Source: Rhodobacteraceae bacterium NBU2976 (GTDB taxonomy: Bacteria; Pseudomonadota; Alphaproteobacteria; Rhodobacterales; Rhodobacteraceae). From it: DNA of 64,000 bases. This document shows, in pieces, positions 1 through 64,000 of the stretch. How positions within the stretch are numbered: the first letter of the stretch is position 1; each line of letters begins with the position of its first letter. The stretch spans positions 186,001 through 250,000 of the forward strand of contig JALPRQ010000001.1 of assembly GCA_023630215.1 (NCBI GenBank). Reading direction: 5' to 3'. The notes below the pieces were generated by a model. That model ran no database searches and was not told where the DNA came from. It was given only the letters and a program-made list of their open reading frames with translations. The position numbers and the translations under genes are program-made.

Positions 1-2
1 AC

Positions 3-272
3 GCGCGAACCGATGCACCGCTGGATGAATCCCTGTTCATGTTGCTGATAAACGAAGAGGGTCAGTTCCAGCCCGCTAAGGTCGCCGGATTGGGGCGGTT
101 GGGGCGGTTCGTGGCCATGTCAGCCGGCGATATCGATGGCGATGGCGATACGGATATCGCGCTGGCCAACATGGCATTTGGCCCCTATGGCCCGATGACG
201 GTCTCGTCCGATTTGCAAAAACAATGGTTGGCGGGTCCGGCAGTGGTTTTGCTGCGCAATGAGCTGCGATGA
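3..272 (+). CDS. FG-GAP/VCBS repeat protein, C-terminal fragment
   Basis: The frame is open from the left edge of the window to a TGA at 270-272, giving the last 89 residues of a larger protein. It holds a calcium-binding-loop repeat, GDIDGDGDTDIALAN, typical of FG-GAP/VCBS beta-propeller blades in secreted or surface proteins. The tail (AVVLLRNEL) also resembles the end of a propeller blade. Start, signal peptide and total length lie outside the window, so no specific function can be given. Confidence 0.6.
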   Translation, partial: ARTDAPLDESLFMLLINEEGQFQPAKVAGLGRLGRFVAMSAGDIDGDGDTDIALANMAFGPYGPMTVSSDLQKQWLAGPAVVLLRNELR

Positions 273-552
273 AGGCGGCTGTCCTGTCTTGCAGAATTTC
301 GTTCCAGTTTCTGCTATATCCCAATGATTGCGTAGGCACTTGACGATTCGGATAATTGTGCCGTAAAAGGCGCTGGAAAATACGTCAGTATATGCGACGT
401 TTTTTTGGGAGTGAACGCGGTTGCAACCCTCGGCATGCTTACCACCCGGTTGGCATGCTTTTGTGACCGCCGGTTTCCGGAAACGGAGGTACCGGTGCAA
501 CGTCAGGGATGGCGGGGAAATCCTGCGCCCTGACCTGAAAAGGAGACGCGAA
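273..552 (+). promoter_or_regulatory. Leader region of the GltB-like gene
   Basis: This 280-base gap holds no convincing gene. An open frame running into the GltB-like gene from 421 would need a TTG start and shows no family similarity. A possible sigma-70 promoter is TTGACG at 340-345 with TAAAAG at 364-369 (18-base spacer). A small hairpin, ACGTC at 382-386 with GACGT at 396-400 followed by seven T, could end the upstream transcript or act as an attenuator. The nonamer GGCATGCTT occurs twice (432-440 and 452-460). A perfect 12-base palindrome lies at 473-484. The ribosome-binding site AGGAG at 541-545 decides the GTG start at 553. Confidence 0.35.
473..484. promoter_or_regulatory. Palindrome GTTTCCGGAAAC, candidate operator
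   Basis: A perfect inverted repeat, GTTTCC directly abutting GGAAAC, lies 69 bases upstream of the GltB-like start. The same half-sites separated by four bases occur upstream of gcvT at 34642-34657. A shared regulator is possible, but the different spacing argues for caution. Confidence 0.35.
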
Positions 553-3500
553 GTGGCAGAGCGCAATAACACGCACGGTCTTTATGACCACAGCCTTGAC
601 AAAGATAGCTGTGGAGTCGGCTTCATCACTCGAAAATCGGGTGAGCAGACTCATGACGTGTTGCGAAAGGCCCATGAAGCACTGTGCACCATTCCGCATC
701 GCGGCGGGATGAGCGCCGAGGGCGTTGGTGACGGTGCTGGCGTCAATGTGGATTTGCCGGTGCATTTTTTCCGTAAAGTCACCGGTGATTTCGATCTGAA
801 AGAGGGCGATTTCGGCGTCGCGAACTTCTTTTACCCAAAAGATGCGGCGCACAATGTCAACGCGCAGAATCTGATCGACAAATCCCTTCATGATCAGGGA
901 CTTAAAGTCATTTTACACCGCGATGTTCCGGTCGAGGAATCCGCTGTGCGTCCCGCAGCGCTGAAATATCTTCAGCGCATTCGCCAGTTCGTATTTCTGC
1001 GCCCCGAAGGGGCGTCGGATCGAGCCTTTGACAAGGCGATCTACGAAGCGCAGTTGGCGGTCGAATCCGAAGCCTATTATCGCGACGATCTGGCGGGATT
1101 GTCGCCCTTGTCCATGTCAGCGCGCACGATGGTCTATAAGGGTCGTCTGAATTCAAACGAGGTCATCCCCTATTTCAAGGACCTAGGTGACAAGGATTTC
1201 GCCATCCGTTCGTTGTTTTTCCATACGCGGTTTTCGACCAACACCGAACCGCAGTCCGCGACGGCGCAGCCATTCCATACACTGGCGCACAATGGCGAGT
1301 TGAACACTGACAAGAAGAACCGCCTGTCCGAAGCCGCGATCGCCCATATGAACCAGCGCCGGATTTACGCGCCTAAAGGCCAATCGGATTCGGCGCGGTT
1401 GGATCAAACCGTTCAGCGTCGGTTGATCGAAGACGATATGGATCTGGTCACCGCCATCGTTGCGATGATGCCGCCTGCTTGGGAAAATGACAGTCGCATG
1501 TCCGAAGATGTACGGGTGATGCTGGAATATTTTTCGCTCTACGAAGAGAAAAACGACGGTCCGGCTGCTGTCATTTTCGGCGACGGAAAAGTTGTCGGCG
1601 CCCGTCTCGACCGATTGGGTTTGCGCCCGTTGCGTTCGGTCGAAACCGAAGACTATCTGTGCGTGATGTCCGAAGCCGGACAGATCGATTTCCCACCTGA
1701 AAGCGTGCTGCGCCGCGGTCGTATCGAAGCAGGAGGCATGATCGTTTATGACCATGTTCGCAAACGGTCCTATGACTCGGTCGAAGCGCTGGAAATGCTG
1801 GCGAAGAAGCAGAATTATCGGAGGCTTCTGGAAGACGCACGGATCAACCTGAGTGACCTGCCTGTTGCTGATCGCCCCGGCGTTCATAAGGGCGACTTCA
1901 ATGATGCACAGCGTTGGGTTGCCTACTCGCTTAATCAGGAAAGCTTCCGGTTCATGATGGATCCGATGCTGGCGGGCGGGGAACGGATTTCCGCGATGGG
2001 CTATGGGGTTGCGATCAACGCGCTGACCGATCTGGAAGGCGGGATGGCGAAATATTTCTCGCAGCGCTTTGCGCAGGTGACGAACCCACCTCTCGATTCC
2101 ATTCGCGAGGCGGACGGCATGACCCTGCGCGTGGCATTAGGCGCGCGTCCGCATTTCAATCAGGGTCCGACGAAACAGATTGTTATCCCAACGCCAATCC
2201 TGTCCTCGATTGATCTGGCGACGATCCGTCAACAAAATGATGTGCCCGTCGCCGAAGTTCCGATTATTTACCCGATTGATCACGGGGCTGACGCCAAGAC
2301 ACAGCAGGCACAGATGATCGAAGTGGTCGAGAAAATCTGTGACGACATCGCTACGATCGCCAAGGCGCAGGGCGGGATCATCATCCTGTCTGATTCCGGA
2401 ATCGACAGTGCGCATGCGCCGGTTCCGTTGCTTCTGATCATTGCTGCGGCAAACCAGCGACTGATTGACCGTGGACTGCGATTCCGTGTGTCATTGATTG
2501 CGGAAAGCGGTCAAATTGCCTCGTCCCATCAAATCGCGACGGCCCTTGGTTTCGGCGCGTCGGCCGTCATGCCGATTAGCGTCGAATTGCGGGCACGCTC
2601 GCAAAACGGACAAAAGGCCGATCAGATCAAAGCCATGAAAGCCTTTATCAAGGCGGCCAACAAGTCGCTGATGAAGACCATGGGTAAGGTCGGGTTGTGC
2701 ACGGCGGAAAGCTATATCGGCGGTGAATTCTTCGAACCGAACTTCTTTGACACAAATGATGGTCCGCTGGCGAAATACTTCCCCAACATGGTCTCGCCAG
2801 TGGGGGGCGTCGGCTTTGCCGAGGTCGTTCACAGCAACGCAGAATGGCACAAGATGGCCCTAACGGTAACGGATGAAAATTCGATCCCGCTATTGGGCTT
2901 GTTCAAGGAACGCTCGGAAGGGGCGGGCCATTCCTATGGCAATACGGCGGTGCGTGGGTTCACCGAAATGACCGAAGAAGAAATCGCGGCACCTGACGGT
3001 AAAAACACCGCAGACGAAGCGGATGCGGATGTCATGCGGCTGATGACGATTTCGAAACTGGATGACGCCTATGGCATGGGCGCGGACAGTTACCGCACCA
3101 CCAGTTTCGAAAAGCGCACGCCCGAGCAGATCGACAATTTCAAGATGACGCCAGCCTACAAATCCTTCATCCAGATGATGGACAAGGAACGGGCGAAACG
3201 CCCGGCGGCCCTGCGCGATGTTCTGGCCTTCCCGGCAGAAGTGAACTGGATCCGAACGGCCGAGGAATTCACCAAGGAATTGTTCCGGCATGATCTGGTT
3301 GGCAATGACAGTTTTCTGGTTCGTGGCCTGTCATCGGAGCGTGATGGCGAATATTTCAAGCTGACGCTGATCGCGCAGAAAGGCGTGAAGGAAAAACGCA
3401 TTCTGGCCCTGCAAGCGGCGCTGGAAGCCAAATTTGGGGACGAGCTGTCAGACCCATCGATTGAAGGCGTAACATTGCGTGTCAAGGCAACCGGGATGGC

Positions 3501-6042
3501 GGAAAGCTATTTCAGCCGGATCGTGCCCGCGCAACCCTCCATCGACGTGGCCGAGGTGCAGCCAGCATCCGAAATCACGCAAACGATTGCATCCGGCGCG
3601 ATGAGCCACGGCGCATTGGTCGCACCTGCGCACGAAGCGGTTGCCCATGGCACGAATATGGTTGGGGGCTATTCCAACTCGGGCGAAGGGGGCGAGCATT
3701 TCAGCCGCTATAACACCATTCGCGCCAGCCGGATCAAGCAGCTGGCCTCGGGCCGGTTTGGGGTCTGGACGGGTTATCTTGCCGATCCGATGCTGGAAGA
3801 GCTGGAAATCAAAATCGCGCAGGGCGCCAAGCCCGGCGAAGGCGGTCAGTTGCCTGGTGCCAAGGTTGACGTGGAAATCGCGGCAGCCCGTGGGGGCACG
3901 CCGGGTGTCGAGCTGATCAGTCCACCGCCGCACCATGATACCTATTCAATCGAGGATTTGGGCCAGCTGATCCATGACGCAAAAGCCGCACGGGTTCGGG
4001 TGATTGTGAAGCTGGTCTCGTCCGAAGGGATTGGCACAATTGCGGTTGGTGTCGCGAAAGCCGGTGCTGACGTGATTAACGTGGCCGGAAACACCGGTGG
4101 CACGGGTGCTGCGGCGGTGACAAGTTTGAAAAACTCGGGCCGCTCGGCCGAGATAGGTTTGGCCGAGGTGCATCAAGCCCTGTGCGCGAACGGGTTGCGG
4201 GAAAAAGTCATCCTGCGCTGTTCGGGTGCACATCAGACCGGCAGTGACCTGGTAAAATCCGCGCTGCTGGGTGGAGATTCCTTCGAATTTGGCACCACTG
4301 CGTTGATGATGCTGAAATGCGTCATGGCGAAAAACTGCAACATCAAATGCCCCGCTGGCCTGACCACCAACGCCGAAGCGTTCGAAGGTGATCCACGCGC
4401 GTTGGCGCAATATCTGATGAATCTGGCGCATGAGGTGCGGTATATTCTGGCAAAGCTGGGATTCAAATCCTTGCGTGAAGCCCGTGGGCGGTCGGATTAC
4501 TTGCATCTTCTGAAGCACAAGAATGCCGTGGGTCAGTTGGACCTGCGCGACATGCTGAAAGTGGTGCCTGAAGTCAAAGTCGAAAATCCGGTTTATCTGG
4601 AGAAAAACTTTGATGTCGACGACATGCTGTTGGCGGAATTCAAAAAGCAGGTGATCGAGGGCAAAGCTGAACGCGCAGTTCTGGCGGACGGGCTGAAGCT
4701 CAATAACCGTAACAAAACGGTTGGCGGTCAGTTGTCCATCGACATCGAACGCATGCTGCAATGGGAGCTGTCGGCAGACGAAGTGAACGCCCTGCCCGCC
4801 GCCTATATTGATGATCGTGGCCGCCGGATGCTGAAGCAGGAATCGGTGGTCGTGAAAACGACAGGGTCAGCGGGGCAATCCTATGCCGCGTTTAATAACC
4901 TTGGGATCATCATGGACCATACCGGGACCTGCAACGACGGGGTTGGCAAAGCCGCAACGGGCGGGATTATCGTCATCCACTCGCCAGGGGGTGGGACGGA
5001 CGAGAACTATCTCGTTGGCAACTTTGCGCTGTTTGGGGCGACAGGCTCGCGTCTGTTTGTCGAAGGCGGTGCGGGCGACCGGTTCGGGGTTCGCAATTCG
5101 GGGGCGACGGCGGTGGTCGAAGGCGTGGGCGATTTCTGCGCGGAATATATGACCAACGGCGCGATCCTGAACCTGGGCGAGTTTGGCAAAGGGTTCTGCA
5201 ACGGGATGTCTGGGGGCGTCGCCTATCAATATGACCCGTATAACCAGCTGTCGAAACTCTACAGTGCAGATTCCGTGAAACTGCATGATCTGGATGGCGA
5301 CAATGACCGTGCGGCCCTGCACCGTCAGGCTGTTAAGCTTCTGTTGGAACGTCATGTCCATTGGACCGGATCAGCCAAGGCACAATTCATTCTGGACAAT
5401 TGGGATGAAGAGGTACGCCATTTCCGCTTTGCCACGCCGCTGGCGCTTGAGACCTATCAGAACTATGAAGCCATTCTGAAAGCCAATACCCGCAAGGATT
5501 TGGTAGATGAATTGGCCAAGGCGCTGGTGGGCTATCAGATCCGCAAGTTCAAACTGGCCTATCGCGACGGGTTGCCGATCGCCGATGGCAAAATCCCGAC
5601 AATGGGAGGGGACGCGAACCTGATCAATGTGCTGGTGAACAATTATGCTGTTCAGAACATGGCCGAACAAATCGTGCGTGGTCGTTATAAAAACATGCCG
5701 GAACCGACCGACGCGCAATTGAACGAAGGTATCCGCAAGCTGATCCTGACCGAGGATTTCACGCTGGTTCAGCGTCTCGCCTCTTTCGCGAAAAAGGCGC
5801 TGGAAGGTTTCGCCGATCTGGAAATCGCCGTGCTGATTTCGGATAAACGTATCCGCGATTACAAAACCGCGCTGGCAAACCGGAACAACCTGTTGCAGGA
5901 AAGTTTCGGCACGCATGGCTGGATCATCATGCAGGATCGCATCAACCGCGAGGCCATGGGCACCATTCCCGATTTCGAAGCGCTGTTTGCCACCGCCTCG
6001 GCCCGTGAGATGGTCAAGCTGATGAGTGCGCAAAATGTTTGA
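553..6042 (+). CDS. gltB: GltB-like glutamate synthase large subunit, long form
   Basis: The 1829-residue product has the glutamate synthase order. A class II glutamine amidotransferase comes first, with nucleophile Cys20 in SCGVGFI after a short propeptide; the ammonia-site motifs HTRFSTNT and HNGELNT lie near 224-250. A central domain, an FMN barrel (GAKPGEGGQLPG from about 1091, SPPPHHDTYSIEDL) and a GXGXG helix domain (about 1435-1580) follow. It would transfer glutamine amide nitrogen to 2-oxoglutarate. Usual GltB is about 1500 residues. This one has an extra segment before the FMN domain and about 195 extra residues after the normal C-terminal motif HWTGSAKAQFIL. Iron-sulfur cysteines are C1256, C1262 and C1266, one residue closer than the usual CX5CX4C. 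GTG start with AGGAG eight bases upstream. No gltD follows; a diflavin reductase does. Confidence 0.8.
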   Translation: MAERNNTHGLYDHSLDKDSCGVGFITRKSGEQTHDVLRKAHEALCTIPHRGGMSAEGVGDGAGVNVDLPVHFFRKVTGDFDLKEGDFGVANFFYPKDAAHNVNAQNLIDKSLHDQGLKVILHRDVPVEESAVRPAALKYLQRIRQFVFLRPEGASDRAFDKAIYEAQLAVESEAYYRDDLAGLSPLSMSARTMVYKGRLNSNEVIPYFKDLGDKDFAIRSLFFHTRFSTNTEPQSATAQPFHTLAHNGELNTDKKNRLSEAAIAHMNQRRIYAPKGQSDSARLDQTVQRRLIEDDMDLVTAIVAMMPPAWENDSRMSEDVRVMLEYFSLYEEKNDGPAAVIFGDGKVVGARLDRLGLRPLRSVETEDYLCVMSEAGQIDFPPESVLRRGRIEAGGMIVYDHVRKRSYDSVEALEMLAKKQNYRRLLEDARINLSDLPVADRPGVHKGDFNDAQRWVAYSLNQESFRFMMDPMLAGGERISAMGYGVAINALTDLEGGMAKYFSQRFAQVTNPPLDSIREADGMTLRVALGARPHFNQGPTKQIVIPTPILSSIDLATIRQQNDVPVAEVPIIYPIDHGADAKTQQAQMIEVVEKICDDIATIAKAQGGIIILSDSGIDSAHAPVPLLLIIAAANQRLIDRGLRFRVSLIAESGQIASSHQIATALGFGASAVMPISVELRARSQNGQKADQIKAMKAFIKAANKSLMKTMGKVGLCTAESYIGGEFFEPNFFDTNDGPLAKYFPNMVSPVGGVGFAEVVHSNAEWHKMALTVTDENSIPLLGLFKERSEGAGHSYGNTAVRGFTEMTEEEIAAPDGKNTADEADADVMRLMTISKLDDAYGMGADSYRTTSFEKRTPEQIDNFKMTPAYKSFIQMMDKERAKRPAALRDVLAFPAEVNWIRTAEEFTKELFRHDLVGNDSFLVRGLSSERDGEYFKLTLIAQKGVKEKRILALQAALEAKFGDELSDPSIEGVTLRVKATGMAESYFSRIVPAQPSIDVAEVQPASEITQTIASGAMSHGALVAPAHEAVAHGTNMVGGYSNSGEGGEHFSRYNTIRASRIKQLASGRFGVWTGYLADPMLEELEIKIAQGAKPGEGGQLPGAKVDVEIAAARGGTPGVELISPPPHHDTYSIEDLGQLIHDAKAARVRVIVKLVSSEGIGTIAVGVAKAGADVINVAGNTGGTGAAAVTSLKNSGRSAEIGLAEVHQALCANGLREKVILRCSGAHQTGSDLVKSALLGGDSFEFGTTALMMLKCVMAKNCNIKCPAGLTTNAEAFEGDPRALAQYLMNLAHEVRYILAKLGFKSLREARGRSDYLHLLKHKNAVGQLDLRDMLKVVPEVKVENPVYLEKNFDVDDMLLAEFKKQVIEGKAERAVLADGLKLNNRNKTVGGQLSIDIERMLQWELSADEVNALPAAYIDDRGRRMLKQESVVVKTTGSAGQSYAAFNNLGIIMDHTGTCNDGVGKAATGGIIVIHSPGGGTDENYLVGNFALFGATGSRLFVEGGAGDRFGVRNSGATAVVEGVGDFCAEYMTNGAILNLGEFGKGFCNGMSGGVAYQYDPYNQLSKLYSADSVKLHDLDGDNDRAALHRQAVKLLLERHVHWTGSAKAQFILDNWDEEVRHFRFATPLALETYQNYEAILKANTRKDLVDELAKALVGYQIRKFKLAYRDGLPIADGKIPTMGGDANLINVLVNNYAVQNMAEQIVRGRYKNMPEPTDAQLNEGIRKLILTEDFTLVQRLASFAKKALEGFADLEIAVLISDKRIRDYKTALANRNNLLQESFGTHGWIIMQDRINREAMGTIPDFEALFATASAREMVKLMSAQNV

Positions 6043-6055
6043 TAGAGAGAATCCG

Positions 6056-7804
6056 ATGAAACAGCCGTTTGTTCCCGCGAATTCGCCGTTCAATCATGAT
6101 CAGCAAAGCTGGCTGGCCGGCTTCTTTGCCGGTCTGCAATCGCAGATGATGGGCGGCGCTGATGCCGACAGCGGCGAAGGGGTGCTGACCGTTAACATTT
6201 TGTTCGGCACACAAACCGGAAATGCCGAGTCGCTGGCCGAAGATATTGCGGGCAAGTTGGGCGCGGCGGGTATGCGGCCAGTCCTGTCCGGCCTGGACGA
6301 TGTGGAGATGGAAGCGTTGGCGGCGATGGACACGGTTCTGATCGTGACATCCACCTATGGCGAAGGCGAAATGCCCGACAATGCACAGCTGTTCTGGGAC
6401 GCGCTGAAATCCGAAGACGCCCCACGTATGGAAAATATGCGTTACGCGGTGCTTGCGTTGGGTGACACGGGTTACGACGAATTCTGCGAGGCCGGAAAGC
6501 AAATCGACATTCGTCTGGGTCAGTTGGGTGCTCAGCATTTACATTCTCGCGCCGATTGCGACGTTGATTACGAAGATATGGCGAACGAGTGGACCGACGC
6601 GGTTCTGGTCGAACTGGACAATCTGCGCGAGGCGCTAGGTCTGTCTGCGGACGCCACCGCTGTCGAGGTTGCGCCGAAGGTCGACAAATCGAAATGGTCG
6701 CGCAAGAATCCGTTTACAGCGCCTGTTTCGGTCAACCGCCTGTTGTCGGGCGAAGGCTCGGCCAAGGAAATCCGCCATTATGAGATCGACCTAACCGACG
6801 GCCCACGGTACGAGGCTGGCGATGCACTGGGCGTGATCCCGTTCAATGACCGCGCCTTGGTCGAGGCGTGGCTGGAACGGCTGAACCTGTCACATGACAC
6901 GGCGGTCCCGGGCTTCGAGGGGTCGCTGGGCGAGCTGATGCACAGCCATTTCGAAATCTCGACCCCGTCGACGACATTCATGAAGGCCGTGGCCGAACGC
7001 GCGAAGGACGAGCACCTGACGCATATTCTGGAGCATGGGGACAAGGAGGCGCTGGAGGCGTTCCTGTGGAACCATGATGCGCTCGACTATCTGCTGATCT
7101 ATCCGCATGTGAATTTCACCGTGGCCGAGCTTTCGCAAGTCTTGAAGCCGTTGCAGCACCGGGCCTATTCGATCTCGTCCAGTTCGAAACTGACACCCGA
7201 TAGTGTGCATCTGACGATTGCGTCGGTGCGATACAAATCGAACGACCGGATGCATGGCGGCGTAGCGTCGACCTATCTGGCGGACCGTGTGGGTGATGGC
7301 GGGTCGGCCAAGGTGTTCGTGTCGCCTAACAAATCCTTCCGCGTGCCCGAAGATGACAGCGTGCCGATGGTCATGGTTGGACCCGGCACGGGTATCGCAC
7401 CCTTCCGTGCCTTCTTGCAGGAACGTCAGGCCACCGGGGCGAAGGGTATGAACTGGCTGTTCTTTGGCGACCAACACGCGGCGAGCGACTTCATCTATCG
7501 TGACGAGCTGGAAGACATGCAGAAAGCCGGGGTGCTGAGCCGCCTGGACCTTGCCTTCTCACGTGATCAGGAGGCGAAGATTTACGTCCAGAACCGGATG
7601 GTTGAACATGGCAAAGATCTGTTCGCAGCGTTGGAAGATGGCGGACATTTCTATGTCTGTGGCGACGCGACACGTATGGCCAAGGATGTGGATCGGACGC
7701 TGCACGAAATCATCGCCCGCGAAGGTGGCATGAGCGAGGACAGCGCGGTCGACTATGTCAACGCGATGAAGAAATCCAAACGCTATGTGCGCGACGTGTA
7801 TTAA
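6056..7804 (+). CDS. CysJ-like diflavin reductase
   Basis: The 582-residue protein is a flavodoxin fused to a ferredoxin-NADP reductase module, like the flavoprotein of sulfite reductase and cytochrome P450 reductase. The FMN phosphate loop FGTQTGNAES lies at about 50-59. The FAD motif RAYSISSSSK starts near 369, the NADPH motif GPGTGIAPFRAF near 442, and YVCGDATRMAKDV follows. The C-terminus RYVRDVY matches CysJ. It would pass electrons from NADPH through FAD and FMN to a partner. It starts 13 bases after the GltB-like gene with GAGAGA as ribosome-binding site, so the two are almost surely co-transcribed. No CysI haemoprotein gene is present in the window. I infer, but cannot show, that the partner is the GOGAT-like protein. 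About 45 N-terminal residues before the flavodoxin fold have no clear counterpart. Confidence 0.8.
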   Translation: MKQPFVPANSPFNHDQQSWLAGFFAGLQSQMMGGADADSGEGVLTVNILFGTQTGNAESLAEDIAGKLGAAGMRPVLSGLDDVEMEALAAMDTVLIVTSTYGEGEMPDNAQLFWDALKSEDAPRMENMRYAVLALGDTGYDEFCEAGKQIDIRLGQLGAQHLHSRADCDVDYEDMANEWTDAVLVELDNLREALGLSADATAVEVAPKVDKSKWSRKNPFTAPVSVNRLLSGEGSAKEIRHYEIDLTDGPRYEAGDALGVIPFNDRALVEAWLERLNLSHDTAVPGFEGSLGELMHSHFEISTPSTTFMKAVAERAKDEHLTHILEHGDKEALEAFLWNHDALDYLLIYPHVNFTVAELSQVLKPLQHRAYSISSSSKLTPDSVHLTIASVRYKSNDRMHGGVASTYLADRVGDGGSAKVFVSPNKSFRVPEDDSVPMVMVGPGTGIAPFRAFLQERQATGAKGMNWLFFGDQHAASDFIYRDELEDMQKAGVLSRLDLAFSRDQEAKIYVQNRMVEHGKDLFAALEDGGHFYVCGDATRMAKDVDRTLHEIIAREGGMSEDSAVDYVNAMKKSKRYVRDVY

Positions 7805-7961
7805 ATTGTATTTGGCGGGCTGAGGTCTCGATCTTCCCTTGGATTGTCAGGGGTATTTGCACGCGCACCAATTGGCGTAAACCCGCGTAAGTGAACGATG
7901 GATTTCAGACGATCCCATATCAGAACGATCTAGGTCGCCTTGCGCCCGATCAACCAATTGA

Positions 7962-9005
7962 TCAGGCGGCTGCGTAAGCCAGTCGCGCCTGTTTATAGGA
8001 CAAGAGGCGACGGCTGGTTTCGTCCCACAATTGCAGTTTGAAACATTCCAGACTCTCGCGGATCGTCAGGCGTTGCGCTTCGGCCAGAATCGGGTGATCT
8101 CGCAAAACTTCGGTCAGGCGATAGAACGGGATGCGAGCATAAAGGTGATGCACATGGTGAATACCAATATTGGCTGTCAGCCATTGCAGCGGCTGGGGCA
8201 ACACATAGTGCGAGGACCCGTGAAGCGCAGCGTCATGGAGTTGCCAATCCTCTTCCTTGTCCCAAAGCGTATGTTCAAACTGATGCTGAACGTAAAACAG
8301 CCACACCCCGATGGACGCGCCAACAAGGGTTGTCGGGATAAAGATCAGCAACAGAACCTGCCAACCACCTAACCAGGTGATCAAGCCCACGAACAGCGCA
8401 ATCGTCGCATTCGTGCCCATCGCGCTGGTCCAGTATTTCCAGCCAGATTTCATCAGGCCCAATGGCAAGCGGTTTTGCAGGAAAAACAAGTAGAATGGCC
8501 CAAGACCGAACAAAACCAGAGGATTCCGGTAAAGTCGGTATTTTAACCGCCCGAATTTCGACAGGGCCATATATTCAGCGACGGTCAATGTGTGCACATC
8601 CCCCATCCCGCGACGATCCAGATTGCCCGAGGCCGAATGATGCACCGAATGTGTGCGCCGCCAAACGTCATAAGGTGTCAGCGTCAGCACCCCGATCGCG
8701 CGCCCTACCCAGTCACTGACATGCCGATTGGTAAAGAATGAATTGTGCCCGCAATCATGCTGAATGAGGAACAACCGGACAAGGAATATGCCGTTGACAA
8801 CCGCGATACCCAGGGCCAGCCAATAGCTATATTGCAAGACCCACCACGCAAATGCCCAAAGCGCGATAAACGGCGCCAGACTGACAAACAGCTCGAACGA
8901 GCTACGCAGGATATTCGGGTTACGATATTTTGCGAGGATTTTGATCCAATCGCGCGCGGCAAGCGCTGTATCATCAGCAGCTTCAAGTGGGGTATTAGAC
9001 GTCAT
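7962..9005 (-). CDS. Membrane fatty acid desaturase
   Basis: The 347-residue integral membrane protein carries the three histidine boxes of diiron acyl-lipid desaturases: HDCGH (83-87), HSVHH (119-123) and HHVHH (283-287). Hydrophobic segments flank the first box and sit near 170 and 205-235. Such enzymes introduce a cis double bond into membrane fatty acids with oxygen and an electron donor, which often tunes fluidity in the cold. The ATG at 9005 is preferred to an upstream TTG because the extra 24 residues look unrelated to the family. It is divergent from the propeller gene at 9164. Regioselectivity (delta-9, delta-12 or omega-3) cannot be read from the sequence. Confidence 0.85.
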   Translation of the reverse strand: MTSNTPLEAADDTALAARDWIKILAKYRNPNILRSSFELFVSLAPFIALWAFAWWVLQYSYWLALGIAVVNGIFLVRLFLIQHDCGHNSFFTNRHVSDWVGRAIGVLTLTPYDVWRRTHSVHHSASGNLDRRGMGDVHTLTVAEYMALSKFGRLKYRLYRNPLVLFGLGPFYLFFLQNRLPLGLMKSGWKYWTSAMGTNATIALFVGLITWLGGWQVLLLIFIPTTLVGASIGVWLFYVQHQFEHTLWDKEEDWQLHDAALHGSSHYVLPQPLQWLTANIGIHHVHHLYARIPFYRLTEVLRDHPILAEAQRLTIRESLECFKLQLWDETSRRLLSYKQARLAYAAA

Positions 9006-9163
9006 CAAACTGCCGATCTCGTTTTGTTGAGCACACAGATAATCATTCAGCGCTATTATGCAAAGCTTAATGAGCAATCGCGGCGAATTTGTCGCGGAAA
9101 TGTGGCCGGCTGATGTAAGATTGGCGGGAATCTAATAGATTGTCTGAAACAGGAGGCTTCTGG

Positions 9164-10021
9164 ATGTTTCGAATCCTATTCTTGTGTTTGATTTTTCCGA
9201 TTACTACGCTGGCCCAATCGCAACCTTTCGCCAGTTTTGATATCGCCTCGGAACCGGTGCTGAACGATCCGCACGACTTGGCGTTTGGCCCAGATGGAAT
9301 GCTGTATATCGCTGACAAATTCGGCAATCGGATTGTGGTGATGGACCCAGAGACGCTGGAAATAACCCGCGTGATCGCCGAGGGGATGTTGCCGAACGTG
9401 CATGACATCATGTTCGATCAAGAGGGGCGCGCAGCCGTTGCAGTGACCGGTTGGAATCGCATGGTTTTACTGGATATTAGCGAACCGGCTGTGGTCCCGT
9501 TAATGAACTATTTCGGCATACGCACCGAAGGTGGCATGATCCATACCAATGGACGCGCGTATGTGATGGCCAGCGGCACAGGTCAGCTGATCGCCTATGA
9601 CGGTTTTGATATTGTGGCGCTGGCCGAGGGCCTGCCGGGCGCACATGATGTGATGGAGGATGGCGCCGGTAATATATGGGTGGCCAATACGGGCGGGCGT
9701 AGTTTGGTACAATTTGACGCGGATCTGAACCGCTTGCAGGTGCTATCCGGTCCAGAATTCGGTTTTGTCGGCCCGCGCTATCTGGATATTGACGAGCTGG
9801 GACGGATCGTTGTGGCGGATCAGGATGCGCATCGGATATTGCTGATTGATCCATCCGCCCCCGAAGGCTCACGGCTGGTAGGCGTTTTGGGTGACGGATC
9901 GCCGGGTATCGGGCCAAACAAATTTGACGATCCCGAGGGCGTTGCCGTGCAGGGTCATCGGTATTTTTTCTCGGACAGTGATAATGATCGGATTGTGCGT
10001 TACGTGGTGCTGACAAATTAA
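9164..10021 (+). CDS. Secreted NHL-type beta-propeller protein
   Basis: The 285-residue product begins with a signal peptide (MFRILFLCLIFPITTLAQS), so it should be periplasmic. The rest is made of repeats of the NHL/SMP-30 type: LAFGPDGMLYIAD, IMFDQEGRAAVAV, DVMEDGAGNIWVAN, DIDELGRIVVAD, and the closing repeat DDPEGVAVQ. This fits a five- or six-bladed propeller for ligand or protein binding. AGGAGG at 9151-9156 supports the ATG at 9164. Exonuclease III follows in the same direction after 60 bases. No enzymatic motif was recognised, and the ligand is unknown. Confidence 0.65.
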   Translation: MFRILFLCLIFPITTLAQSQPFASFDIASEPVLNDPHDLAFGPDGMLYIADKFGNRIVVMDPETLEITRVIAEGMLPNVHDIMFDQEGRAAVAVTGWNRMVLLDISEPAVVPLMNYFGIRTEGGMIHTNGRAYVMASGTGQLIAYDGFDIVALAEGLPGAHDVMEDGAGNIWVANTGGRSLVQFDADLNRLQVLSGPEFGFVGPRYLDIDELGRIVVADQDAHRILLIDPSAPEGSRLVGVLGDGSPGIGPNKFDDPEGVAVQGHRYFFSDSDNDRIVRYVVLTN

Positions 10022-10081
10022 CCGTTTTCGGGTTGCGCTTGGTTGCCGGTTGGATAGCTTGTGGCAAACAGGAGAGATCAG

Positions 10082-10867
10082 ATGGCGTTTACGGTTTGCA
10101 CTTGGAATATCAACTCGGTCCGACTACGCGAACCGATTGTGTTGAAACTGTTGGCCGAGGAACAGCCGGATGTGTTGTGCCTGCAGGAATGCAAAGCGCT
10201 GGTCGAGCAAATCCCGACCGAGAATTTCGCCGAGCTTGGCTATCATTTTATCGCGCGGGGGCAGAAATCCTATAACGGGGTGGCGATCCTGTCGCGCCTG
10301 CCGATGGAGGATGTTGGACACCGTGATTTTTGCGAAAAAGGGGATGCGCGCCACGTGGCCGGACGGCTGGAAAATGGGGTGACGATCCACAATTTCTATG
10401 TCCCTGCCGGGGGCGACGAACCGGATCGGACGGTGAACGAAAAATTCGGTCATAAGCTCGATTTCCTGACCGAGATGCGCGACTGGTTCCACGAGGATAA
10501 GCCCGAGAAATCCATCATGGTCGGCGATCTGAACATCGCCCCGCGAGAGGACGATGTCTGGAGCCATAAGCAGTTGCTGAAAGTTGTCAGCCACACCCCG
10601 ATAGAGGTTGAACATCTGGCCGCCACCCAAGATGCCGGAAACTGGGTCGATATCACGCGACAGGATATCCCCGAGGGGCTGCTGTATAGCTGGTGGTCAT
10701 ACCGCGCCAAGGATTGGGATGCTGCTGATAAAGGACGACGGCTGGATCATATCTGGGCAACCCCAGATATTTCCAATGCCGCCCATTCCAGCCGTGTGTA
10801 TCGCGACGCGCGGGGGTGGGAAAAACCCTCCGACCACGCGCCGGTGTTTGCGACGTTTGACATATAG
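10082..10867 (+). CDS. xthA: Exodeoxyribonuclease III
   Basis: The 261-residue protein has the full exonuclease III/AP endonuclease motif series in order: WNINSVR, LQECKA, GVAILSR, GDLNIAP, RLDHIWA and the catalytic SDHAPV near the C-terminus. It cuts at abasic sites and degrades 3' ends in base-excision repair, using Mg2+. AGGAGAGA about five bases upstream sets the ATG at 10082. Length is normal for the family. Its gene is followed by a repeat-rich spacer at 10868-11046. Confidence 0.92.
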   Translation: MAFTVCTWNINSVRLREPIVLKLLAEEQPDVLCLQECKALVEQIPTENFAELGYHFIARGQKSYNGVAILSRLPMEDVGHRDFCEKGDARHVAGRLENGVTIHNFYVPAGGDEPDRTVNEKFGHKLDFLTEMRDWFHEDKPEKSIMVGDLNIAPREDDVWSHKQLLKVVSHTPIEVEHLAATQDAGNWVDITRQDIPEGLLYSWWSYRAKDWDAADKGRRLDHIWATPDISNAAHSSRVYRDARGWEKPSDHAPVFATFDI

Positions 10868-11046
10868 GGTGTGAGCGGACGAGAGAGTTGCCACCTTCAC
10901 CTGTTGCGCCCCTTCCCCTGCCAGCGGGGGAAGGTTGAGATGGGGGCGCTGAGCCGCAGGCGAGGCCACGCCCAACGGGAGCCGGACGATTTTCAATCGT
11001 CTGTGCGACGGGCGGGAGCACCCCGCTAATGGTCCCGCGCTAAGGA
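10868..11046. repeat. Intergenic palindromic repeat element
   Basis: This 179-base spacer between convergent genes is dense in inverted repeats. CCTTCCCC at 10911-10918 pairs with GGGGAAGG at 10927-10934, and GCGCCCC just outside can pair with GGGGGCGC downstream. A second hairpin is GACGAT (10985-10990) with ATCGTC (10996-11001), and GCGGG with CCCGC follows. This looks like a REP-type interspersed element common in alphaproteobacterial genomes. It may end transcription from both sides. Copy number in the genome cannot be judged from this window. Confidence 0.5.
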
Positions 11047-12012
11047 CTATGCCAACGTTACGATAACATTGCCAACCTTGTGGCCCGTCTCGACATAGCA
11101 ATAGGCTTCCTGAATTTCTGACAACGCATAGGTGTGATCAATTACGGGTCGCAGCTTCCCCTGTTCAATCATTTCTACCAGTAGTTTCAGGTCCGATTTC
11201 TTCGCAGCCACCTTCCGAAGCCCAGTGGTCACCAGCTTCGCTTTCTGGGCACGAAACGGATTTAGCGCCATGTTCGGAAATATCCCCCAGCTAAAAAACG
11301 CCGTCAGGTATTTGCCGTTTGGGGTCAGAATTTTCCGCGCCTTGTCAAAAGGCAGCTTTCCCACCGCGTCAAAAATCACATCGTATTTCTGACCACTTTC
11401 GGAAGGAACAGACTGCGTGTAATCGATGACAGTATCCGCGCCTAAGCGCTTAACCAAATCGACATTCTTGGTCGAACAAACACCCGTCACCGTCGCACCA
11501 AACAGATGGGCCATCTGAACGGCAAGCGAACCAATCGCCCCTGATGCGCCAACGATCAGCAGCCGCTGGCCAGGGTGGATTTTCCCCGCGTCCCGCAGGA
11601 AGGGAAGCGCGGTTAAAAAGGCATAGGGAAAGGTCGCCGCGTCCTGATAACTGATACCTTCGGGCATGTGGATGATTGGTGAATCCTCCTGAACACAAAC
11701 ATATTCGGCCTGAGTTCCCGACATCGTTTCACCGAAAATTCGATCTCCGGACGCAAATGATTTAACATCCGCACCCACTGACTCCACCTCGCCAGCGAAC
11801 TCGCTTCCCAATACCCGATTTTTAGGGCGTCGTAGACCCAGGAACAGCCGATTAAACCAAGGTTTTGCCCTTAGAAAGGCAATATCAACGGGAGTGACGG
11901 TTGTGGCATGGACCTGCACGACAATTTCGTTGGGGCCGGGGATTGGTTTGGGGATGTCCGCGACTTCCAGAACCTCCGGCGATCCATATTTGGCGTAAAT
12001 CGCGGCTTTCAT
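11047..12012 (-). CDS. MDR-family NAD(P)-dependent quinone oxidoreductase/alcohol dehydrogenase
   Basis: The 321-residue protein belongs to the medium-chain dehydrogenase/reductase superfamily, quinone-oxidoreductase branch without structural zinc. It shows the N-terminal GroES-like fold (MKAAIYAKYGSPEVLEV, GSEFAGEVESVG) and a Rossmann motif (LLIVGASGAIGSLAVQMA). It likely reduces a quinone, enone or aldehyde with NADPH. The ATG at 12012 is chosen over 12021 because GGAG lies ten bases before it and because the paralogue upstream also begins MKAAIY. One base separates it from that paralogue, so they form one operon. The physiological substrate is unknown. Confidence 0.75.
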   Translation of the reverse strand: MKAAIYAKYGSPEVLEVADIPKPIPGPNEIVVQVHATTVTPVDIAFLRAKPWFNRLFLGLRRPKNRVLGSEFAGEVESVGADVKSFASGDRIFGETMSGTQAEYVCVQEDSPIIHMPEGISYQDAATFPYAFLTALPFLRDAGKIHPGQRLLIVGASGAIGSLAVQMAHLFGATVTGVCSTKNVDLVKRLGADTVIDYTQSVPSESGQKYDVIFDAVGKLPFDKARKILTPNGKYLTAFFSWGIFPNMALNPFRAQKAKLVTTGLRKVAAKKSDLKLLVEMIEQGKLRPVIDHTYALSEIQEAYCYVETGHKVGNVIVTLA

Positions 12013-12013
12013 G

Positions 12014-12991
12014 TCAGTCATGCTCCATCGTCACAATGACATTTCCAACCTTGTGTCCGGTATCAACACGGGCGTGGGCTTTGACGATGTCCTCTAGCGG
12101 ATAGATTGAATCGATGACGGGTTTCAGGACGCCTTCTTCGGCAAGTTTCGCAAGATATTCCAGATCCTCGACCGTTGCTTTCCAATCCGCCGCAGTGATC
12201 AGTTTGCCGGTTTTTCGGCTGCGGCGTTTGGAAAACAGTATGGCCTTTAGGTTCGGGATGATAATCAACAGTGCACCACCCGGTTTTATCGCATTATTCA
12301 CCCGTTCAAACGGCGCATTGCCGACGCATTCGACGATCGCGTCATAGGTTTTGCCGGACGTTGCGAAATCTTCGACCGCGTAATCAATCACATGATCCGC
12401 CCCAAGGCTCGGAACAAGATCAGCATTCTTAGCTGAACAGACTCCGGTCACGGTCGCGCCCATATGTTTGGCAAGCTGTACGGCTGCGTTACCGCAGGAC
12501 CCCGACGCCCCGTTGACCAGAACCTCGTCCCCCGGTTTCACCGGTTTGCGACGCAGATAGTTCAGGGATGTGCTGCCCCCAAACAACAGGCTGGTTGCCT
12601 CGGCGAAGCTTAGGTTCTTGGGTTTCAGAGCAATAAAATCCGTTTCTGCCATCGCGATATATTCCGCATGGCAGCCAAAACTGGCACCGGGAAGGAAGTA
12701 GACCTCGTCCCCTGGCTGGAATTTCGTAACCTTGTCGCCAATGGCCTCGACCACGCCTGCGCCGTCCATACCCAGCAGCTTCTTGCGCGGACGAAACACG
12801 CCCAGCGCCAGTGGGCCAAAAAATCCCAACCCTTCGGGCAAGTCCTTTGCCCGCAATCGGTGATCCGCAATACTGACCGAGGCGGCGTGAATCCGGATCA
12901 GGACTTCGTTGGGTTTCGGGGTGGGTTTTGGCACCTCCTCGATCTTCACAACGTCCGGGGGGCCGAAACGGCGATAGATGGCAGCTTTCAT
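12014..12991 (-). CDS. MDR-family quinone oxidoreductase, tandem paralogue
   Basis: The 325-residue product is a clear paralogue of the gene just downstream. It shares the MKAAIY start, the G-D-G-A-G-V-V-E-A-I-G segment, a Rossmann motif (LVNGASGSCGNAAVQLA), the shared run ATVTGVCS and a near-identical end DTGHKVGNVIV. It should be a zinc-independent NAD(P)H quinone or enone reductase. AAGGAG precedes the ATG. Its first codon overlaps the stop of the DUF2306 gene (ATGA), so translation is probably coupled. The pair looks like a local duplication that has since diverged. Confidence 0.75.
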   Translation of the reverse strand: MKAAIYRRFGPPDVVKIEEVPKPTPKPNEVLIRIHAASVSIADHRLRAKDLPEGLGFFGPLALGVFRPRKKLLGMDGAGVVEAIGDKVTKFQPGDEVYFLPGASFGCHAEYIAMAETDFIALKPKNLSFAEATSLLFGGSTSLNYLRRKPVKPGDEVLVNGASGSCGNAAVQLAKHMGATVTGVCSAKNADLVPSLGADHVIDYAVEDFATSGKTYDAIVECVGNAPFERVNNAIKPGGALLIIIPNLKAILFSKRRSRKTGKLITAADWKATVEDLEYLAKLAEEGVLKPVIDSIYPLEDIVKAHARVDTGHKVGNVIVTMEHD

Positions 12992-13638
12992 GAGGTTGCT
13001 CCTTGCAGGACCGCGCGGCGGCGGGGTTTGTGGACGATATATTCGGCGATCAGCAGGTTAATGATCCAACCGGCGTCCATCAGAATCCAGCGCATCGTGT
13101 CGGTTTGCAGCTCTGGCCAGATTGCCCACGGGATATGGGTGAAGACCTGCGTTCCAGCCCCCATCGCGACAGCATAAGCGCGGATCATCCACGCGCGGTG
13201 CATAGGAATATCGCGCCGGGCAATGGCCTTCACACCCAAGCTGATGAACAGGAACATCGCCGCCCCCGCTACGATGCGCGAAACGTGGAGGATGTCGGTT
13301 TCAAACGGTGGCCATGGGTAGGTTTGCGTCATCCACAGGCCGGACAAGGCAACCGTCAGACCCGCAACGATCAGGATACGCCCCGACAGGCGATGCCACG
13401 CCTTATGGGTACGGCGAAAGTTCGGCAAGAACTGGAAAATCCCCAGAACCGCATAAAGGCTGGCCGACAGGATATGCAGGACCACGGGCAGCGGCGCATC
13501 GAAAAATCGCGCATCTTCCAATGAGGGTTCGCCTATGGTCAGGATCACCAGCCGCACCATCCCCGCCAGCACCGGAACGGCACAGAGCAGCAGCAATCCA
13601 GTGGGCACAAGCCACCCAGTCTTCGAATTCGAAGCCAT
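12988..13638 (-). CDS. DUF2306-type membrane protein
   Basis: The 216-residue polytopic protein has about six hydrophobic segments, starting at residues 10-35. Conserved-looking histidines (LHILSASLYAVLGIFQ, HKAWHRLSGR, HRAWMIRAYA) resemble the DUF2306 family of small membrane proteins, whose function is unknown. Paired histidines in the membrane could bind haem, but this is only a guess. It sits between an XRE regulator and two quinone reductases, overlapping the first of them by four bases, which suggests a membrane redox or stress role. Confidence 0.6.
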   Translation of the reverse strand: MASNSKTGWLVPTGLLLLCAVPVLAGMVRLVILTIGEPSLEDARFFDAPLPVVLHILSASLYAVLGIFQFLPNFRRTHKAWHRLSGRILIVAGLTVALSGLWMTQTYPWPPFETDILHVSRIVAGAAMFLFISLGVKAIARRDIPMHRAWMIRAYAVAMGAGTQVFTHIPWAIWPELQTDTMRWILMDAGWIINLLIAEYIVHKPRRRAVLQGATS

Positions 13639-13658
13639 TTCGTTTCCTTTCAGTTTGC

Positions 13659-13886
13659 CTAGTCGGGGTCTTTTACAAAGGTAAACACGTCTTCCAGCGG
13701 ATGGTCGAACACGTCGGCGATCAGGAAGGCAAGTTCGAGCGTTGGCGAGTATTTCGCATTTTCAATCGCCACGATCGTCTGACGGGTGACGCCAACCTTT
13801 TCAGCCAGTGCAGCCTGAGTCATTTCGTCAGCATCGAACCGCATTCGGCGGATATTGTTGGTGATCTGAGGCTTTTTCTTTGCCAT
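13659..13886 (-). CDS. Small XRE-family transcriptional regulator
   Basis: The 75-residue protein is essentially a single Cro/C1-type helix-turn-helix: MTQAALAEKVGVTRQTIVAIE, followed by YSPTLELAFLIADVF. This compact type is usually encoded beside a small integral membrane protein, as here. The ATG at 13886 overlaps the stop of the upstream membrane gene as TAATG, so the two are co-translated. It probably represses its own operon through the AT-rich region at 14351-14500, where repeats spaced 21 bases apart are visible. Confidence 0.8.
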   Translation of the reverse strand: MAKKKPQITNNIRRMRFDADEMTQAALAEKVGVTRQTIVAIENAKYSPTLELAFLIADVFDHPLEDVFTFVKDPD

Positions 13887-14335
13887 TACATGCCCCGCCG
13901 CCAAAGGATTTGTTTGGTGATGTTTCCGGCAAAATCCGCCCCAGCGAATCCATAGAACATGATGTTCAGAACCGCAAAGGCGGAATAGCCGAGTGCCAGA
14001 AACACAATGCCAAGGATAAACCCGCCGCTGGCGACACTCATCGTGACGATCATGCCATAGCGGCCGATCAGCTTGTCGCGCTCGTCAACGATGAAACTTG
14101 GCTTGGGGTTGTTGGTGACAATCGCGTGGATGATGGTGGTAATGATCAGCGCGACAATCATCATGCCAACGCCAAGCGGGATCGCCCACAGAACCGTGCG
14201 CGCCCAAAGCATCAAGCCATCCGGGCCGTCGAAAATGCCAGCCTCGTACTTGGTCCAGATGCGCAGGCTGAGATAGCCGATCACAAAAAGTCCGACGAAT
14301 ATAGAGACCAGATTGTTTCGTTCTTCGTGAGTCAT
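13886..14335 (-). CDS. Integral membrane protein paired with XRE regulator
   Basis: The 149-residue protein has four predicted transmembrane segments (about residues 10-27, 42-66, 92-112 and 116-130) and a cytoplasmic motif VDERDK typical of small membrane partners of XRE regulators. Function is unknown; the regulator may sense the state of this protein or the membrane. The ATG at 14335 is preferred because AGAGGG lies four bases upstream. This is the first gene of a five-gene minus-strand operon. Confidence 0.65.
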   Translation of the reverse strand: MTHEERNNLVSIFVGLFVIGYLSLRIWTKYEAGIFDGPDGLMLWARTVLWAIPLGVGMMIVALIITTIIHAIVTNNPKPSFIVDERDKLIGRYGMIVTMSVASGGFILGIVFLALGYSAFAVLNIMFYGFAGADFAGNITKQILWRRGM

Positions 14336-14385
14336 GATGCCCTCTAACATGTATGCGTGGGTTTACACGCTGTCTTAATATTTAG

Positions 14386-14415
14386 ACATTGTGTATTTAA
14401 TATCATACATTGTGT
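14386..14415. promoter_or_regulatory. Direct repeats ACATTGTGT spaced 21 bases, candidate operator
   Basis: ACATTGTGT occurs at 14386-14394 and 14407-14415, a 21-base period equal to two helical turns. The repeats lie in a strongly AT-rich gap upstream of the membrane protein/XRE operon. Repressor dimers bound on the same DNA face would fit. This is an inference from spacing only. Confidence 0.4.
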
Positions 14416-14458
14416 CAAATATTTTATACATACAAATATCAAGGGCATTTAAACTATT

Positions 14459-14477
14459 GATATTATTACGTAATATC
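14459..14477. promoter_or_regulatory. Inverted repeat GATATTA-N5-TAATATC
   Basis: A perfect seven-base inverted repeat with a five-base spacer lies in the AT-rich region upstream of the XRE operon and downstream of the BCCT transporter gene. It could be an operator or promoter element for the operon. The binding protein is unknown. Confidence 0.35.
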
Positions 14478-14556
14478 GAAGGCAATGTTTGCGTCTCAAG
14501 GCGCTCTTTAGAGGATTTATCTTTTCAGGGAATCACCTGACGCGCCGCCGGACAGG

Positions 14557-14590
14557 AAAAAATCCCCCGCAAGCTGATGGCTGCGGGGGA
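14557..14590 (-). terminator. Rho-independent terminator of BCCT gene
   Basis: Read on the minus strand, TCCCCCGCA (14582-14590) pairs with TGCGGGGGA (14563-14571) in a nine-base stem with a ten-base loop, followed by six T. It lies just after the stop codon of the transporter gene at 14598. Confidence 0.85.
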
Positions 14591-14597
14591 GTATGTT

Positions 14598-16226
14598 TTA
14601 CGGATGCTCTTTCTTGAAACGCCGTAGCCCAATATAAAGACTAACGCACATCACCAGTAGCACAATCGCAAACGGGAAGCCGGTGGAAACGGCCATTGCT
14701 TGCAAGGCATTGAGCGCGGACGCCCCACCGACCAACAGCAGCGTTGCCGCCACGATCCCTTCGAAGCTGCACCAGAAGATGCGCTGCGACACCGGTGCAT
14801 CGGTTTTGCCACCTGCTGTGATTGTGTCGATCACCAGCGAACCGGAATCCGACGAGGTGACAAAGAACACCAACACCAGAACGATCCCGATGAAGGAGGC
14901 GATCCCGGTCAGCGGCAGTTCTTGCAACATTACAAACATACCCAGCTCTAACGATGCGCTGCCGACGGCTGCGTCGCTATCGGCCATTAGTTGGCTGACA
15001 GCCGTGCCGCCGAATCCGCCCATCCATACGATGGATACCAGTGTCGGGATGACCATAACGCAGAAGATGAATTCGCGCACGGTGCGGCCGCGCGAAACAC
15101 GGGCGATGAACATGCCAACAAACGGTGACCAGCTGATCCACCACGCCCAGTAGAAGGACGTCCACCCTTGCGAGAAGTTGGTGTCTTCGCGTCCAAACGG
15201 GTTCGATAGCGGAATAATTTCCTTGGCATAAGCCAGGCCGCCACTAATCGTTCCAGAGACAATGGCCGCAGTCGGTCCGGCGATAATAACAAAAACCAAC
15301 AGCAACAGCGCGATGGCAATGTTAATCTCGGACAGGATTTTCACGCCGCCATCAAGGCCACGGATCACCGAAATGGTTGCCATGGCGGTAATAACCGCGA
15401 TCAGGATCACAATCGCCACCGACCCCGTCCCCCATCCGAACAGGAAGTTGAACCCGGCCAGTGCTTGCGTTGTGCCCAGACCCAGCGACGTGGCCAGACC
15501 AAACAGCGTCGCAAACACCGCGAGGATATCGATGATATGTCCCCACCAGCCCCAGACACGATCACCAAGGATCGGATAAAAGGCCGAGCGCAGCGTCAGC
15601 GGCAGCCCGTTATTATAGGTGAAGAAGGCCAGTGACAGTGCGACAACCGCATAGATCGCCCAGGGATGCAGACCCCAGTGGAAGATCGTTGCCGCCATGC
15701 CAAGGCTACGGGCAGCCTCCGGATCGCCAGCAGCGCCACCAAGCGGTGCCCAGTCGGTGCGTACGCCATCCGCCTCGGCAATCCCACCGAGCGAGGAACT
15801 GTAATGCGACATCGGTTCGGACACACCATAGAACATTAACCCGATGCCCATACCGGCCGCGAACAGCATCGCGAACCAGCCAAGATAGCCATAGTCCGCT
15901 TTCGCATCCTTTCCGCCCAGCCGGACTTTGCCCAATGGCGAGAGCATCAGAAAGATGCTGAACAGCACAAAGACGTTGCCTGCGCTTAGGAAAAACCAGT
16001 CAAATGTCGAGGTCAGGAAAGGCCGTAGCCAGCCAAAAAACTCTTCCGCGCCGCTTTGGAACATCAGCGTGACCAAAACAAAGGCAATGACCGCTAGGCC
16101 GGAAATGGCAAAGACCGGATTGTGGATATCCAGTCCGAATGGTGTGATATTATGTTGGCCAATCTCGTAATCCGTTTCGATCGGCTGCGGCGCTTCATGC
16201 ACCGGATCTTCGGAGATTTCAGACAT
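14598..16226 (-). CDS. BCCT-family betaine/choline/carnitine transporter
   Basis: The 542-residue protein has twelve hydrophobic segments and the BCCT signatures GMGIGLMFYGVSEPMSHY in segment 3 and WAWWISWSPFVGMF in segment 8, with the tryptophan-rich substrate site. It should import glycine betaine or a related quaternary amine with Na+ or H+, for osmoprotection or as a methyl and nitrogen source. The GMGIG form of the first motif is typical of Na+-coupled betaine carriers. The start at 16226 follows GGGGGAAAG; a further ATG four codons upstream is less likely. It has its own terminator. Confidence 0.88.
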   Translation of the reverse strand: MSEISEDPVHEAPQPIETDYEIGQHNITPFGLDIHNPVFAISGLAVIAFVLVTLMFQSGAEEFFGWLRPFLTSTFDWFFLSAGNVFVLFSIFLMLSPLGKVRLGGKDAKADYGYLGWFAMLFAAGMGIGLMFYGVSEPMSHYSSSLGGIAEADGVRTDWAPLGGAAGDPEAARSLGMAATIFHWGLHPWAIYAVVALSLAFFTYNNGLPLTLRSAFYPILGDRVWGWWGHIIDILAVFATLFGLATSLGLGTTQALAGFNFLFGWGTGSVAIVILIAVITAMATISVIRGLDGGVKILSEINIAIALLLLVFVIIAGPTAAIVSGTISGGLAYAKEIIPLSNPFGREDTNFSQGWTSFYWAWWISWSPFVGMFIARVSRGRTVREFIFCVMVIPTLVSIVWMGGFGGTAVSQLMADSDAAVGSASLELGMFVMLQELPLTGIASFIGIVLVLVFFVTSSDSGSLVIDTITAGGKTDAPVSQRIFWCSFEGIVAATLLLVGGASALNALQAMAVSTGFPFAIVLLVMCVSLYIGLRRFKKEHP

Positions 16227-16396
16227 ACTTTCCCCCATCGTGATAACGGCAGAGTATCCACCGTTTTCCGCGCCATTGGTTGGCGTCGTTATAAACCGGG
16301 GCAGCGGACACTGCCGCCGATTGTGATGATCCTAGGGTAACGAATGCCTAAATAATGGTCAAACCACGCCGGATGGGAGTCTGTTATCGACCTTTT

Positions 16397-17929
16397 TCAG
16401 GCGGATTTTGCCAGAACCGGCGACTGTTTGTCGGTGATGCGATAGGCCGCTGCCTCGGCCACATGATGGCGCTGGACCTGCGCTTCGCCGTCCAGATCAG
16501 CAATCGTGCGGGAAACCCGCATGATGCGATGATAGCCCCGCGCCGACAGGCGGAACCGATTGGCGACGTCGGTTAGGAACTTCGACGCCTCTTGCGTCGC
16601 GTTGGTGATGTCCTCCAGCAATTCACCCTCGGCATCCGAATTTGTCACCATGCCGGGCAGGTCGGCAAACCGAGCTTTCTGAATATCGCGGGCCTTGGCA
16701 ACACGGCGCGCAATCTCGGCCGAGCCTTCCTGCGGTGGCGGAAGCGACAGGTCGCTGATCTCTACCGGCTGGACCTCGACCTTCAGGTCAAAGCGATCCA
16801 TCAGCGGGCCCGAAATGCGGCCAAGATAATCATCCCCGCACATCGGGACACGCGCACAACAGCGCGATGGATCGGTCATATAACCACATTTGCAGGGGTT
16901 CGCCGCCGTCACCAGCATGAATTTGCAGGGGTAGCGCACATGGGCATTGGCGCGGGCCACGACAACATCACCGGTCTCGACAGGTTGGCGCAGGGTTTCC
17001 AGAACGGTGCGGCTGAATTCGGGGAATTCATCCAGAAACAGCACACCATTATGTGCTAGGGAGATCTCTCCCGGTTTGGCATTACGTCCGCCACCGACAA
17101 TCGCCGCCATTGACGCCGTGTGATGCGGAGCGCGGAACGGGCGCGTCCGCGAAATGCCCCCTTCGTCCAGCAGTCCAGCAAGCGAATGGATCATAGAGGT
17201 TTCCAGCGCTTCGCCCGGGTCCATCGGCGGTAGGATCGACGGCAGACGTGCGGCCATCATGGATTTGCCCGATCCCGGCTGCCCAACCATGAAAAAATGA
17301 TGCCGCCCGGCCGCTGCAATTTCCAGCGCACGTTTGGCTTTCTCCTGCCCTTTAACGTCGCGCAGGTCTTTTTCTGTATCGTCCCGCGTGACCTCGCCAG
17401 GTTCAGCAGGGGACAGAATTTTGCGGCTGGTGAAATGGTTCAGCAATGCCAGCAAACTGTCTGGGGCCAACACTTTGACCGCGCCGACCCACGCGGCCTC
17501 TGCCCCACATTGCGCAGGACAGATCAAGCCCAGATCATGTTCCGCCGCGGCCAACGCCGCCGGTAAAGCGCCAACAACGGCAACCAGCGATCCATCAAGC
17601 GACAGTTCGCCAAGGGCGATGTTGGCCGCCGCTTCCTCTTTCGGAATAACCTCCATCGCCGCCAGCAGGGCGACAGCGATGGGCAGATCGAAATGCGATC
17701 CCTCCTTCGGCAGGTCGGCAGGCGACAGATTGATCGTGATCCGTTTGGCCGGCAGCGCAAGGCCCAGCGCTGTGATCGTCGCCCGTACGCGCTCCTTCGC
17801 TTCGGTGACCGCCTTGTCGGGCAGTCCGACAAGGTTAAAGGCGGGAATTCCCGGAGTGATGGCACATTGCACCTCGATCAGGCGCGCCTCGACACCTTGA
17901 AAAGCAACTGTGTAGGCGCGGGCAACCAT
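16397..17929 (-). CDS. comM: ComM/YifB-type Mg-chelatase-like AAA+ ATPase
   Basis: The 510-residue protein has an N-terminal Lon-like domain (about 1-160), Walker A GQPGSGKSMMAARL, Walker B VLFLDEFPEF, zinc-like cysteines (CKCGYMTDPSRCCARVPMC) and a C-terminal Mg-chelatase subunit domain. ComM homologues are hexameric helicases that promote branch migration during natural transformation and recombination. Length is normal. It is transcribed alone, upstream of the BCCT gene with 170 bases between. Confidence 0.88.
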   Translation of the reverse strand: MVARAYTVAFQGVEARLIEVQCAITPGIPAFNLVGLPDKAVTEAKERVRATITALGLALPAKRITINLSPADLPKEGSHFDLPIAVALLAAMEVIPKEEAAANIALGELSLDGSLVAVVGALPAALAAAEHDLGLICPAQCGAEAAWVGAVKVLAPDSLLALLNHFTSRKILSPAEPGEVTRDDTEKDLRDVKGQEKAKRALEIAAAGRHHFFMVGQPGSGKSMMAARLPSILPPMDPGEALETSMIHSLAGLLDEGGISRTRPFRAPHHTASMAAIVGGGRNAKPGEISLAHNGVLFLDEFPEFSRTVLETLRQPVETGDVVVARANAHVRYPCKFMLVTAANPCKCGYMTDPSRCCARVPMCGDDYLGRISGPLMDRFDLKVEVQPVEISDLSLPPPQEGSAEIARRVAKARDIQKARFADLPGMVTNSDAEGELLEDITNATQEASKFLTDVANRFRLSARGYHRIMRVSRTIADLDGEAQVQRHHVAEAAAYRITDKQSPVLAKSA

Positions 17930-17990
17930 GTAGGACTCCTTTACGAAAACCCTACCATGGTCGATTCTTGGTTAAGGAGGGCTTAACGCG

Positions 17991-18662
17991 TCACTCGCCC
18001 CATGCCACCATCCGCAGATCAAGATCATATCCCGGTTGGATATAATTCTCGGCAAGACCAGCGTCACGCCATGCGATGAAGGTGGGGTCGGTGATGGTTG
18101 TTTGGATATAGGCTGCGGCGGCGTCGCCGCGCGGCAGGCTGTAAGTCACAAACCGTGTGACCACCGGGGCATAGAAAACGTCTGCCAAGGAGTATTCCCC
18201 GAACAACCACGGTCCGGAGGCGCCGAAACGGGTGCGGGCCTCGGTCCAGATTTGATCAATCCGGGTGCAGTCTTTCAGAACGGCTTCGGAGGGTTTGAAC
18301 CCCGAAAACCCCACCCGCAGGTTCATGGTGCAGGCGGATCGGAGCGCCGTGAAACCGGAATGCATTTCCGCCACGATGGACCGTGCATAACCCCTCGCCA
18401 CCGGGTCGGCGGGCCACATGCCGGGGTGATCATCAGCCAGCGTTTCGGCCATCGCCAGCGTGTCGCTGACCACCACATCACCGTTGCGCATGGCGGGAAC
18501 GGTGCGGCCACCGCCAAAATCCTTGAGCATTTCGAAAAATTCTGGCGTGTACATGCGGGCGGTTTTCACCTCCACCGGAATGTCAAATTTCGCGAACATC
18601 AACCAGCCGCGTAGCGACCAGCTGGAATAGGTTCTGTCTCCGATGGCGAGTTGATATGTCAT
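17991..18662 (-). CDS. Glutathione S-transferase family protein
   Basis: The 223-residue protein has a thioredoxin-like N-terminal domain (LAIGDRTYSSWSLRGWL, then RTVPAM and SDTLAMAE, the gamma-glutamyl site SDT) and an all-helical C-terminal domain (WLFGEYSLADVFYAPVVTR, the N-capping box). The SSWS motif puts it in the YfcF-like group. The likely role is glutathione-dependent conjugation or peroxide reduction; the substrate is unknown. It lies downstream of the cobU pair on the same strand after a 74-base gap. Confidence 0.82.
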   Translation of the reverse strand: MTYQLAIGDRTYSSWSLRGWLMFAKFDIPVEVKTARMYTPEFFEMLKDFGGGRTVPAMRNGDVVVSDTLAMAETLADDHPGMWPADPVARGYARSIVAEMHSGFTALRSACTMNLRVGFSGFKPSEAVLKDCTRIDQIWTEARTRFGASGPWLFGEYSLADVFYAPVVTRFVTYSLPRGDAAAAYIQTTITDPTFIAWRDAGLAENYIQPGYDLDLRMVAWGE

Positions 18663-18736
18663 AGCGTCCCTTTCTGTTTTTCAAAGAATAGGCAGGGGCG
18701 CACAAGGCGTCTAATCAGTTTTTCAACGCAGACCCA

Positions 18737-19309
18737 TCACGGTGCGTGATTGACACAGTGAATGCGCCAGCGCGCGTCGATCCGGTCCAGACGCGTGACC
18801 GACAGATTGTCGATCCTGAAGGTAAAGGCATGGGCCGGGTCAAACCCACCCGCATATTGTAGCGCGGCAAGGATAGTGCCGAAGTGCGCAACCGCGATGA
18901 TGTCGTCATGCTGTCCGGTCAAGTCGTCCACTGCGCGCCGCACACGGGTGGACAGGCTGTTCCAGCTTTCGCCTTCGGGTGGGGCGACGTCGCCAGGGGT
19001 CGTCCAGAAGGCATGACTGATGTCAGGGTCGCGTTTGGCGATAGCGTCGAACCCCATCCCCTCCCACGCGCCATAGTTCATTTCGCGAATGTCAGGCAGA
19101 TGGGGGAGGCGTTGGCGCGCACCTTGGATCGCGTCGGCTGTGGCCACGGCGCGGGACAGGTCCGACGATACGACAAGCGCGTCGGACGGTAGATGTGCGG
19201 ACAATCGCGAAAGGGCAGAGGTGTCAGACAGATCGGCGGGTGGATCGGACCAGCCTATCGCAGCCTTTTTGTGTGTCGGCCCGTGGCGCACCCACCAGAA
19301 ACGGCTCAT
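18737..19309 (-). CDS. Histidine phosphatase (CobC-like)
   Basis: The 190-residue protein has the phosphoglycerate-mutase-type motif VRHGPTHKK near the start, an arginine/glutamate pair (SSDLSRAVATA; EMNYGAWEG) and the second catalytic histidine in IAVAHFGTI. It overlaps cobU by four bases (ATGA), so an alpha-ribazole-5'-phosphate phosphatase role in cobalamin assembly is plausible. The family is broad, however, and only context supports CobC. Confidence 0.7.
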   Translation of the reverse strand: MSRFWWVRHGPTHKKAAIGWSDPPADLSDTSALSRLSAHLPSDALVVSSDLSRAVATADAIQGARQRLPHLPDIREMNYGAWEGMGFDAIAKRDPDISHAFWTTPGDVAPPEGESWNSLSTRVRRAVDDLTGQHDDIIAVAHFGTILAALQYAGGFDPAHAFTFRIDNLSVTRLDRIDARWRIHCVNHAP

Positions 19310-19818
19310 GTCGGGGCCTTGAGCGTCATTGGTAACCCGGCAGCAACGAAGATCACCTGATCAGCTGCTTCGGCCACGGTCGCGTTCAATACCCCTTGCT
19401 GATCGCGAAACGCGCGCCCCAACGCGTTATCGGGGACCAGCCCCATGCCAACCTCGTTCGAGACACACACCAACGGGCCGGGGGCATTTCGCAACGCATC
19501 GACCATCGCGCCGATATCCACATCCCCCGCATGCATCAGGTTAGACAACCATAGGGTCAAACAGTCGAGCAGGATCGCGTTGCCCGGCGGAATCGACGCC
19601 AACGCCATACCAATGTCACGAGGTTCCTCGACCGTGTTCCAGCCGACGCGCCGATCACGATGCGATGCAATCCGCGCGGCCATTTCCTCGTCCAATGCCT
19701 CGGCTGTGGCAAGATAGGTCATGGGCAAGCCGGCCCCCTCTACGAGACGTTCGGCGAATGCGGATTTACCCGAGCGGGCACCCCCCAGAATAAGTGTCAA
19801 TTTTGGCAGGTCGGCCAT
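19306..19818 (-). CDS. cobU: Adenosylcobinamide kinase/guanylyltransferase
   Basis: The 170-residue protein has the P-loop GGARSGKSAFAE near its N-terminus, RRVGWNTVEEP, the LLDCLTLWLSNLM segment and VSNEVGMGLVP, all standard for CobU/CobP. It phosphorylates adenosylcobinamide and transfers GMP during assembly of the cobalamin nucleotide loop. It is translationally coupled to the phosphatase gene downstream. No riboswitch was seen upstream, although one controls cbtBA at 44.5 kb. Confidence 0.93.
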   Translation of the reverse strand: MADLPKLTLILGGARSGKSAFAERLVEGAGLPMTYLATAEALDEEMAARIASHRDRRVGWNTVEEPRDIGMALASIPPGNAILLDCLTLWLSNLMHAGDVDIGAMVDALRNAPGPLVCVSNEVGMGLVPDNALGRAFRDQQGVLNATVAEAADQVIFVAAGLPMTLKAPT

Positions 19819-19912
19819 ACAGACTCCGTTCGTGATCGCGCAGATTCTTACACAAAAGACAAGCGACCTCCACCTATGTTATGTTCAATATGACCGTGAA
19901 GGGGAGAGGATT

Positions 19913-20719
19913 ATGCGTAGTTGGATTTTGCTGCCGTTTCTGGCAACTCCGGCGTTGGCCGAGGTTGATTTGCCTAGCCTGATCAATGAACTTCGCGACA
20001 CCGAGGTGGTGATCCTTGGCGAGATCCATGGCAATCCCGCGCATCATGAAAATCAGGAGCTGATCATCCGCGCCATTTTCCCAAGCGCGTTGGTGTTTGA
20101 AATGTTCACCCCCGAACAGGCGCAAACGATTAACACGATGCGTTGGGACGGTGCGACGTTAGACTCGCTGGAGGCAGAGTTCGAATGGGACAAAAGCGGT
20201 TGGCCGTCCTTTGAGTTCTATCGCGCACTTCTAGAAGCAGACGCAGAGGGTGTTGTCTATGGCGGTGCAACACCGCTGTCGCAAATCGCAGAGGCCGCGT
20301 TTGATGGGGCCTTTGCGATATACGGTCCCGACGGGATCGATTACGGGCTTGATCAGCCGCTATCCAAAGAAGAAATTTCCAAACGCGAGGCAGATTATAT
20401 CCTGACAAATTGTGCGGCTTTGGATGATGGTGATCTGGCGGGTCTGATCGAAGGTGAGCGGTTGCGCGCCGCGGTAATGGCCGACACAGTTTTATTGGCC
20501 CTAAGCGAAGCCGCCTATCCGGTCGTGGTGATCACCGGTAATGATCTGGCCAACGAGGATTATGGAATTCCAGCGATGTTGCGAAAAATCTATCCAGACA
20601 TTCTGGTGACAACCATTGGTCAATTCGAATTCGAGCCCGTTGGCGACGCGGCCTATACTCATGTGCTTGTGACCGGTGAGGTGGAAAAAGAAGACCCCTG
20701 TCTCGATTTCACCGAATAA
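19913..20719 (+). CDS. ChaN/Tiki-type haem-binding-like protein
   Basis: The 268-residue product starts with a signal peptide (MRSWILLPFLATPALAE). The mature part begins with the ChaN/DUF399 hallmark VVILGEIHGNPAHHENQ and continues with ALVFEMFTPEQ and VVITGNDLANEDYGIP. ChaN-like proteins bind haem or act as Tiki-type peptidases; the GE-H motif fits a metal or haem site. No lipobox cysteine was seen, so it is probably soluble in the periplasm. GGGGAGAGGA sets the start. It meets the next gene tail to tail with no spacer. Confidence 0.75.
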   Translation: MRSWILLPFLATPALAEVDLPSLINELRDTEVVILGEIHGNPAHHENQELIIRAIFPSALVFEMFTPEQAQTINTMRWDGATLDSLEAEFEWDKSGWPSFEFYRALLEADAEGVVYGGATPLSQIAEAAFDGAFAIYGPDGIDYGLDQPLSKEEISKREADYILTNCAALDDGDLAGLIEGERLRAAVMADTVLLALSEAAYPVVVITGNDLANEDYGIPAMLRKIYPDILVTTIGQFEFEPVGDAAYTHVLVTGEVEKEDPCLDFTE

Positions 20720-21217
20720 TCAGTCCAGTGTGTTGGCGATAACGTCAAAACTCAGATCAACGGGCAACATATCGGACGTATCCACACCAACCGCGAAATC
20801 GCCGCTGAATTTGTAAATCTCGCCCGTCGCCGTTCCCACAACGTGCAGACTGTTGTCATCTCGCTCCATCATCTCGATAGTGATGGTGACGGACTCATCC
20901 GACTGGTAGTTCTCCATCATGCTGGTGCCATAGAAGAAAATTACCTCGGCACCGTTCAGATCACCGTTTGGCAGGCGTTCGAAACTGATATTGATCGTAT
21001 CTTTGGTGGCGAACTTTGCGCCGACATGCGCCTGAATAGAAACCGAAATCCAGTTTTCCATATACTCGCTGAAATCGGCGGAGTTGCCACCAGGCAAGAC
21101 TATCGAGCTCCATTCATATTCCGTGTCACCGACGGTACCTGTAACGGTCCCGGTGATATTGTTGGCGAAAACTGGTTGCGCGATAAGCAACAGGCTTGCG
21201 GCAAAAACATGTTTCAA
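20720..21217 (-). CDS. Exported protein of unknown function
   Basis: The 165-residue protein has a signal peptide (MKHVFAASLLLIAQPVFA) and a mature part rich in beta strands (NITGTVTGTVGDTEYEW, ISFERLPNGDLNGAEVIFF), which suggests a small periplasmic beta-sandwich. No enzymatic motif or known family was recognised. It is divergent from coaBC and converges on the ChaN-like gene. Confidence 0.6.
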   Translation of the reverse strand: MKHVFAASLLLIAQPVFANNITGTVTGTVGDTEYEWSSIVLPGGNSADFSEYMENWISVSIQAHVGAKFATKDTINISFERLPNGDLNGAEVIFFYGTSMMENYQSDESVTITIEMMERDDNSLHVVGTATGEIYKFSGDFAVGVDTSDMLPVDLSFDVIANTLD

Positions 21218-21301
21218 TATTTCCCCTCTTTCCTTTTGTTTTAGGATACAAAAAAACGATCATGTCACAAGATGGTGTTGGTGTACCCTCTGGTCCGTGT
21301 G

Positions 21302-21332
21302 ATTTCCCACGCTTGCAAGGTGAGCGGGAAAT
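21302..21332. promoter_or_regulatory. Bulged hairpin upstream of coaBC
   Basis: ATTTCCC at 21302-21308 pairs with GGGAAAT at 21326-21332, and GCT (21311-21313) with AGC (21323-21325), giving a ten-base stem with a two-base bulge and a nine-base loop. It lies 41 bases before coaBC and has no T-run, so it is an operator or leader structure rather than a terminator. Confidence 0.3.
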
Positions 21333-21372
21333 ATTTACATCTGGATTTCGTGAATAACTATAAAGGTGCGCC

Positions 21373-22563
21373 ATGCTCGCTGGCCGCAAAGTTTTACTGA
21401 TTATCGGTGGGGGAATTGCCGCCTACAAGTCGCTGGACCTGATCCGCCGACTGGCAGAGCGCGGAGTCCGCGTGACGCCCGTGCTGACCAAGGCGGCCGA
21501 GGAATTCGTGACACCGCTGTCCGTGGCCGCCCTGTCGCGGTCGAAGGTCTATACCGATCTGTTCGACCTGACAGACGAGGCTGAGATGGGGCATATCGAA
21601 CTGTCCCGCGCGGCTGATCTGGTTATCGTCGCCCCTGCCACGGCGGATTTGCTGGGCAAGATGGCGGGCGGTTTGGCAAATGATCTGGCCTCGACCCTTT
21701 TGATGGCGACAGACAAGCGGGTGCTGGTGGCGCCTGCGATGAATGTCCGCATGTGGGATCATCCGGCGACTCAGCGTAATATCGCGACGTTACAAGGTGA
21801 CGGCATCCTGTTCGTCGGCCTGAACGAAGGGGACATGGCGTGCGGCGAATATGGCCCGGGTCGCATGTCCGAACCGTTGGAGATTGTCGCGGCGGTCGAG
21901 GCGGCGCTGACGGACGGGCCGTTGAAGGGGAAACATGTGCTAGTGACCTCTGGCCCCACGCATGAACCGATTGACCCGGTGCGCTATATCGCCAACCGAT
22001 CCTCGGGCGCGCAGGGCACGGCGATTGCCGAAGCGTTGGTGGCGCTGGGGGCTTCGGTCACCTTTGTGACAGGTCCGGCGGATGTGGCCAGACCCGCAGG
22101 GGTGAAGGTGGTCGAGGTTCAGACGGCGGAGCAGATGTATAAGGCTGTCACCGACGCCCTACCAGCCGATGCGGCGGTATTCGCGGCGGCAGTGGCAGAT
22201 TGGCGGGTCGACGCCGCGGGATCGAAGATCAAGAAGGACGGCTCTGGCAAACTGCCCGAACTCAAATTCTCAGAAAATACCGACATTCTGGCGACCGTCT
22301 CGCAGTTGAAAAAGGGCCGCCCCAAACTGGTCGTAGGCTTTGCCGCCGAGACCGATGATGTCGAGGCTCACGCCACCGCCAAACGCAAACGCAAAGGCTG
22401 TGATTGGATCGTGGCCAACGACGTATCGGCAGGGACCGGCATCATGGGTGGGTCGGAAAATGACGTGACGGTGATTTCCGATGCAGGCGCGGAAAACTGG
22501 CCGCGCATGTCGAAACGTCAGGTCGCGCAAAAGCTGGCCGCAAAAATTGCGGAGGCATTGTGA
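21373..22563 (+). CDS. coaBC: Bifunctional phosphopantothenoylcysteine decarboxylase/synthetase
   Basis: The 396-residue protein joins an FMN-dependent decarboxylase ([16 protein letters not shown], the catalytic histidine in [21 protein letters not shown]) to a ligase domain ([20 protein letters not shown], then KIKKDG and a Lys-rich turn near [14 protein letters not shown]). It adds cysteine to phosphopantothenate and decarboxylates it, two steps of coenzyme A synthesis. Length is standard. The stop overlaps the start of dut (GTGA). Confidence 0.95.
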
Positions 22564-23024
22564 CCCCGACCCTCAAAATCACCCGCACCCATACTGCGGA
22601 CCCGACCGTCCCCCTACCATCCTATGAAAGCGAGGGCGCGGCGGGCATGGATATTCGCGTGAACTTCCCGCCTGAACTCCGCGATGGTCAGGTGCTGGCG
22701 GCGGGTGCCCGTACATTGGTCCCCACGGGCATGAGGTTCGAAATTCCTAAGGGGTTCGAGGTCCAGATCCGCCCCCGCTCCGGCCTTGCCCTGAAACAGG
22801 GGATCGCGCTGGTGAACAGCCCCGGCACGATAGATTCCGATTACCGGGGCGAGGTTGGGATCATCTTGATCAACCATGGCAACGAGCCTTTCCATATCGG
22901 CCACGGGATGCGCATCGCGCAAATGGTCATCGCCCCCGTCACCCGCTGTGAAATCGAAGAAACCGAAACCCTAGCCGCGACGGATCGTGGCACTGGCGGT
23001 TTCGGCTCCACAGGAGTCGCGTAA
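22560..23024 (+). CDS. dut: Deoxyuridine 5'-triphosphate nucleotidohydrolase
   Basis: The 154-residue protein has all five trimeric dUTPase motifs: [40 protein letters not shown] and the C-terminal [10 protein letters not shown]. It converts dUTP to dUMP and keeps uracil out of DNA. The GTG start overlaps the stop of coaBC by four bases and is the only start that keeps the N-terminal strand, so the genes are coupled. Confidence 0.95.
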
Positions 23025-23474
23025 ATGATCCGCATGTCACGCAAAATCGCCCTGGCTTTGGAAGCCGTTCTGGACATCGCCTATAACGGCCGCCCTGACC
23101 CGGTGCAGTCCAAAGACATCACCGAACGTCAGGGCATTCCGCAACGCTATCTGGAACAGGTCCTGCAACATCTGGTGCGGAATGGGATTCTGAAGGGTGT
23201 ACGGGGACCGAAAGGCGGTTATGTGCTGGCCCGCGAACGCCGCAAAATCTCGCTGGGTGACGTGTTGCGGGTGGTCAATGACATGGATTCAGACGAAGAT
23301 GACAGTGCGTCGAAGGCCGAGCTGGCGCAAAAGGTCGTCAATCCAATCTGGATGCAGGTGCAGGAGGATATTCTGGCCCGCTTCGACGAGATGACGATGG
23401 AGGATTTGTGCCGGGAAGCCGAACTGAAAGGCGTGAAACGCGCGGGCGAGGATGCGGTGAGTTTTACGATTTAA
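23025..23474 (+). CDS. Rrf2-family transcriptional regulator
   Basis: The 149-residue protein has the Rrf2 winged helix (AVLDIAYN, SKDITERQGIPQRYLEQVLQ, LVRNGILKGVRGPKGGYVLA). Only one cysteine is present (DLCREAELKG), so it lacks the three-cysteine iron-sulfur site of IscR and NsrR. It is more like cysteine-metabolism regulators such as CymR. With cysK 4.8 kb downstream, a role in sulfur control is possible. AGGAG sits eight bases before the ATG, which directly follows the dut stop. Confidence 0.82.
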   Translation: MIRMSRKIALALEAVLDIAYNGRPDPVQSKDITERQGIPQRYLEQVLQHLVRNGILKGVRGPKGGYVLARERRKISLGDVLRVVNDMDSDEDDSASKAELAQKVVNPIWMQVQEDILARFDEMTMEDLCREAELKGVKRAGEDAVSFTI

Positions 23475-23509
23475 GAAATGTAGCTGTCTTCTGTTTTTGA
23501 AAGGGTAAT

Positions 23510-24442
23510 ATGTCGGATGAGGGGATCACAGTTGTTGGATTGATCCGTATTTGTCCTAATCCTGAAGACGGATTTCTAAAAAACATCAATGTGTTTCGTC
23601 AAATTTATTTGAATACTGAATTTCAGTTTCACTTTAACGAAGGTGGATGTCCAATACTCGATGTAAAAAGCGCAAACAAAACAGATAGTTGGACATTCAA
23701 TAAGATAAAGTTTTATGGAACCGGGTATATGGTTTTAACCTTAGTTACTAGTGATTTCAGCGCGCCAGTTCTTCAACTAGACGAAAAGTGTATTGGACTG
23801 AACTCTTTAGATAGTAGGGTGGTCGAATTCCGACTGAATGGAAGGGAAACTCTAGCCTATAAGCCAAAATACAATGAGCTTCGAGATATCCATCGTCTTC
23901 CACTTCGTGAGAGGACGTTTATCAATAAAATCCAAGCGCTTGAATCTCAAATACTAGGCCGTGACGAGTTTGAAATTATCGAGGCGACATCAAAACTCAG
24001 AACGTTATTGCTAGATGATGGGCTGATTCGTGAGCTTCTAAAAGAATATCGCGTTCGTGTGAGATTTTCGGTAAGTGTCTTGGATCACGATCAAGAGTTT
24101 CTGAACGATTGGTCGCAAGGCTTTGATTATACAATTTATAGTTTCCCTAAAAAAGAGGTTCTAGACTCAGGTCGTTTCTTGAATAGGCATGTCGGAACGA
24201 TCGAAGGTCGACCCGTTAAAACTAGGGACATTATTGAACTTGCAAGCAACTTTTTAGGTCCACATCATTTTGGTGAAGATAGAAACCGACCGATAGATGT
24301 GAAAAATCAGCTATTTCAACAATATGAAACTATTCTCGTTAACGGTGATCCATCTGTACTTAGAGTTATGAAAGACATCTGTTTCTGCTATCTCGAGGGT
24401 ATTGAAGTGCTAGTCCGCGCAATAATGAATGGGAAACGATGA
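23510..24442 (+). CDS. Unrecognised protein, AT-rich, probably acquired
   Basis: The 310-residue protein matches no family I can name. It has no signal peptide or membrane segment. The first half looks beta-rich with short loops. The second half is helical, with LRTLLLDDGLIRELL, a TRDIIELASNFLG segment followed by a histidine pair (GPHHFGED), and LVNGDPSVLRVMKDICFCYL. By hand count, lines 23641-23700 and 24241-24300 hold 23 and 24 G+C of 60, against 39 of 60 at 22321-22380 in coaBC. Codon use is also unlike its neighbours. AAAGGG precedes the ATG. The composition indicates horizontal transfer. Confidence 0.6.
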   Translation: MSDEGITVVGLIRICPNPEDGFLKNINVFRQIYLNTEFQFHFNEGGCPILDVKSANKTDSWTFNKIKFYGTGYMVLTLVTSDFSAPVLQLDEKCIGLNSLDSRVVEFRLNGRETLAYKPKYNELRDIHRLPLRERTFINKIQALESQILGRDEFEIIEATSKLRTLLLDDGLIRELLKEYRVRVRFSVSVLDHDQEFLNDWSQGFDYTIYSFPKKEVLDSGRFLNRHVGTIEGRPVKTRDIIELASNFLGPHHFGEDRNRPIDVKNQLFQQYETILVNGDPSVLRVMKDICFCYLEGIEVLVRAIMNGKR

Positions 24443-24732
24443 TCTCTATGAACCTCTCGTTTGCGTAGGATGGGTGATCTCACCCGCCCGGAATCAAGGC
24501 GTCAGCCGCCGGGCGAGCGCTTGCCCGTCCGACCGGGCTGGCGCTTTGGCCAAGTAGTGGCATGTTCAAAGGGAAGAGTTGGTGAGGCCATAAAGTGCCT
24601 TAAACGAAAGTTTCCGCGCCACCCCACGGGCAGGCTCTCGCCCTTGTGTTGCGCAGCGCACTCTCCCTAACCACGACGGATTTGCTTCGCAAACCGTTAC
24701 CCCCGTCAACGGGAAAGGGGATTGGCATCGTG
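24443..24732. repeat. Intergenic palindrome-rich spacer
   Basis: This 290-base gap contains no gene I can support. GGGCGAGCGCTTGCCC at 24511-24526 is a near-perfect palindrome, nested within CAGCC and GGCTG arms. Further on GGATTTGC pairs with GCAAACC around TTC, and CCCCGTCAACGGGAAAGGGG resembles the hairpin core at 10.9 kb. It looks like one or two degenerate copies of a dispersed repeat, lying at the border of the AT-rich gene. Confidence 0.45.
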
Positions 24733-25143
24733 CTAATGCGCCCCCGCACACAACCCGTGATCGGCCAGCGCCTCGATCACGTAGCACTCGCCGACATCCT
24801 CGGCATGGCAGTTCGCCTCAATCCGCTTCAGCTCTTTTTCCAACCGCTTCAGCTTCGCAATCCGCGCCTGCACGTCTGCCAAATGGGCCCGCGTGATGGC
24901 GTGGACATCGGCGCAGGGCGCGTCCGGGTCAGCGCCCAGCGCCAGCAGATCGCGGATCGCCTCCAGCGACAGGCCCAAATCGCGGGCGTGGCGGATGAAG
25001 GACAGGCGTTCCAGCCCCTGCGCCGAATACCGCCGCTGGTTTCCGGCGTTACGTTCTGACGAGAGCAGCCCGATATCCTCGTAATAGCGGATCGTCGGGA
25101 CCTTCACCCCGGTCTTTTTCGACAGATACCCAATGGAATACAT
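24733..25143 (-). CDS. MerR-family metal-responsive regulator
   Basis: The 136-residue protein has the MerR helix-turn-helix (IGYLSKKTGVKVPTIRYYE, RRYSAQGLERLSFIRHARDLG), a dimerisation helix and cysteines in the metal-sensing places (PCADVH, NCHAEDVGEC, GLCAGAH). This suits a ZntR/CadR-type activator sensing Zn2+, Cd2+ or Pb2+. It is divergent from a CDF efflux gene, and a MerR-type promoter lies between them. Confidence 0.85.
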   Translation of the reverse strand: MYSIGYLSKKTGVKVPTIRYYEDIGLLSSERNAGNQRRYSAQGLERLSFIRHARDLGLSLEAIRDLLALGADPDAPCADVHAITRAHLADVQARIAKLKRLEKELKRIEANCHAEDVGECYVIEALADHGLCAGAH

Positions 25144-25151
25144 TTTTGCCC

Positions 25152-25182
25152 TTGAACCTCTAGTGACTGGAGCAATTAGGCT
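25152..25182 (+). promoter_or_regulatory. MerR-type promoter with 19-base spacer
   Basis: TTGAAC at 25152-25157 and TAGGCT at 25177-25182 are separated by 19 bases, the long spacing that MerR-family activators correct by twisting DNA. Within the spacer CTCTAG (25158-25163) and CTGGAG (25167-25172) form an inverted repeat with one mismatch, the place where the regulator dimer binds. It should drive the CDF gene starting at 25211. Confidence 0.65.
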
Positions 25183-25210
25183 ATAGCCTGACCCTGACGA
25201 AAGGCAAGCT

Positions 25211-26131
25211 ATGGCGCATCACCACCACCATCATTTAGACCCCGAAACCGGCGACCGCCGCGTTGCGTTTGCGGTTATTGTTAACCTAGCGTTGACTGTG
25301 GCGCAGATCATTGGTGGTTTCTTCGCCGGGTCACTCGCGTTGATCGCCGATGCGCTGCATAACTTGTCCGATGCGGTGTCGCTGATCATTGCCTTCTTCG
25401 CCCGCAAAATCGCGCGGCGACCCGAAAATGCCGACATGACCTTCGGCTATGCGCGGGTCGAAATCGTCGCCGCCCTGATCAACTACACCACGCTGATCGT
25501 CGTCGGATTCTATCTGGCGTTCGAGGCCGTGATACGCTTCTTTGAACCCACCGAGGTGAACGGCTGGCTGATCGTCATCATCGCTGGGATTGCATTGGTG
25601 ATCGATCTTGTGACCGCCCTTCTGACCTATCGCCTGTCCAAGGACAGCGTGAATATTCGGGCGGCGTTCCTGCATAATTTGGCCGATGCGATGGGGTCGG
25701 TCGCGGTGATCGTGGCGGGGACGCTGATCCTGTTGTTCAATTGGTGGATCATTGACCCCATCGTCACGCTGATGATCGCCGTCTATATCCTTTGGATGGC
25801 GTTTCGCGAAATTGGCGAGGTGATCCGCATCCTGATGCTTGCGAGTCCGGATGGGGTGGCGGCGGATGATGTTGTCGCGGCCGTTCTGGCAGTCGATGGT
25901 GTGTCCGGTGTTCATAATGCCCGGTTCTGGCGATTGGATGAACATGCAGACGCGTTTGATGCGCATATCGCGCTGGCCCCCGGAACATGGGCGCAGGCGG
26001 ATGGGATCAAGGCGGCAATAAAGGCCGTGCTGGCCGAGAAGTTCGGGATCGAACGCTCGACGCTAGAACTGGAATGCGCCGAACATGTGTGCCACGATGC
26101 CCACGATTTTGGCTTCGAGCCTACGCATTAG
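25211..26131 (+). CDS. Cation diffusion facilitator (zinc/cadmium efflux)
   Basis: The 306-residue protein starts with a run of six histidines and has six transmembrane segments with the CDF metal sites: ADALHNLSDAVSL in segment 2 and HNLADAMGSVAV in segment 5. A cytoplasmic domain follows and ends in a His/Cys-rich tail (CAEHVCHDAHDFGFEPTH). It should export Zn2+ or a similar ion using the proton gradient. The divergent MerR gene and the promoter between them point to metal induction. An SDR gene follows after nine bases. Confidence 0.88.
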   Translation: MAHHHHHHLDPETGDRRVAFAVIVNLALTVAQIIGGFFAGSLALIADALHNLSDAVSLIIAFFARKIARRPENADMTFGYARVEIVAALINYTTLIVVGFYLAFEAVIRFFEPTEVNGWLIVIIAGIALVIDLVTALLTYRLSKDSVNIRAAFLHNLADAMGSVAVIVAGTLILLFNWWIIDPIVTLMIAVYILWMAFREIGEVIRILMLASPDGVAADDVVAAVLAVDGVSGVHNARFWRLDEHADAFDAHIALAPGTWAQADGIKAAIKAVLAEKFGIERSTLELECAEHVCHDAHDFGFEPTH

Positions 26132-26140
26132 GAGGAAATT

Positions 26141-26968
26141 ATGCGCCTGTCTGACCTGCCCGAAAATCCGACTGTTGTTGTGACCGGAGGGGCGGCTGGC
26201 ATCGGCCTTGCCGCCGCCAAGGCGTTTGCGGCGCGGGGTGCGAATATCTGTATCGTTGATCTGGGCGCGGATCGTCTGGCGGCTGCGGCAGCAGACATTG
26301 GCGGCGATGTGATGGTGTCGGAAACAGACGTGTCCGATCGTACGGCGCTGGAAGCGTTGGAAGCCGCCGTTGCGGCGCGTTTTGGCGGGGCAGATGTGGT
26401 GATCAACAATGCCGGCATTCAGCCGGGAAGTGATACGTTGGATCCAACCAACTGGCAGCGGATCATGAATGTGAACCTCTGGGGGATTATCCACGGATCG
26501 CAGGTCTTTGCGCCGCGAATGATCGAACGCCGGCGGAATGGCATGATCATCAACACTGGGTCCAAACAGGGGATCACGACCCCGCCCGGTGACCCTGCCT
26601 ATAACGTTGCGAAAAGCGGCGTGAAAACCTTTACCGAGGCCTTGGAGCATGAATTCCGAAACACAGCCCCATACCTGTCCGCGCATCTGCTGATTCCCGG
26701 ATTTGTGTTCACAGACCTGACCAAAGGCGAGCGGACCGAAAAACCCGCGGGCGCATGGACGCCGGACCAAACAGCCGCGTTTATGATGGAAAGTCTGGAC
26801 AAGGGCGATTTCTACATCCTCTGCCCCGACAATGACGTGCCCCGTGCGCTGGACGAAAAACGCATCCATTGGGCCGCGCATGACATCATCGAAAACCGTC
26901 CGCCCCTGTCACGCTGGCATCCCGATTTCGGCGAGGCATTTGCGAAATTTCTGGATGACGAAACTTAG
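26141..26968 (+). CDS. Short-chain dehydrogenase/reductase
   Basis: The 275-residue protein has the SDR cofactor motif TGGAAGIG, the NNAG motif, and a catalytic Ser followed by YNVAK. The Asp in IVDLGADR suggests NAD preference. AGGAGG precedes the ATG and the gene follows the CDF gene by nine bases, so both may respond to metal. The C-terminal 60 residues (WTPDQTAAFMMESLDKGDFYILC) are somewhat longer than in a minimal SDR. The substrate is unknown. Confidence 0.75.
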   Translation: MRLSDLPENPTVVVTGGAAGIGLAAAKAFAARGANICIVDLGADRLAAAAADIGGDVMVSETDVSDRTALEALEAAVAARFGGADVVINNAGIQPGSDTLDPTNWQRIMNVNLWGIIHGSQVFAPRMIERRRNGMIINTGSKQGITTPPGDPAYNVAKSGVKTFTEALEHEFRNTAPYLSAHLLIPGFVFTDLTKGERTEKPAGAWTPDQTAAFMMESLDKGDFYILCPDNDVPRALDEKRIHWAAHDIIENRPPLSRWHPDFGEAFAKFLDDET

Positions 26969-27023
26969 CTACAAGGGCTTCTGAACGATCGCTATACGGA
27001 ACCATCCAAGCTTATTCATGACG

Positions 27024-28184
27024 TCAGATGTTGCTGGCGGCAGCTACACCACTCGCCCATGCCCACTGGAAGTTATACCCGCCGAGCCATCCCGTAACGT
27101 CAACCGCCTCGCCGATAAAATACAGCCCCGGCGATTTTTTGGCCTCCATCGTTTGGGATGACAATTCCGCTGTGCTTACACCGCCTACCGTGACCTCGGC
27201 CTTGGCGAACCCTTCTGTGCCGTTGGGGGTGAATTGCCAGTTGGCGAGGCGGTCTTCGGCAGCCTCCAGCGCGCGGTCCGGAATGTTGGCAAGCTCACCG
27301 GTGATGGCCAATCTATCGGCGAGGGCTGTGGCCAAACGGTCCGGCAAGGGCAAAACAGATTTTACCCCCGCCCGCGGTTTGTCGCGTTTCGCGACCTTCA
27401 GCCAACCAGTTGCCGCGTCTGGCAGGAAGTTGATACCGATGGATTGCCCATGTTTCCAGTAGGACGAAATCTGCAGGATCGCGGGGCCGGACAATCCCTT
27501 GTGCGTGAATAATGACGCCTCGCGGAACGCGGTTTTGCCACAAGTAACGGTGGTGTCGGTGGCAACGCCCGATAATTCACGAAACAGGATGTCGTCAGCG
27601 CCCAACGTAAACGGCACCAAGGCGGGGCGAGGTTCGACCACCTTTAATCCGAACTGGCGGGCGAGGTCATAGGCGAACCCCGTCGCCCCCATTTTCGGGA
27701 TTGAAGGGCCGCCAGTAGCGACCACCAGCGAGGGCGCTGTATAGGTTTTGTCACCAAACCGCACCCGATATTGCCCATCGCTGTGCGAAACAACCGACAC
27801 GGCCTGCCCCAGCCGGATATCCACGCCGCCTTTGTCGCATTCATCCTGCAACATCGCCACGATTTGCCGCGCGGAGTCGTCGCAAAACAGTTGCCCCAGC
27901 GTTTTTTCGTGCCATTTGATGCGGTGACGATCCACCATCGCGATAAAATCCTGTGCACTATATCGGCTAAGCGCGGATTTCACAAAATGCGGATTGGCCG
28001 AGATAAACCGGTCCGGTGCAGTGTGGATATTTGTAAAATTGCACCGCCCACCGCCGGAGATCAGGATCTTCTTGCCGATCTTGTCTGCATGATCCACCAC
28101 CAAAACCCGCCGCCCCCGCTGACCAGCAGTCAGGGCACACATCAGACCTGCTGCACCAGCGCCGAGGATAATTACATCATACAA
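27024..28184 (-). CDS. BaiN/HI0933-type FAD-dependent oxidoreductase
   Basis: The 386-residue flavoprotein has the dinucleotide motif VIILGAGAAGLMCALTAG, ISGGGRCNFTN, VVATGGPSIPKMGATG and the closing GGYNFQWAWASG, all standard for the HI0933/YhiN family. Members reduce double bonds in varied substrates and their cellular role is mostly unknown. The only start that keeps the whole FAD motif is TTG at 28184; an in-frame stop lies three codons upstream. It is convergent with the SDR gene and divergent from cysK. Confidence 0.85.
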   Translation of the reverse strand: MYDVIILGAGAAGLMCALTAGQRGRRVLVVDHADKIGKKILISGGGRCNFTNIHTAPDRFISANPHFVKSALSRYSAQDFIAMVDRHRIKWHEKTLGQLFCDDSARQIVAMLQDECDKGGVDIRLGQAVSVVSHSDGQYRVRFGDKTYTAPSLVVATGGPSIPKMGATGFAYDLARQFGLKVVEPRPALVPFTLGADDILFRELSGVATDTTVTCGKTAFREASLFTHKGLSGPAILQISSYWKHGQSIGINFLPDAATGWLKVAKRDKPRAGVKSVLPLPDRLATALADRLAITGELANIPDRALEAAEDRLANWQFTPNGTEGFAKAEVTVGGVSTAELSSQTMEAKKSPGLYFIGEAVDVTGWLGGYNFQWAWASGVAAASNI

Positions 28185-28269
28185 GTGTAGAACCTATCAA
28201 TTTCCTAAATGGGCCTAGCGGTCCTGAAAAAATAATGCAAACATTGCCGAAAATAATGGGGAGATAATC

Positions 28270-29223
28270 ATGCCTACACCACCTCGTGGAACTATTTACA
28301 ACGATATCACTGAAACCTTCGGTGGCACGCCACTGGTCCGCCTGACTCGGTTTGCAAAAGATGCGGGGGTAGAAGCCGAGATTCTGGCAAAGTTGGAATT
28401 TTTCAATCCCCTCGCGTCGGTCAAGGATCGTATCGGCGTTGGCATGATTGACGCGTTAGAGGCCTCGGGTCAGTTGAAACCCGGTGGCACGTTGATCGAA
28501 CCGACCAGCGGCAATACTGGCATCGCGCTTGCTTTTGTCTGCGCAGCGCGGGGTTATAACCTGATCCTGACGATGCCAGAAACCATGTCGGTGGAACGCC
28601 GTAAGATGCTGGCGCTTCTGGGTGCCAAACTGGAACTGACCGAGGGCGCAAAAGGCATGAAGGGCGCGATTGCCCGCGCCGCCGAAATGGTCAACGAAAT
28701 TCCCGGGGCGATCATTCCGCAGCAATTTGAAAACCCCGCCAACCCCGCCATCCATGTAAAAACCACGGCCGAGGAAATCTGGACCGATACGGGTGGCGAT
28801 GTTGACGTCTTCATCTCTGGCATCGGTACGGGCGGTACAATCACCGGTGTTGGCACCGTTCTGAAAGACCGCAATCCTAACGTCAAAATCATCGCGGTAG
28901 AGCCCGAAGATTCCCCCGTCCTATCTGGCGGCGAGCCCGGCCCGCATAAAATCCAAGGGATTGGAGCAGGCTTCGCGCCCGCGATCCTTGATACCAAAAT
29001 CTATGACGAGGTTGTCACCGTCGCCAACGAAACCGCATTCGAAACCGCCCGCAAGGTTGCCGCGCTCGAAGGGGTCCCCGTCGGCATTTCATCGGGTGCT
29101 GCACTGGCCGCCGCCGTGGAAATCGGTACCCGCCCCGACATGGCCGGCAAAAAAATCGTCGTGATCCTGCCCAGCTTCGCCGAACGCTACCTGTCGACAC
29201 CGCTTTTCGACGGGATCGGCTGA
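28270..29223 (+). CDS. cysK: Cysteine synthase A
   Basis: The 317-residue pyridoxal-phosphate enzyme has the Schiff-base lysine K52 in NPLASVKDR, the TSGNTG substrate loop, the phosphate loop [10 protein letters not shown] and the C-terminal serine motif [10 protein letters not shown]. It makes cysteine from O-acetylserine and sulfide. GGGGAG lies upstream of the ATG. The MoeB-type gene follows after seven bases, linking cysteine supply with sulfur-carrier activation. The Rrf2 regulator upstream may control it. Confidence 0.93.
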
Positions 29224-29230
29224 CACCCCC

Positions 29231-29989
29231 ATGACGCCCGAGGAACTGGAACGCTACGCCCGTCATATCGTGCTTCACGAAATTGGCGGGCCCGGTCAGC
29301 AGAAACTGCTGAAAGCCCGGGTTCTGGTTGTTGGGGCCGGGGGATTGGGATCGCCCTCGCTTATGTATCTGTCGGCGGCTGGGGTGGGCACATTGGGGGT
29401 CGTCGATGACGATCATGTCAGCCTTTCAAACCTGCAACGTCAGGTAATGCATGACACGGACAGCGTCGGACAGGCGAAAACCGCCTCTGCCATACAGACG
29501 CTGGCGCGGATCAATCCGCACGTGACTGTTATCCCCCACGAAACTCGCCTTAGCGCTGACAATGCCGCCGATATTTTGGCACCCTATGACCTGATCCTTG
29601 ACGGGTCCGACAATTTCGTCACGCGCTATCTGGTCAACGAAACCTGCGTGCATCTTGGGAAACCATTGATCGCGGCGGCAATGAGCCAGTGGGAAGGCCA
29701 GATCAGCCTATACGATCCCGCAGGCGGTGGCCCTTGTTATGCCTGCATCTTCCCTGAAGCCCCCGCCGATGGTCTTGTACCAAGTTGCGCCGAGGCAGGG
29801 ATCATGGGCGCGCTCGCCGGTGTGATCGGCTCTATGATGGCGACCGAAGCGATCAAACATATCACCGGCGCGGGCCATACCTTGCGGCGCGAGATGCTGA
29901 TCTATGACGCGCTATATTCCGACGCCCGCAAGCTGAAACTGAAACGGCGAGAGGGCTGTGAAGTGTGCGGGCCCCACCAGAACGCTTGA
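29231..29989 (+). CDS. moeB: MoeB/ThiF-type adenylyltransferase
   Basis: The 252-residue E1-like enzyme has the ATP motif VVGAGGLGSPSLMYL, the arginine finger region SNLQRQVMH, the DGSDNF motif, and two zinc-binding pairs, CYAC and CEVC. It adenylates the C-terminus of a sulfur carrier such as MoaD or ThiS for molybdopterin or thiamine synthesis. It lacks the C-terminal rhodanese domain of MOCS3-like forms. MoeB and ThiF cannot be told apart with certainty here. Confidence 0.85.
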   Translation: MTPEELERYARHIVLHEIGGPGQQKLLKARVLVVGAGGLGSPSLMYLSAAGVGTLGVVDDDHVSLSNLQRQVMHDTDSVGQAKTASAIQTLARINPHVTVIPHETRLSADNAADILAPYDLILDGSDNFVTRYLVNETCVHLGKPLIAAAMSQWEGQISLYDPAGGGPCYACIFPEAPADGLVPSCAEAGIMGALAGVIGSMMATEAIKHITGAGHTLRREMLIYDALYSDARKLKLKRREGCEVCGPHQNA

Positions 29990-30054
29990 TATTTTACCCC
30001 GCTTGGTGCAATCACGTTGCCAACAAGAACGCGCGCAAAGCGACGAGCAGAGAT

Positions 30055-30561
30055 ATGGTAAAAATCTGGATCAGGACGATATTCCTGCTGGTCGCCCTTG
30101 CGGTGGCCATGCCCCTGTCGGCGCAGCAGGACGCGGTCGGTCCGGTCACCAACCTGCCACTCCCCCGTTTTGTCAGCCTGAAAGCGACCGAGGCCAACGT
30201 GCGGCGAGGACCCAGCCAAAGCCACCGGATCGACTGGATTCTGATGCATCGTGGAATGCCGTTGCAGATAACGGCTGAATATGAACATTGGCGGCGCGTT
30301 CAGGATCAGGACGGCGCTGGCGGCTGGATTCATTACACATTGCTAAGTGGCGTGCGCACTGTTGTTATCACCGCAGAACGCGTCGCGATGCACCAGACGG
30401 CGGACGATACCTCTCCGTCAATCGCCTATGCGGAAAAGGGTGTAATTGGCCGTTTGGGCGACTGTACAATCGACTGGTGTGAAATTGAAGCCGACGGATA
30501 TGACGGCTGGGTTCGCAAGAGCGATATTTGGGGCGTTGGCACAAACGAGATTCGTAACTAG
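30055..30561 (+). CDS. Exported SH3-domain protein
   Basis: The 168-residue protein begins with a signal peptide (MVKIWIRTIFLLVALAVAMP) followed by two bacterial SH3-like segments: EANVRRGPSQSHRIDWIL with GGWIHYTLL, and a second ending DGWVRKSDIWGVG. Such SH3_4 domains bind peptidoglycan or protein ligands in the periplasm. The ATG at 30055 is the first that gives a proper signal peptide. It is 65 bases after the MoeB-type gene. Confidence 0.72.
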   Translation: MVKIWIRTIFLLVALAVAMPLSAQQDAVGPVTNLPLPRFVSLKATEANVRRGPSQSHRIDWILMHRGMPLQITAEYEHWRRVQDQDGAGGWIHYTLLSGVRTVVITAERVAMHQTADDTSPSIAYAEKGVIGRLGDCTIDWCEIEADGYDGWVRKSDIWGVGTNEIRN

Positions 30562-30659
30562 ATACATCACGTGGTTGTGGTTAAAATCACAGATGCGAAT
30601 CCTTTGCCCATCCAATTTCTGATACATCAATATCAGAACGCCGACGTAGGAGTAATTTT

Positions 30660-32123
30660 ATGAATAAACTTGGAGTAGCCGTTTCCGCGGTCGCCCTGGT
30701 CACCGGAGCAACATTTGTTCAGGCTCAGACAACGTTCGAACAGATGGTTGATCTGTTCGAAGCGGGAGCCGCAGCAGAAGGGGTCGAAATCACCTTTTCT
30801 GATCGGATCGTTGGCGGTGATGGCAGCGTCGAATATCGCGATTTCAGCCTGACCGACCCTGACGAAGGGTTCACATTGGTGACGGATTGGATCAAAGGCA
30901 CGCCAAACGCGGATGATCCCAACACGGTAACCTTCACCGTGGCCGAAAGCATCAGCATCTCGGGCAATAGCGAAGGTGAGCCGTTCGATCTGAACATTAC
31001 CTCCGATGATTTGATGATTTCGACCAATGCAATGCTGGCGCAGATGAACGATATCACCGATATCAACGCCGCGTTCAGCGCGGACTCGATTTCATTTGAA
31101 GGTGGTGACCCGACCAGCCTTGTCATGCGTGACTTGATGGTGTCGTTGGAGAATCTCGATTTTGCAGTGCTTGTCTCTATGCTGGACATGACGGTTGATG
31201 GGAGTCTGACGATGGGGAAATCCGTGATGGATTACGATCTGTCGATGGATGGTCAGGAACAGATCGTAAATCAGACGGTCGACTCGATGGAAATGACCTT
31301 TACCTTTGATATTCCACAAGGCGAAGAAGACCTGATCAGCTTCATGGACGGCACGAAGAACGGTGAATTGATTTTCAAATCCGGTGCTTCGGTCTTTGAC
31401 AGCTCGATCGCGCAGGACGGCATGCAATTCCAGTATTCCGGCACGGCTGGCGCTGGCGAAGGTGTGTTTTCAATGGTTGGCGGTCTGCTGACCTATGCCG
31501 TGTCTGGCGGTGCCGTTGATCTGACAGTTGTCCCGGGCGAAGGTATCCCAATGCCGCCGGTCGATGTGAGTTTGACGGAAATGGTGCTTCGCGTTCTGGT
31601 GCCATTCAATTCGGCTGACGAAGCAGAACAAGCTGTTGTGAAACTGCTGCTGACGGATCTGGAAGTTGGCGAAGGCTTGTGGTCCATGATCGACCCTGGC
31701 CAAACAATCCCGCGTGATCCTGCCAATCTGGACATCGATCTCGATGCGATGGTGCAGATTGATGCGATGGCAGCGATGATGACCGGCATGGACAATCCAT
31801 TTGAAACCGCCAAAGTCGATGTTGTTAATGTAAACAAAATCTTGCTGGCAATCGGGGGTGCCTTGATCGAAGCCGACGGCGCCATCGAAGTGGACAATAG
31901 CGGCCCATTCCCGTTGCCGAACGGTGCGATTGATGTCGTGGTCGAAGGTTTACAAGGGCTGTCGGAAAAACTGGTTGCCCTTGGTCTGGTGGACCAGATG
32001 CAGGCAGGGATGATGATGGGCATGATTATGGCCTTCTCGACCCCCGATGGCAGCGACCGCTTCACCTCGGAAATCACGTTTGACGAGACCGGGATTTTTG
32101 CAAACGGTCAGCCGCTGCAATAA
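30660..32123 (+). CDS. DUF2125-type exported protein
   Basis: The 487-residue protein has a signal peptide (MNKLGVAVSAVALVTGATFVQA) and a long, acidic, methionine-rich, beta-strand-dominated mature part that resembles the DUF2125 family of alphaproteobacterial periplasmic proteins. It ends FANGQPL, as members often do. No catalytic motif is visible. GTAGGAG precedes the ATG, and a strong terminator follows the stop. Confidence 0.65.
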   Translation: MNKLGVAVSAVALVTGATFVQAQTTFEQMVDLFEAGAAAEGVEITFSDRIVGGDGSVEYRDFSLTDPDEGFTLVTDWIKGTPNADDPNTVTFTVAESISISGNSEGEPFDLNITSDDLMISTNAMLAQMNDITDINAAFSADSISFEGGDPTSLVMRDLMVSLENLDFAVLVSMLDMTVDGSLTMGKSVMDYDLSMDGQEQIVNQTVDSMEMTFTFDIPQGEEDLISFMDGTKNGELIFKSGASVFDSSIAQDGMQFQYSGTAGAGEGVFSMVGGLLTYAVSGGAVDLTVVPGEGIPMPPVDVSLTEMVLRVLVPFNSADEAEQAVVKLLLTDLEVGEGLWSMIDPGQTIPRDPANLDIDLDAMVQIDAMAAMMTGMDNPFETAKVDVVNVNKILLAIGGALIEADGAIEVDNSGPFPLPNGAIDVVVEGLQGLSEKLVALGLVDQMQAGMMMGMIMAFSTPDGSDRFTSEITFDETGIFANGQPLQ

Positions 32124-32140
32124 TCCTGTTGCAATTTCGA

Positions 32141-32169
32141 AAAGCCCGCCCCTCGTGGCGGGCTTTTTT
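32141..32169 (+). terminator. Rho-independent terminator after the DUF2125 gene
   Basis: AAAGCCCGCC (32141-32150) pairs with GGCGGGCTTT (32157-32166) in a ten-base stem with a six-base loop, followed by further T. The end touches the stop codon of the convergent glycerate kinase gene, so it may also act on the other strand. Confidence 0.88.
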
Positions 32170-33361
32170 ATGCCTTTAGGAAAATCTGGATGTCCGCGAC
32201 ATTTGTTCCGGTCCCGCCAGTGAAAATCAGGTCGTTGGGAAACAGGGCGTGATAGGCGTCGTTGTTCTGTAGCAGCATCAATGGGTCGGCAGCGGTGCGG
32301 ATGTTGGCAAGCGTGAAGCGGTCCACAATCCCGCCTGCGGCGTCTGTTGGACCATCGCGACCATCCGTGCCCGCCGACAGGAAGACCCAGCCGCCTGTGA
32401 TGGCATTTTCAGCCTGAAGGGCGACGCGCAGCGCCAGTTCCTGATTGCGGCCACCCTTGCCGGTGCCGATGACGTTTACCGTGGTCTCGCCACCAAAGAT
32501 CAGAATATTCTCGGGTCTGTGAATGGCGCTGGCGATGATGAAATCAGCGGCGTGCGCGACATCGCCAACCAGATTGTCGTTGACGATGGCAGAGCCGGGG
32601 GCAACGGCCTGTGCCGCCACCAGCGATTGACGGTTTGACCCGATCAGGGTGTTGTCGGCATGAGGCAGCGATGTGGTGTGGTCGGGTTCGGACAGGGCGC
32701 GGCGTACGGAACCGGGCATCGCCTCCCATATGTTGCGAGATTGCAGAAGTTCGCGCGCCATGGATCGGGTTCCGATGGGGGCGACGGTTGGGCCGCTGGC
32801 CACGACGCGAAGGTCATCACCAATCACGTCTGACAGGATGAAGGCGCGAACCTGTGCAGGGGCGGCGATCCGCAGGAACCCCCCGCCTTTCAGGCGTGAA
32901 AGATGTTGGCGGATCAGGTTCATATCGGTGATGTTGAACCCGGCAGACAGCAATTGTCGGCTGACCTCGGCCTTGTCCTGCAGGCTGACGCCTTCGACGG
33001 GTGCGGGCAGAAGGGCCGAACCACCGCCGCTGATCAGCGCAAGGATCGTGTCGCTTGGGCCAGCGTTTGCCAACAGGTCGACCACCGCCTGTCCGGCGCG
33101 AAGACCGCCCTCGTCCGGTACGGGGTGCCCGGCGGTATAGGTCGTGAAACCGGGAATGTCGCGAGCGTTTTCGGCGTTGGTGACGATGATGCCGGTGGCG
33201 TCGGGGAGGTGCTTATGTGCCTCCTCCGCCATAGCAACCGCGGCTTTGCCAACCGCAATGATATGGGTCGCCGTGATCCCTGCTAGATGTGGTCGCAAGG
33301 CCAGTGCCGGGTCCGCCGCCTGCACGGCAGCGTCAAACATGCGCCGCGCAAGGTCGCGCAT
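32168..33361 (-). CDS. Glycerate 2-kinase (MOFRL type)
   Basis: The 397-residue protein has the GckA/TtuD features: the N-terminal GKAAVAMA loop, LISGGGSALLPAP, SDVIGDDLRVVASGPT, GGETTVNVIGTGKGGRNQE, and the C-terminal MOFRL domain with SAGTDGRDGPTDAAG. It phosphorylates D-glycerate to 2-phosphoglycerate, which links serine and glyoxylate metabolism to glycolysis. Its ATG overlaps the stop of the gcdH gene by one base (TGATG). The divergent gcv operon nearby fits a glycine/serine/glycerate theme. Confidence 0.88.
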   Translation of the reverse strand: MRDLARRMFDAAVQAADPALALRPHLAGITATHIIAVGKAAVAMAEEAHKHLPDATGIIVTNAENARDIPGFTTYTAGHPVPDEGGLRAGQAVVDLLANAGPSDTILALISGGGSALLPAPVEGVSLQDKAEVSRQLLSAGFNITDMNLIRQHLSRLKGGGFLRIAAPAQVRAFILSDVIGDDLRVVASGPTVAPIGTRSMARELLQSRNIWEAMPGSVRRALSEPDHTTSLPHADNTLIGSNRQSLVAAQAVAPGSAIVNDNLVGDVAHAADFIIASAIHRPENILIFGGETTVNVIGTGKGGRNQELALRVALQAENAITGGWVFLSAGTDGRDGPTDAAGGIVDRFTLANIRTAADPLMLLQNNDAYHALFPNDLIFTGGTGTNVADIQIFLKA

Positions 33362-34569
33362 CAAAAGAACGCCTGAAGGCCGGTTTGGGCGCGCCCAAGG
33401 ATCAGCGCGTGGACATCATGCGCGCCCTCATAGGTGTTCACCGTTTCCAGATTCACCATGTGGCGCATAACTTGAAATTCCTCGGAAATCCCATTGCCGC
33501 CGTGCATATCGCGCGCCATCCGCGCGATATCCAGCGCCTTGCCACAATTGTTGCGCTTGGCGAGAGAGATCATTTCGGGTGCGGCGTTCGCCTCGTCCAT
33601 CAGACGGCCAATACGGAGACTGGCTTGCAGCCCCAGCGCAATCTCCGTCTGCATATCGGCAAGCTTTTTTTGATACAACTGCGTCCCCGCAAGCGGCTTG
33701 TCGAATTGCTTGCGATCCAACCCGTATTGGCGGGCGGCATGCCAACAGAACTCGGCAGCCCCCAGCACGCCCCAGCTGATCCCATAGCGGGCTCGGTTGA
33801 GGCAGCCGAACGGGCCTTTCAACCCTTCGACATCCAACAGGGCACCCTCCGACACCTCGACATTCTGCATGACGATCTCGCCAGTGACGGAGGTACGTAG
33901 CGACAATTTACCCTCGATCTTCGGCGCGGACAGGCCGGGTGTTCCCTTGTCCAACACGAAGCCGCGGATTTTGCCGCCATGTGCCTCGGACTTCGCCCAA
34001 ACGACGAAGATGTCAGCGATGGGCGCGTTGGAAATCCAGGTTTTGGTGCCGTTCAGAATATACCCGCCGTCGGTTTTCTTCGCCGTCGTTTTCATGCCGC
34101 TGGGGTCGGAACCGGCGTCAGGCTCGGTCAGACCGAAGCAGCCGATGAACTCACCGCTCGCCAGCTTGGGCAGGTATTTCTGCCGTATGGTTTCCGACCC
34201 GTAAGCGTAAATCGGATACATCACCAAGGATGACTGCACCGACATCATGGACCGATAGCCGCTATCCACGCGTTCCACCTCGCGCGCGATCAGGCCGTAG
34301 GATACGTAGCCTGCGCCTAACCCTCCATACTCTTCAGGGATGGTCACGCCCAACAGGCCCATCTCTCCCATTTCGGCGAAAATGGATGGGTCGGTTGCCT
34401 CCTCCCGATACGCCTTGATGACACGCGGCGCGAGCTTTTCCTGCGCATAGGCGCGGGCGCTGTCACGGATCATACGCTCATCCTCGGTCAGCTGATCGTC
34501 GAGGCGCAACGGGTCTGCCCAGTCGAAGCTGGAAAGCGAGGGGCTGTCTTTGGGGGAAAGGCTGGGCAT
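33361..34569 (-). CDS. gcdH: Glutaryl-CoA dehydrogenase
   Basis: The 402-residue acyl-CoA dehydrogenase carries the glutaryl-CoA dehydrogenase pattern: [19 protein letters not shown] at the N-terminus, [27 protein letters not shown] and the catalytic glutamate in [15 protein letters not shown]. It oxidises and decarboxylates glutaryl-CoA to crotonyl-CoA in lysine and tryptophan breakdown, passing electrons to ETF. It is translated ahead of the glycerate kinase with overlapping codons. Confidence 0.9.
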
Positions 34570-34641
34570 GATATCTCCGTGGTCTTTTTTTGGGCATATT
34601 GGCGGGATTGATGGGGAAGGTCCAGACGTCGCTCGAAAACT

Positions 34642-34657
34642 GTTTCCTATCGGAAAC
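34642..34657. promoter_or_regulatory. Inverted repeat GTTTCC-TATC-GGAAAC
   Basis: A perfect six-base inverted repeat with a four-base spacer lies 45 bases upstream of gcvT, in the gap between the divergent gcdH and gcvT genes. It could be an operator, or in RNA a small hairpin. The same half-sites occur without spacer before the GltB-like gene. Confidence 0.4.
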
Positions 34658-34670
34658 TTTCTTGCTAAGA

Positions 34671-34688
34671 CCTGAGGAACGACTCAGG
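34671..34688 (+). promoter_or_regulatory. Hairpin CCTGAG-GAACGA-CTCAGG before gcvT
   Basis: A perfect six-base stem with a six-base loop ends 13 bases before the gcvT start codon, immediately ahead of the GGGGG ribosome-binding region at 34693. Its place suggests an influence on translation initiation or mRNA ends. It does not resemble the double-aptamer glycine riboswitch. Confidence 0.4.
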
Positions 34689-34701
34689 CAATGGGGGCCA
34701 A

Positions 34702-35784
34702 ATGACGGATAGCCGCAAAACGCCACTTTACGATCTGCACATCGCGCTGGGCGCAAAGATGGTCGATTTCGCAGGCTGGTCGATGCCCGTCAATTACCCC
34801 GCCGGCCTGATGGCCGAACATGCCCAATGCCGCGAGAAAGCCGCGCTGTTTGACGTGTCTCACATGGGTCAAGTGGAATTGCGCGGGTCAGATGTGGCGG
34901 CGAAGTTCGAGACGCTGGTGCCAGCGGCGGTCACAACGCTGGGCGAAGGCAAGGCGCGCTATACGTTTTTCACGAACGCGGATGGCGGCATTCTGGATGA
35001 TCTGATTGTCACGAATGCGGGCGATCATCTGTTCGTGGTGGTGAACGCGTCGATGCGGGATCAGGATTTGGCGATCCTGCGCGGACTGGATATCGAAGTG
35101 AGGGAGCTGGATCGGGCGCTGATTGCGATTCAAGGACCAGCTGCGGACGAAGTGCTGGCGCAGCATGTGCCGATTGTCACGAACCTGACCTTCATGCAGT
35201 CGATGGAGGCGGAACTGCTGGGCGCTGATGTACGGATTTCCCGGCTTGGCTATACGGGCGAGGATGGATTCGAGATTTCCTTGCCCACCAACCGCGCCGT
35301 CGAGATCACCGAGGCGTTGTTGCAGCATGACGATCTGGAACCCGCCGGGTTGGGCGCGCGTGACAGTCTGCGGCTGGAAGCCGGGTTATGCCTTTATGGC
35401 AACGACATCGACCCCACAACCTCCCCCATCGAGGCACAGTTGGGTTGGGCGATCCAGAAACGGCGGCGCGAGGAAGGCGGTTTTCCGGGTGCAGACCGTA
35501 TCCTGCGCGAACTGGCGGACGGCCCGACGCGCAAACTGGTCGGCATCCGCCCCGATGGTCGTGCGCCTGCACGCCGAGATGTAGAGATCGCCAAGGATGG
35601 TGCAATCATCGGCACGATCACCTCGGGCGGGTTTGGCCCGACGGTCGAGGGGCCGGTCAGCATGGGTTATGTCCGCGCGGACCTCGCAACCCCCGGCACC
35701 ACGCTGGACCTGATGATCCGCGGCAAGGCGCAGCCCGCAACAGTGATCGACCTGCCCTTCGTGCCCCACAATTACAAACGCTAA
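34702..35784 (+). CDS. gcvT: Glycine cleavage system T protein (aminomethyltransferase)
   Basis: The 360-residue protein has the GcvT pattern: LHIALGAKMVDFAGWSMPV, LFDVSHMGQVELRG, the folate-site aspartate region, RDSLRLEAGLCLYGND and the C-terminal barrel (ITSGGFGPTVEGPVSMGYV). It transfers the methylene group from aminomethyl-lipoyl H protein to tetrahydrofolate and releases ammonia. It is first in a tight gcvT-gcvH-gcvP operon. Confidence 0.95.
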   Translation: MTDSRKTPLYDLHIALGAKMVDFAGWSMPVNYPAGLMAEHAQCREKAALFDVSHMGQVELRGSDVAAKFETLVPAAVTTLGEGKARYTFFTNADGGILDDLIVTNAGDHLFVVVNASMRDQDLAILRGLDIEVRELDRALIAIQGPAADEVLAQHVPIVTNLTFMQSMEAELLGADVRISRLGYTGEDGFEISLPTNRAVEITEALLQHDDLEPAGLGARDSLRLEAGLCLYGNDIDPTTSPIEAQLGWAIQKRRREEGGFPGADRILRELADGPTRKLVGIRPDGRAPARRDVEIAKDGAIIGTITSGGFGPTVEGPVSMGYVRADLATPGTTLDLMIRGKAQPATVIDLPFVPHNYKR

Positions 35785-35796
35785 CAGGAGAGTTAT

Positions 35797-36165
35797 ATGG
35801 CCACGACCTATTATACCGAAGAACATGAATGGCTGGAGGTTGACGGTGATACCGCGACGTTGGGCATCACCAAACACGCCGCCGAACAGTTGGGCGAGGT
35901 GGTGTTTGTCGAACTGAAAGAGGTCGGAGACACGTTCGACAAGGATGATGAGATTGGCGTTGTCGAAAGCGTAAAGGCCGCGTCAGAGCTCTATGCCCCC
36001 GTTTCAGGCGAGATTCTGGAGGCCAACGAAGCGCTGGTCGACAGCCCCGATCAGGTGAACGAGGATCCAGAAGGCAATTCTTGGTTCTACAAGATCAGCA
36101 TTGCCGATGCGTCCGAACTGGACGGCCTGATGTCCGAAGCCGAATATAAAGCCCTGATCGAGTAA
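35797..36165 (+). CDS. gcvH: Glycine cleavage system H protein
   Basis: The 122-residue lipoyl carrier has the HEWLEV start and the lipoyl-lysine K60 in VVESVKAASE. It shuttles the aminomethyl group between P, T and L proteins. AGGAGAG precedes the ATG, and gcvP begins seven bases after the stop. Length is normal. Confidence 0.96.
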   Translation: MATTYYTEEHEWLEVDGDTATLGITKHAAEQLGEVVFVELKEVGDTFDKDDEIGVVESVKAASELYAPVSGEILEANEALVDSPDQVNEDPEGNSWFYKISIADASELDGLMSEAEYKALIE

Positions 36166-36171
36166 ACCCCC

Positions 36172-39000
<2,829 letters not shown>

Positions 39001-39084
39001 CACCGACGGTAAAATCGTCGCGTTTTGTGTTAAAGCGCACGGATCGAACAGAATTTATTGGTAAAAACAGTCACTCACCATAAT

Positions 39085-39101
39085 TTCGCCCAATTGGCGA
39101 A
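39085..39101. promoter_or_regulatory. Inverted repeat TTCGCC-N5-GGCGAA
   Basis: A perfect six-base inverted repeat with spacer CAATT lies in the 147-base gap between gcvP and a small membrane-protein gene. It has no T-run, so it is more likely an operator than a terminator. The protein that binds it is unknown. Confidence 0.35.
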
Positions 39102-39147
39102 TGCATAAAATACATCTTAACCATTACTAAATAACGAGGGACTGTTT

Positions 39148-39393
39148 ATGAAGCTGCTTACATCTCTTCTACTTGCAACCACAATTGCCACCGGCTCTGT
39201 CGCTGGTGAAGTGTCTATGTCGTCGGCGGCGCATCTGCCTGCAGAACAGGCGGCCATGGGCACAGCCGGACTGGAACAGTGGATCATTCCGCTGATCGCA
39301 ATTGGCTTTATTGCGCTGGCGCTTAGCGCAGAAAACAATGAAGGCTCATGCAAGAAAGCCGAGGGCGCGAAAGCTATCGCCGTTCTGTGCTAA
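39148..39393 (+). CDS. Small exported or membrane protein
   Basis: The 81-residue product has a signal-peptide-like start (MKLLTSLLLATTIATGSVAG), a second hydrophobic segment (WIIPLIAIGFIALALS, about 48-63) and a short tail with two cysteines (SCKKAEGAKAIAVLC). GAGGG before the ATG supports translation. No family was recognised; a single-pass inner-membrane protein is the simplest reading. It is convergent with the phosphomannomutase gene. Confidence 0.55.
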   Translation: MKLLTSLLLATTIATGSVAGEVSMSSAAHLPAEQAAMGTAGLEQWIIPLIAIGFIALALSAENNEGSCKKAEGAKAIAVLC

Positions 39394-39394
39394 C

Positions 39395-40759
39395 TTACGT
39401 GTGAATCAAACCGGTGATCCGTTCCAGTTCAGTCTGAACGCGGATCGGGTCACCGCGAGATTCGATATTTAGCCTTAACAATGGTTCGGTGCCTGACGCG
39501 CGAAGGTTAAATCGCCAATCACCCATATCCATTGTCAGTCCGTCCGGATGTGTGACAGATACCGCTTCACCGCGAAACCTGTCTTCAATGTCGGACATTG
39601 TCATTGCCGGATCGTCGACCGTGAAATTCACCTCGCCCGAGGCTGGGAAACGTGCCATCCGGTCGCGCACCAAACCAGCGAGAGACTGGCCGGTAACCGA
39701 CACCAATTCGGCCACCATTAGCCATGGGATCATACCGCTGTCGCAGAACATGAAGTCCCGAAAATAGTGATGGGCAGACATCTCTCCGCCATATATCGCA
39801 TCGTGCTCGCGCATGGCGGTTTTCATGAAACTGTGGCCGGTGCGTGTTTGAATCGGTGTGCCGCCCATGTCCTCAACAATTTCACGTGTGTTCCATGTCA
39901 TGCGGGCGTCATGAATGATGGTTGCCCCGGGATTAGCCATGAGCGCCTGCTGGGCCAGAAGGCCGACGATGTAGTAGCCGTCGATGAAATTGCCCTGATG
40001 ATCGAAGAAAAAGCAGCGGTCGAAATCACCGTCCCACGCAACACCGAAATCCGCGCCGGTGTCGCGCACGGCCTGCGCGGTGCGCGGTTGGTTTTCGGGT
40101 AACAAGGGATTTGGAATACCGTTCGGGAAAGTCCCGTCCGGCTCGTGATCCATATGAACAAACGTCAATGGCGCCCCGGTCTCGTCAAGCTGCGCGGCAA
40201 TCTCGTCAAAGGCGGGACCCGCCGCGCCATTCCCCGCATTCACAAGGATTTTCAAGGGTTTAATCTTGGCGGGATCGACAAAGGAACAGACCTTCGCGGC
40301 ATAGGCCGGGCGAATATCCATACTGCGCACCGTGCCCGGATGTGCAGCGATTGCGAAATCCGCCGCCTCCGCCGCGGTTTTTAGCGCCGCCATCTCTTGT
40401 TCAGGATGCAAAGGCCGCGCGCCCGCCATCACCATCTTCATCCCATTATAGTTGATCGGGTTGTGCGAGGCCGTCACCTCGATCCCACCATCAACACCCA
40501 GATGGTCGGTGGCAAAATAAATTTCCTCGGTTCCGCACATGCCGATATCGATCACATCGCAGCCCATGTCGGTCAGCCCACGGGCCAGCGCCGCCTTCAA
40601 ACTGGCGCTGCTTTCGCGGCAATCGCCACCGACGACAACTGTCTTTGCCGCCATCACCTTCACAAAGGCAGCGCCGATGTCATAGGCAATCTCCTCGGTC
40701 AGGGTCAGGCCCAGTTCGCCGCGGATATCATAGGATTTGAAACAGTGAAGCGTTCGCAT
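39395..40759 (-). CDS. Phosphomannomutase/phosphoglucomutase
   Basis: The 454-residue protein is an alpha-D-phosphohexomutase of the ManB/AlgC type. It has the phosphoserine S98 in TASHNP, the magnesium loop DGDFDR, the sugar loop GGEMSAHHYF and the phosphate-binding RASGTEPLLR near the C-terminus. It interconverts hexose 6- and 1-phosphates to supply GDP-mannose or UDP-glucose for surface polysaccharides. It is transcribed alone. Confidence 0.9.
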   Translation of the reverse strand: MRTLHCFKSYDIRGELGLTLTEEIAYDIGAAFVKVMAAKTVVVGGDCRESSASLKAALARGLTDMGCDVIDIGMCGTEEIYFATDHLGVDGGIEVTASHNPINYNGMKMVMAGARPLHPEQEMAALKTAAEAADFAIAAHPGTVRSMDIRPAYAAKVCSFVDPAKIKPLKILVNAGNGAAGPAFDEIAAQLDETGAPLTFVHMDHEPDGTFPNGIPNPLLPENQPRTAQAVRDTGADFGVAWDGDFDRCFFFDHQGNFIDGYYIVGLLAQQALMANPGATIIHDARMTWNTREIVEDMGGTPIQTRTGHSFMKTAMREHDAIYGGEMSAHHYFRDFMFCDSGMIPWLMVAELVSVTGQSLAGLVRDRMARFPASGEVNFTVDDPAMTMSDIEDRFRGEAVSVTHPDGLTMDMGDWRFNLRASGTEPLLRLNIESRGDPIRVQTELERITGLIHT

Positions 40760-40844
40760 AGCCGTCTGCTATCATGCGCGATTTATCGTGGAAAGTGTTG
40801 ACGCACAGCGAATTCTTGTGCGCAATGCACCAAAAGGGATGGTG

Positions 40845-41804
40845 ATGCGTAAATATCTTGTTCTATGGGTCTTGGTCTGGGGAGGGATGGCAGCCGCGCA
40901 AGGCGGCTTTGTCACGATTGGCACGGGATCCATTACCGGTGTGTATTTTCCAACCGGCGGGGCGATTTGCCGAATGTTGAACAAATCGCAACAGGATCAT
41001 GGCTATCGGTGTGTGGTCGACCCGACGGGTGGATCAATCGACAATCTGGATTACCTGCGTAACGGATGGATCGATATTGGCGTCGTGCAGGCGGATATCC
41101 AGTATGATGCCGTGATGGGCGAAGGGGCATTCAAGGCCGAGCCAATGGACCAGCTTCGCACCATGTTTGCAATGCATTCTGAATCCTTCACGCTGTTGGT
41201 ACGTAATGACAGCGGCATAAGCAGTTTCACTGATCTGGCCGGAAAACGTGTCAATATCGGCAATCCCGGTTCGGGCAATCAGGCAACCATGGAGCTGGTC
41301 ATGTCGGCCTATGGCCTGACGATCGAGGATTTTGCCCAAGCAACCGAGTTTGACGGCGATATAATGCTGGAAGCGATGTGCAATGGGGAACTGGACGCTG
41401 CTGTCTATACGATCGGACATCCCTCGGCTCTGATCAAGGAACTGACGGGGTATTGTGACACCACGATCCTGCCCGTCGCCGGGGATGAGGTGATCATGAT
41501 GGAAATGTCACATCCTTTCTATCGCGGTGTCACCATTCCGGCAGGTATGTATGCCAGCAACCCGGACGACATCGCAACAATTGGGGTCAACGCGACAGTG
41601 GTCACAATGGCAGAGGCGGACGAGGCGATGATCTATGCCATCACCCGGTCAGTTTTTGAAAATATTGTCGAACTACGCAGCTTGCACCCAGCATTTGCCA
41701 ATCTGCAAACCGCCGAAATGGCAACGGGTGATGTGACCGCGCCATATCATCCGGGTGCTGAACGCGCATTGCGCGACTTGCGGCTTTTCGACACGTCGGA
41801 TTGA
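40845..41804 (+). CDS. TAXI-family TRAP solute-binding protein (orphan)
   Basis: The 319-residue protein has a signal peptide (MRKYLVLWVLVWGGMAAA) and the TAXI hallmark start FVTIGTGSITGVYFPTGGAICR, with GSIDNLDYLRNGWIDIGVVQ and NIGNPGSGNQATMELVM. TAXI proteins bind small carboxylates or amino acids for a fused TRAP permease. No permease gene lies beside it; a cytochrome c gene follows. AAAAGGG six bases upstream supports 40845 over the ATG at 40839. Confidence 0.85.
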   Translation: MRKYLVLWVLVWGGMAAAQGGFVTIGTGSITGVYFPTGGAICRMLNKSQQDHGYRCVVDPTGGSIDNLDYLRNGWIDIGVVQADIQYDAVMGEGAFKAEPMDQLRTMFAMHSESFTLLVRNDSGISSFTDLAGKRVNIGNPGSGNQATMELVMSAYGLTIEDFAQATEFDGDIMLEAMCNGELDAAVYTIGHPSALIKELTGYCDTTILPVAGDEVIMMEMSHPFYRGVTIPAGMYASNPDDIATIGVNATVVTMAEADEAMIYAITRSVFENIVELRSLHPAFANLQTAEMATGDVTAPYHPGAERALRDLRLFDTSD

Positions 41805-41868
41805 TTCATGTCAAAGTGATAACCAGCTTTCAGGCATATCCAAAACTTGGATGAACTCGAGGTATATC

Positions 41869-42315
41869 ATGAAATATTCTCTTACACTGGCAATGGTGAT
41901 TGCCGCTGCATCGACAGGTTCGGTTTTTGCGGACTCTCACGCGTCGCCGGATCAGGCCGCAATTATCGAACAGGCACTGGCGGGCGGTGACCCCGAAGCT
42001 GGCGAAGCCGTTTTCCGCAAATGCAAGTCTTGCCACGAGGTTGGACCCGACGCGACGTCCAAGGTCGGTCCCCCACTGAATGGCGTTGTTGGAGCGTTCC
42101 TGGGCCAGGTTGACGATTTTCGCTATTCCAACACCATGGAAGAAATGGGCGAAGCCGGCACCGCATGGACAGTGGAAAATATGGACATCTACCTGACAAA
42201 ACCGCGTGATTTCGTGAACGGAACCCGCATGAGCTTTGCAGGTCTGCGTGACGAGGAAGATCGGGCAAATGTCATCGCGTATCTGGCATCTGTTGGAACA
42301 GAGACTGACGATTAG
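41869..42315 (+). CDS. Class I cytochrome c
   Basis: The 148-residue protein has a signal peptide (MKYSLTLAMVIAAASTGSVFA), a haem site with C52, C55 and H56 in CKSCH, and the axial methionine M121 in GTRMSFAGL. This fits a soluble periplasmic cytochrome c2/c550-type electron carrier. GAGG precedes the ATG. The gene follows the TAXI gene by 64 bases. Confidence 0.9.
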   Translation: MKYSLTLAMVIAAASTGSVFADSHASPDQAAIIEQALAGGDPEAGEAVFRKCKSCHEVGPDATSKVGPPLNGVVGAFLGQVDDFRYSNTMEEMGEAGTAWTVENMDIYLTKPRDFVNGTRMSFAGLRDEEDRANVIAYLASVGTETDD

Positions 42316-42464
42316 AACGCCGTTTGTGTGTTGAAATTTACGTTACTAATCAGGGACCACAAATTTCCCATCGTCGCCATCGCATCTGTTTGGAAGCCCT
42401 TGGTCGCACCATGAACCGGAAAATATTTGTGGCTAGTGAGCCTTGGGCTGTCAGGAGCCGTTGC

Positions 42465-42493
42465 TTGACTTACACGGGAAAACCCTGATTAAA
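42465..42493 (+). promoter_or_regulatory. Candidate sigma-70 promoter
   Basis: TTGACT at 42465-42470 and ATTAAA at 42488-42493 are separated by 17 bases, within the 269-base gap 42316-42584 that otherwise shows no gene or repeat. It would drive the EEP-family gene beginning at 42585. Confidence 0.4.
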
Positions 42494-42584
42494 GACCCCT
42501 TGTTGATGTGATGCCTTTTAACCCGGGCGTCACATTTCTATTTATACTGTGCGCAACCTCAACTGACGTCGGTAACGAAAACAT

Positions 42585-43601
42585 ATGAACCTGTCCAAAC
42601 TGGTGTATCTGCACGCGCTTCAGATCGCGGCGTATCCGATTTTCTATCGGGGCGGCAACCCGCCAAAATATGGCGAGCTGGAGCTGGCACGCGCGGATCA
42701 GCCCTTGGCGGGCGACAGTTTGCAACTGACCACTTGGAATATCGGTTATGGGGCGTTAGGCGCGAGGGCGAATTTTGCCGCGGATGGGGGCAACGACCTG
42801 CGTGCCTTGTCCCGCGCCGAGATAGAGCTGGCTGTAAAAGCCATTGCCGAGGAAGTGAAAAAATTCGGGTCTGATATTCTGTTACTGCAGGAGCTGGCCA
42901 ATCCTAACTGGCTGACCCGTCAGGTGCCGGTGCTGAGCCAGATCGATGATGCGCTGAAAGCCTATGCCAGCGCGTTCTGGGAAGGGCTGCGTCTGCCTTA
43001 TGTGCCGAAATGGGTGAACCTCTCGCACGGTATGGGGGTGTTCTCACGTAAACTGATCACGGATTTACAGGCCTATCGGTTGCAAACCGAAAGCGGCAGC
43101 ATTTTCGCCGGGATCAAGAAACATTACGCGAAACTGGTCAGCCGCTTGCCGATTGACGGCTCGGACCGGGAATGGGTGGTGATCAACGTGCATCTGGCGG
43201 CGTTTGATGATGGCGCAAAGGTGCGGCAGGAACAAATTAGCGAGGTGTTCGACCTAGCCCATCTGGAATATCAGCGTGGCAATTATGTGGTCATCGGCGG
43301 CGATTGGAACATGCGATTGGTATCAAAGGAATTTCCACATGCCAAAAGCGGCGAGAACAAGTTCGTCTCGCCCGATTTTCCGGTCGAAAAACTGCCGGCA
43401 GGCTGGTCCGTGGCAGCAGATGACACGGTTCCGACGGTGCGAGCGCTGCATCGCCCCTACGAACCGGGGGTGAACAACACCTCAATCATTGACGGGTTTG
43501 CCTATTCCCCGAATGTGGAGTTGCTGGACATTGCCGCCAAGGATATGGGGTTTCAGTATACCGATCACCACCCGGTGACCGGTATCTTTAAAGCCGCTTA
43601 G
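42585..43601 (+). CDS. Endonuclease/exonuclease/phosphatase family protein
   Basis: The 338-residue protein has the EEP-fold motifs in order: TTWNIGYG, ILLLQELANP (metal-binding Glu), VINVHLAAF, GGDWNMRL and the closing TDHHPVTG. It has no signal peptide. Whether it acts on nucleic acid, phospholipid or phosphoinositide is not clear. Its stop overlaps the stop of the convergent cbtA gene (TTAG). Confidence 0.78.
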   Translation: MNLSKLVYLHALQIAAYPIFYRGGNPPKYGELELARADQPLAGDSLQLTTWNIGYGALGARANFAADGGNDLRALSRAEIELAVKAIAEEVKKFGSDILLLQELANPNWLTRQVPVLSQIDDALKAYASAFWEGLRLPYVPKWVNLSHGMGVFSRKLITDLQAYRLQTESGSIFAGIKKHYAKLVSRLPIDGSDREWVVINVHLAAFDDGAKVRQEQISEVFDLAHLEYQRGNYVVIGGDWNMRLVSKEFPHAKSGENKFVSPDFPVEKLPAGWSVAADDTVPTVRALHRPYEPGVNNTSIIDGFAYSPNVELLDIAAKDMGFQYTDHHPVTGIFKAA

Positions 43602-44275
43602 TCGCGCGACTCCGAAATCCAGAACGCCGCGCTGAACAGGCCGAGTATCGCCCAGCTTATTGCGCCGACCCCCAGGCTCAACCCGACGAACTGGGCCGCC
43701 AGTTCGGGTGGGACGGTGCCGCCGAAAACCTCTGGGTGAGGTGCGCCAATCAGATGGGGCAGCATCAGGATCAACACTCCGCCGACCCAGAATCGCCAAT
43801 CATTGGTGAACGCAAAGGATCCGATGGCGACAAGCGTGCAGATTACCGTCCCAGCCCACCAGATTTGGCGCGCCGTAACCTCGGCAGCAATCATGCCGGG
43901 AAGCTCCGGTGGCAAACCCAGTGAGGGAAGGAGTTGTATCGCCGCAAACCCAGCCAGACCCCAGAGCAGCCCGGTTTTGACTTGCGGTGCAATACCACGC
44001 GAGTCCGCATAAGCGATACCCGCAACCACCAGCATCGCGAACCCGATATAGATCGCAATTGTGGACAGCATGGTCATCCCGTTTCGCGCCCAGTCATGTT
44101 CAAGCGGGATAGTGTTGGGCACAAACCCCTCGCCGCCGAAATGCGTAAGCTGGCCGGTTTCGTAAAGCTCGGCCTCTAACAGGACCGGCACAAGGAAATA
44201 GATTTGCAGCACGGCGGCAATCAGCCCCGCTGCAAAGCCAGCGAACAGTGCGCTGGACAGCATGTTTTTAAACAT
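43598..44275 (-). CDS. cbtA: CbtA family cobalt transport protein
   Basis: The 225-residue membrane protein has five to six hydrophobic segments and resembles CbtA, the larger subunit of a cobalt importer regulated by cobalamin. Histidines occur in TIPLEHDWARNG and PHLIGAPHPEVFGG. It starts two bases after the cbtB stop, and a cobalamin riboswitch lies upstream. The family was assigned to cobalt transport mainly from such contexts. Confidence 0.82.
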   Translation of the reverse strand: MFKNMLSSALFAGFAAGLIAAVLQIYFLVPVLLEAELYETGQLTHFGGEGFVPNTIPLEHDWARNGMTMLSTIAIYIGFAMLVVAGIAYADSRGIAPQVKTGLLWGLAGFAAIQLLPSLGLPPELPGMIAAEVTARQIWWAGTVICTLVAIGSFAFTNDWRFWVGGVLILMLPHLIGAPHPEVFGGTVPPELAAQFVGLSLGVGAISWAILGLFSAAFWISESRD

Positions 44276-44277
44276 GA

Positions 44278-44448
44278 TTAGTGGCAGGCAAAGCCAATGG
44301 AATGGCGAACATCATGCGCGGAATCATGCAGCATTTCAGCCTGTGCAAATCCCGCCGTGAACAGAATGGCGGCCCCCAGAAGGATCAGGCCCATTACCGG
44401 CACAAGGGCCGATTCCGATTTCGCAAGTGCGTGTGTTTTTGTCGTCAT
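44278..44448 (-). CDS. cbtB: CbtB family cobalt transport subunit
   Basis: This 56-residue gene is easily missed. It reads MTTKTHALAKSESALVPVMG, then a single transmembrane segment (about 15-36) and a histidine-rich tail EMLHDSAHDVRHSIGFACH, the CbtB signature for Co2+ binding. GAGGAG lies five bases before the ATG at 44448. It sits between the cobalamin riboswitch and cbtA, the standard order. Confidence 0.88.
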   Translation of the reverse strand: MTTKTHALAKSESALVPVMGLILLGAAILFTAGFAQAEMLHDSAHDVRHSIGFACH

Positions 44449-44489
44449 GTTAACTCCTCAGCCGTCTCACCCGACAGCAGGTTGATGGT

Positions 44490-44672
44490 TCACGCAAGGC
44501 CGGTCTCCTGGCTTGTGGATCATCGCGTTGCATCCCCTTCCCGGCTTGCGCCAGTGGTTATTGATGCACGCTACCCACCTACAGTCGCGGGGGCGGCTGC
44601 GGCTTTGGGCCCCGATTGGGTCGTCCCTGTCCGCATTCCCGTTTCATCCCCAGACGCTTGGCGTCATAGGGG
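44490..44672 (-). ncRNA. Cobalamin riboswitch
   Basis: On the minus strand the conserved blocks occur in order: GGGAATGCGGAC, then AGCCGCCCCCGCGACTGTAG, then GCCACTGG and GCCGGGAAGG, and the B12 box GCCAGGAGACCGGCC (about 44499-44513). It ends about 40 bases before cbtB. Binding of adenosylcobalamin should turn off cobalt uptake when cobalamin is sufficient. Confidence 0.93.
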
Positions 44673-44769
44673 AACCATGCGTGGTCATCTTTCAGGCTTT
44701 CCAACGCGCGAGTCAAGAGCGTGTTAGTCGGCGCTTGGAACTCTTTGCTTGGCGTACCATATATACAGC

Positions 44770-46179
44770 ATGACGATTCCTTTCGATAACAGCTATGCCC
44801 GGTTACCAGACCGTTTTTATGTCGCGCAGCCGCCCGTTCCCGTCGCAGCCCCAGCGATAATCGCGGTGAATGAGGGCCTTGCGCAGGCGCTGGGGATTGA
44901 TCCGGCAATGCTGACGGCGGATATTCTGGCGGGGAACGAGGTGCCCAAAGGGGCCTCACCCCTTGCTGCGGCTTATGCCGGGCATCAGTTTGGCGGGTTT
45001 GTCCCGCAACTTGGCGATGGTCGCGCCGTCCTGCTAGGCGAGGTTGACGGTCCTTCGGGCCGGTTCGACATTCAGCTGAAAGGTGCGGGCCGCACGCCGT
45101 TTTCGCGGGGCGGCGACGGGCGGGCAGCGGTGGGGCCGGTGATCCGCGAATATATTGTCAGCGAGGCGATGCACGCGCTGGGCATCCCGACAACGCGGGC
45201 ACTGGCCGCCGTCACGACCGGAGAGGTCGTGCATCGCGAAACCGATCTGCCCGGTGCCGTCCTGACCCGCGTGGCAAGCAGCCATATTCGGGTTGGCACA
45301 TTTCAGTATTTCTATGCCCGGCAGGATCAAGAGGGCTTGCAAGCCCTGACCGACCATGTGATTGCGCGGCATTATCCGGACGCAGATGGACCCGTTACGC
45401 TGCTGTCCGCCATTATCGAACGGCAAGCGACGCTGATCGCGCAATGGATGGCGGTGGGGTTCATTCACGGGGTGATGAACACCGATAATATGGCGATTTC
45501 CGGCGACACGATAGATTTCGGCCCCTGTGCCTTTATGGAAGGGTATCACCCCGATACGGTGTTCAGCTCCATTGACCGCAACGGGCGCTATAGCTGGATC
45601 AACCAGCCCAAAATCGCGCACTGGAACCTGTCGCAGCTTGCAACCTGCCTTGTGCCACTGGCGGGTGGCAAGGTGGACGAATTGCAAACAACGTTGAACC
45701 GGTTCCCGGATCTGTTCGACGCGGCCTTTGTCACCGCGTTCTCGCGCAAGCTGGGACTGATCGAAACGCAGGACGATGATTCCGAGATGATCGGTGCGCT
45801 GTTGCGGATACTGGCTGACGCTGGAGTGGATTTCACCCTGTTTTTCCGACATCTGACCGCGTTTCTGGGTGGATCGGACCATGTGCAAACGCTGGTGGAT
45901 ACATCGGTCTTCACCGACTGGATGGACCGTTGGGTGGAAAGAACCAGCGGGGAAACCAAGGCGCGACTGGCGCTGATGCGGGCGGCAAACCCGATCTTCA
46001 TTCCCCGTAATCACCGGGTAGAGGAAGCGATCGTAGCCGCCAACAGCGGGAACTACGCCCCTTTTCAAAAGCTGAATGCGGTGCTGGCCCGTCCGTTTGA
46101 CGAACAGCCGGAAAACGCTGCATATGAAACCCCCGCGACCAAGGACGAGGAAGTCCACGTCACCTTCTGCGGCACCTGA
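44770..46179 (+). CDS. selO: SelO/YdiU protein adenylyltransferase
   Basis: The 469-residue pseudokinase starts FDNSYARLPDRFYV and has the flipped-ATP-site motifs FDIQLKGAGRTPFSRGGDGR, AVGPVIREYIVSEAMHALG and GVMNTDNMAISGDTIDFGPC. It ends HVTFCGT, the C-terminal cysteine region where eukaryotic homologues carry selenocysteine. SelO transfers AMP to Ser, Thr or Tyr of target proteins under oxidative stress. It is divergent from cbtBA. Confidence 0.93.
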   Translation: MTIPFDNSYARLPDRFYVAQPPVPVAAPAIIAVNEGLAQALGIDPAMLTADILAGNEVPKGASPLAAAYAGHQFGGFVPQLGDGRAVLLGEVDGPSGRFDIQLKGAGRTPFSRGGDGRAAVGPVIREYIVSEAMHALGIPTTRALAAVTTGEVVHRETDLPGAVLTRVASSHIRVGTFQYFYARQDQEGLQALTDHVIARHYPDADGPVTLLSAIIERQATLIAQWMAVGFIHGVMNTDNMAISGDTIDFGPCAFMEGYHPDTVFSSIDRNGRYSWINQPKIAHWNLSQLATCLVPLAGGKVDELQTTLNRFPDLFDAAFVTAFSRKLGLIETQDDDSEMIGALLRILADAGVDFTLFFRHLTAFLGGSDHVQTLVDTSVFTDWMDRWVERTSGETKARLALMRAANPIFIPRNHRVEEAIVAANSGNYAPFQKLNAVLARPFDEQPENAAYETPATKDEEVHVTFCGT

Positions 46180-46282
46180 CTGCACAAAAACTGCACGATT
46201 CAATCTGACGAATTGCGCGGGTCCGCCGCCCAATCTGCATTGACGCGCGCCATTCTGTCCCCACTCGCAAACGGAGGACAGT

Positions 46283-47809
46283 ATGAGTGCCATTACGATC
46301 AACGGATTGCCCAAGACGCTTCGGCTTGATGCCTGGTGGATGTCGGGGGATCTGGATGTGGAATTTCCCGAGACCCCGAAAGCCTCGTTCGGAGGGATCG
46401 CGAAGGACCACCGATCACATGCGGTGCTCATCGCGCTTTCCCTCGTCGCGCTGGCGGATTGGCTGTTCTGGGGGTGGGATGTTGGAATCTCCCTCGCTCT
46501 CTTTGCGACCATCCTCGCTGTCCTCGCGTTTGCGGTTCAAACGGGCAAGCGGTCAGCGCGCGATGGGGTCACCGCCATCACATTCACCACGCTGGCCATC
46601 TTACCGATAATCGAGCAGGTGCAGTTCCTCTCCGTCCTGATGCTGATCGTGGGGCTGGCGGCCTATGCCGTTTGGCTGGCCAGTGATCGGGTCCATGCAT
46701 GGGGTCAGCAGGTGAAAGCCATGCTGAAATTTACCCTTGCAGGCCCGCTTCTGGCGTTGGTTGACGCGTGGGACGGGGCGGAATCTGTGCGCACGGACGG
46801 GCGGCTGAAAGCCCGGGTGGGAAAGGAGCTGTTATCCTGGCTACTGCCCCTGTCCGTCGGCGCGATGTTTCTGGTTCTTTTGTCCGCCGCAAATCCGTTT
46901 CTAGATGCGTGGATCGGCAAACTGTTTCAACTCGACGCGCCGGACCTGATCGAAGTTCGGCGCGTTGTCTTCTGGGTGGCCATTCTCTGCCTCGTCTGGC
47001 CATTTTTGAACCTGATCCCCTTTGCGGCCCGCTCACCTCGGGTCGCAAAGGCGGACAGGGTTACCCGGTCCACAGTGTTTCTGAATGCCGGATCGGTGCA
47101 GAAATCCCTGATCCTGTTCAACGCGCTGTTTGCGTTCCAAATAATTTCCGACGGTCTGTTCCTGTGGGGCGGGGCTAGCCTGCCCGAGGGGATGAGCTAT
47201 GCCGAATATGCCCACCGCGGGGCCTATCCGCTGATTTTCACGGCCCTGCTGGCCGCCGGGTTTGCAATCTTGACGCAGCCATTTCAGGGTGAGCGCACCG
47301 TGCGTTGGCTGGTGTTTGCATGGATCGGACAGAATCTGATGCTGACCTATGCAGCGATCTTCCGGTTGCAATTATATGTGGAGGCTTACGCGCTGACATA
47401 TCTGCGGGTGGCGGCCTTTATCTGGATGGGTCTCGTATTCCTGGGACTGGTGTTGATCTTGGTGCAAATGGCGCGGGGGCTGTCGGTCGACTGGCTGTTC
47501 AAATGGAATGGCGTGGCGCTGCTGTCGGTGCTTTACCTCAGCTGTTTCGTGAATTTCACCGAGCTGATTGCAGATTATAACATCGCCCATTGGGCGGAGT
47601 CGGCGGATCACAGCATGGATACATGGTATATCTGCAAGCTGGGTCCGCATGCCTTGCCAGCAATCCTGGAATTCGAGGCGCAGTCCGGCGAGATGTTCTG
47701 CGATGGCTGGAAAATGCCAACCTATCGGGCATCCGAAAACTGGCGCGATTGGGGGTTCCGTGACCGACGTTTAGCAGGCTATCTTTCCACCAAACCGATT
47801 ACGGACTGA
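46283..47809 (+). CDS. DUF4173-type membrane protein
   Basis: The 508-residue protein has about eleven hydrophobic segments and the DUF4173/DUF4153-type core MSYAEYAHRGAYPLIFTALL. The C-terminal part after about 445 is soluble and Trp-rich (SMDTWYICKLGPHAL, NWRDWGFRDRRLAGYL). Function is unknown. A response regulator begins three bases after its stop, followed by an overlapping sensor kinase, so it may be an accessory sensor or target of that pathway. Confidence 0.65.
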   Translation: MSAITINGLPKTLRLDAWWMSGDLDVEFPETPKASFGGIAKDHRSHAVLIALSLVALADWLFWGWDVGISLALFATILAVLAFAVQTGKRSARDGVTAITFTTLAILPIIEQVQFLSVLMLIVGLAAYAVWLASDRVHAWGQQVKAMLKFTLAGPLLALVDAWDGAESVRTDGRLKARVGKELLSWLLPLSVGAMFLVLLSAANPFLDAWIGKLFQLDAPDLIEVRRVVFWVAILCLVWPFLNLIPFAARSPRVAKADRVTRSTVFLNAGSVQKSLILFNALFAFQIISDGLFLWGGASLPEGMSYAEYAHRGAYPLIFTALLAAGFAILTQPFQGERTVRWLVFAWIGQNLMLTYAAIFRLQLYVEAYALTYLRVAAFIWMGLVFLGLVLILVQMARGLSVDWLFKWNGVALLSVLYLSCFVNFTELIADYNIAHWAESADHSMDTWYICKLGPHALPAILEFEAQSGEMFCDGWKMPTYRASENWRDWGFRDRRLAGYLSTKPITD

Positions 47810-47812
47810 GAC

Positions 47813-48499
47813 ATGGCCAAAACGCTACTGATCGTCGATGACGATGCCCATATCCGCGAAGTGATCGCGGTTGCGATGGAGAATGCAGGATTTGCGGTGG
47901 AAACCGCAGCGGATGGTGCAAAAGGGTTGGTGGCAGTGGCATCAAAAGCACCTGACCTGGTGATTCTGGATGTGGGTATGCCGGAAATGGATGGGCTGGA
48001 AGTCTGCCGGGAAATTCGCAAGACATCGGATCTGCCCGTCCTGTTCCTGACCGCCCGGGATGACGAGATTGACCGCGTGATCGGATTCGAGGTTGGTGGT
48101 GATGATTATGTCACCAAACCGTTTAGCCCGCGCGAACTGGTCGCACGGGTCAAAGCCATCCTGAAACGCGCGACCCCGGCTGCAACGGCTGACGACAAGC
48201 CGGTGCAATGGGGGGATTTGTTTCTGGATGCCTCGCGCCATTTGTGCCGTTTTGACGGGACAGAGGTAAAGCTGACTTCGTCCGAATTCACGCTACTGGG
48301 CTATCTGATGGCGCGGCCCGAAACGGTGCGGTCGCGCGGGCAGCTGATGGATGCCGTTTATGGGCATATCATCGTGTCGGAACGCACCATCGACAGCCAT
48401 ATCCGCAACTTGCGCAAAAAACTGGCCGAGGCTGGATGCGCCGATGCGATCTCCACTCTCCACGGTGTTGGGGTGCGGATGGGTCCATGCCGGGCGTAA
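47813..48499 (+). CDS. OmpR-family response regulator
   Basis: The 228-residue protein has a receiver domain (acidic D9-D11, phospho-acceptor D53 in LVILDVGMPEMDG, signalling K in YVTKPFSPRELV) and a winged-helix DNA-binding domain (LTSSEFTLLGYLMARPE, SERTIDSHIRNLRKKL). The overall arrangement resembles CreB. It overlaps the kinase gene by 13 bases. Confidence 0.92.
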   Translation: MAKTLLIVDDDAHIREVIAVAMENAGFAVETAADGAKGLVAVASKAPDLVILDVGMPEMDGLEVCREIRKTSDLPVLFLTARDDEIDRVIGFEVGGDDYVTKPFSPRELVARVKAILKRATPAATADDKPVQWGDLFLDASRHLCRFDGTEVKLTSSEFTLLGYLMARPETVRSRGQLMDAVYGHIIVSERTIDSHIRNLRKKLAEAGCADAISTLHGVGVRMGPCRA

Positions 48500-49980
48500 A
48501 ACGGCGCTGGACACCGCACCTCGCCAGCGTTCTGGCGCTGGTGTTGGTGCTGGTTATGGTGTTGCCATTTGCCGGGCTGTTCCTGTTCAAATTCTTTGCC
48601 AGCCAGTTGGTTCAGCAGACCGAGGAATCCCTTCAAGGTCAGGCGGTAGTGCTGGCGGCCGAATTTGCCGCGCTATATTCGGATGGCGAGGTTCCGCATG
48701 CGGATGAGCCGTTATTTCCGTCCATATCGCTGGCGAACGATCCCATCCTCCCCCCGCGCGAGGACGGAGTTCCCGCCGCGATGCCAAACGGGGTTTATGC
48801 CGAAATTGGGGGCATCCTGACCAAAGTGTCCGAGGCCGCGCAGGCGCAAACCTTGGTGGGCTACCGAATTCTCGATGGCAACGGCGTGGTCATCGGCGGG
48901 TCGGCCGAGATCGGCCTGTCCCTTGCCCATGTGCCCGAAGTGGCGGCAGCCCTGACAGGTGTCCCCACATCCGTTGCCCGTGTTCGGGTGCGCGAAAATC
49001 CGGAACCGTTTATCTATGCGCTTAGTCGGGGTACGCGGGTGCGAATATTTGTGGCGCACCCAGTGATTGTCGATGATCAGGTGGTCGGCGCGATTTACCT
49101 GTCGCGTACGCCCAACCACGTGTTCCGGTTCTTTTATGCCGAACTGCCCAGCGTAATCCGATCTGCCCTGTTCGTGCTGCTGGGCGCGTTGCTGATCGGA
49201 TTTCTGTTCTGGCGGTTTGTGACACGCCCCATCAACCGACTGGTCACCCGCACACATGAAATCGGCCAAGGGGTGCGCGTGGCGGATGACCATACCCATT
49301 ATGGAACGCGCGAGATTGAAACGCTGGCGCACAGTTTCCAGACCATGGCGACACGATTGCAAAAGCGGCAGGACACGATTGAAACCTTTACCGCCCATGT
49401 GACCCATGAACTGAAATCTCCGCTTTCATCCGTGCAGGGCGCGGCAGAACTGTTGCTGGACCCGGATATGACATTGGACGATGCGCAAAGGCGGCGGTTT
49501 TTGGAAAATATCCAAAGCGACACAAAACGTATGGCGGAACTTCTGGAATCTGTCCGTGAACTGGCTCGCGCCAAACAACCCAAGTTCGAAGGGGAAACAA
49601 CGCTGGACTCTGTTCTGCCTGACCTGCGCACAGATTTCCCGGAGTTAGAGATTGTCGCCGATCCGGCCACCCTTCCGATCAGCCGCGACGGGTTGATGCT
49701 GGCGTTACGACATCTGTTAGAAAATTCCGTTAAGCATGGCGCAACGCGGGTAACGATGACCCAGACCGGACAGGCGCTGGATGTCGCGGACAATGGAGAC
49801 GGGATTGCGGACGGCAACCTGACCAAAGTCACAGAACCTTTCTTCACCACCCGCCGAAGCGATGGCGGCACGGGAATGGGCCTGTCGATCGTGACATCGA
49901 TGATGGAAACAATCGGTGGGTCTGTTGATGTGCTGACACCCGAAAAAGGTGCAACCATTCGGCTGAATTTCCCCGCTTGA
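48487..49980 (+). CDS. Membrane sensor histidine kinase
   Basis: The 497-residue protein has a transmembrane segment near the start (about 13-38), a periplasmic sensor region of roughly 190 residues, a second segment (about 228-245), a HAMP linker (RPINRLVTRTHEIG), the phospho-acceptor H307 in HVTHELKSPLSSV, and an ATPase domain (HLLENSVKHG, DNGDGI, GGTGMGLSIV). It resembles CreC. The ligand is unknown; the upstream DUF4173 protein is a candidate partner. Confidence 0.9.
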   Translation: MPGVKRRWTPHLASVLALVLVLVMVLPFAGLFLFKFFASQLVQQTEESLQGQAVVLAAEFAALYSDGEVPHADEPLFPSISLANDPILPPREDGVPAAMPNGVYAEIGGILTKVSEAAQAQTLVGYRILDGNGVVIGGSAEIGLSLAHVPEVAAALTGVPTSVARVRVRENPEPFIYALSRGTRVRIFVAHPVIVDDQVVGAIYLSRTPNHVFRFFYAELPSVIRSALFVLLGALLIGFLFWRFVTRPINRLVTRTHEIGQGVRVADDHTHYGTREIETLAHSFQTMATRLQKRQDTIETFTAHVTHELKSPLSSVQGAAELLLDPDMTLDDAQRRRFLENIQSDTKRMAELLESVRELARAKQPKFEGETTLDSVLPDLRTDFPELEIVADPATLPISRDGLMLALRHLLENSVKHGATRVTMTQTGQALDVADNGDGIADGNLTKVTEPFFTTRRSDGGTGMGLSIVTSMMETIGGSVDVLTPEKGATIRLNFPA

Positions 49981-50016
49981 CGCCCTTGGCCATACCCCTT
50001 ACATACGCGGCACTTC

Positions 50017-50093
50017 GGCGGAGTAGCTCAGTTGGTTAGAGCAGAGGAATCATAATCCTTGTGTCGGGGGTTCAAATCCCTCCTCCGCTACCA
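50017..50093 (+). tRNA. tRNA-Met (CAT), elongator type
   Basis: The 77-base gene folds as a cloverleaf. The acceptor stem GGCGGAG pairs with CTCCGCT (first pair G-U), the D-loop is AGCTCAGTTGGTTAGAGC, the anticodon loop is ATCATAA within GAGGA/TCCTT, and the T-loop is GGGGGTTCAAATCCC. CCA is encoded. A lysidine-modified tRNA-Ile with CAT cannot be strictly excluded, but the body matches alphaproteobacterial elongator tRNA-Met. Confidence 0.92.
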
Positions 50094-50099
50094 CATCCC

Positions 50100-51026
50100 T
50101 TAGAAATTCACCTGATCGCCTCCCTTAAGGGACAGGATGTCGCGTGCTTCGTCCGGTGTCGCTACCTGAAGTCCCAGCCCTTCGATAATCGTTCTGGCTT
50201 TTTCCACTTGCTGCGCGTTGGATTCGGCCAGTTTGCCCCGTGCGATCCAGATACTGTCCTCTAACCCCACGCGAATATTCGCGCCCATCGCCAAAGCTTG
50301 GGTCGCAATACGAAACTGGTTGGCGCCTGCCCCCAAAACCGACCAGCGAAAATCATCACCAAACAACCGATCTGCCGTGCGTTTCATATGCATCACGTCC
50401 TCGGGGTGGGTACCGATACCACCCAGCAGTCCAAACACCGACTGCACAAAGAATGGCGGTTTCACCAACCCTCGCTCTGCAAAATGCGCAAGATTATAAA
50501 GATGCGAGATATCGTAACATTCAAATTCAAAGCGCGTGCCGTTGCCGTAACAGGTCTCCAGAACATATTCGATATCCTTGTAGGAATTGCGGAACACAAG
50601 ATCACGTGACCCTTCCAGATGCTCACGTTCCCATGCGAAATTGAATTCTTTGTATTTACGAAGCAACGGGAAGAACCCAAAGTTCATCGAACCCATATTC
50701 AAAGACGCAACCTCGGGCTGATAATGTGCCGCGGGTTTGGCGCGTTCCTCGACCGTCATATAAGGCGATCCACCGGTGGTGATATTCACAACCGCGTTCG
50801 TCGCCTGTTTGATACGGGGCAGAAAGCCTGCGAAGGCTTCGGGCGACTGGTCCGGTTTGCCGGTTTCCGGGTCGCGCGCATGCAAGTGGATAATCGCGGC
50901 TCCGGCCTCGGCGGCTGCGATGGCGCTATGTGCGATTTCATCCGGCGTGATTGGCAAAAACGGCGTCATGGTTGGGGTATGGATTGCCCCGGTTACTGCG
51001 CAGGAAATGATAACCTTGTCAGACAT
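50100..51026 (-). CDS. BKACE family beta-keto acid cleavage enzyme
   Basis: The 308-residue protein belongs to the DUF849/BKACE family, whose type member is 3-keto-5-aminohexanoate cleavage enzyme. It shows the zinc and substrate motifs ISCAVTGAIHTPTM, AAIIHLHARDPETGKPDQ, VNITTGGSPYM and the C-terminal ANIRVGLEDSIW. These enzymes condense a beta-keto acid with acetyl-CoA and split it into acetoacetate and a new CoA ester. It is last in the operon with the SDR and the MetF-like gene. Its keto-acid substrate in this pathway is not evident. Confidence 0.85.
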   Translation of the reverse strand: MSDKVIISCAVTGAIHTPTMTPFLPITPDEIAHSAIAAAEAGAAIIHLHARDPETGKPDQSPEAFAGFLPRIKQATNAVVNITTGGSPYMTVEERAKPAAHYQPEVASLNMGSMNFGFFPLLRKYKEFNFAWEREHLEGSRDLVFRNSYKDIEYVLETCYGNGTRFEFECYDISHLYNLAHFAERGLVKPPFFVQSVFGLLGGIGTHPEDVMHMKRTADRLFGDDFRWSVLGAGANQFRIATQALAMGANIRVGLEDSIWIARGKLAESNAQQVEKARTIIEGLGLQVATPDEARDILSLKGGDQVNF

Positions 51027-51034
51027 TTACCCTC

Positions 51035-51823
51035 CTAAAGCGATTCCAGATTACCATCGACCGGGATCGACTGCCCCGAAATATTCCGCCCCACGTCCGA
51101 GATCAGAAACGCAATCATATCAGCGACATCCTGGGGCGGCGTCATCCGCTTCAGCGATATCCGATTGACATACTCTGCGGTCATCTCTGCATGGCTGACG
51201 CCAGTCTGTTTGGCCCGCGCGGCAATCACCGACTCAATTCGGGGTCCCTCGATCACACCGGGCAGGATCGCATTGACACGGATGTTCGAGGGGCCAAGTT
51301 CCTTGGCAAGGCTTTCAGTCAACCCGATCACCCCCCATTTCGCTGCGGCATACGGCGTTCGAAACGCATACCCAAACCGCCCGGCGGCCGAGGACAGCCC
51401 AACAATCGCCCCACCTCCAGCCGCTTTGATCAATGGCACAGCATGGTGGGCACACAGATATTGCCCAGTCAGGCAGACATCGACGCACCGCCGCCAGTCG
51501 TCTGGTTGAATATCCTCTATCGCGGCGGTTGGTCCTGCAATGCCGGCATTGTTCACCAACGCATCAAGCCCAGCCATCTTGTTGGCAATATCCTTGAAAA
51601 ATCCGGAAACCTGCTGATCGTTTGACACATCGGTAACGGTAGCGACCTCGGTATCCAGCTCACGTGCGGCCTTGTCCAACGCCACCGAATCTACATCGAA
51701 AATCGCCAAACGCGCACCTTGTGCCTTTAGCACACGGGCAATCTCCAAGCCGATCCCGCTGGCGCCCGCACTGATGGCGATACGTTTGCCGTCGATCCCC
51801 GGCAATTTCATATTGTGCGACAT
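51035..51823 (-). CDS. Short-chain dehydrogenase/reductase
   Basis: The 262-residue protein has the cofactor motif AGASGIG, the acidic Asp of IFDVDS (NAD preference), NNAGIAG, a catalytic Ser in VGLSSAAG and YAAAK. GGAGGAG lies five to six bases before the ATG at 51823. It lies between the MetF-like and BKACE genes in one operon. The substrate is probably a hydroxy- or oxo-intermediate of the aromatic pathway. Confidence 0.78.
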   Translation of the reverse strand: MSHNMKLPGIDGKRIAISAGASGIGLEIARVLKAQGARLAIFDVDSVALDKAARELDTEVATVTDVSNDQQVSGFFKDIANKMAGLDALVNNAGIAGPTAAIEDIQPDDWRRCVDVCLTGQYLCAHHAVPLIKAAGGGAIVGLSSAAGRFGYAFRTPYAAAKWGVIGLTESLAKELGPSNIRVNAILPGVIEGPRIESVIAARAKQTGVSHAEMTAEYVNRISLKRMTPPQDVADMIAFLISDVGRNISGQSIPVDGNLESL

Positions 51824-51896
51824 CGCGACTCCTCCCAAGGATCACGATGATCCAAAGCTCACCACGCGGCAAGCTCTGATTAAATCCGATTTGGAA

Positions 51897-52817
51897 TTAC
51901 CCGTTAGCGGGTTTCTGATCCGTATTATCCAGAACAAAATTCGCGTTGGTTTTGATCCCGCCAAGCGGGAAAAAATGGGCCTTGGCGATCAGACTGTCGG
52001 GGTTTTCCGCCTTGTGCGCGGCGAATTCGTTCAACACCTCGGTCGGTTCAAAGGGCAGCATCAGCTTGGTCACGTCCTTGGCGCGGCGTGTCAAAACCCG
52101 CAGCGACGGCCCCACACCACACGCCATAGCGAATTTGATCAGGGTTTGCAGCTTGGCCGGTCCCGCGATTCCGACATGAATCGGCATCGTAACGCCCATA
52201 TCCTGCAAACGGTTAGCCCAGGCGATCACCGGTTCGGATTCGAATGCGAATTGTGTGGCAATCGCCATCTCGGCGTCAGTCTTTTCGGAAAAAGCCTGTT
52301 TCCACATCACGGCCTCGTCCACCAGTTTGGTACCGCCTTGGGGGTCAATATCCTTGTTGCCTTCCGGATGCCCGGCAACATGCAGGCGCTGGAATCCGTA
52401 TTTGTCAAACAGACCAGTTTCCATCAGTTGCATCGAAGACTCAAAGTCGCCATGTGGGCTGGCAACACCACCTGCCAGCAGCAGTGCCTGATCGACGGCG
52501 GCCTCATCACGGTAGCGTTGGATCCACGTCTCCAGCGTCGCGGTATCCTTGATAATACGCGCCGGGAAATGCGGCATGACGGGAAATCCATCTTCGTGCA
52601 GGCGCTTGGCGGTTGCCACCATGTCATCAATGGGAGTTCCATCGATATGCGCGATATAGACGCGGGTTCCCGCGGGGAGGAGCGCGCGGAAATCCTCGAC
52701 CTTCTCGGCCGTGCGTGGCATGACTTCGATTGAAAACCCGTCAACGAACTTGCCGAACGCAACATCATCGGCTGTGTCAGCTTTCTTTTTTCTGGCTGCA
52801 AAGTCCAACAATGCCAT
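51897..52817 (-). CDS. MetF-like methylenetetrahydrofolate reductase
   Basis: The 306-residue protein fits the MetF TIM-barrel family, with SIEVMPRTAEKVEDF near the N-terminus, LLLAGGVASPHGDF and LHVAGHPEGNKD. It interconverts 5-methyl- and 5,10-methylene-tetrahydrofolate with FAD. Beside a LigM-type O-demethylase it would oxidise the methyl-tetrahydrofolate that demethylation makes, as in lignin-degrading sphingomonads. Two copies of ATGTATACAT lie just upstream, so it is probably the first gene of its operon. Confidence 0.82.
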   Translation of the reverse strand: MALLDFAARKKKADTADDVAFGKFVDGFSIEVMPRTAEKVEDFRALLPAGTRVYIAHIDGTPIDDMVATAKRLHEDGFPVMPHFPARIIKDTATLETWIQRYRDEAAVDQALLLAGGVASPHGDFESSMQLMETGLFDKYGFQRLHVAGHPEGNKDIDPQGGTKLVDEAVMWKQAFSEKTDAEMAIATQFAFESEPVIAWANRLQDMGVTMPIHVGIAGPAKLQTLIKFAMACGVGPSLRVLTRRAKDVTKLMLPFEPTEVLNEFAAHKAENPDSLIAKAHFFPLGGIKTNANFVLDNTDQKPANG

Positions 52818-52838
52818 CGAAGTCTCCCTTCTGCGTCA

Positions 52839-52848
52839 ATGTATACAT
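52839..52848. promoter_or_regulatory. ATGTATACAT operator, copy 1
   Basis: A perfect ten-base palindrome 22 bases upstream of the MetF-like start codon. Together with copy 2 (52 bases away, five helical turns) it probably controls the metF-SDR-BKACE operon through the GntR regulator at 61650. Confidence 0.7.
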
Positions 52849-52890
52849 GAATAGTTTTATACTGGATTCCTGTCCAATAAAAACTTGGTT

Positions 52891-52900
52891 ATGTATACAT
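52891..52900. promoter_or_regulatory. ATGTATACAT operator, copy 2
   Basis: A second perfect palindrome in the AT-rich 156-base gap between the MetF-like gene and the DUF1932 gene. Its centre is 52 bases from copy 1, which would place bound dimers on the same DNA face. Confidence 0.7.
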
Positions 52901-52973
52901 GTATTCTATATCAATTGTGTCTATTCCACTAGAACGAAGGCGACACTTCGCCTTTCACCAACGCCATCCTGGA

Positions 52974-53825
52974 TTATTTCAAACGGCGCCTCAGGACGTC
53001 TTGGATATCCTCGGGATTTGGGGCATTCGTGTTGGCCATTGCGTCTTGCACCTCGGCCACAGCCGCCGCAAGTGGCCCGATCAAGCCCAGTTCTGATATT
53101 GTCGCGGCGCTTTCCCGCATTTCCGCCGCGCGGCGTTTACCATGTCGGATCGTGCGTTCAAACTGGTAGACCGGCAACCGATCCCAATCGAGGCCCGGGA
53201 AGCTGTCTCGCAGCGATGTCACGATATCATCATAACAGCCGGATGCCTCTGCGGCCAACAGGGTTTCGACCGTGATTGCTTCCAACCCTTTCACAAACAA
53301 AGAACGGACCATTTTGATCGCAGTCGCCTGTCCGGGTTCTGCCCCGATCATTCGGAAATCGAAGCCCAACGCGGTCAGGGATGTGGCAATCTCCGCAGCC
53401 ATTTCCCCTGCAATCAGGGTCGGTGTTGCATGGCCACGTGGAATGACCGGAGCCATCACCGCCATATCAATGTAATGCGCGCCTTTGGCTGTTACCAACT
53501 CCGCCGTCGCCTTCTTGCGGCCAGGCGAGACCGAATTGATGTCGATATAGACCTGTCCTTGCATAATGTGTTTCGCAATACTTTCGGCGGCCAGCAGGCT
53601 CTGGTCGGCGTTCACGGCCGAGATGATCCAGTCGGCACGCCCGAACAGTTCAGGCCGGATGGCGGCCACGTTTTCGGTGACCATCACGTCGCGCATGGTA
53701 TCATTGGGCGCGTCCAGCAGACGGTCCCAAGCGGTGATCTTGAGGTTAGGCTGGTGCACGCGCAGAGTACGGGCAAACATCTGCCCTGCCTCACCAAAAC
53801 CCAAGAATTCAATGCTGTCAGGCAT
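52974..53825 (-). CDS. DUF1932-type NAD(P)-dependent dehydrogenase
   Basis: The 283-residue protein has an N-terminal Rossmann fold (IEFLGFGEAGQMFARTL), the hydroxyacid-dehydrogenase substrate loop DINSVSPGRKKATAE, the catalytic-lysine region GQATAIKMVRSLF and a helical C-terminal domain like DUF1932 proteins. It should oxidise or reduce a beta-hydroxy acid. It overlaps galD by eight bases. GGGAGG precedes the ATG at 53825. Its place among gal genes suggests a side reaction or an alternative exit for 4-oxalomesaconate-type intermediates. Confidence 0.75.
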   Translation of the reverse strand: MPDSIEFLGFGEAGQMFARTLRVHQPNLKITAWDRLLDAPNDTMRDVMVTENVAAIRPELFGRADWIISAVNADQSLLAAESIAKHIMQGQVYIDINSVSPGRKKATAELVTAKGAHYIDMAVMAPVIPRGHATPTLIAGEMAAEIATSLTALGFDFRMIGAEPGQATAIKMVRSLFVKGLEAITVETLLAAEASGCYDDIVTSLRDSFPGLDWDRLPVYQFERTIRHGKRRAAEMRESAATISELGLIGPLAAAVAEVQDAMANTNAPNPEDIQDVLRRRLK

Positions 53826-54867
53826 AGACCTCCCCATCCATCAACTTGCGTGCGGTGCGCAGGACCCCGGCTTTGACAACCTCGCCATTGTCCAGCGTCG
53901 CAATCACGGTGAATTCTCCGGTCGGATGTTCGATGGAGAGCGACAACGGGTTTCCGCCGGGGATGTTGGCGATCTTTGCGGCAGGGCCATCAGGCAGCAG
54001 GCAGGCGGTGCCAACGCTGACCGCACCAAGCACGCCAATCGCCTTGTGACATCTATGAGGAATAAAGGTACGCGTAGAAATTGCGCCCTTCGCTGCCGCG
54101 CTGACGAGCGACATTTTTGGAACAGATTTATTCCTAACATCGCCGAGGTTCATCATCGGACCCGCCTGCAGCCGGATCGCCTCCAGCCGCGTTTTCAGCT
54201 CGGCGTTTTCATCCAGCTCTACCGGGGTTTCACGCCCCGTCAGCCCGAAATCCGACGCTGACAGGATTACGCAGGGCATGCCATTGTCGATCAGCGTGAC
54301 CTCGACGCCGTTAATCTGATCGACCGCATTGCCCGTTGGCAACAAAGCTCCGCAGGAGGAGCCGGCAGTATCCTCGAAGACAATCGGGATAGGCGCGGCA
54401 GTCCCGGGGACTCCGTCGATTTGCGCATTTCCATCATAACGCACTGTCCCACCGGGCGTCTCGACTGTCGCCACAGCGATCTGTCCCGTGTTCTCCATGA
54501 AAATCCGAATGTCGGTCACATCACCTTTCGGCGATATCAACCCACGCTCGATCGCGAACGGCCCAACGCCCGCCAGAATATTTCCGCAATTCTGCATATC
54601 CGTAACCGTCGGTTGATCAACGAAAACCTGTAGAAACAGGTAATCCACATCGACACCTTCCCGCGCCGACTTCTGCACAACCGCAACTTTTGAGGTTAGC
54701 GGATCAGCCCCACCCATCCCGTCAATCTGACGCGGATCCGGCGACCCCATGATCCGCAACAGCAGCGCATCGCGCGCAATCGGGTCGGTGGGCAGATCGT
54801 CCGCCAGAAAATACCCCCCCTTCGAGGTCCCGCCGCGCATCCACATGCACGGCACGCCATCAGACAT
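53818..54867 (-). CDS. galD: 4-oxalomesaconate tautomerase (GalD/PrpF family)
   Basis: The 349-residue protein is a PrpF-family isomerase with the start [16 protein letters not shown], the paired catalytic cysteine regions [14 protein letters not shown] and [11 protein letters not shown], and [13 protein letters not shown] near the end. GalD of pseudomonads converts the keto and enol tautomers of 4-oxalomesaconate, and LigU is a close relative. It overlaps galC by eight bases. The assignment to GalD rather than another PrpF relative rests on the galB and galC neighbours. Confidence 0.82.
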
Positions 54868-55531
54868 ATTTCAGCCCCTTTTCGGCCAGACGCGGACGCA
54901 TGTCATAGATATCGAGGCCTAGCTCACCCGACGCCAACCGCTGGCGTTTTGCTTCCTCGGCATCTAGCCTCGCTTGTGTTTTTTCCATCACTGATTCCGC
55001 GGTTTCACGCGGGACAACGCAAACGCCGTCATCGTCAGCAACGATAATATCGCCCGGATTGACCAAAGCCCCCGCACAGATGATCGGCACGTTTACTGAC
55101 CCCAACGTCTCCTTCACCGTGCCTTGTGCTGACACCGCGGTTGACCAGACCGCAAAGCCCATTGCGCGCAGGTCCTTCGTGTCCCGAACCCCCGCATCAA
55201 TCACCAGCGCCCGGCATCCCCGCGCCATCGCCGAGGTTGCCAGCAAGTCCCCGAAATAGCCCATGTCACAGGGCGCCGTCGGGGCGAGGACCATGATGTC
55301 CCCCTCCTGCAGCTGTTCAATCGCCACATGGATCATCCAGTTGTCGCCCGGTGGAGCCGAGATCGTCACCGCCGACCCCGCCATGCCGAAATCCTGCTGG
55401 ATTGGCCGCATGTTGGAGGTCATCAGACCTGTGCGGCCCTGCGCCTCGTGCACTGTGGCTACACCTGCCGCACCCATCCGTTTGATGATCGAAGGATCGG
55501 CGCGTTCGATATTTTGGACAACAACGCTCAT
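54860..55531 (-). CDS. galC: 4-carboxy-4-hydroxy-2-oxoadipate aldolase
   Basis: The 223-residue protein is of the RraA-like class II aldolase type (GalC/LigK/ProA). It has [34 protein letters not shown], the metal and substrate motif [12 protein letters not shown], and [16 protein letters not shown]. It splits 4-carboxy-4-hydroxy-2-oxoadipate into pyruvate and oxaloacetate, the last step of gallate and protocatechuate meta-cleavage. The ATG at 55531 overlaps galB (ATGA); an upstream extension to 55690 looks non-coding. Confidence 0.88.
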
Positions 55532-56256
55532 AACTCGTCCACCGTGCGCGGAAAGACGGACTGGAATCCCTCGGCATATTTGCAATCGCGCCCGCCGGAC
55601 TGCCCGCCGGAGTTGCGTTTGAAATGGTTCGCGCGGTTCTGGGCAACACGGGTGTAATAGTCCCACAGATGCTCTTGCCCTAGCATACATTCAATCGCGG
55701 CGCGCTTCTTGTCCCAGACCGGGGTGATGTCCAGAAACGTGTCGGGTTTCCATTCCATCTGCTCGGTCTGATGGGGTTCGAATAGATAAAGTTGCGGTGC
55801 GCCCAGCACCTTTTGTCCCGGATTGTGCCCCCACGCTTGTGCCATCATCCGTGTCGTCAGGGCAAAGTCGGTCGTGTACATATGGTCGGTGTTATACGGG
55901 TCCCATTTCGAATGGGACATCATAAAGGACGGCTGCACGGCGCGGATCACGTCGACCATCCGGTCCTGTGTCTCGCGGCCCAAGTCCAACGGATAATCCC
56001 CAACGTCGAAGAACTGGATATCATGGACATCGAGCGCCTTGGCGGCATTCTCTGCCTCCTTCCGGCGTTCGGTTTTGACCTTTTCCAGCGTCATGCCGTC
56101 CTGTTTCCACAGCTTGGCGCTTTCGCCGCGCTCGCCATAGGACAGACAGACGACCGTCACCTCATAACCAAGCGACTGGTGAAGGGCGATTGCGCCGCCA
56201 CAACGCCAGACGAAGTCAGCGGAGTGTGCAGAAATGATAAGGGCGGTTTTGGTCAT
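55528..56256 (-). CDS. galB: 4-oxalomesaconate hydratase (GalB, PIG-L type)
   Basis: The 242-residue protein has the PIG-L/LmbE fold with zinc-site residues H11 and D14 in [13 protein letters not shown] and a later histidine in [12 protein letters not shown]. Pseudomonas GalB is a PIG-L protein that hydrates 4-oxalomesaconate, unlike the LigJ type in sphingomonads. The tail [20 protein letters not shown] is a long polar loop. The overlap with galC and the gap of only four bases to the dioxygenase gene support the pathway assignment. Confidence 0.85.
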
Positions 56257-56260
56257 GGTC

Positions 56261-57220
56261 TCAGTCCCGTTTAACAGGTGGGGTTCCGTGCGTGTGGAAG
56301 GTCTCGATCGTTTTCAAGCCCCAGGCTTGGCCTTTTTTACGATCTGCTTCGGTCCAGACAACCGGTTCCCATGTTGGGTCTAAAATCAGGCGCGCCCCGG
56401 CGTTTGCCAATTCGATCCGGTTGCCCGCCGGCTCCCACGCATAAAGGAAGAACGACCCTTGGATCGCATGCTTATGCGGACCCGTTTCGATATGCACACC
56501 GTTCTCCAGATAGATGTCGGCGGCCCGCAATATATCCTCGCGCGTGTCGGTGGCATAGGTGACGTGGTGCAGACGGCCATTGCCGCCGCCACGTTCTTCG
56601 GAACAGACAAGATCGTAGGTTTTGTTGTTGCAACTGAACCAGCATCCACCCATCCGACCGTTATCGAGCTGAATATATTCGGTCACCTTGTTGCCCAGAC
56701 AGGTATCGACGAAGCGTTTGAATTCGCTGACATCCTCGCCCAGCAGATTGACGTGGTCGATCCGGCGCGGACTGATCCCCTGCGCGTGATAGCGGGAGGA
56801 CAGGTTTTTCAAGGCCGAGGCATCTTCGGGCGGGGCGTCATATTTCACCGTATCCCAATAAAGCTCGAACACATGGCCGAACGGGTCCTCGAACCGGAAG
56901 GCGCGGCCGTGCCCCATATCCCCATCAGTCCATCCCAGAACCTTGTATTCCGACGCCTCAATCGCCGCGACCCGGCGCTCCAACGCCTCGGGCGAGGAGA
57001 CGCGATACGCAATATGGCCAACACCGGTGCGGTCCGACCGGGTCAGCTTCATCGAATGAAACTCGTAATCATCCCACGCCCGCAAATAGGCGCTGTCGCC
57101 GTCAATGGCAGAGCATTTCAACCCGTAGATACGGGTGAAGAAGTCGAGGCTTTCATCGAACTTGTCTGTGAAAACTTCGACATGGCCCAGATGGGCAAGG
57201 TCATGGCAAGGTTCAGTCAT
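56261..57220 (-). CDS. VOC-type extradiol dioxygenase
   Basis: The 319-residue protein has two vicinal-oxygen-chelate modules, as in catechol 2,3-dioxygenase. Iron ligands of the second module are H156 (RIDHVNLL), H219 (LHHVTYAT) and E270 (GNRIELANA). The acid-base H251 and Y260 occur in HKHAIQGSFFLYAWEP. It should open a catechol-type ring next to the diol with Fe(II) and O2. By position it takes the place of gallate dioxygenase, which in known gallate pathways is of the unrelated LigB type. The true substrate (gallate, 3-O-methylgallate, protocatechuate or other) is not settled. Confidence 0.85.
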   Translation of the reverse strand: MTEPCHDLAHLGHVEVFTDKFDESLDFFTRIYGLKCSAIDGDSAYLRAWDDYEFHSMKLTRSDRTGVGHIAYRVSSPEALERRVAAIEASEYKVLGWTDGDMGHGRAFRFEDPFGHVFELYWDTVKYDAPPEDASALKNLSSRYHAQGISPRRIDHVNLLGEDVSEFKRFVDTCLGNKVTEYIQLDNGRMGGCWFSCNNKTYDLVCSEERGGGNGRLHHVTYATDTREDILRAADIYLENGVHIETGPHKHAIQGSFFLYAWEPAGNRIELANAGARLILDPTWEPVVWTEADRKKGQAWGLKTIETFHTHGTPPVKRD

Positions 57221-57229
57221 ATCAACCCC

Positions 57230-58534
57230 CTAGTCAAACATCGTATTTGGCAGGATCAAAGTGATCTGCGGGAAGGCAATCAGGATCGCCAATGCAACGA
57301 TCATCATCAGCCAGAAGGGCAAGACCCCACGGAAAATCGTGCCGAGGTCCACATTCTTTGCGACAGATTTCACGATAAAAACGTTGATCCCGACAGGGGG
57401 TGAGATCAGCCCCATTTCTAGCGTCAGAACCACCAGAACCCCAAACCAGATCGGGTCGATCCCATATTGCAAAACGATAGGAAAGAAGATCGGGATGGTC
57501 AGGACCAGCATGGCGAATCCTTCCAAAAAGCAGCCCAGCACCAGATAGATCAGCAGCATCAGGATCAGGACACCCAATGTCGACAGGTTCAATGCCTCGA
57601 ACATTTGACCAACGGCTAGCGGGATATCGGATAGGGCCAGAAATGGGTTGATCATATGGGCCGCGATCAGGATCAGCATGACCGTTGCGGTGGTGACAAC
57701 ACTGTCTTTTGCAGCATACCAAAGTTGCATCGGTTTGATCGTGCGTGTGACCAATCCGATAAGAATGACTGCCCCGGCGCCCACTGCCGCGGCCTCGACC
57801 GGGGAAAACAAGCCCCCATATATACCGCCAATGGTAAGCAGAATAATCCCGACAATCGGGCCGGCACCGACAAGTGCACGAAATTTCTGAGACCTCGTTG
57901 TCTTGGGGCCAGCTGGGCCAAGTTCGGGCTTTACCCAACACATGACAGTAATCGCGATGACGAACAAGAACAGCAAAAGGATACCGGGCAACACCCCCGC
58001 CAGAAACAGGCGACCAATGGATTGTTCCGTCAAAATCGCATAGATCACGAACCCCGTTGAGGGTGGGATCAGGATACCCAAGGTCCCGCCCGCAGCGACA
58101 ACACCAGTCGACAGGCGCGAGTCGTATTTATACCGATCCATCTCGCCCAAGGCGACCTTGCCCATGGTCAGGGCAGAGGCAACCGACGATCCGGACAGTG
58201 CGGCGAACCCGCCACACCCGATAACGGTGGCCGAGGCCAACCCACCGCGCACGGATCCGATAATCGCATAGGCAGCATCATAGAGCTGACGGCTCATCCC
58301 CGTGGTAGAGGCGACGTTGCCCATCAAAATAAACAAGGGAATAACCACCAGTTCCGGGGACGATCCCAGCGTGAACGCCTCGGACGACAACAGGCCCATC
58401 GCTGAATTGAACCCGTTCAGAATCCAAGTCCCGATAAAGCCCACAAAGAACATCGCAAACGCGACCGGGATGCGGATCAGAAGCATGATCAGCAGGATGA
58501 TTATCCCGATCAACCCGATCAAAGACGCGCTCAT
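57230..58534 (-). CDS. dctM: TRAP transporter large permease (DctM)
   Basis: The 434-residue protein has the DctM pattern of about twelve hydrophobic segments: IPVAFAMFFVGFIGTW, TGMSRQLYDAAYAIIGSVRG, GGTLGILIPPSTGFVIYAI and GLISPPVGINVFI. It forms the Na+-driven transport channel with DctQ and receives substrate from DctP. Its start overlaps the dctQ stop (ATGA), and the dioxygenase gene follows ten bases after its stop, linking uptake with ring cleavage. Confidence 0.93.
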   Translation of the reverse strand: MSASLIGLIGIIILLIMLLIRIPVAFAMFFVGFIGTWILNGFNSAMGLLSSEAFTLGSSPELVVIPLFILMGNVASTTGMSRQLYDAAYAIIGSVRGGLASATVIGCGGFAALSGSSVASALTMGKVALGEMDRYKYDSRLSTGVVAAGGTLGILIPPSTGFVIYAILTEQSIGRLFLAGVLPGILLLFLFVIAITVMCWVKPELGPAGPKTTRSQKFRALVGAGPIVGIILLTIGGIYGGLFSPVEAAAVGAGAVILIGLVTRTIKPMQLWYAAKDSVVTTATVMLILIAAHMINPFLALSDIPLAVGQMFEALNLSTLGVLILMLLIYLVLGCFLEGFAMLVLTIPIFFPIVLQYGIDPIWFGVLVVLTLEMGLISPPVGINVFIVKSVAKNVDLGTIFRGVLPFWLMMIVALAILIAFPQITLILPNTMFD

Positions 58535-59046
58535 GACATAAAATCCCGTTCGCCGCGGACATCTCGCGTCCCCGAGGCCAGTTCAATACTACGCAACAGC
58601 ATCCCCAGAGAGGTGATGATCGCGAAAACAATCAGGATGACCCTGAACCAAGTCATTGGCAGGTTCAAAAGGTTTGTGGAATCCGGCATGTTGAAGCGCA
58701 TATTGATCGCCACAACCTTATAGACCGCCCACGCGAGCATCACGAAAATCACCGCCCCCATCAGCGCCGAGAGCGCGTCGATCATGCGGTTGAGTCTTCT
58801 GGGAAATTTGCGTTCCAGCAGGTCAACCGCGATATGCCCGCCCTGACGATCACACAGCGCCATCGCGCCAAACACGATCAAGATCATCGTCATGGTGATC
58901 AGGTCTTGCGAGCCATAGAGCGGGTAGCCGAATGAGCGGCCTATGACATCCACCAAGATGATCAGCATCTCGACAATCAGGCCCAGTGCACCAACAAAAG
59001 CGGACAGGCTGATCAGCCTGTCCGCGATTTTACGCACGATTTCCAT
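58531..59046 (-). CDS. dctQ: TRAP transporter small permease (DctQ)
   Basis: The 171-residue protein has four transmembrane segments and the DctQ core VDVIGRSFGYPLYGSQDLITM with CDRQGGHIAVDLLERKFP. It lies between dctP and dctM with overlapping or near-overlapping codons, the normal order for this transporter. Confidence 0.92.
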   Translation of the reverse strand: MEIVRKIADRLISLSAFVGALGLIVEMLIILVDVIGRSFGYPLYGSQDLITMTMILIVFGAMALCDRQGGHIAVDLLERKFPRRLNRMIDALSALMGAVIFVMLAWAVYKVVAINMRFNMPDSTNLLNLPMTWFRVILIVFAIITSLGMLLRSIELASGTRDVRGERDFMS

Positions 59047-59055
59047 GCTGGCGGC

Positions 59056-60030
59056 TTATTCAGCCGTCATTGCGGCAAGAGCAGCTTCGCCACCGACTGC
59101 GGTGACATAAGCGTTCGTCACTGGCATCACCAAATCTGCAAATGCCTGTGCTTCTTCAGGTGTCAGATCAACAAACGTGTTGTCACCTGTTGCGCGGGCC
59201 TTGGCAACACCATCGTCAGATGTCGCAAACCAAGCGACCTCGGCGCTTTCCGATACAACTGGACGTGCGTCCAGAATGGCCTGCTGCTGATCCGCGGGCA
59301 ACGAGTTGAACTTGTCTGCATTCATCACCGCATAGAAGGTCAGATTGCCAAGCGGTGCGCCAAACGTATAGCTGTCCGCAACCTCGTCCAGTTTGAAGTC
59401 GTTCAGTGTGGATGATCCGGTGAATACACCGTCGATCAGACCGGTCTGAAGTGCGTTATAGACTTGGTTGATTGGCATCTGTACCGGGGTTGCCCCCAAT
59501 GCGGTTGCCACTTCGGCTGCGGTTGCCCCAGCCACACGGATTTTCAGGCCTTGCAGGTCGGCAGGCGTGCGGATCACATGACCTTTCATGATCATCACAT
59601 TTGGTTCGGAAATCCAGATAGCGACCGGAACAGTGCCGGGGAATTCCTCGGCCAGGTGTTCATCATAGGCGGCCCAGATATTGTCATATCCATGCGTGCC
59701 GTCGTCAATCACGCCCGGCAATTCTGCGATCATGGTTTTCTGGAACTGCGAAGATGTATATCCCGGCAGGCCCCAAGCCATGTCGGCAACACCCTGAACC
59801 ACGCGAACATATTGTTCCACGGGGCCAGCGCCCAATTCGCCGCCAAGATAGCCGCGAACGGTCAGTTCGCCACCTGTGGCGTCTGACAGAACTTCGTTCA
59901 GTTTTTCGATGACGGATGCAGTGACCGTATGTGGCGCCGGTGTGAAGGAGGCGAATTTCAGCTCCTCGGCCCAGCTTGCGGTCGCGGTGGTTGCTACCAA
60001 AGCGGCAGCGGCAAGTGCAGTAAATTTCAT
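59056..60030 (-). CDS. dctP: TRAP transporter substrate-binding protein (DctP)
   Basis: The 324-residue protein has a signal peptide (MKFTALAAAALVATTATASWA) and the DctP features FTPAPHTVTASVIEKL, RVAGATAAEVATALG (the carboxylate-binding arginine) and PMPINQVYNALQTGLIDGV. It should capture an organic acid, probably the aromatic substrate of this cluster, in the periplasm. GGGAGG precedes the ATG, and a hairpin lies 48 bases upstream. Confidence 0.92.
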   Translation of the reverse strand: MKFTALAAAALVATTATASWAEELKFASFTPAPHTVTASVIEKLNEVLSDATGGELTVRGYLGGELGAGPVEQYVRVVQGVADMAWGLPGYTSSQFQKTMIAELPGVIDDGTHGYDNIWAAYDEHLAEEFPGTVPVAIWISEPNVMIMKGHVIRTPADLQGLKIRVAGATAAEVATALGATPVQMPINQVYNALQTGLIDGVFTGSSTLNDFKLDEVADSYTFGAPLGNLTFYAVMNADKFNSLPADQQQAILDARPVVSESAEVAWFATSDDGVAKARATGDNTFVDLTPEEAQAFADLVMPVTNAYVTAVGGEAALAAMTAE

Positions 60031-60077
60031 GTCGGTCCTCCCAAAGACTTAACATTACACCTTTGCGGTGTTTTTAC

Positions 60078-60106
60078 GTTGGAGGCGAGAGATTCCCGCC
60101 ACCAAC
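60078..60106 (-). other. Intercistronic hairpin between ligM and dctP
   Basis: On the minus-strand transcript GTTGG-T-GGCG pairs with CGCC-T-CCAAC around a nine-base loop, nine pairs with one internal mismatch. No T-run follows, so it is not a classical terminator. Hairpins in this place often protect or set apart the highly expressed binding-protein message. Confidence 0.5.
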
Positions 60107-60123
60107 AATCTTATCCTAGCCAA

Positions 60124-61533
60124 CTAGGTGCGCGTGCGCCAGCTATCGGCATAATTTTCACGGGCTTCCTGTGAATAGGGGGTTGGGGAAACGCGGACGC
60201 GGATATCGGCCTGCTTATGTGGCTCGGTCGAGGTTTTCTGCGTTGTTTCCGGCTCACCCCATTTCAGGGTCAGGATGTCGCCTTCCTGAACGTTGACATC
60301 AACAACACCCAGCGACAACACGCACCGTTCATTCCAGCTGTAGCCATTGAACATGGACATACCGACCATCTGGCCTGCTTCGTTAACAATCATGTCAGCG
60401 GACGAAGATGCATAGTTCGGCTGCGGGAAGTCGATCCATTTGTAGGGGGTTCCCTGCTCAAAGCCCGATGCGATGACTTTCATCACATCATCACGGTTCC
60501 ATTCGAACGTAACTTTCTTGCGCTTTGGACCTTCGGCTTTGATTTTCTCGAGCGCGGCCTTGCCGACGAAATTGTCTTTCTTCCAGCCGATATAGAAATC
60601 GTAGCCCAGCTCGAACGGGTTCACGTAATAGTCTTCGATATTGTCGGACACAAACGATCCGCCAATCGCACCGGAAGCCTCATAGCTGTCCGGGCCAAGC
60701 CATTCGCGATATTCCTTCAGCATACCGTCTCCGGTATAGATGCCGGGCAATGGTGACGGGATCCAGCCGGATTCCAGCGTGTTGGTGGAATAGGCGCGGC
60801 TGCCGCATTGCACCAACTCGACCCCGGCGTCTTTGGCCGCTTCCATGATCGTCGAATGGATATAGTGCTTGTCCGCATAAGGACCCCAGATTTCCAGACC
60901 CGGTGCACCCGACATGCCGTGACGCAGGGCCTGCACCTTCTTGGAGCCCACGTTAATCCAGTCAACATGGAAGAATTTGATATCCGGGATCGGCCCGCCA
61001 TTCATTTTTTCAAAGATTGCCGGGGCCAGCGGTCCCTGAATCTGATAGCGATAATGCGTGCGCATCACGCGTTCGCCTTCGGGACGCGACGGCGAACGGG
61101 GGTCATGCGTGATCCGGACATTCCATTTGCCGGTGGCGGCGCAGAATTTCAGCCAGTTCGATGTTGGTGCGCGGCCCACCAGCACAAATTTATCTTCACG
61201 CTCGCGGAAGATAATGTGGTCGCCGATCACATGGCCATTAGGGGTGACCGGAACATAGTGTTTTGCCCGGTTCAGATCGAAATTCGCAAACGAGTTGATT
61301 CCGTGCTGCGACAGGAATTCCATCGCCTGCGGGCCTTCGACGATCAATTCGTCCATATGGTGTGACTGATCAAACAGAACGGCGCCGTTGCGCCAAGCGC
61401 TTTGTTCATTGCGCCAATTCTGGAATTCCGGTGCAACCACCGGGTAAACATACATGCCGATTTTGGAATTCCGCAGAACATCCACGATGTTGCCGGAGTC
61501 CTTGATGATATCCTCTAGGCTTAGAACAGCCAT
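60124..61533 (-). CDS. ligM: Tetrahydrofolate-dependent aromatic O-demethylase (LigM/DesA type)
   Basis: The 469-residue protein belongs to the GcvT-fold family and has the length of LigM (about 471) rather than GcvT or DmdA (about 365). It contains GAVLFDQSHHMDELIVEG, HYRYQIQGPLAPAIFEKM, ESGWIPSPLPGIYTG and a barrel C-terminus with GMSMFNGYSWNERCVLSLG. Y30, Q56, R121 and Y248 fall close to the substrate residues I remember for LigM (Y31, Q57, R122, Y247), which needs an alignment to confirm. It would move the methoxyl methyl of vanillate, syringate or 3-O-methylgallate to tetrahydrofolate. GGGAGGA precedes the ATG, with ATGTATACAT upstream. Confidence 0.8.
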   Translation of the reverse strand: MAVLSLEDIIKDSGNIVDVLRNSKIGMYVYPVVAPEFQNWRNEQSAWRNGAVLFDQSHHMDELIVEGPQAMEFLSQHGINSFANFDLNRAKHYVPVTPNGHVIGDHIIFREREDKFVLVGRAPTSNWLKFCAATGKWNVRITHDPRSPSRPEGERVMRTHYRYQIQGPLAPAIFEKMNGGPIPDIKFFHVDWINVGSKKVQALRHGMSGAPGLEIWGPYADKHYIHSTIMEAAKDAGVELVQCGSRAYSTNTLESGWIPSPLPGIYTGDGMLKEYREWLGPDSYEASGAIGGSFVSDNIEDYYVNPFELGYDFYIGWKKDNFVGKAALEKIKAEGPKRKKVTFEWNRDDVMKVIASGFEQGTPYKWIDFPQPNYASSSADMIVNEAGQMVGMSMFNGYSWNERCVLSLGVVDVNVQEGDILTLKWGEPETTQKTSTEPHKQADIRVRVSPTPYSQEARENYADSWRTRT

Positions 61534-61554
61534 GGTTTCCTCCCTGTCAATGGT

Positions 61555-61564
61555 ATGTATACAT
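61555..61564. promoter_or_regulatory. ATGTATACAT operator, copy 3
   Basis: A perfect palindrome 22 bases upstream of the ligM start codon, the same distance as copy 1 from the MetF-like start. It would place a repressor over the transcription start or leader. Confidence 0.72.
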
Positions 61565-61628
61565 GATTTGCCGGAAACAGGGCAAAATGCAAGTTGTTTT
61601 CAACGGAAACGTCCGTGAAAGCAAATTT

Positions 61629-61638
61629 ATGTATGCAT
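61629..61638. promoter_or_regulatory. ATGTATGCAT operator variant, copy 4
   Basis: One base differs from the palindrome. It lies 74 bases (about seven turns) from copy 3 in the same ligM promoter region, so it could be a weaker auxiliary site. Confidence 0.5.
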
Positions 61639-61649
61639 TGAGGGGGGTG

Positions 61650-62384
61650 TCAGTCTTTGACCAGCGCGAGCGAAGGCAATTTTTCGATCAGATCCGTCTG
61701 ATCATTGAGGACATATTCCAGATTACCGCGGGCGATTCTTGCGTGTTCCCGTGCGATGGCCTCGGCCCGTGCCCCTTCACGTCGCTCAATGGCGCTGACC
61801 AACATGCGATGTTGATCCTGCGCAATCACAAGTGACCGTTTGAACGTATTGATGCCAGCCTTGTCAGGCAGGAATGCCGAAGGTGATGCAAATGGCAGGG
61901 ACTTGGCGCGGTTCAATTCGCGGATGATCAGATCGCTTTCCGAAAGGTTGGCCAATTCAGTATGAAAATCTGCGTTCAATTCCGAATATTCGTCAAATTT
62001 GACATCATCAGGGCCCATCCCAACACAGTCATCCAGCTTGGCCACGATCGCCTTGATATCAACCAGTTTACTGCCCGCGACCCCTTTTTCCGCTGCCAAT
62101 CGCGCGGCAGTGCCTTCGAGAACACCGCGAATTTCAATGGCGTCGATCACGTCGCTGAACGTGAAAGATCGGACCATGAAACCGCCGCCGGCAACGCGTT
62201 CCAGCAACCCTTCCTCGGTCAGGCGCGACATGGCTTCGCGCACCGGCGTGCGAGAGATGGCCAGTTCCTCGGCCAGTGCCACTTCGTAAAGTCGCGTTCC
62301 ACCGGGAATATTCCCACTGATTATCCGCTGACGCAGATCAAACAGCGCACGTTTGGAATGAGTGTTTCCCGATGATACGGCCAT
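61650..62384 (-). CDS. GntR-family (FCD) transcriptional regulator
   Basis: The 244-residue protein has an N-terminal winged helix (LRQRIISGNIPGGTRLYEVA, ISRTPVREAMSRLTEEGLLE) and a C-terminal all-helical FCD ligand domain (IEIRGVLEGTAARLAAE, NADFHTELANLS, LVSAIERREGARAEAIAREH). FCD regulators usually bind carboxylic acids and repress catabolic genes until the ligand appears. It lies between ligM and the SDR/ligase genes. The ATGTATACAT palindromes around it, one 26 bases before its own start codon, are its likely sites, so autoregulation is expected. Confidence 0.9.
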   Translation of the reverse strand: MAVSSGNTHSKRALFDLRQRIISGNIPGGTRLYEVALAEELAISRTPVREAMSRLTEEGLLERVAGGGFMVRSFTFSDVIDAIEIRGVLEGTAARLAAEKGVAGSKLVDIKAIVAKLDDCVGMGPDDVKFDEYSELNADFHTELANLSESDLIIRELNRAKSLPFASPSAFLPDKAGINTFKRSLVIAQDQHRMLVSAIERREGARAEAIAREHARIARGNLEYVLNDQTDLIEKLPSLALVKD

Positions 62385-62409
62385 AGCTTCCCCTTTCGAC
62401 CCATAGGCA

Positions 62410-62419
62410 ATGTATACAT
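62410..62419. promoter_or_regulatory. ATGTATACAT operator, copy 5
   Basis: A perfect palindrome in the 60-base gap between the SDR stop and the GntR start, which points to autoregulation of the GntR gene. Confidence 0.7.
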
Positions 62420-62444
62420 GAAATCGCCGGGGCTTCGATAGGGT

Positions 62445-63206
62445 TTATTTCGGGCGCAATCGCGTTCCAGCATCAAGCCGGATGGTTTCCCCGTTCAAAT
62501 AGCGGTTGCCGATGCAGAACTGAACCGCGTCTGCATATTCAGACGGATCACCAAGGCGCTGGGGAAACAGGATTTCGGCCGCGAGGGCTTTTTGGGCCTC
62601 GTCCGGCAACGTGTAGAGCAGTGGCGTCAGGAATATTCCCGGTGCGATTGTATTGACCCGCACCCCAAACCGGGCGAATTCACGCGCTGCCGGAAGCATC
62701 ATCGACACAATCCCCCCTTTGGACGCGGCATAAGCGGCCTGACCGATCTGCCCTTCAAACGCGGCGACCGAGGCTGTGTTCACGATTACACCCCTCTCGC
62801 CGTCGGCCATCGGGTCCAGCAGGCTCATCCGATGCGCGGCAAGGCGCATGACATTGAACGTACCGATCAGATTGACATTGATGACCAGCTGGAACTGTTC
62901 CAGCGGCATAGGTCCATCGCGACCAACCACACGGCCCGCCGCGCCGATCCCGGCGCAATTGACAACGATCCGGGCATCGCCATGCGTTTCGTGGACCTGA
63001 TCAAGCGCTGCATTGACGGAATCGGCGGATGCCGCGTCGGTTTTTATTCCGATGCCACCGATCTCGGTCGCGACGGAATTGGCGCGGTCTTCGTTCAGAT
63101 CAAGGATCGCCACCTTGGCCCCAAGGTCGGCCAATTTTCGCGCTGCCGCCTCGCCCAGTCCGGATGCGCCGCCGGTGACAATTGCCGATATGTCATTAAA
63201 TTGCAT
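62445..63206 (-). CDS. SDR, 3-hydroxyacyl-CoA dehydrogenase-like
   Basis: The 253-residue protein has TGGASGLG, the acidic ILDLNED (NAD preference), NCAGIGAAG, a catalytic Ser in VNTASVAAFEG and YAASK. Its overall pattern, including RLAAHRMSLLDPMADGERGVIVN and FPQRLGDPSEYADAVQ, matches 17-beta-HSD10-like 3-hydroxyacyl-CoA dehydrogenases. It starts three bases after the stop of the acyl-CoA ligase gene, which fits side-chain shortening of a hydroxycinnamoyl-CoA. Confidence 0.8.
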   Translation of the reverse strand: MQFNDISAIVTGGASGLGEAAARKLADLGAKVAILDLNEDRANSVATEIGGIGIKTDAASADSVNAALDQVHETHGDARIVVNCAGIGAAGRVVGRDGPMPLEQFQLVINVNLIGTFNVMRLAAHRMSLLDPMADGERGVIVNTASVAAFEGQIGQAAYAASKGGIVSMMLPAAREFARFGVRVNTIAPGIFLTPLLYTLPDEAQKALAAEILFPQRLGDPSEYADAVQFCIGNRYLNGETIRLDAGTRLRPK

Positions 63207-63209
63207 GGC

Positions 63210-63998
63210 TTAATCTTTCTTTGCCAGAATTACACGCGGATCGTCCGAAAACAGGGTTTCCACAAGCGCGGCGCGATTTCGCAAGACCGCGCGCTGGTTG
63301 ACCGAGCCTTTGTCAGTGACCTCGCCCTGATCAAGGTCAAGCGGATCGACAAGGATGATCGCGCGGCGCACCGCCGTCGAAGAGCCGGGGGCAGTCGCCG
63401 AATATTTTGCAAGGTTCTCTGCGATATTTGCGCGAATGTTAGGATGCGCAAACAAGACGTCATCCTCAAGGGTCTCGCCCCCTTCGACCAGTCGTTCCAT
63501 CGCGGGGCGAAAGGGAACCAGCATCGCCCCCAGGGCATCACGCCCCTCGCCAGCGATGACGACGTCACGCGCCAAACCTGCCATCGCATCGGTCAACTTG
63601 GCGCGCAAAGGTCCCACACCAACCCACGTGCCGGTTGCAAGCTTGAAATTCTCGGCCGTGCGTCCATCGAAATAGAACCCTTTTGATGGGTCTTCGGGAT
63701 CAGCAAACCGCAACGCATCGCCAAGATTGTAGTAACCTTCTTCGTCAAATGCCTCTGCCGTCAGGGTGGGGTTGCGCCAATATCCCGGTGTAATGCTTGG
63801 CCCTTTCAAATGTGCCTCGAGCTTTCCATCAATTGGGACAAGCTTGAGCGTCAGCCCTTTGGACGGAATGCCGATATTCCCGGGAACGTCCTGAGGTTCT
63901 GTCGAAAAAAGGGCAAATGGCGCGGTTTCCGTGGAGCCAAGGCCCGTAGACAGAAAGACGCGCGTTCCCAGTGTTTCGACCGCCAGATTTTCAAGATC
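63210..63998 (-). CDS. Feruloyl-CoA synthase-like acyl-CoA ligase, C-terminal part
   Basis: The frame is open to the right edge of the window, giving the last 262 residues. It includes the adenylate-forming motif STGLGSTETAPFALFS, the KGPSITPGYWRNP turn, YYNLGDALRFADPEDPSKGF and the hinge region GRTAENFKLATGTWV. This set, especially GDALRF followed by a short insert, resembles feruloyl-CoA synthase. It would activate ferulate, sinapate or another hydroxycinnamate with ATP and CoA. The N-terminal half lies outside the window. It precedes the SDR in one operon. Confidence 0.78.
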   Translation of the reverse strand, partial: DLENLAVETLGTRVFLSTGLGSTETAPFALFSTEPQDVPGNIGIPSKGLTLKLVPIDGKLEAHLKGPSITPGYWRNPTLTAEAFDEEGYYNLGDALRFADPEDPSKGFYFDGRTAENFKLATGTWVGVGPLRAKLTDAMAGLARDVVIAGEGRDALGAMLVPFRPAMERLVEGGETLEDDVLFAHPNIRANIAENLAKYSATAPGSSTAVRRAIILVDPLDLDQGEVTDKGSVNQRAVLRNRAALVETLFSDDPRVILAKKD

Positions 63999-64000
63999 CC

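Follow-up and report, generated by a model that had tools for sequence, protein, structure and literature searches.

Recurrent palindromes at the ligM locus

The ligM locus of Rhodobacteraceae bacterium NBU2976 raises the question of which protein reads a short palindrome, ATGTATACAT, repeated in front of its genes, and how far the resulting regulon extends. The sequence-only reading of the window, by which we mean the whole stretch of 64,000 nucleotides analysed, had placed four exact copies and one single-mismatch copy in three intergenic regions, before metF, ligM and gntR. A palindrome search recovered all five in these regions, and the total of exact copies in the window was four, in agreement with its remark that no other was present. 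The features concerned are as follows.

50100..51838, minus strand: SDR dehydrogenase and BKACE beta-keto acid cleavage enzyme, behind metF
51897..52817, minus strand: divergent metF-like 5,10-methylenetetrahydrofolate reductase (TIGR00676 25 bits, cut-off 294)
52839..52848, unstranded: putative operator ATGTATACAT, metF proximal, 21 bp before the metF start at 52817
52891..52900, unstranded: putative operator ATGTATACAT, metF distal, 52 bp from the metF proximal copy
52974..60030, minus strand: co-directional genes behind ligM, from profile matches and sequence reading
60124..61533, minus strand: ligM, tetrahydrofolate-dependent vanillate/3-O-methylgallate O-demethylase (NF047885 645 bits, cut-off 580)
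61555..61564, unstranded: putative operator ATGTATACAT, ligM proximal, 21 bp before the ligM start at 61533
61629..61638, unstranded: putative degenerate operator ATGTATGCAT, one mismatch, ligM distal, 74 bp from the proximal copy
61650..62384, minus strand: GntR-FCD repressor, 244 aa, close relative of Atu1419 (PDB 6z74)
62410..62419, unstranded: putative operator ATGTATACAT ahead of gntR, 25 bp before its start at 62384

The first base of the proximal copy lies at −22 for both metF and ligM, as had been noticed, leaving a gap of 21 bp in each case, and the copy upstream of gntR is a candidate autoregulation site. No consensus sigma-70 promoter overlapped any exact operator; a weak promoter-like match on the minus strand (61653-61624) spans the degenerate one.

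Comparison with shuffled sequence and with 159 further palindromes of matching composition ruled out a chance palindrome. At up to one mismatch, the window contains six matches, whereas shuffles averaged 0.51 and none of the 100 reached six, and the control palindromes reached at most one exact copy in the window (mean 0.07). Because 3 of these 159 controls attain six or more at up to one mismatch, the strength of the case rests on the exact copies. Many random copies across the genome, the outcome named beforehand as speaking against a regulon, were not found: the 2,813,285 bases (2.81 Mb) contain only seven exact copies, four of them inside the window, and a single copy of the pattern read backwards, used as a control.

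LigM is assigned from its profile score. The metF-like protein, with no Pfam match, is putatively a MetF mainly because of its recurrent place beside gntR and ligM and by analogy with Atu1418. The genes at 52974..60030 comprise a TRAP transporter (dctPQM), a VOC-type dioxygenase, LigJ-like and LigK-like proteins, 4-oxalomesaconate tautomerase and a DUF1932 dehydrogenase, the names dctPQM and LigK-like coming from sequence reading. This stretch has no palindrome site at up to one mismatch, and its genes may be transcribed by read-through from the ligM promoter; the SDR dehydrogenase and BKACE genes are possibly co-transcribed with metF. An Rfam scan of 48000-64000 yielded nothing besides a tRNA at 50017-50090.

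The neighbouring repressor resembles Atu1419

The window GntR protein carries PF00392 (GntR winged helix–turn–helix, 60 bits) and PF07729 (FCD, 50 bits), both above cut-off, and is 61.5% identical (147/239, E 1.3e-88, residues 6-244) to Atu1419 of Agrobacterium fabrum, an FCD GntR regulator of the VanR group with solved structures (PDB 6z74, 6za0, 6za3, 6za7 and 6zab). Atu1419 is reported to repress metF, itself and ligM through the identical 10-mer ATGTATACAT (PMC7797058), with binding to exactly this sequence before the three genes demonstrated by gel shifts and DNA co-crystals. According to the same paper, the protein is a tetramer for which DNA looping was shown, citrate is a stand-in for the effector, and methylene-tetrahydrofolate releases the protein from DNA, whereas tetrahydrofolate and methyl-tetrahydrofolate do not. 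A system of this repressor type and operator has thus already been described.

With residue roles taken from PMC7797058, the DNA-contact residues E34, R45, T46, R49 and G66, the zinc-site residues N137, H141, H192 and H214, and the citrate-contact residues of the effector site (R86, Y133, S169, K175, R183 and N221) are all identical between the two proteins. Ten of 11 further interface residues checked are also identical, R100K being the sole difference among the 27 positions compared (26/27). From this likeness we infer how the window protein would bind DNA and what its effector would be.

The two systems thus have in common the 10-bp palindrome, the target types (metF, the regulator itself and ligM) and the checked DNA, zinc and effector residues, and the site pair at the demethylase gene consists in both of an exact and a degenerate copy (PMC7797058). 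They differ in gene order, ligM being followed in the window by the TRAP transporter and ring-cleavage genes, and in pair spacing, 52 and 74 bp here against 190 and 109 for Atu1419 (PMC7797058). Unlike the Atu1419 system, the NBU2976 genome has further copies at fhs-folD, fdsGB and pcaH. We therefore read the palindromes as operators of the adjacent Atu1419-type GntR repressor controlling gntR, ligM and metF, with a probability of roughly 0.9; the homology, the key residues and the genome count support the earlier proposal that they define a GntR regulon. The palindrome is almost certainly where this known repressor type docks, a type that governs the degradation of lignin-like methoxy compounds. 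A structurally solved repressor–operator pair known from Agrobacterium is thereby extended to many other bacteria, and the window regulon gains a ready reading.

Two other known systems, both described in PMC6888825, invite comparison. In Sphingobium sp. SYK-6, a single regulator, DesR, likewise serves a ligM-metF-ligH operon, LigH being 10-formyl-tetrahydrofolate synthetase, as is fhs; DesR is of the MarR type and the window regulator is a GntR-FCD protein, which sets them apart. VanR of Caulobacter and Acinetobacter is, like the window protein, a GntR repressor linked to vanillate O-demethylation, but it controls the Rieske enzyme VanAB, with vanillate as effector in Caulobacter. The window has no regulated vanAB adjoining the regulator, and none of ten searched neighbours is VanA-like, the demethylase beside gntR being LigM. 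The operator of Caulobacter VanR probably differs from ATGTATACAT.

The operator in related bacteria

Many relatives carry such sites ahead of gntR, ligM, metF or vanA. A count over 80 related loci (1,506,934 bases) gave 70 exact copies, compared with a mean of 0.36 and a maximum of 4 for the 159 control palindromes. With gene starts from a simple codon-usage gene finder, which was also applied to the out-of-window sites of NBU2976, an exact site lies upstream of ligM in 24 of 40 genes (control maximum 1), of metF in 15 of 22 (control maximum 0) and of gntR in 17 of 78 (control maximum 1). Upstream regions of vanA have a site at up to one mismatch in 22 of 30 cases, 6 of them exact (control maxima 15 and 1). 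The 48 whole genomes behind these loci contain 69 exact copies and 11 copies of the backward pattern.

The distribution is uneven. No exact site was present in 42 of the 80 loci, and no site at up to one mismatch in 9; exact copies were absent from 16 of 38 whole genomes in one set and from 4 of 7 in another, and 12 genomes of the same genus as NBU2976 gave just distant GntR matches (best E 2.3e-23). Outside the gntR cluster, a ten-genome set has 3 of its 29 exact sites, all in genome G067 and one of them at folD; the target genes of the other two (L165 and L167) were unconvincing. In the seven-genome set, one genome (G037) has three exact sites. In the 38-genome set, where 14 such stretches were inspected, the targets at L191 (a ferredoxin-like gene), L192, L196 (second site, 5895), L199, L200, L201, L203 (inside a gene) and L204 were likewise unconvincing and were not counted as support.

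Inducer and reader of the sites

We propose the following scenario for the locus. In the absence of methoxyaromatics, the repressor (tetrameric in the case of Atu1419) would occupy the operators and block ligM, metF and its own gene, possibly bridging paired sites. Once LigM has passed a methyl group on to tetrahydrofolate and the product is oxidised by MetF, 5,10-methylene-tetrahydrofolate would rise, bind the zinc-containing FCD domain and release the repressor.

The same operators and repressor could instead respond, in the manner of classical VanR, to vanillate or a related aromatic substrate. Vanillate is the VanR effector in Caulobacter and C. glutamicum (PMC6888825), and no direct test of vanillate on Atu1419 was found in the sections of PMC7797058 consulted. 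In the repressor tree, which like the residue table excludes two loci whose repressor protein was not recovered (L090 and L099), 29 of 79 rows have vanA without ligM in the locus, and the frequent sites before vanA noted above point the same way. VanA releases formaldehyde, not methyl-tetrahydrofolate. Against an aromatic inducer, the window protein keeps all checked citrate-contact residues, K175 and R183 included, and methylene-tetrahydrofolate freed Atu1419 from DNA (PMC7797058), so that we regard this alternative as unlikely. The idea of an effector switch separating LigM from VanA lineages at residues 175 and 183 was rejected as unclean because some ligM-linked proteins also carry Q and A there. 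Still less probable, to the point of being very doubtful, is that another GntR-family regulator reads the sites and the neighbouring gntR is a bystander. Cores resembling TGTATACA are common among FCD regulators, and a search with the GntR protein hits seven stretches of the genome, one of them the window gntR, at E up to 1e-3; however, site and repressor type co-occur in 38 of 80 loci (exact) and 71 of 80 (up to one mismatch), and the close relative Atu1419 binds the exact 10-mer (PMC7797058).

Extension to one-carbon genes

Outside the window, one exact copy lies 135 bp ahead of fhs-folD, a second overlaps a candidate start codon of the formate dehydrogenase genes fdsGB, and the third lies within the first codons of pcaH; fdsA was confirmed (749 bits, cut-off 666). 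All three are thus before, at or just inside the starts of functionally linked genes. The regulon content, namely the copies at these genes, seems to be new.

These copies may still be chance occurrences, with the regulon limited to gntR, ligM and metF, an alternative that we consider possible and somewhat less probable than not. The start-codon overlap and the position inside the first codons, within coding sequence, mean that the fdsGB and pcaH copies, respectively, could be chance; the backward control also has one genome copy, and sites in relatives are sporadic, with a site at up to one mismatch before fhs in 1 of 23 and before fds in 0 of 6. On the other hand, the genes at all three copies process LigM products, and relatives have more sites ahead of purU, folD and fhs than any control palindrome does. 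Among the matches listed, 80 such genes together have six sites at up to one mismatch within 250 bp upstream, two of them exact (controls: mean 0.22, maximum 3). The loci used were 30 of 37 purU matches before exclusion, 30 of 38 folD and 23 of 23 fhs, with L224, L233 and L234, three purU loci situated within ligM clusters, excluded.

The odds that regulation by the repressor extends to fhs-folD and fds appear about even. With operators before fhs-folD and at the fdsGB-fdsA start, the repressor may link demethylation with the oxidation of the C1 units so formed, and may in NBU2976 also control genes disposing of the one-carbon units released. In its broadest form, to which we give an equal chance of being right or wrong, a folate-sensing repressor would govern the path of methoxy carbon that starts at ligM and leads via metF, folD and fhs to formate dehydrogenase, a C1 intermediate inducing its own disposal; the step bearing the operator (purU, folD, fhs or fds) would vary with the lineage, and the same repressor–operator pair would serve the chemically unrelated Rieske VanA. 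If true, this would explain how cells grown on methoxyaromatics escape folate trapping as methyl-tetrahydrofolate, and it would offer a methylene-tetrahydrofolate sensor with a defined 10-bp operator.

Spacing of paired sites and one-mismatch copies

At 10.5 bp per turn, the 52 and 74 bp spacings amount to 4.95 and 7.05 turns, near whole turns as first noticed. Across paired sites, the resultant at 10.5 bp was 0.637 over 35 pairs, which are mutually dependent, and 0.568 over 23 distinct distances, the highest of ten periods tried in both cases; distances such as 24, 35, 36, 50 and 192 are off-phase. Restricted to the 16 distinct distances of at most 140 bp, the resultant was 0.536, and periods 10.25 and 12 were higher. 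Helical phasing of paired sites is thus suggestive only.

Besides the seven exact copies, the genome has 24 one-mismatch places. Ten were viewed as possible further targets (seven in longer stretches, 47615, 61629, and 1415358, inside fdsGB), and only 61629 precedes an obvious pathway gene. The copy at 47615, ATGGATACAT, a second one-mismatch copy in the window that the sequence-only reading had not listed, lies about 190 bp ahead of a response regulator at 47813 and reads as falling in the coding sequence of the preceding gene.

Palindrome copies in the window and the genome

The sequence-only reading had proposed that copies of the 10-bp palindrome ATGTATACAT define a GntR regulon. Its four exact copies and one single-mismatch copy were confirmed, and all five are intergenic, upstream of metF, ligM and gntR, which all lie on the minus strand:

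51897-52817, minus strand, MetF-like protein
52839 and 52891, exact copies upstream of metF
61555, exact copy, and 61629, one-mismatch copy, upstream of ligM
61650-62384, minus strand, protein with GntR and FCD domains
62410, exact copy upstream of gntR

An additional one-mismatch copy, at 47615, lies in apparent coding sequence. At up to one mismatch, six matches were seen in the window versus a shuffle mean of 0.51. Unlike ATGTATACAT, none of the 159 other palindromes of equal A+T content had more than a single exact copy in the window; with one mismatch allowed, three of these 159 controls reached or surpassed its count. The genome-wide scan (2,813,285 bases) was consistent with the proposal, finding seven exact copies, four of them in the window, versus one of the backward pattern (the motif in reverse order).

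The MetF-like protein scored only 25 bits against the MetF model and matched no Pfam family at E 0.001; its gene adjoins gntR/ligM repeatedly across orders, forming a divergent reductase group. Immediately upstream of gntR, on its strand, are genes for an SDR and an AMP-binding enzyme (62445-63809), which also occur close to gntR in some relatives.

The repressor and its solved relative

The best solved relative of the window GntR was the chain of PDB 6z74, 6za0, 6za3, 6za7 and 6zab (E 1.3e-88), which the authors' data statement identifies as Atu1419 of Agrobacterium fabrum (PMC7797058). The two proteins align without gaps from residue 6 to 244 with 147/239 identities, and 26 of the 27 residues to which that paper gives a role in contacting DNA, zinc or citrate or in the dimer interface are identical, the exception being R100K. 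According to the paper, Atu1419 represses atu1418 (metF), its own gene and atu1420 (O-demethylase), binds the 10-mer 5'-ATGTATACAT-3' in gel shifts and crystals, likewise binds a degenerate second palindrome, and is a tetramer that can loop DNA between two sites; it is released by N5,N10-methylenetetrahydrofolate, and not by tetrahydrofolate or its methyl form (PMC7797058). This plan recurs in the window, with paired sites at metF, an exact site accompanied by a degenerate one at ligM and a single site at gntR, and the window thus holds a kind of system already described. In Sphingobium SYK-6, the corresponding ligM-metF-ligH operon is placed under DesR, a MarR-type regulator (PMC6888825).

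Considering these results, we infer and conclude that the window GntR is the repressor of ligM, metF and its own gene through these sites, from which methylenetetrahydrofolate would release it. Since the genes from ligM to a DUF1932 dehydrogenase run in the same direction with close spacing, the ligM operator may also govern uptake and ring cleavage.

The DUF1932/6-phosphogluconate-dehydrogenase-like protein (52974-53837) is tied to ring-cleavage genes in several relatives. A VOC-type extradiol dioxygenase (56261-57220), whose score against catechol 2,3-dioxygenase (296 bits) falls short of the 320 cut-off, is grouped with LigJ-like, LigK-like and 4-oxalomesaconate tautomerase genes, in the place expected for a LigAB/DesB-type enzyme. 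Many of the best 80 related loci also have it close to ligM. It may represent a gallate or protocatechuate ring-cleavage enzyme that has gone unrecognised.

Conservation of the operator

Among the matches listed from a scan of named genomes, the best 80 repressor-relative loci (1,506,934 bases) held 70 exact copies and 155 at up to one mismatch, versus control means of 0.36 (maximum 4) and 10.2 (maximum 54), respectively; an exact copy was present in 38/80 loci, and a copy with no more than one mismatch in 71/80. In these loci, exact sites lay upstream of ligM in 24/40 cases, metF in 15/22, gntR in 17/78 and vanA in 6/30, rising to 28/40, 16/22, 38/78 and 22/30, respectively, at up to one mismatch; control maxima in the same order were 1, 0, 1 and 1 (exact) and 5, 2, 15 and 15 (one mismatch). 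For half of the exact ligM sites (12/24), the gap to the predicted start is 21 to 29 bp; in the window it is 21 bp. Sites preceded 3/22 VOC-dioxygenase genes and none of the dctP (0/21), LigJ-like (0/15) or tautomerase (0/14) genes in the best 80 loci, which fits a position of the latter three inside operons.

In the whole genomes behind the related loci listed, 32/48 had an exact copy, with 69 copies in total versus 11 of the backward pattern. The 3.8-Mb genome of a family member (G030) had just two, at ligM and gntR, while genome G043 had one, upstream of gntR, and G037 three; whole-genome searches of G032, G017, G013 and G016 found no exact copy. Across 78 aligned loci, repressor residues 34, 45, 46 and 49 were kept except in one gapped row (L107), residues 86, 133, 137, 141, 192, 214 and 221 were invariant, and residues 66, 169, 175 and 183 were variable.

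Operator sites at two types of demethylase gene

In Rhizobium, Bradyrhizobium, Acidovorax and others, the repressor locus has a Rieske VanA gene without ligM, identified by the VanA_C domain in loci L081 and L098 and by BLAST similarity in the remainder, and operator sites were found upstream of vanA in such loci. A tree built from 79 repressors (the window and 78 listed loci) shows clusters of ligM-linked rows and of vanA-linked rows, but with 9 and 5 label changes, respectively, versus 26.6 and 23.8 after shuffling; the number of exchanges is uncertain because the tree has flagged long branches. Many ligM-linked repressors have Lys/Arg at positions 175/183, and vanA-linked ones have mostly Gln/Glu at 175 and varied residues at 183, though the split is not clean. 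These differences could reflect a different effector.

Sites beyond the cluster

The three exact sites outside the window lie as follows:

135 bp upstream of fhs (formate-tetrahydrofolate ligase), with folD behind it
across the candidate fdsGB start codon, with fdsA next in line (alpha subunit of formate dehydrogenase; 749 bits, cut-off 666)
within pcaH (protocatechuate 3,4-dioxygenase beta), some ten bases past its start as we place it

The genes fhs-folD, fds and pcaH serve steps of C1 metabolism and ring cleavage that come after LigM; no full-length match to PurU was found in the genome (28% over 123 residues at best). Putative control of fhs-folD and fds by the repressor stands at about even odds. 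No description of such a C1 regulon was recognised in searches of the open PMC library.

In relatives, exact off-cluster sites precede folD in Neorhizobium galegae, purU (by 30 bp) in Pseudorhizobium endolithicum and, in an Ahrensia MAG, an operon with a LigB-like class III extradiol dioxygenase gene; others lie at ligM, metF or gntR-ligM (L193, L194, L197, L198, L202), and several have no sensible target. In 80 purU/folD/fhs upstream regions of 28 genomes, six sites with no more than one mismatch were found, including two exact ones, versus a mean of 0.22 (maximum 3, exact 0) for the 159 controls. Because the two exact sites prompted this test, the four one-mismatch sites are its fair part, and they alone still exceed the control maximum of three. 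A site lay upstream of fhs in 1/23 and of fds in 0/6 cases in relatives, and any fhs/fds control would therefore be lineage-specific.

A second exact operator in an Ahrensia MAG (L196, 5895) lies within a divergent gene's predicted start and 37 bp upstream of a gene for a molybdopterin CO/aldehyde-dehydrogenase-type large subunit. In two Pseudooceanicola genomes (L050, 3863; L051, 3960), the operator lies between divergent genes for an AMP-binding acyl-CoA synthetase and an enoyl-CoA hydratase (family searches covered L050), which suggests control of hydroxycinnamate activation. At four loci (L052, 18508; L053, 18507; L059, 17067; L197, 2988), an exact operator lies 115 to 206 bp from where a gene for a branched-chain-type ABC solute-binding protein starts, a candidate methoxyaromatic transporter; at L052, the operator is flanked on its other side by a divergent polyphosphate kinase gene.
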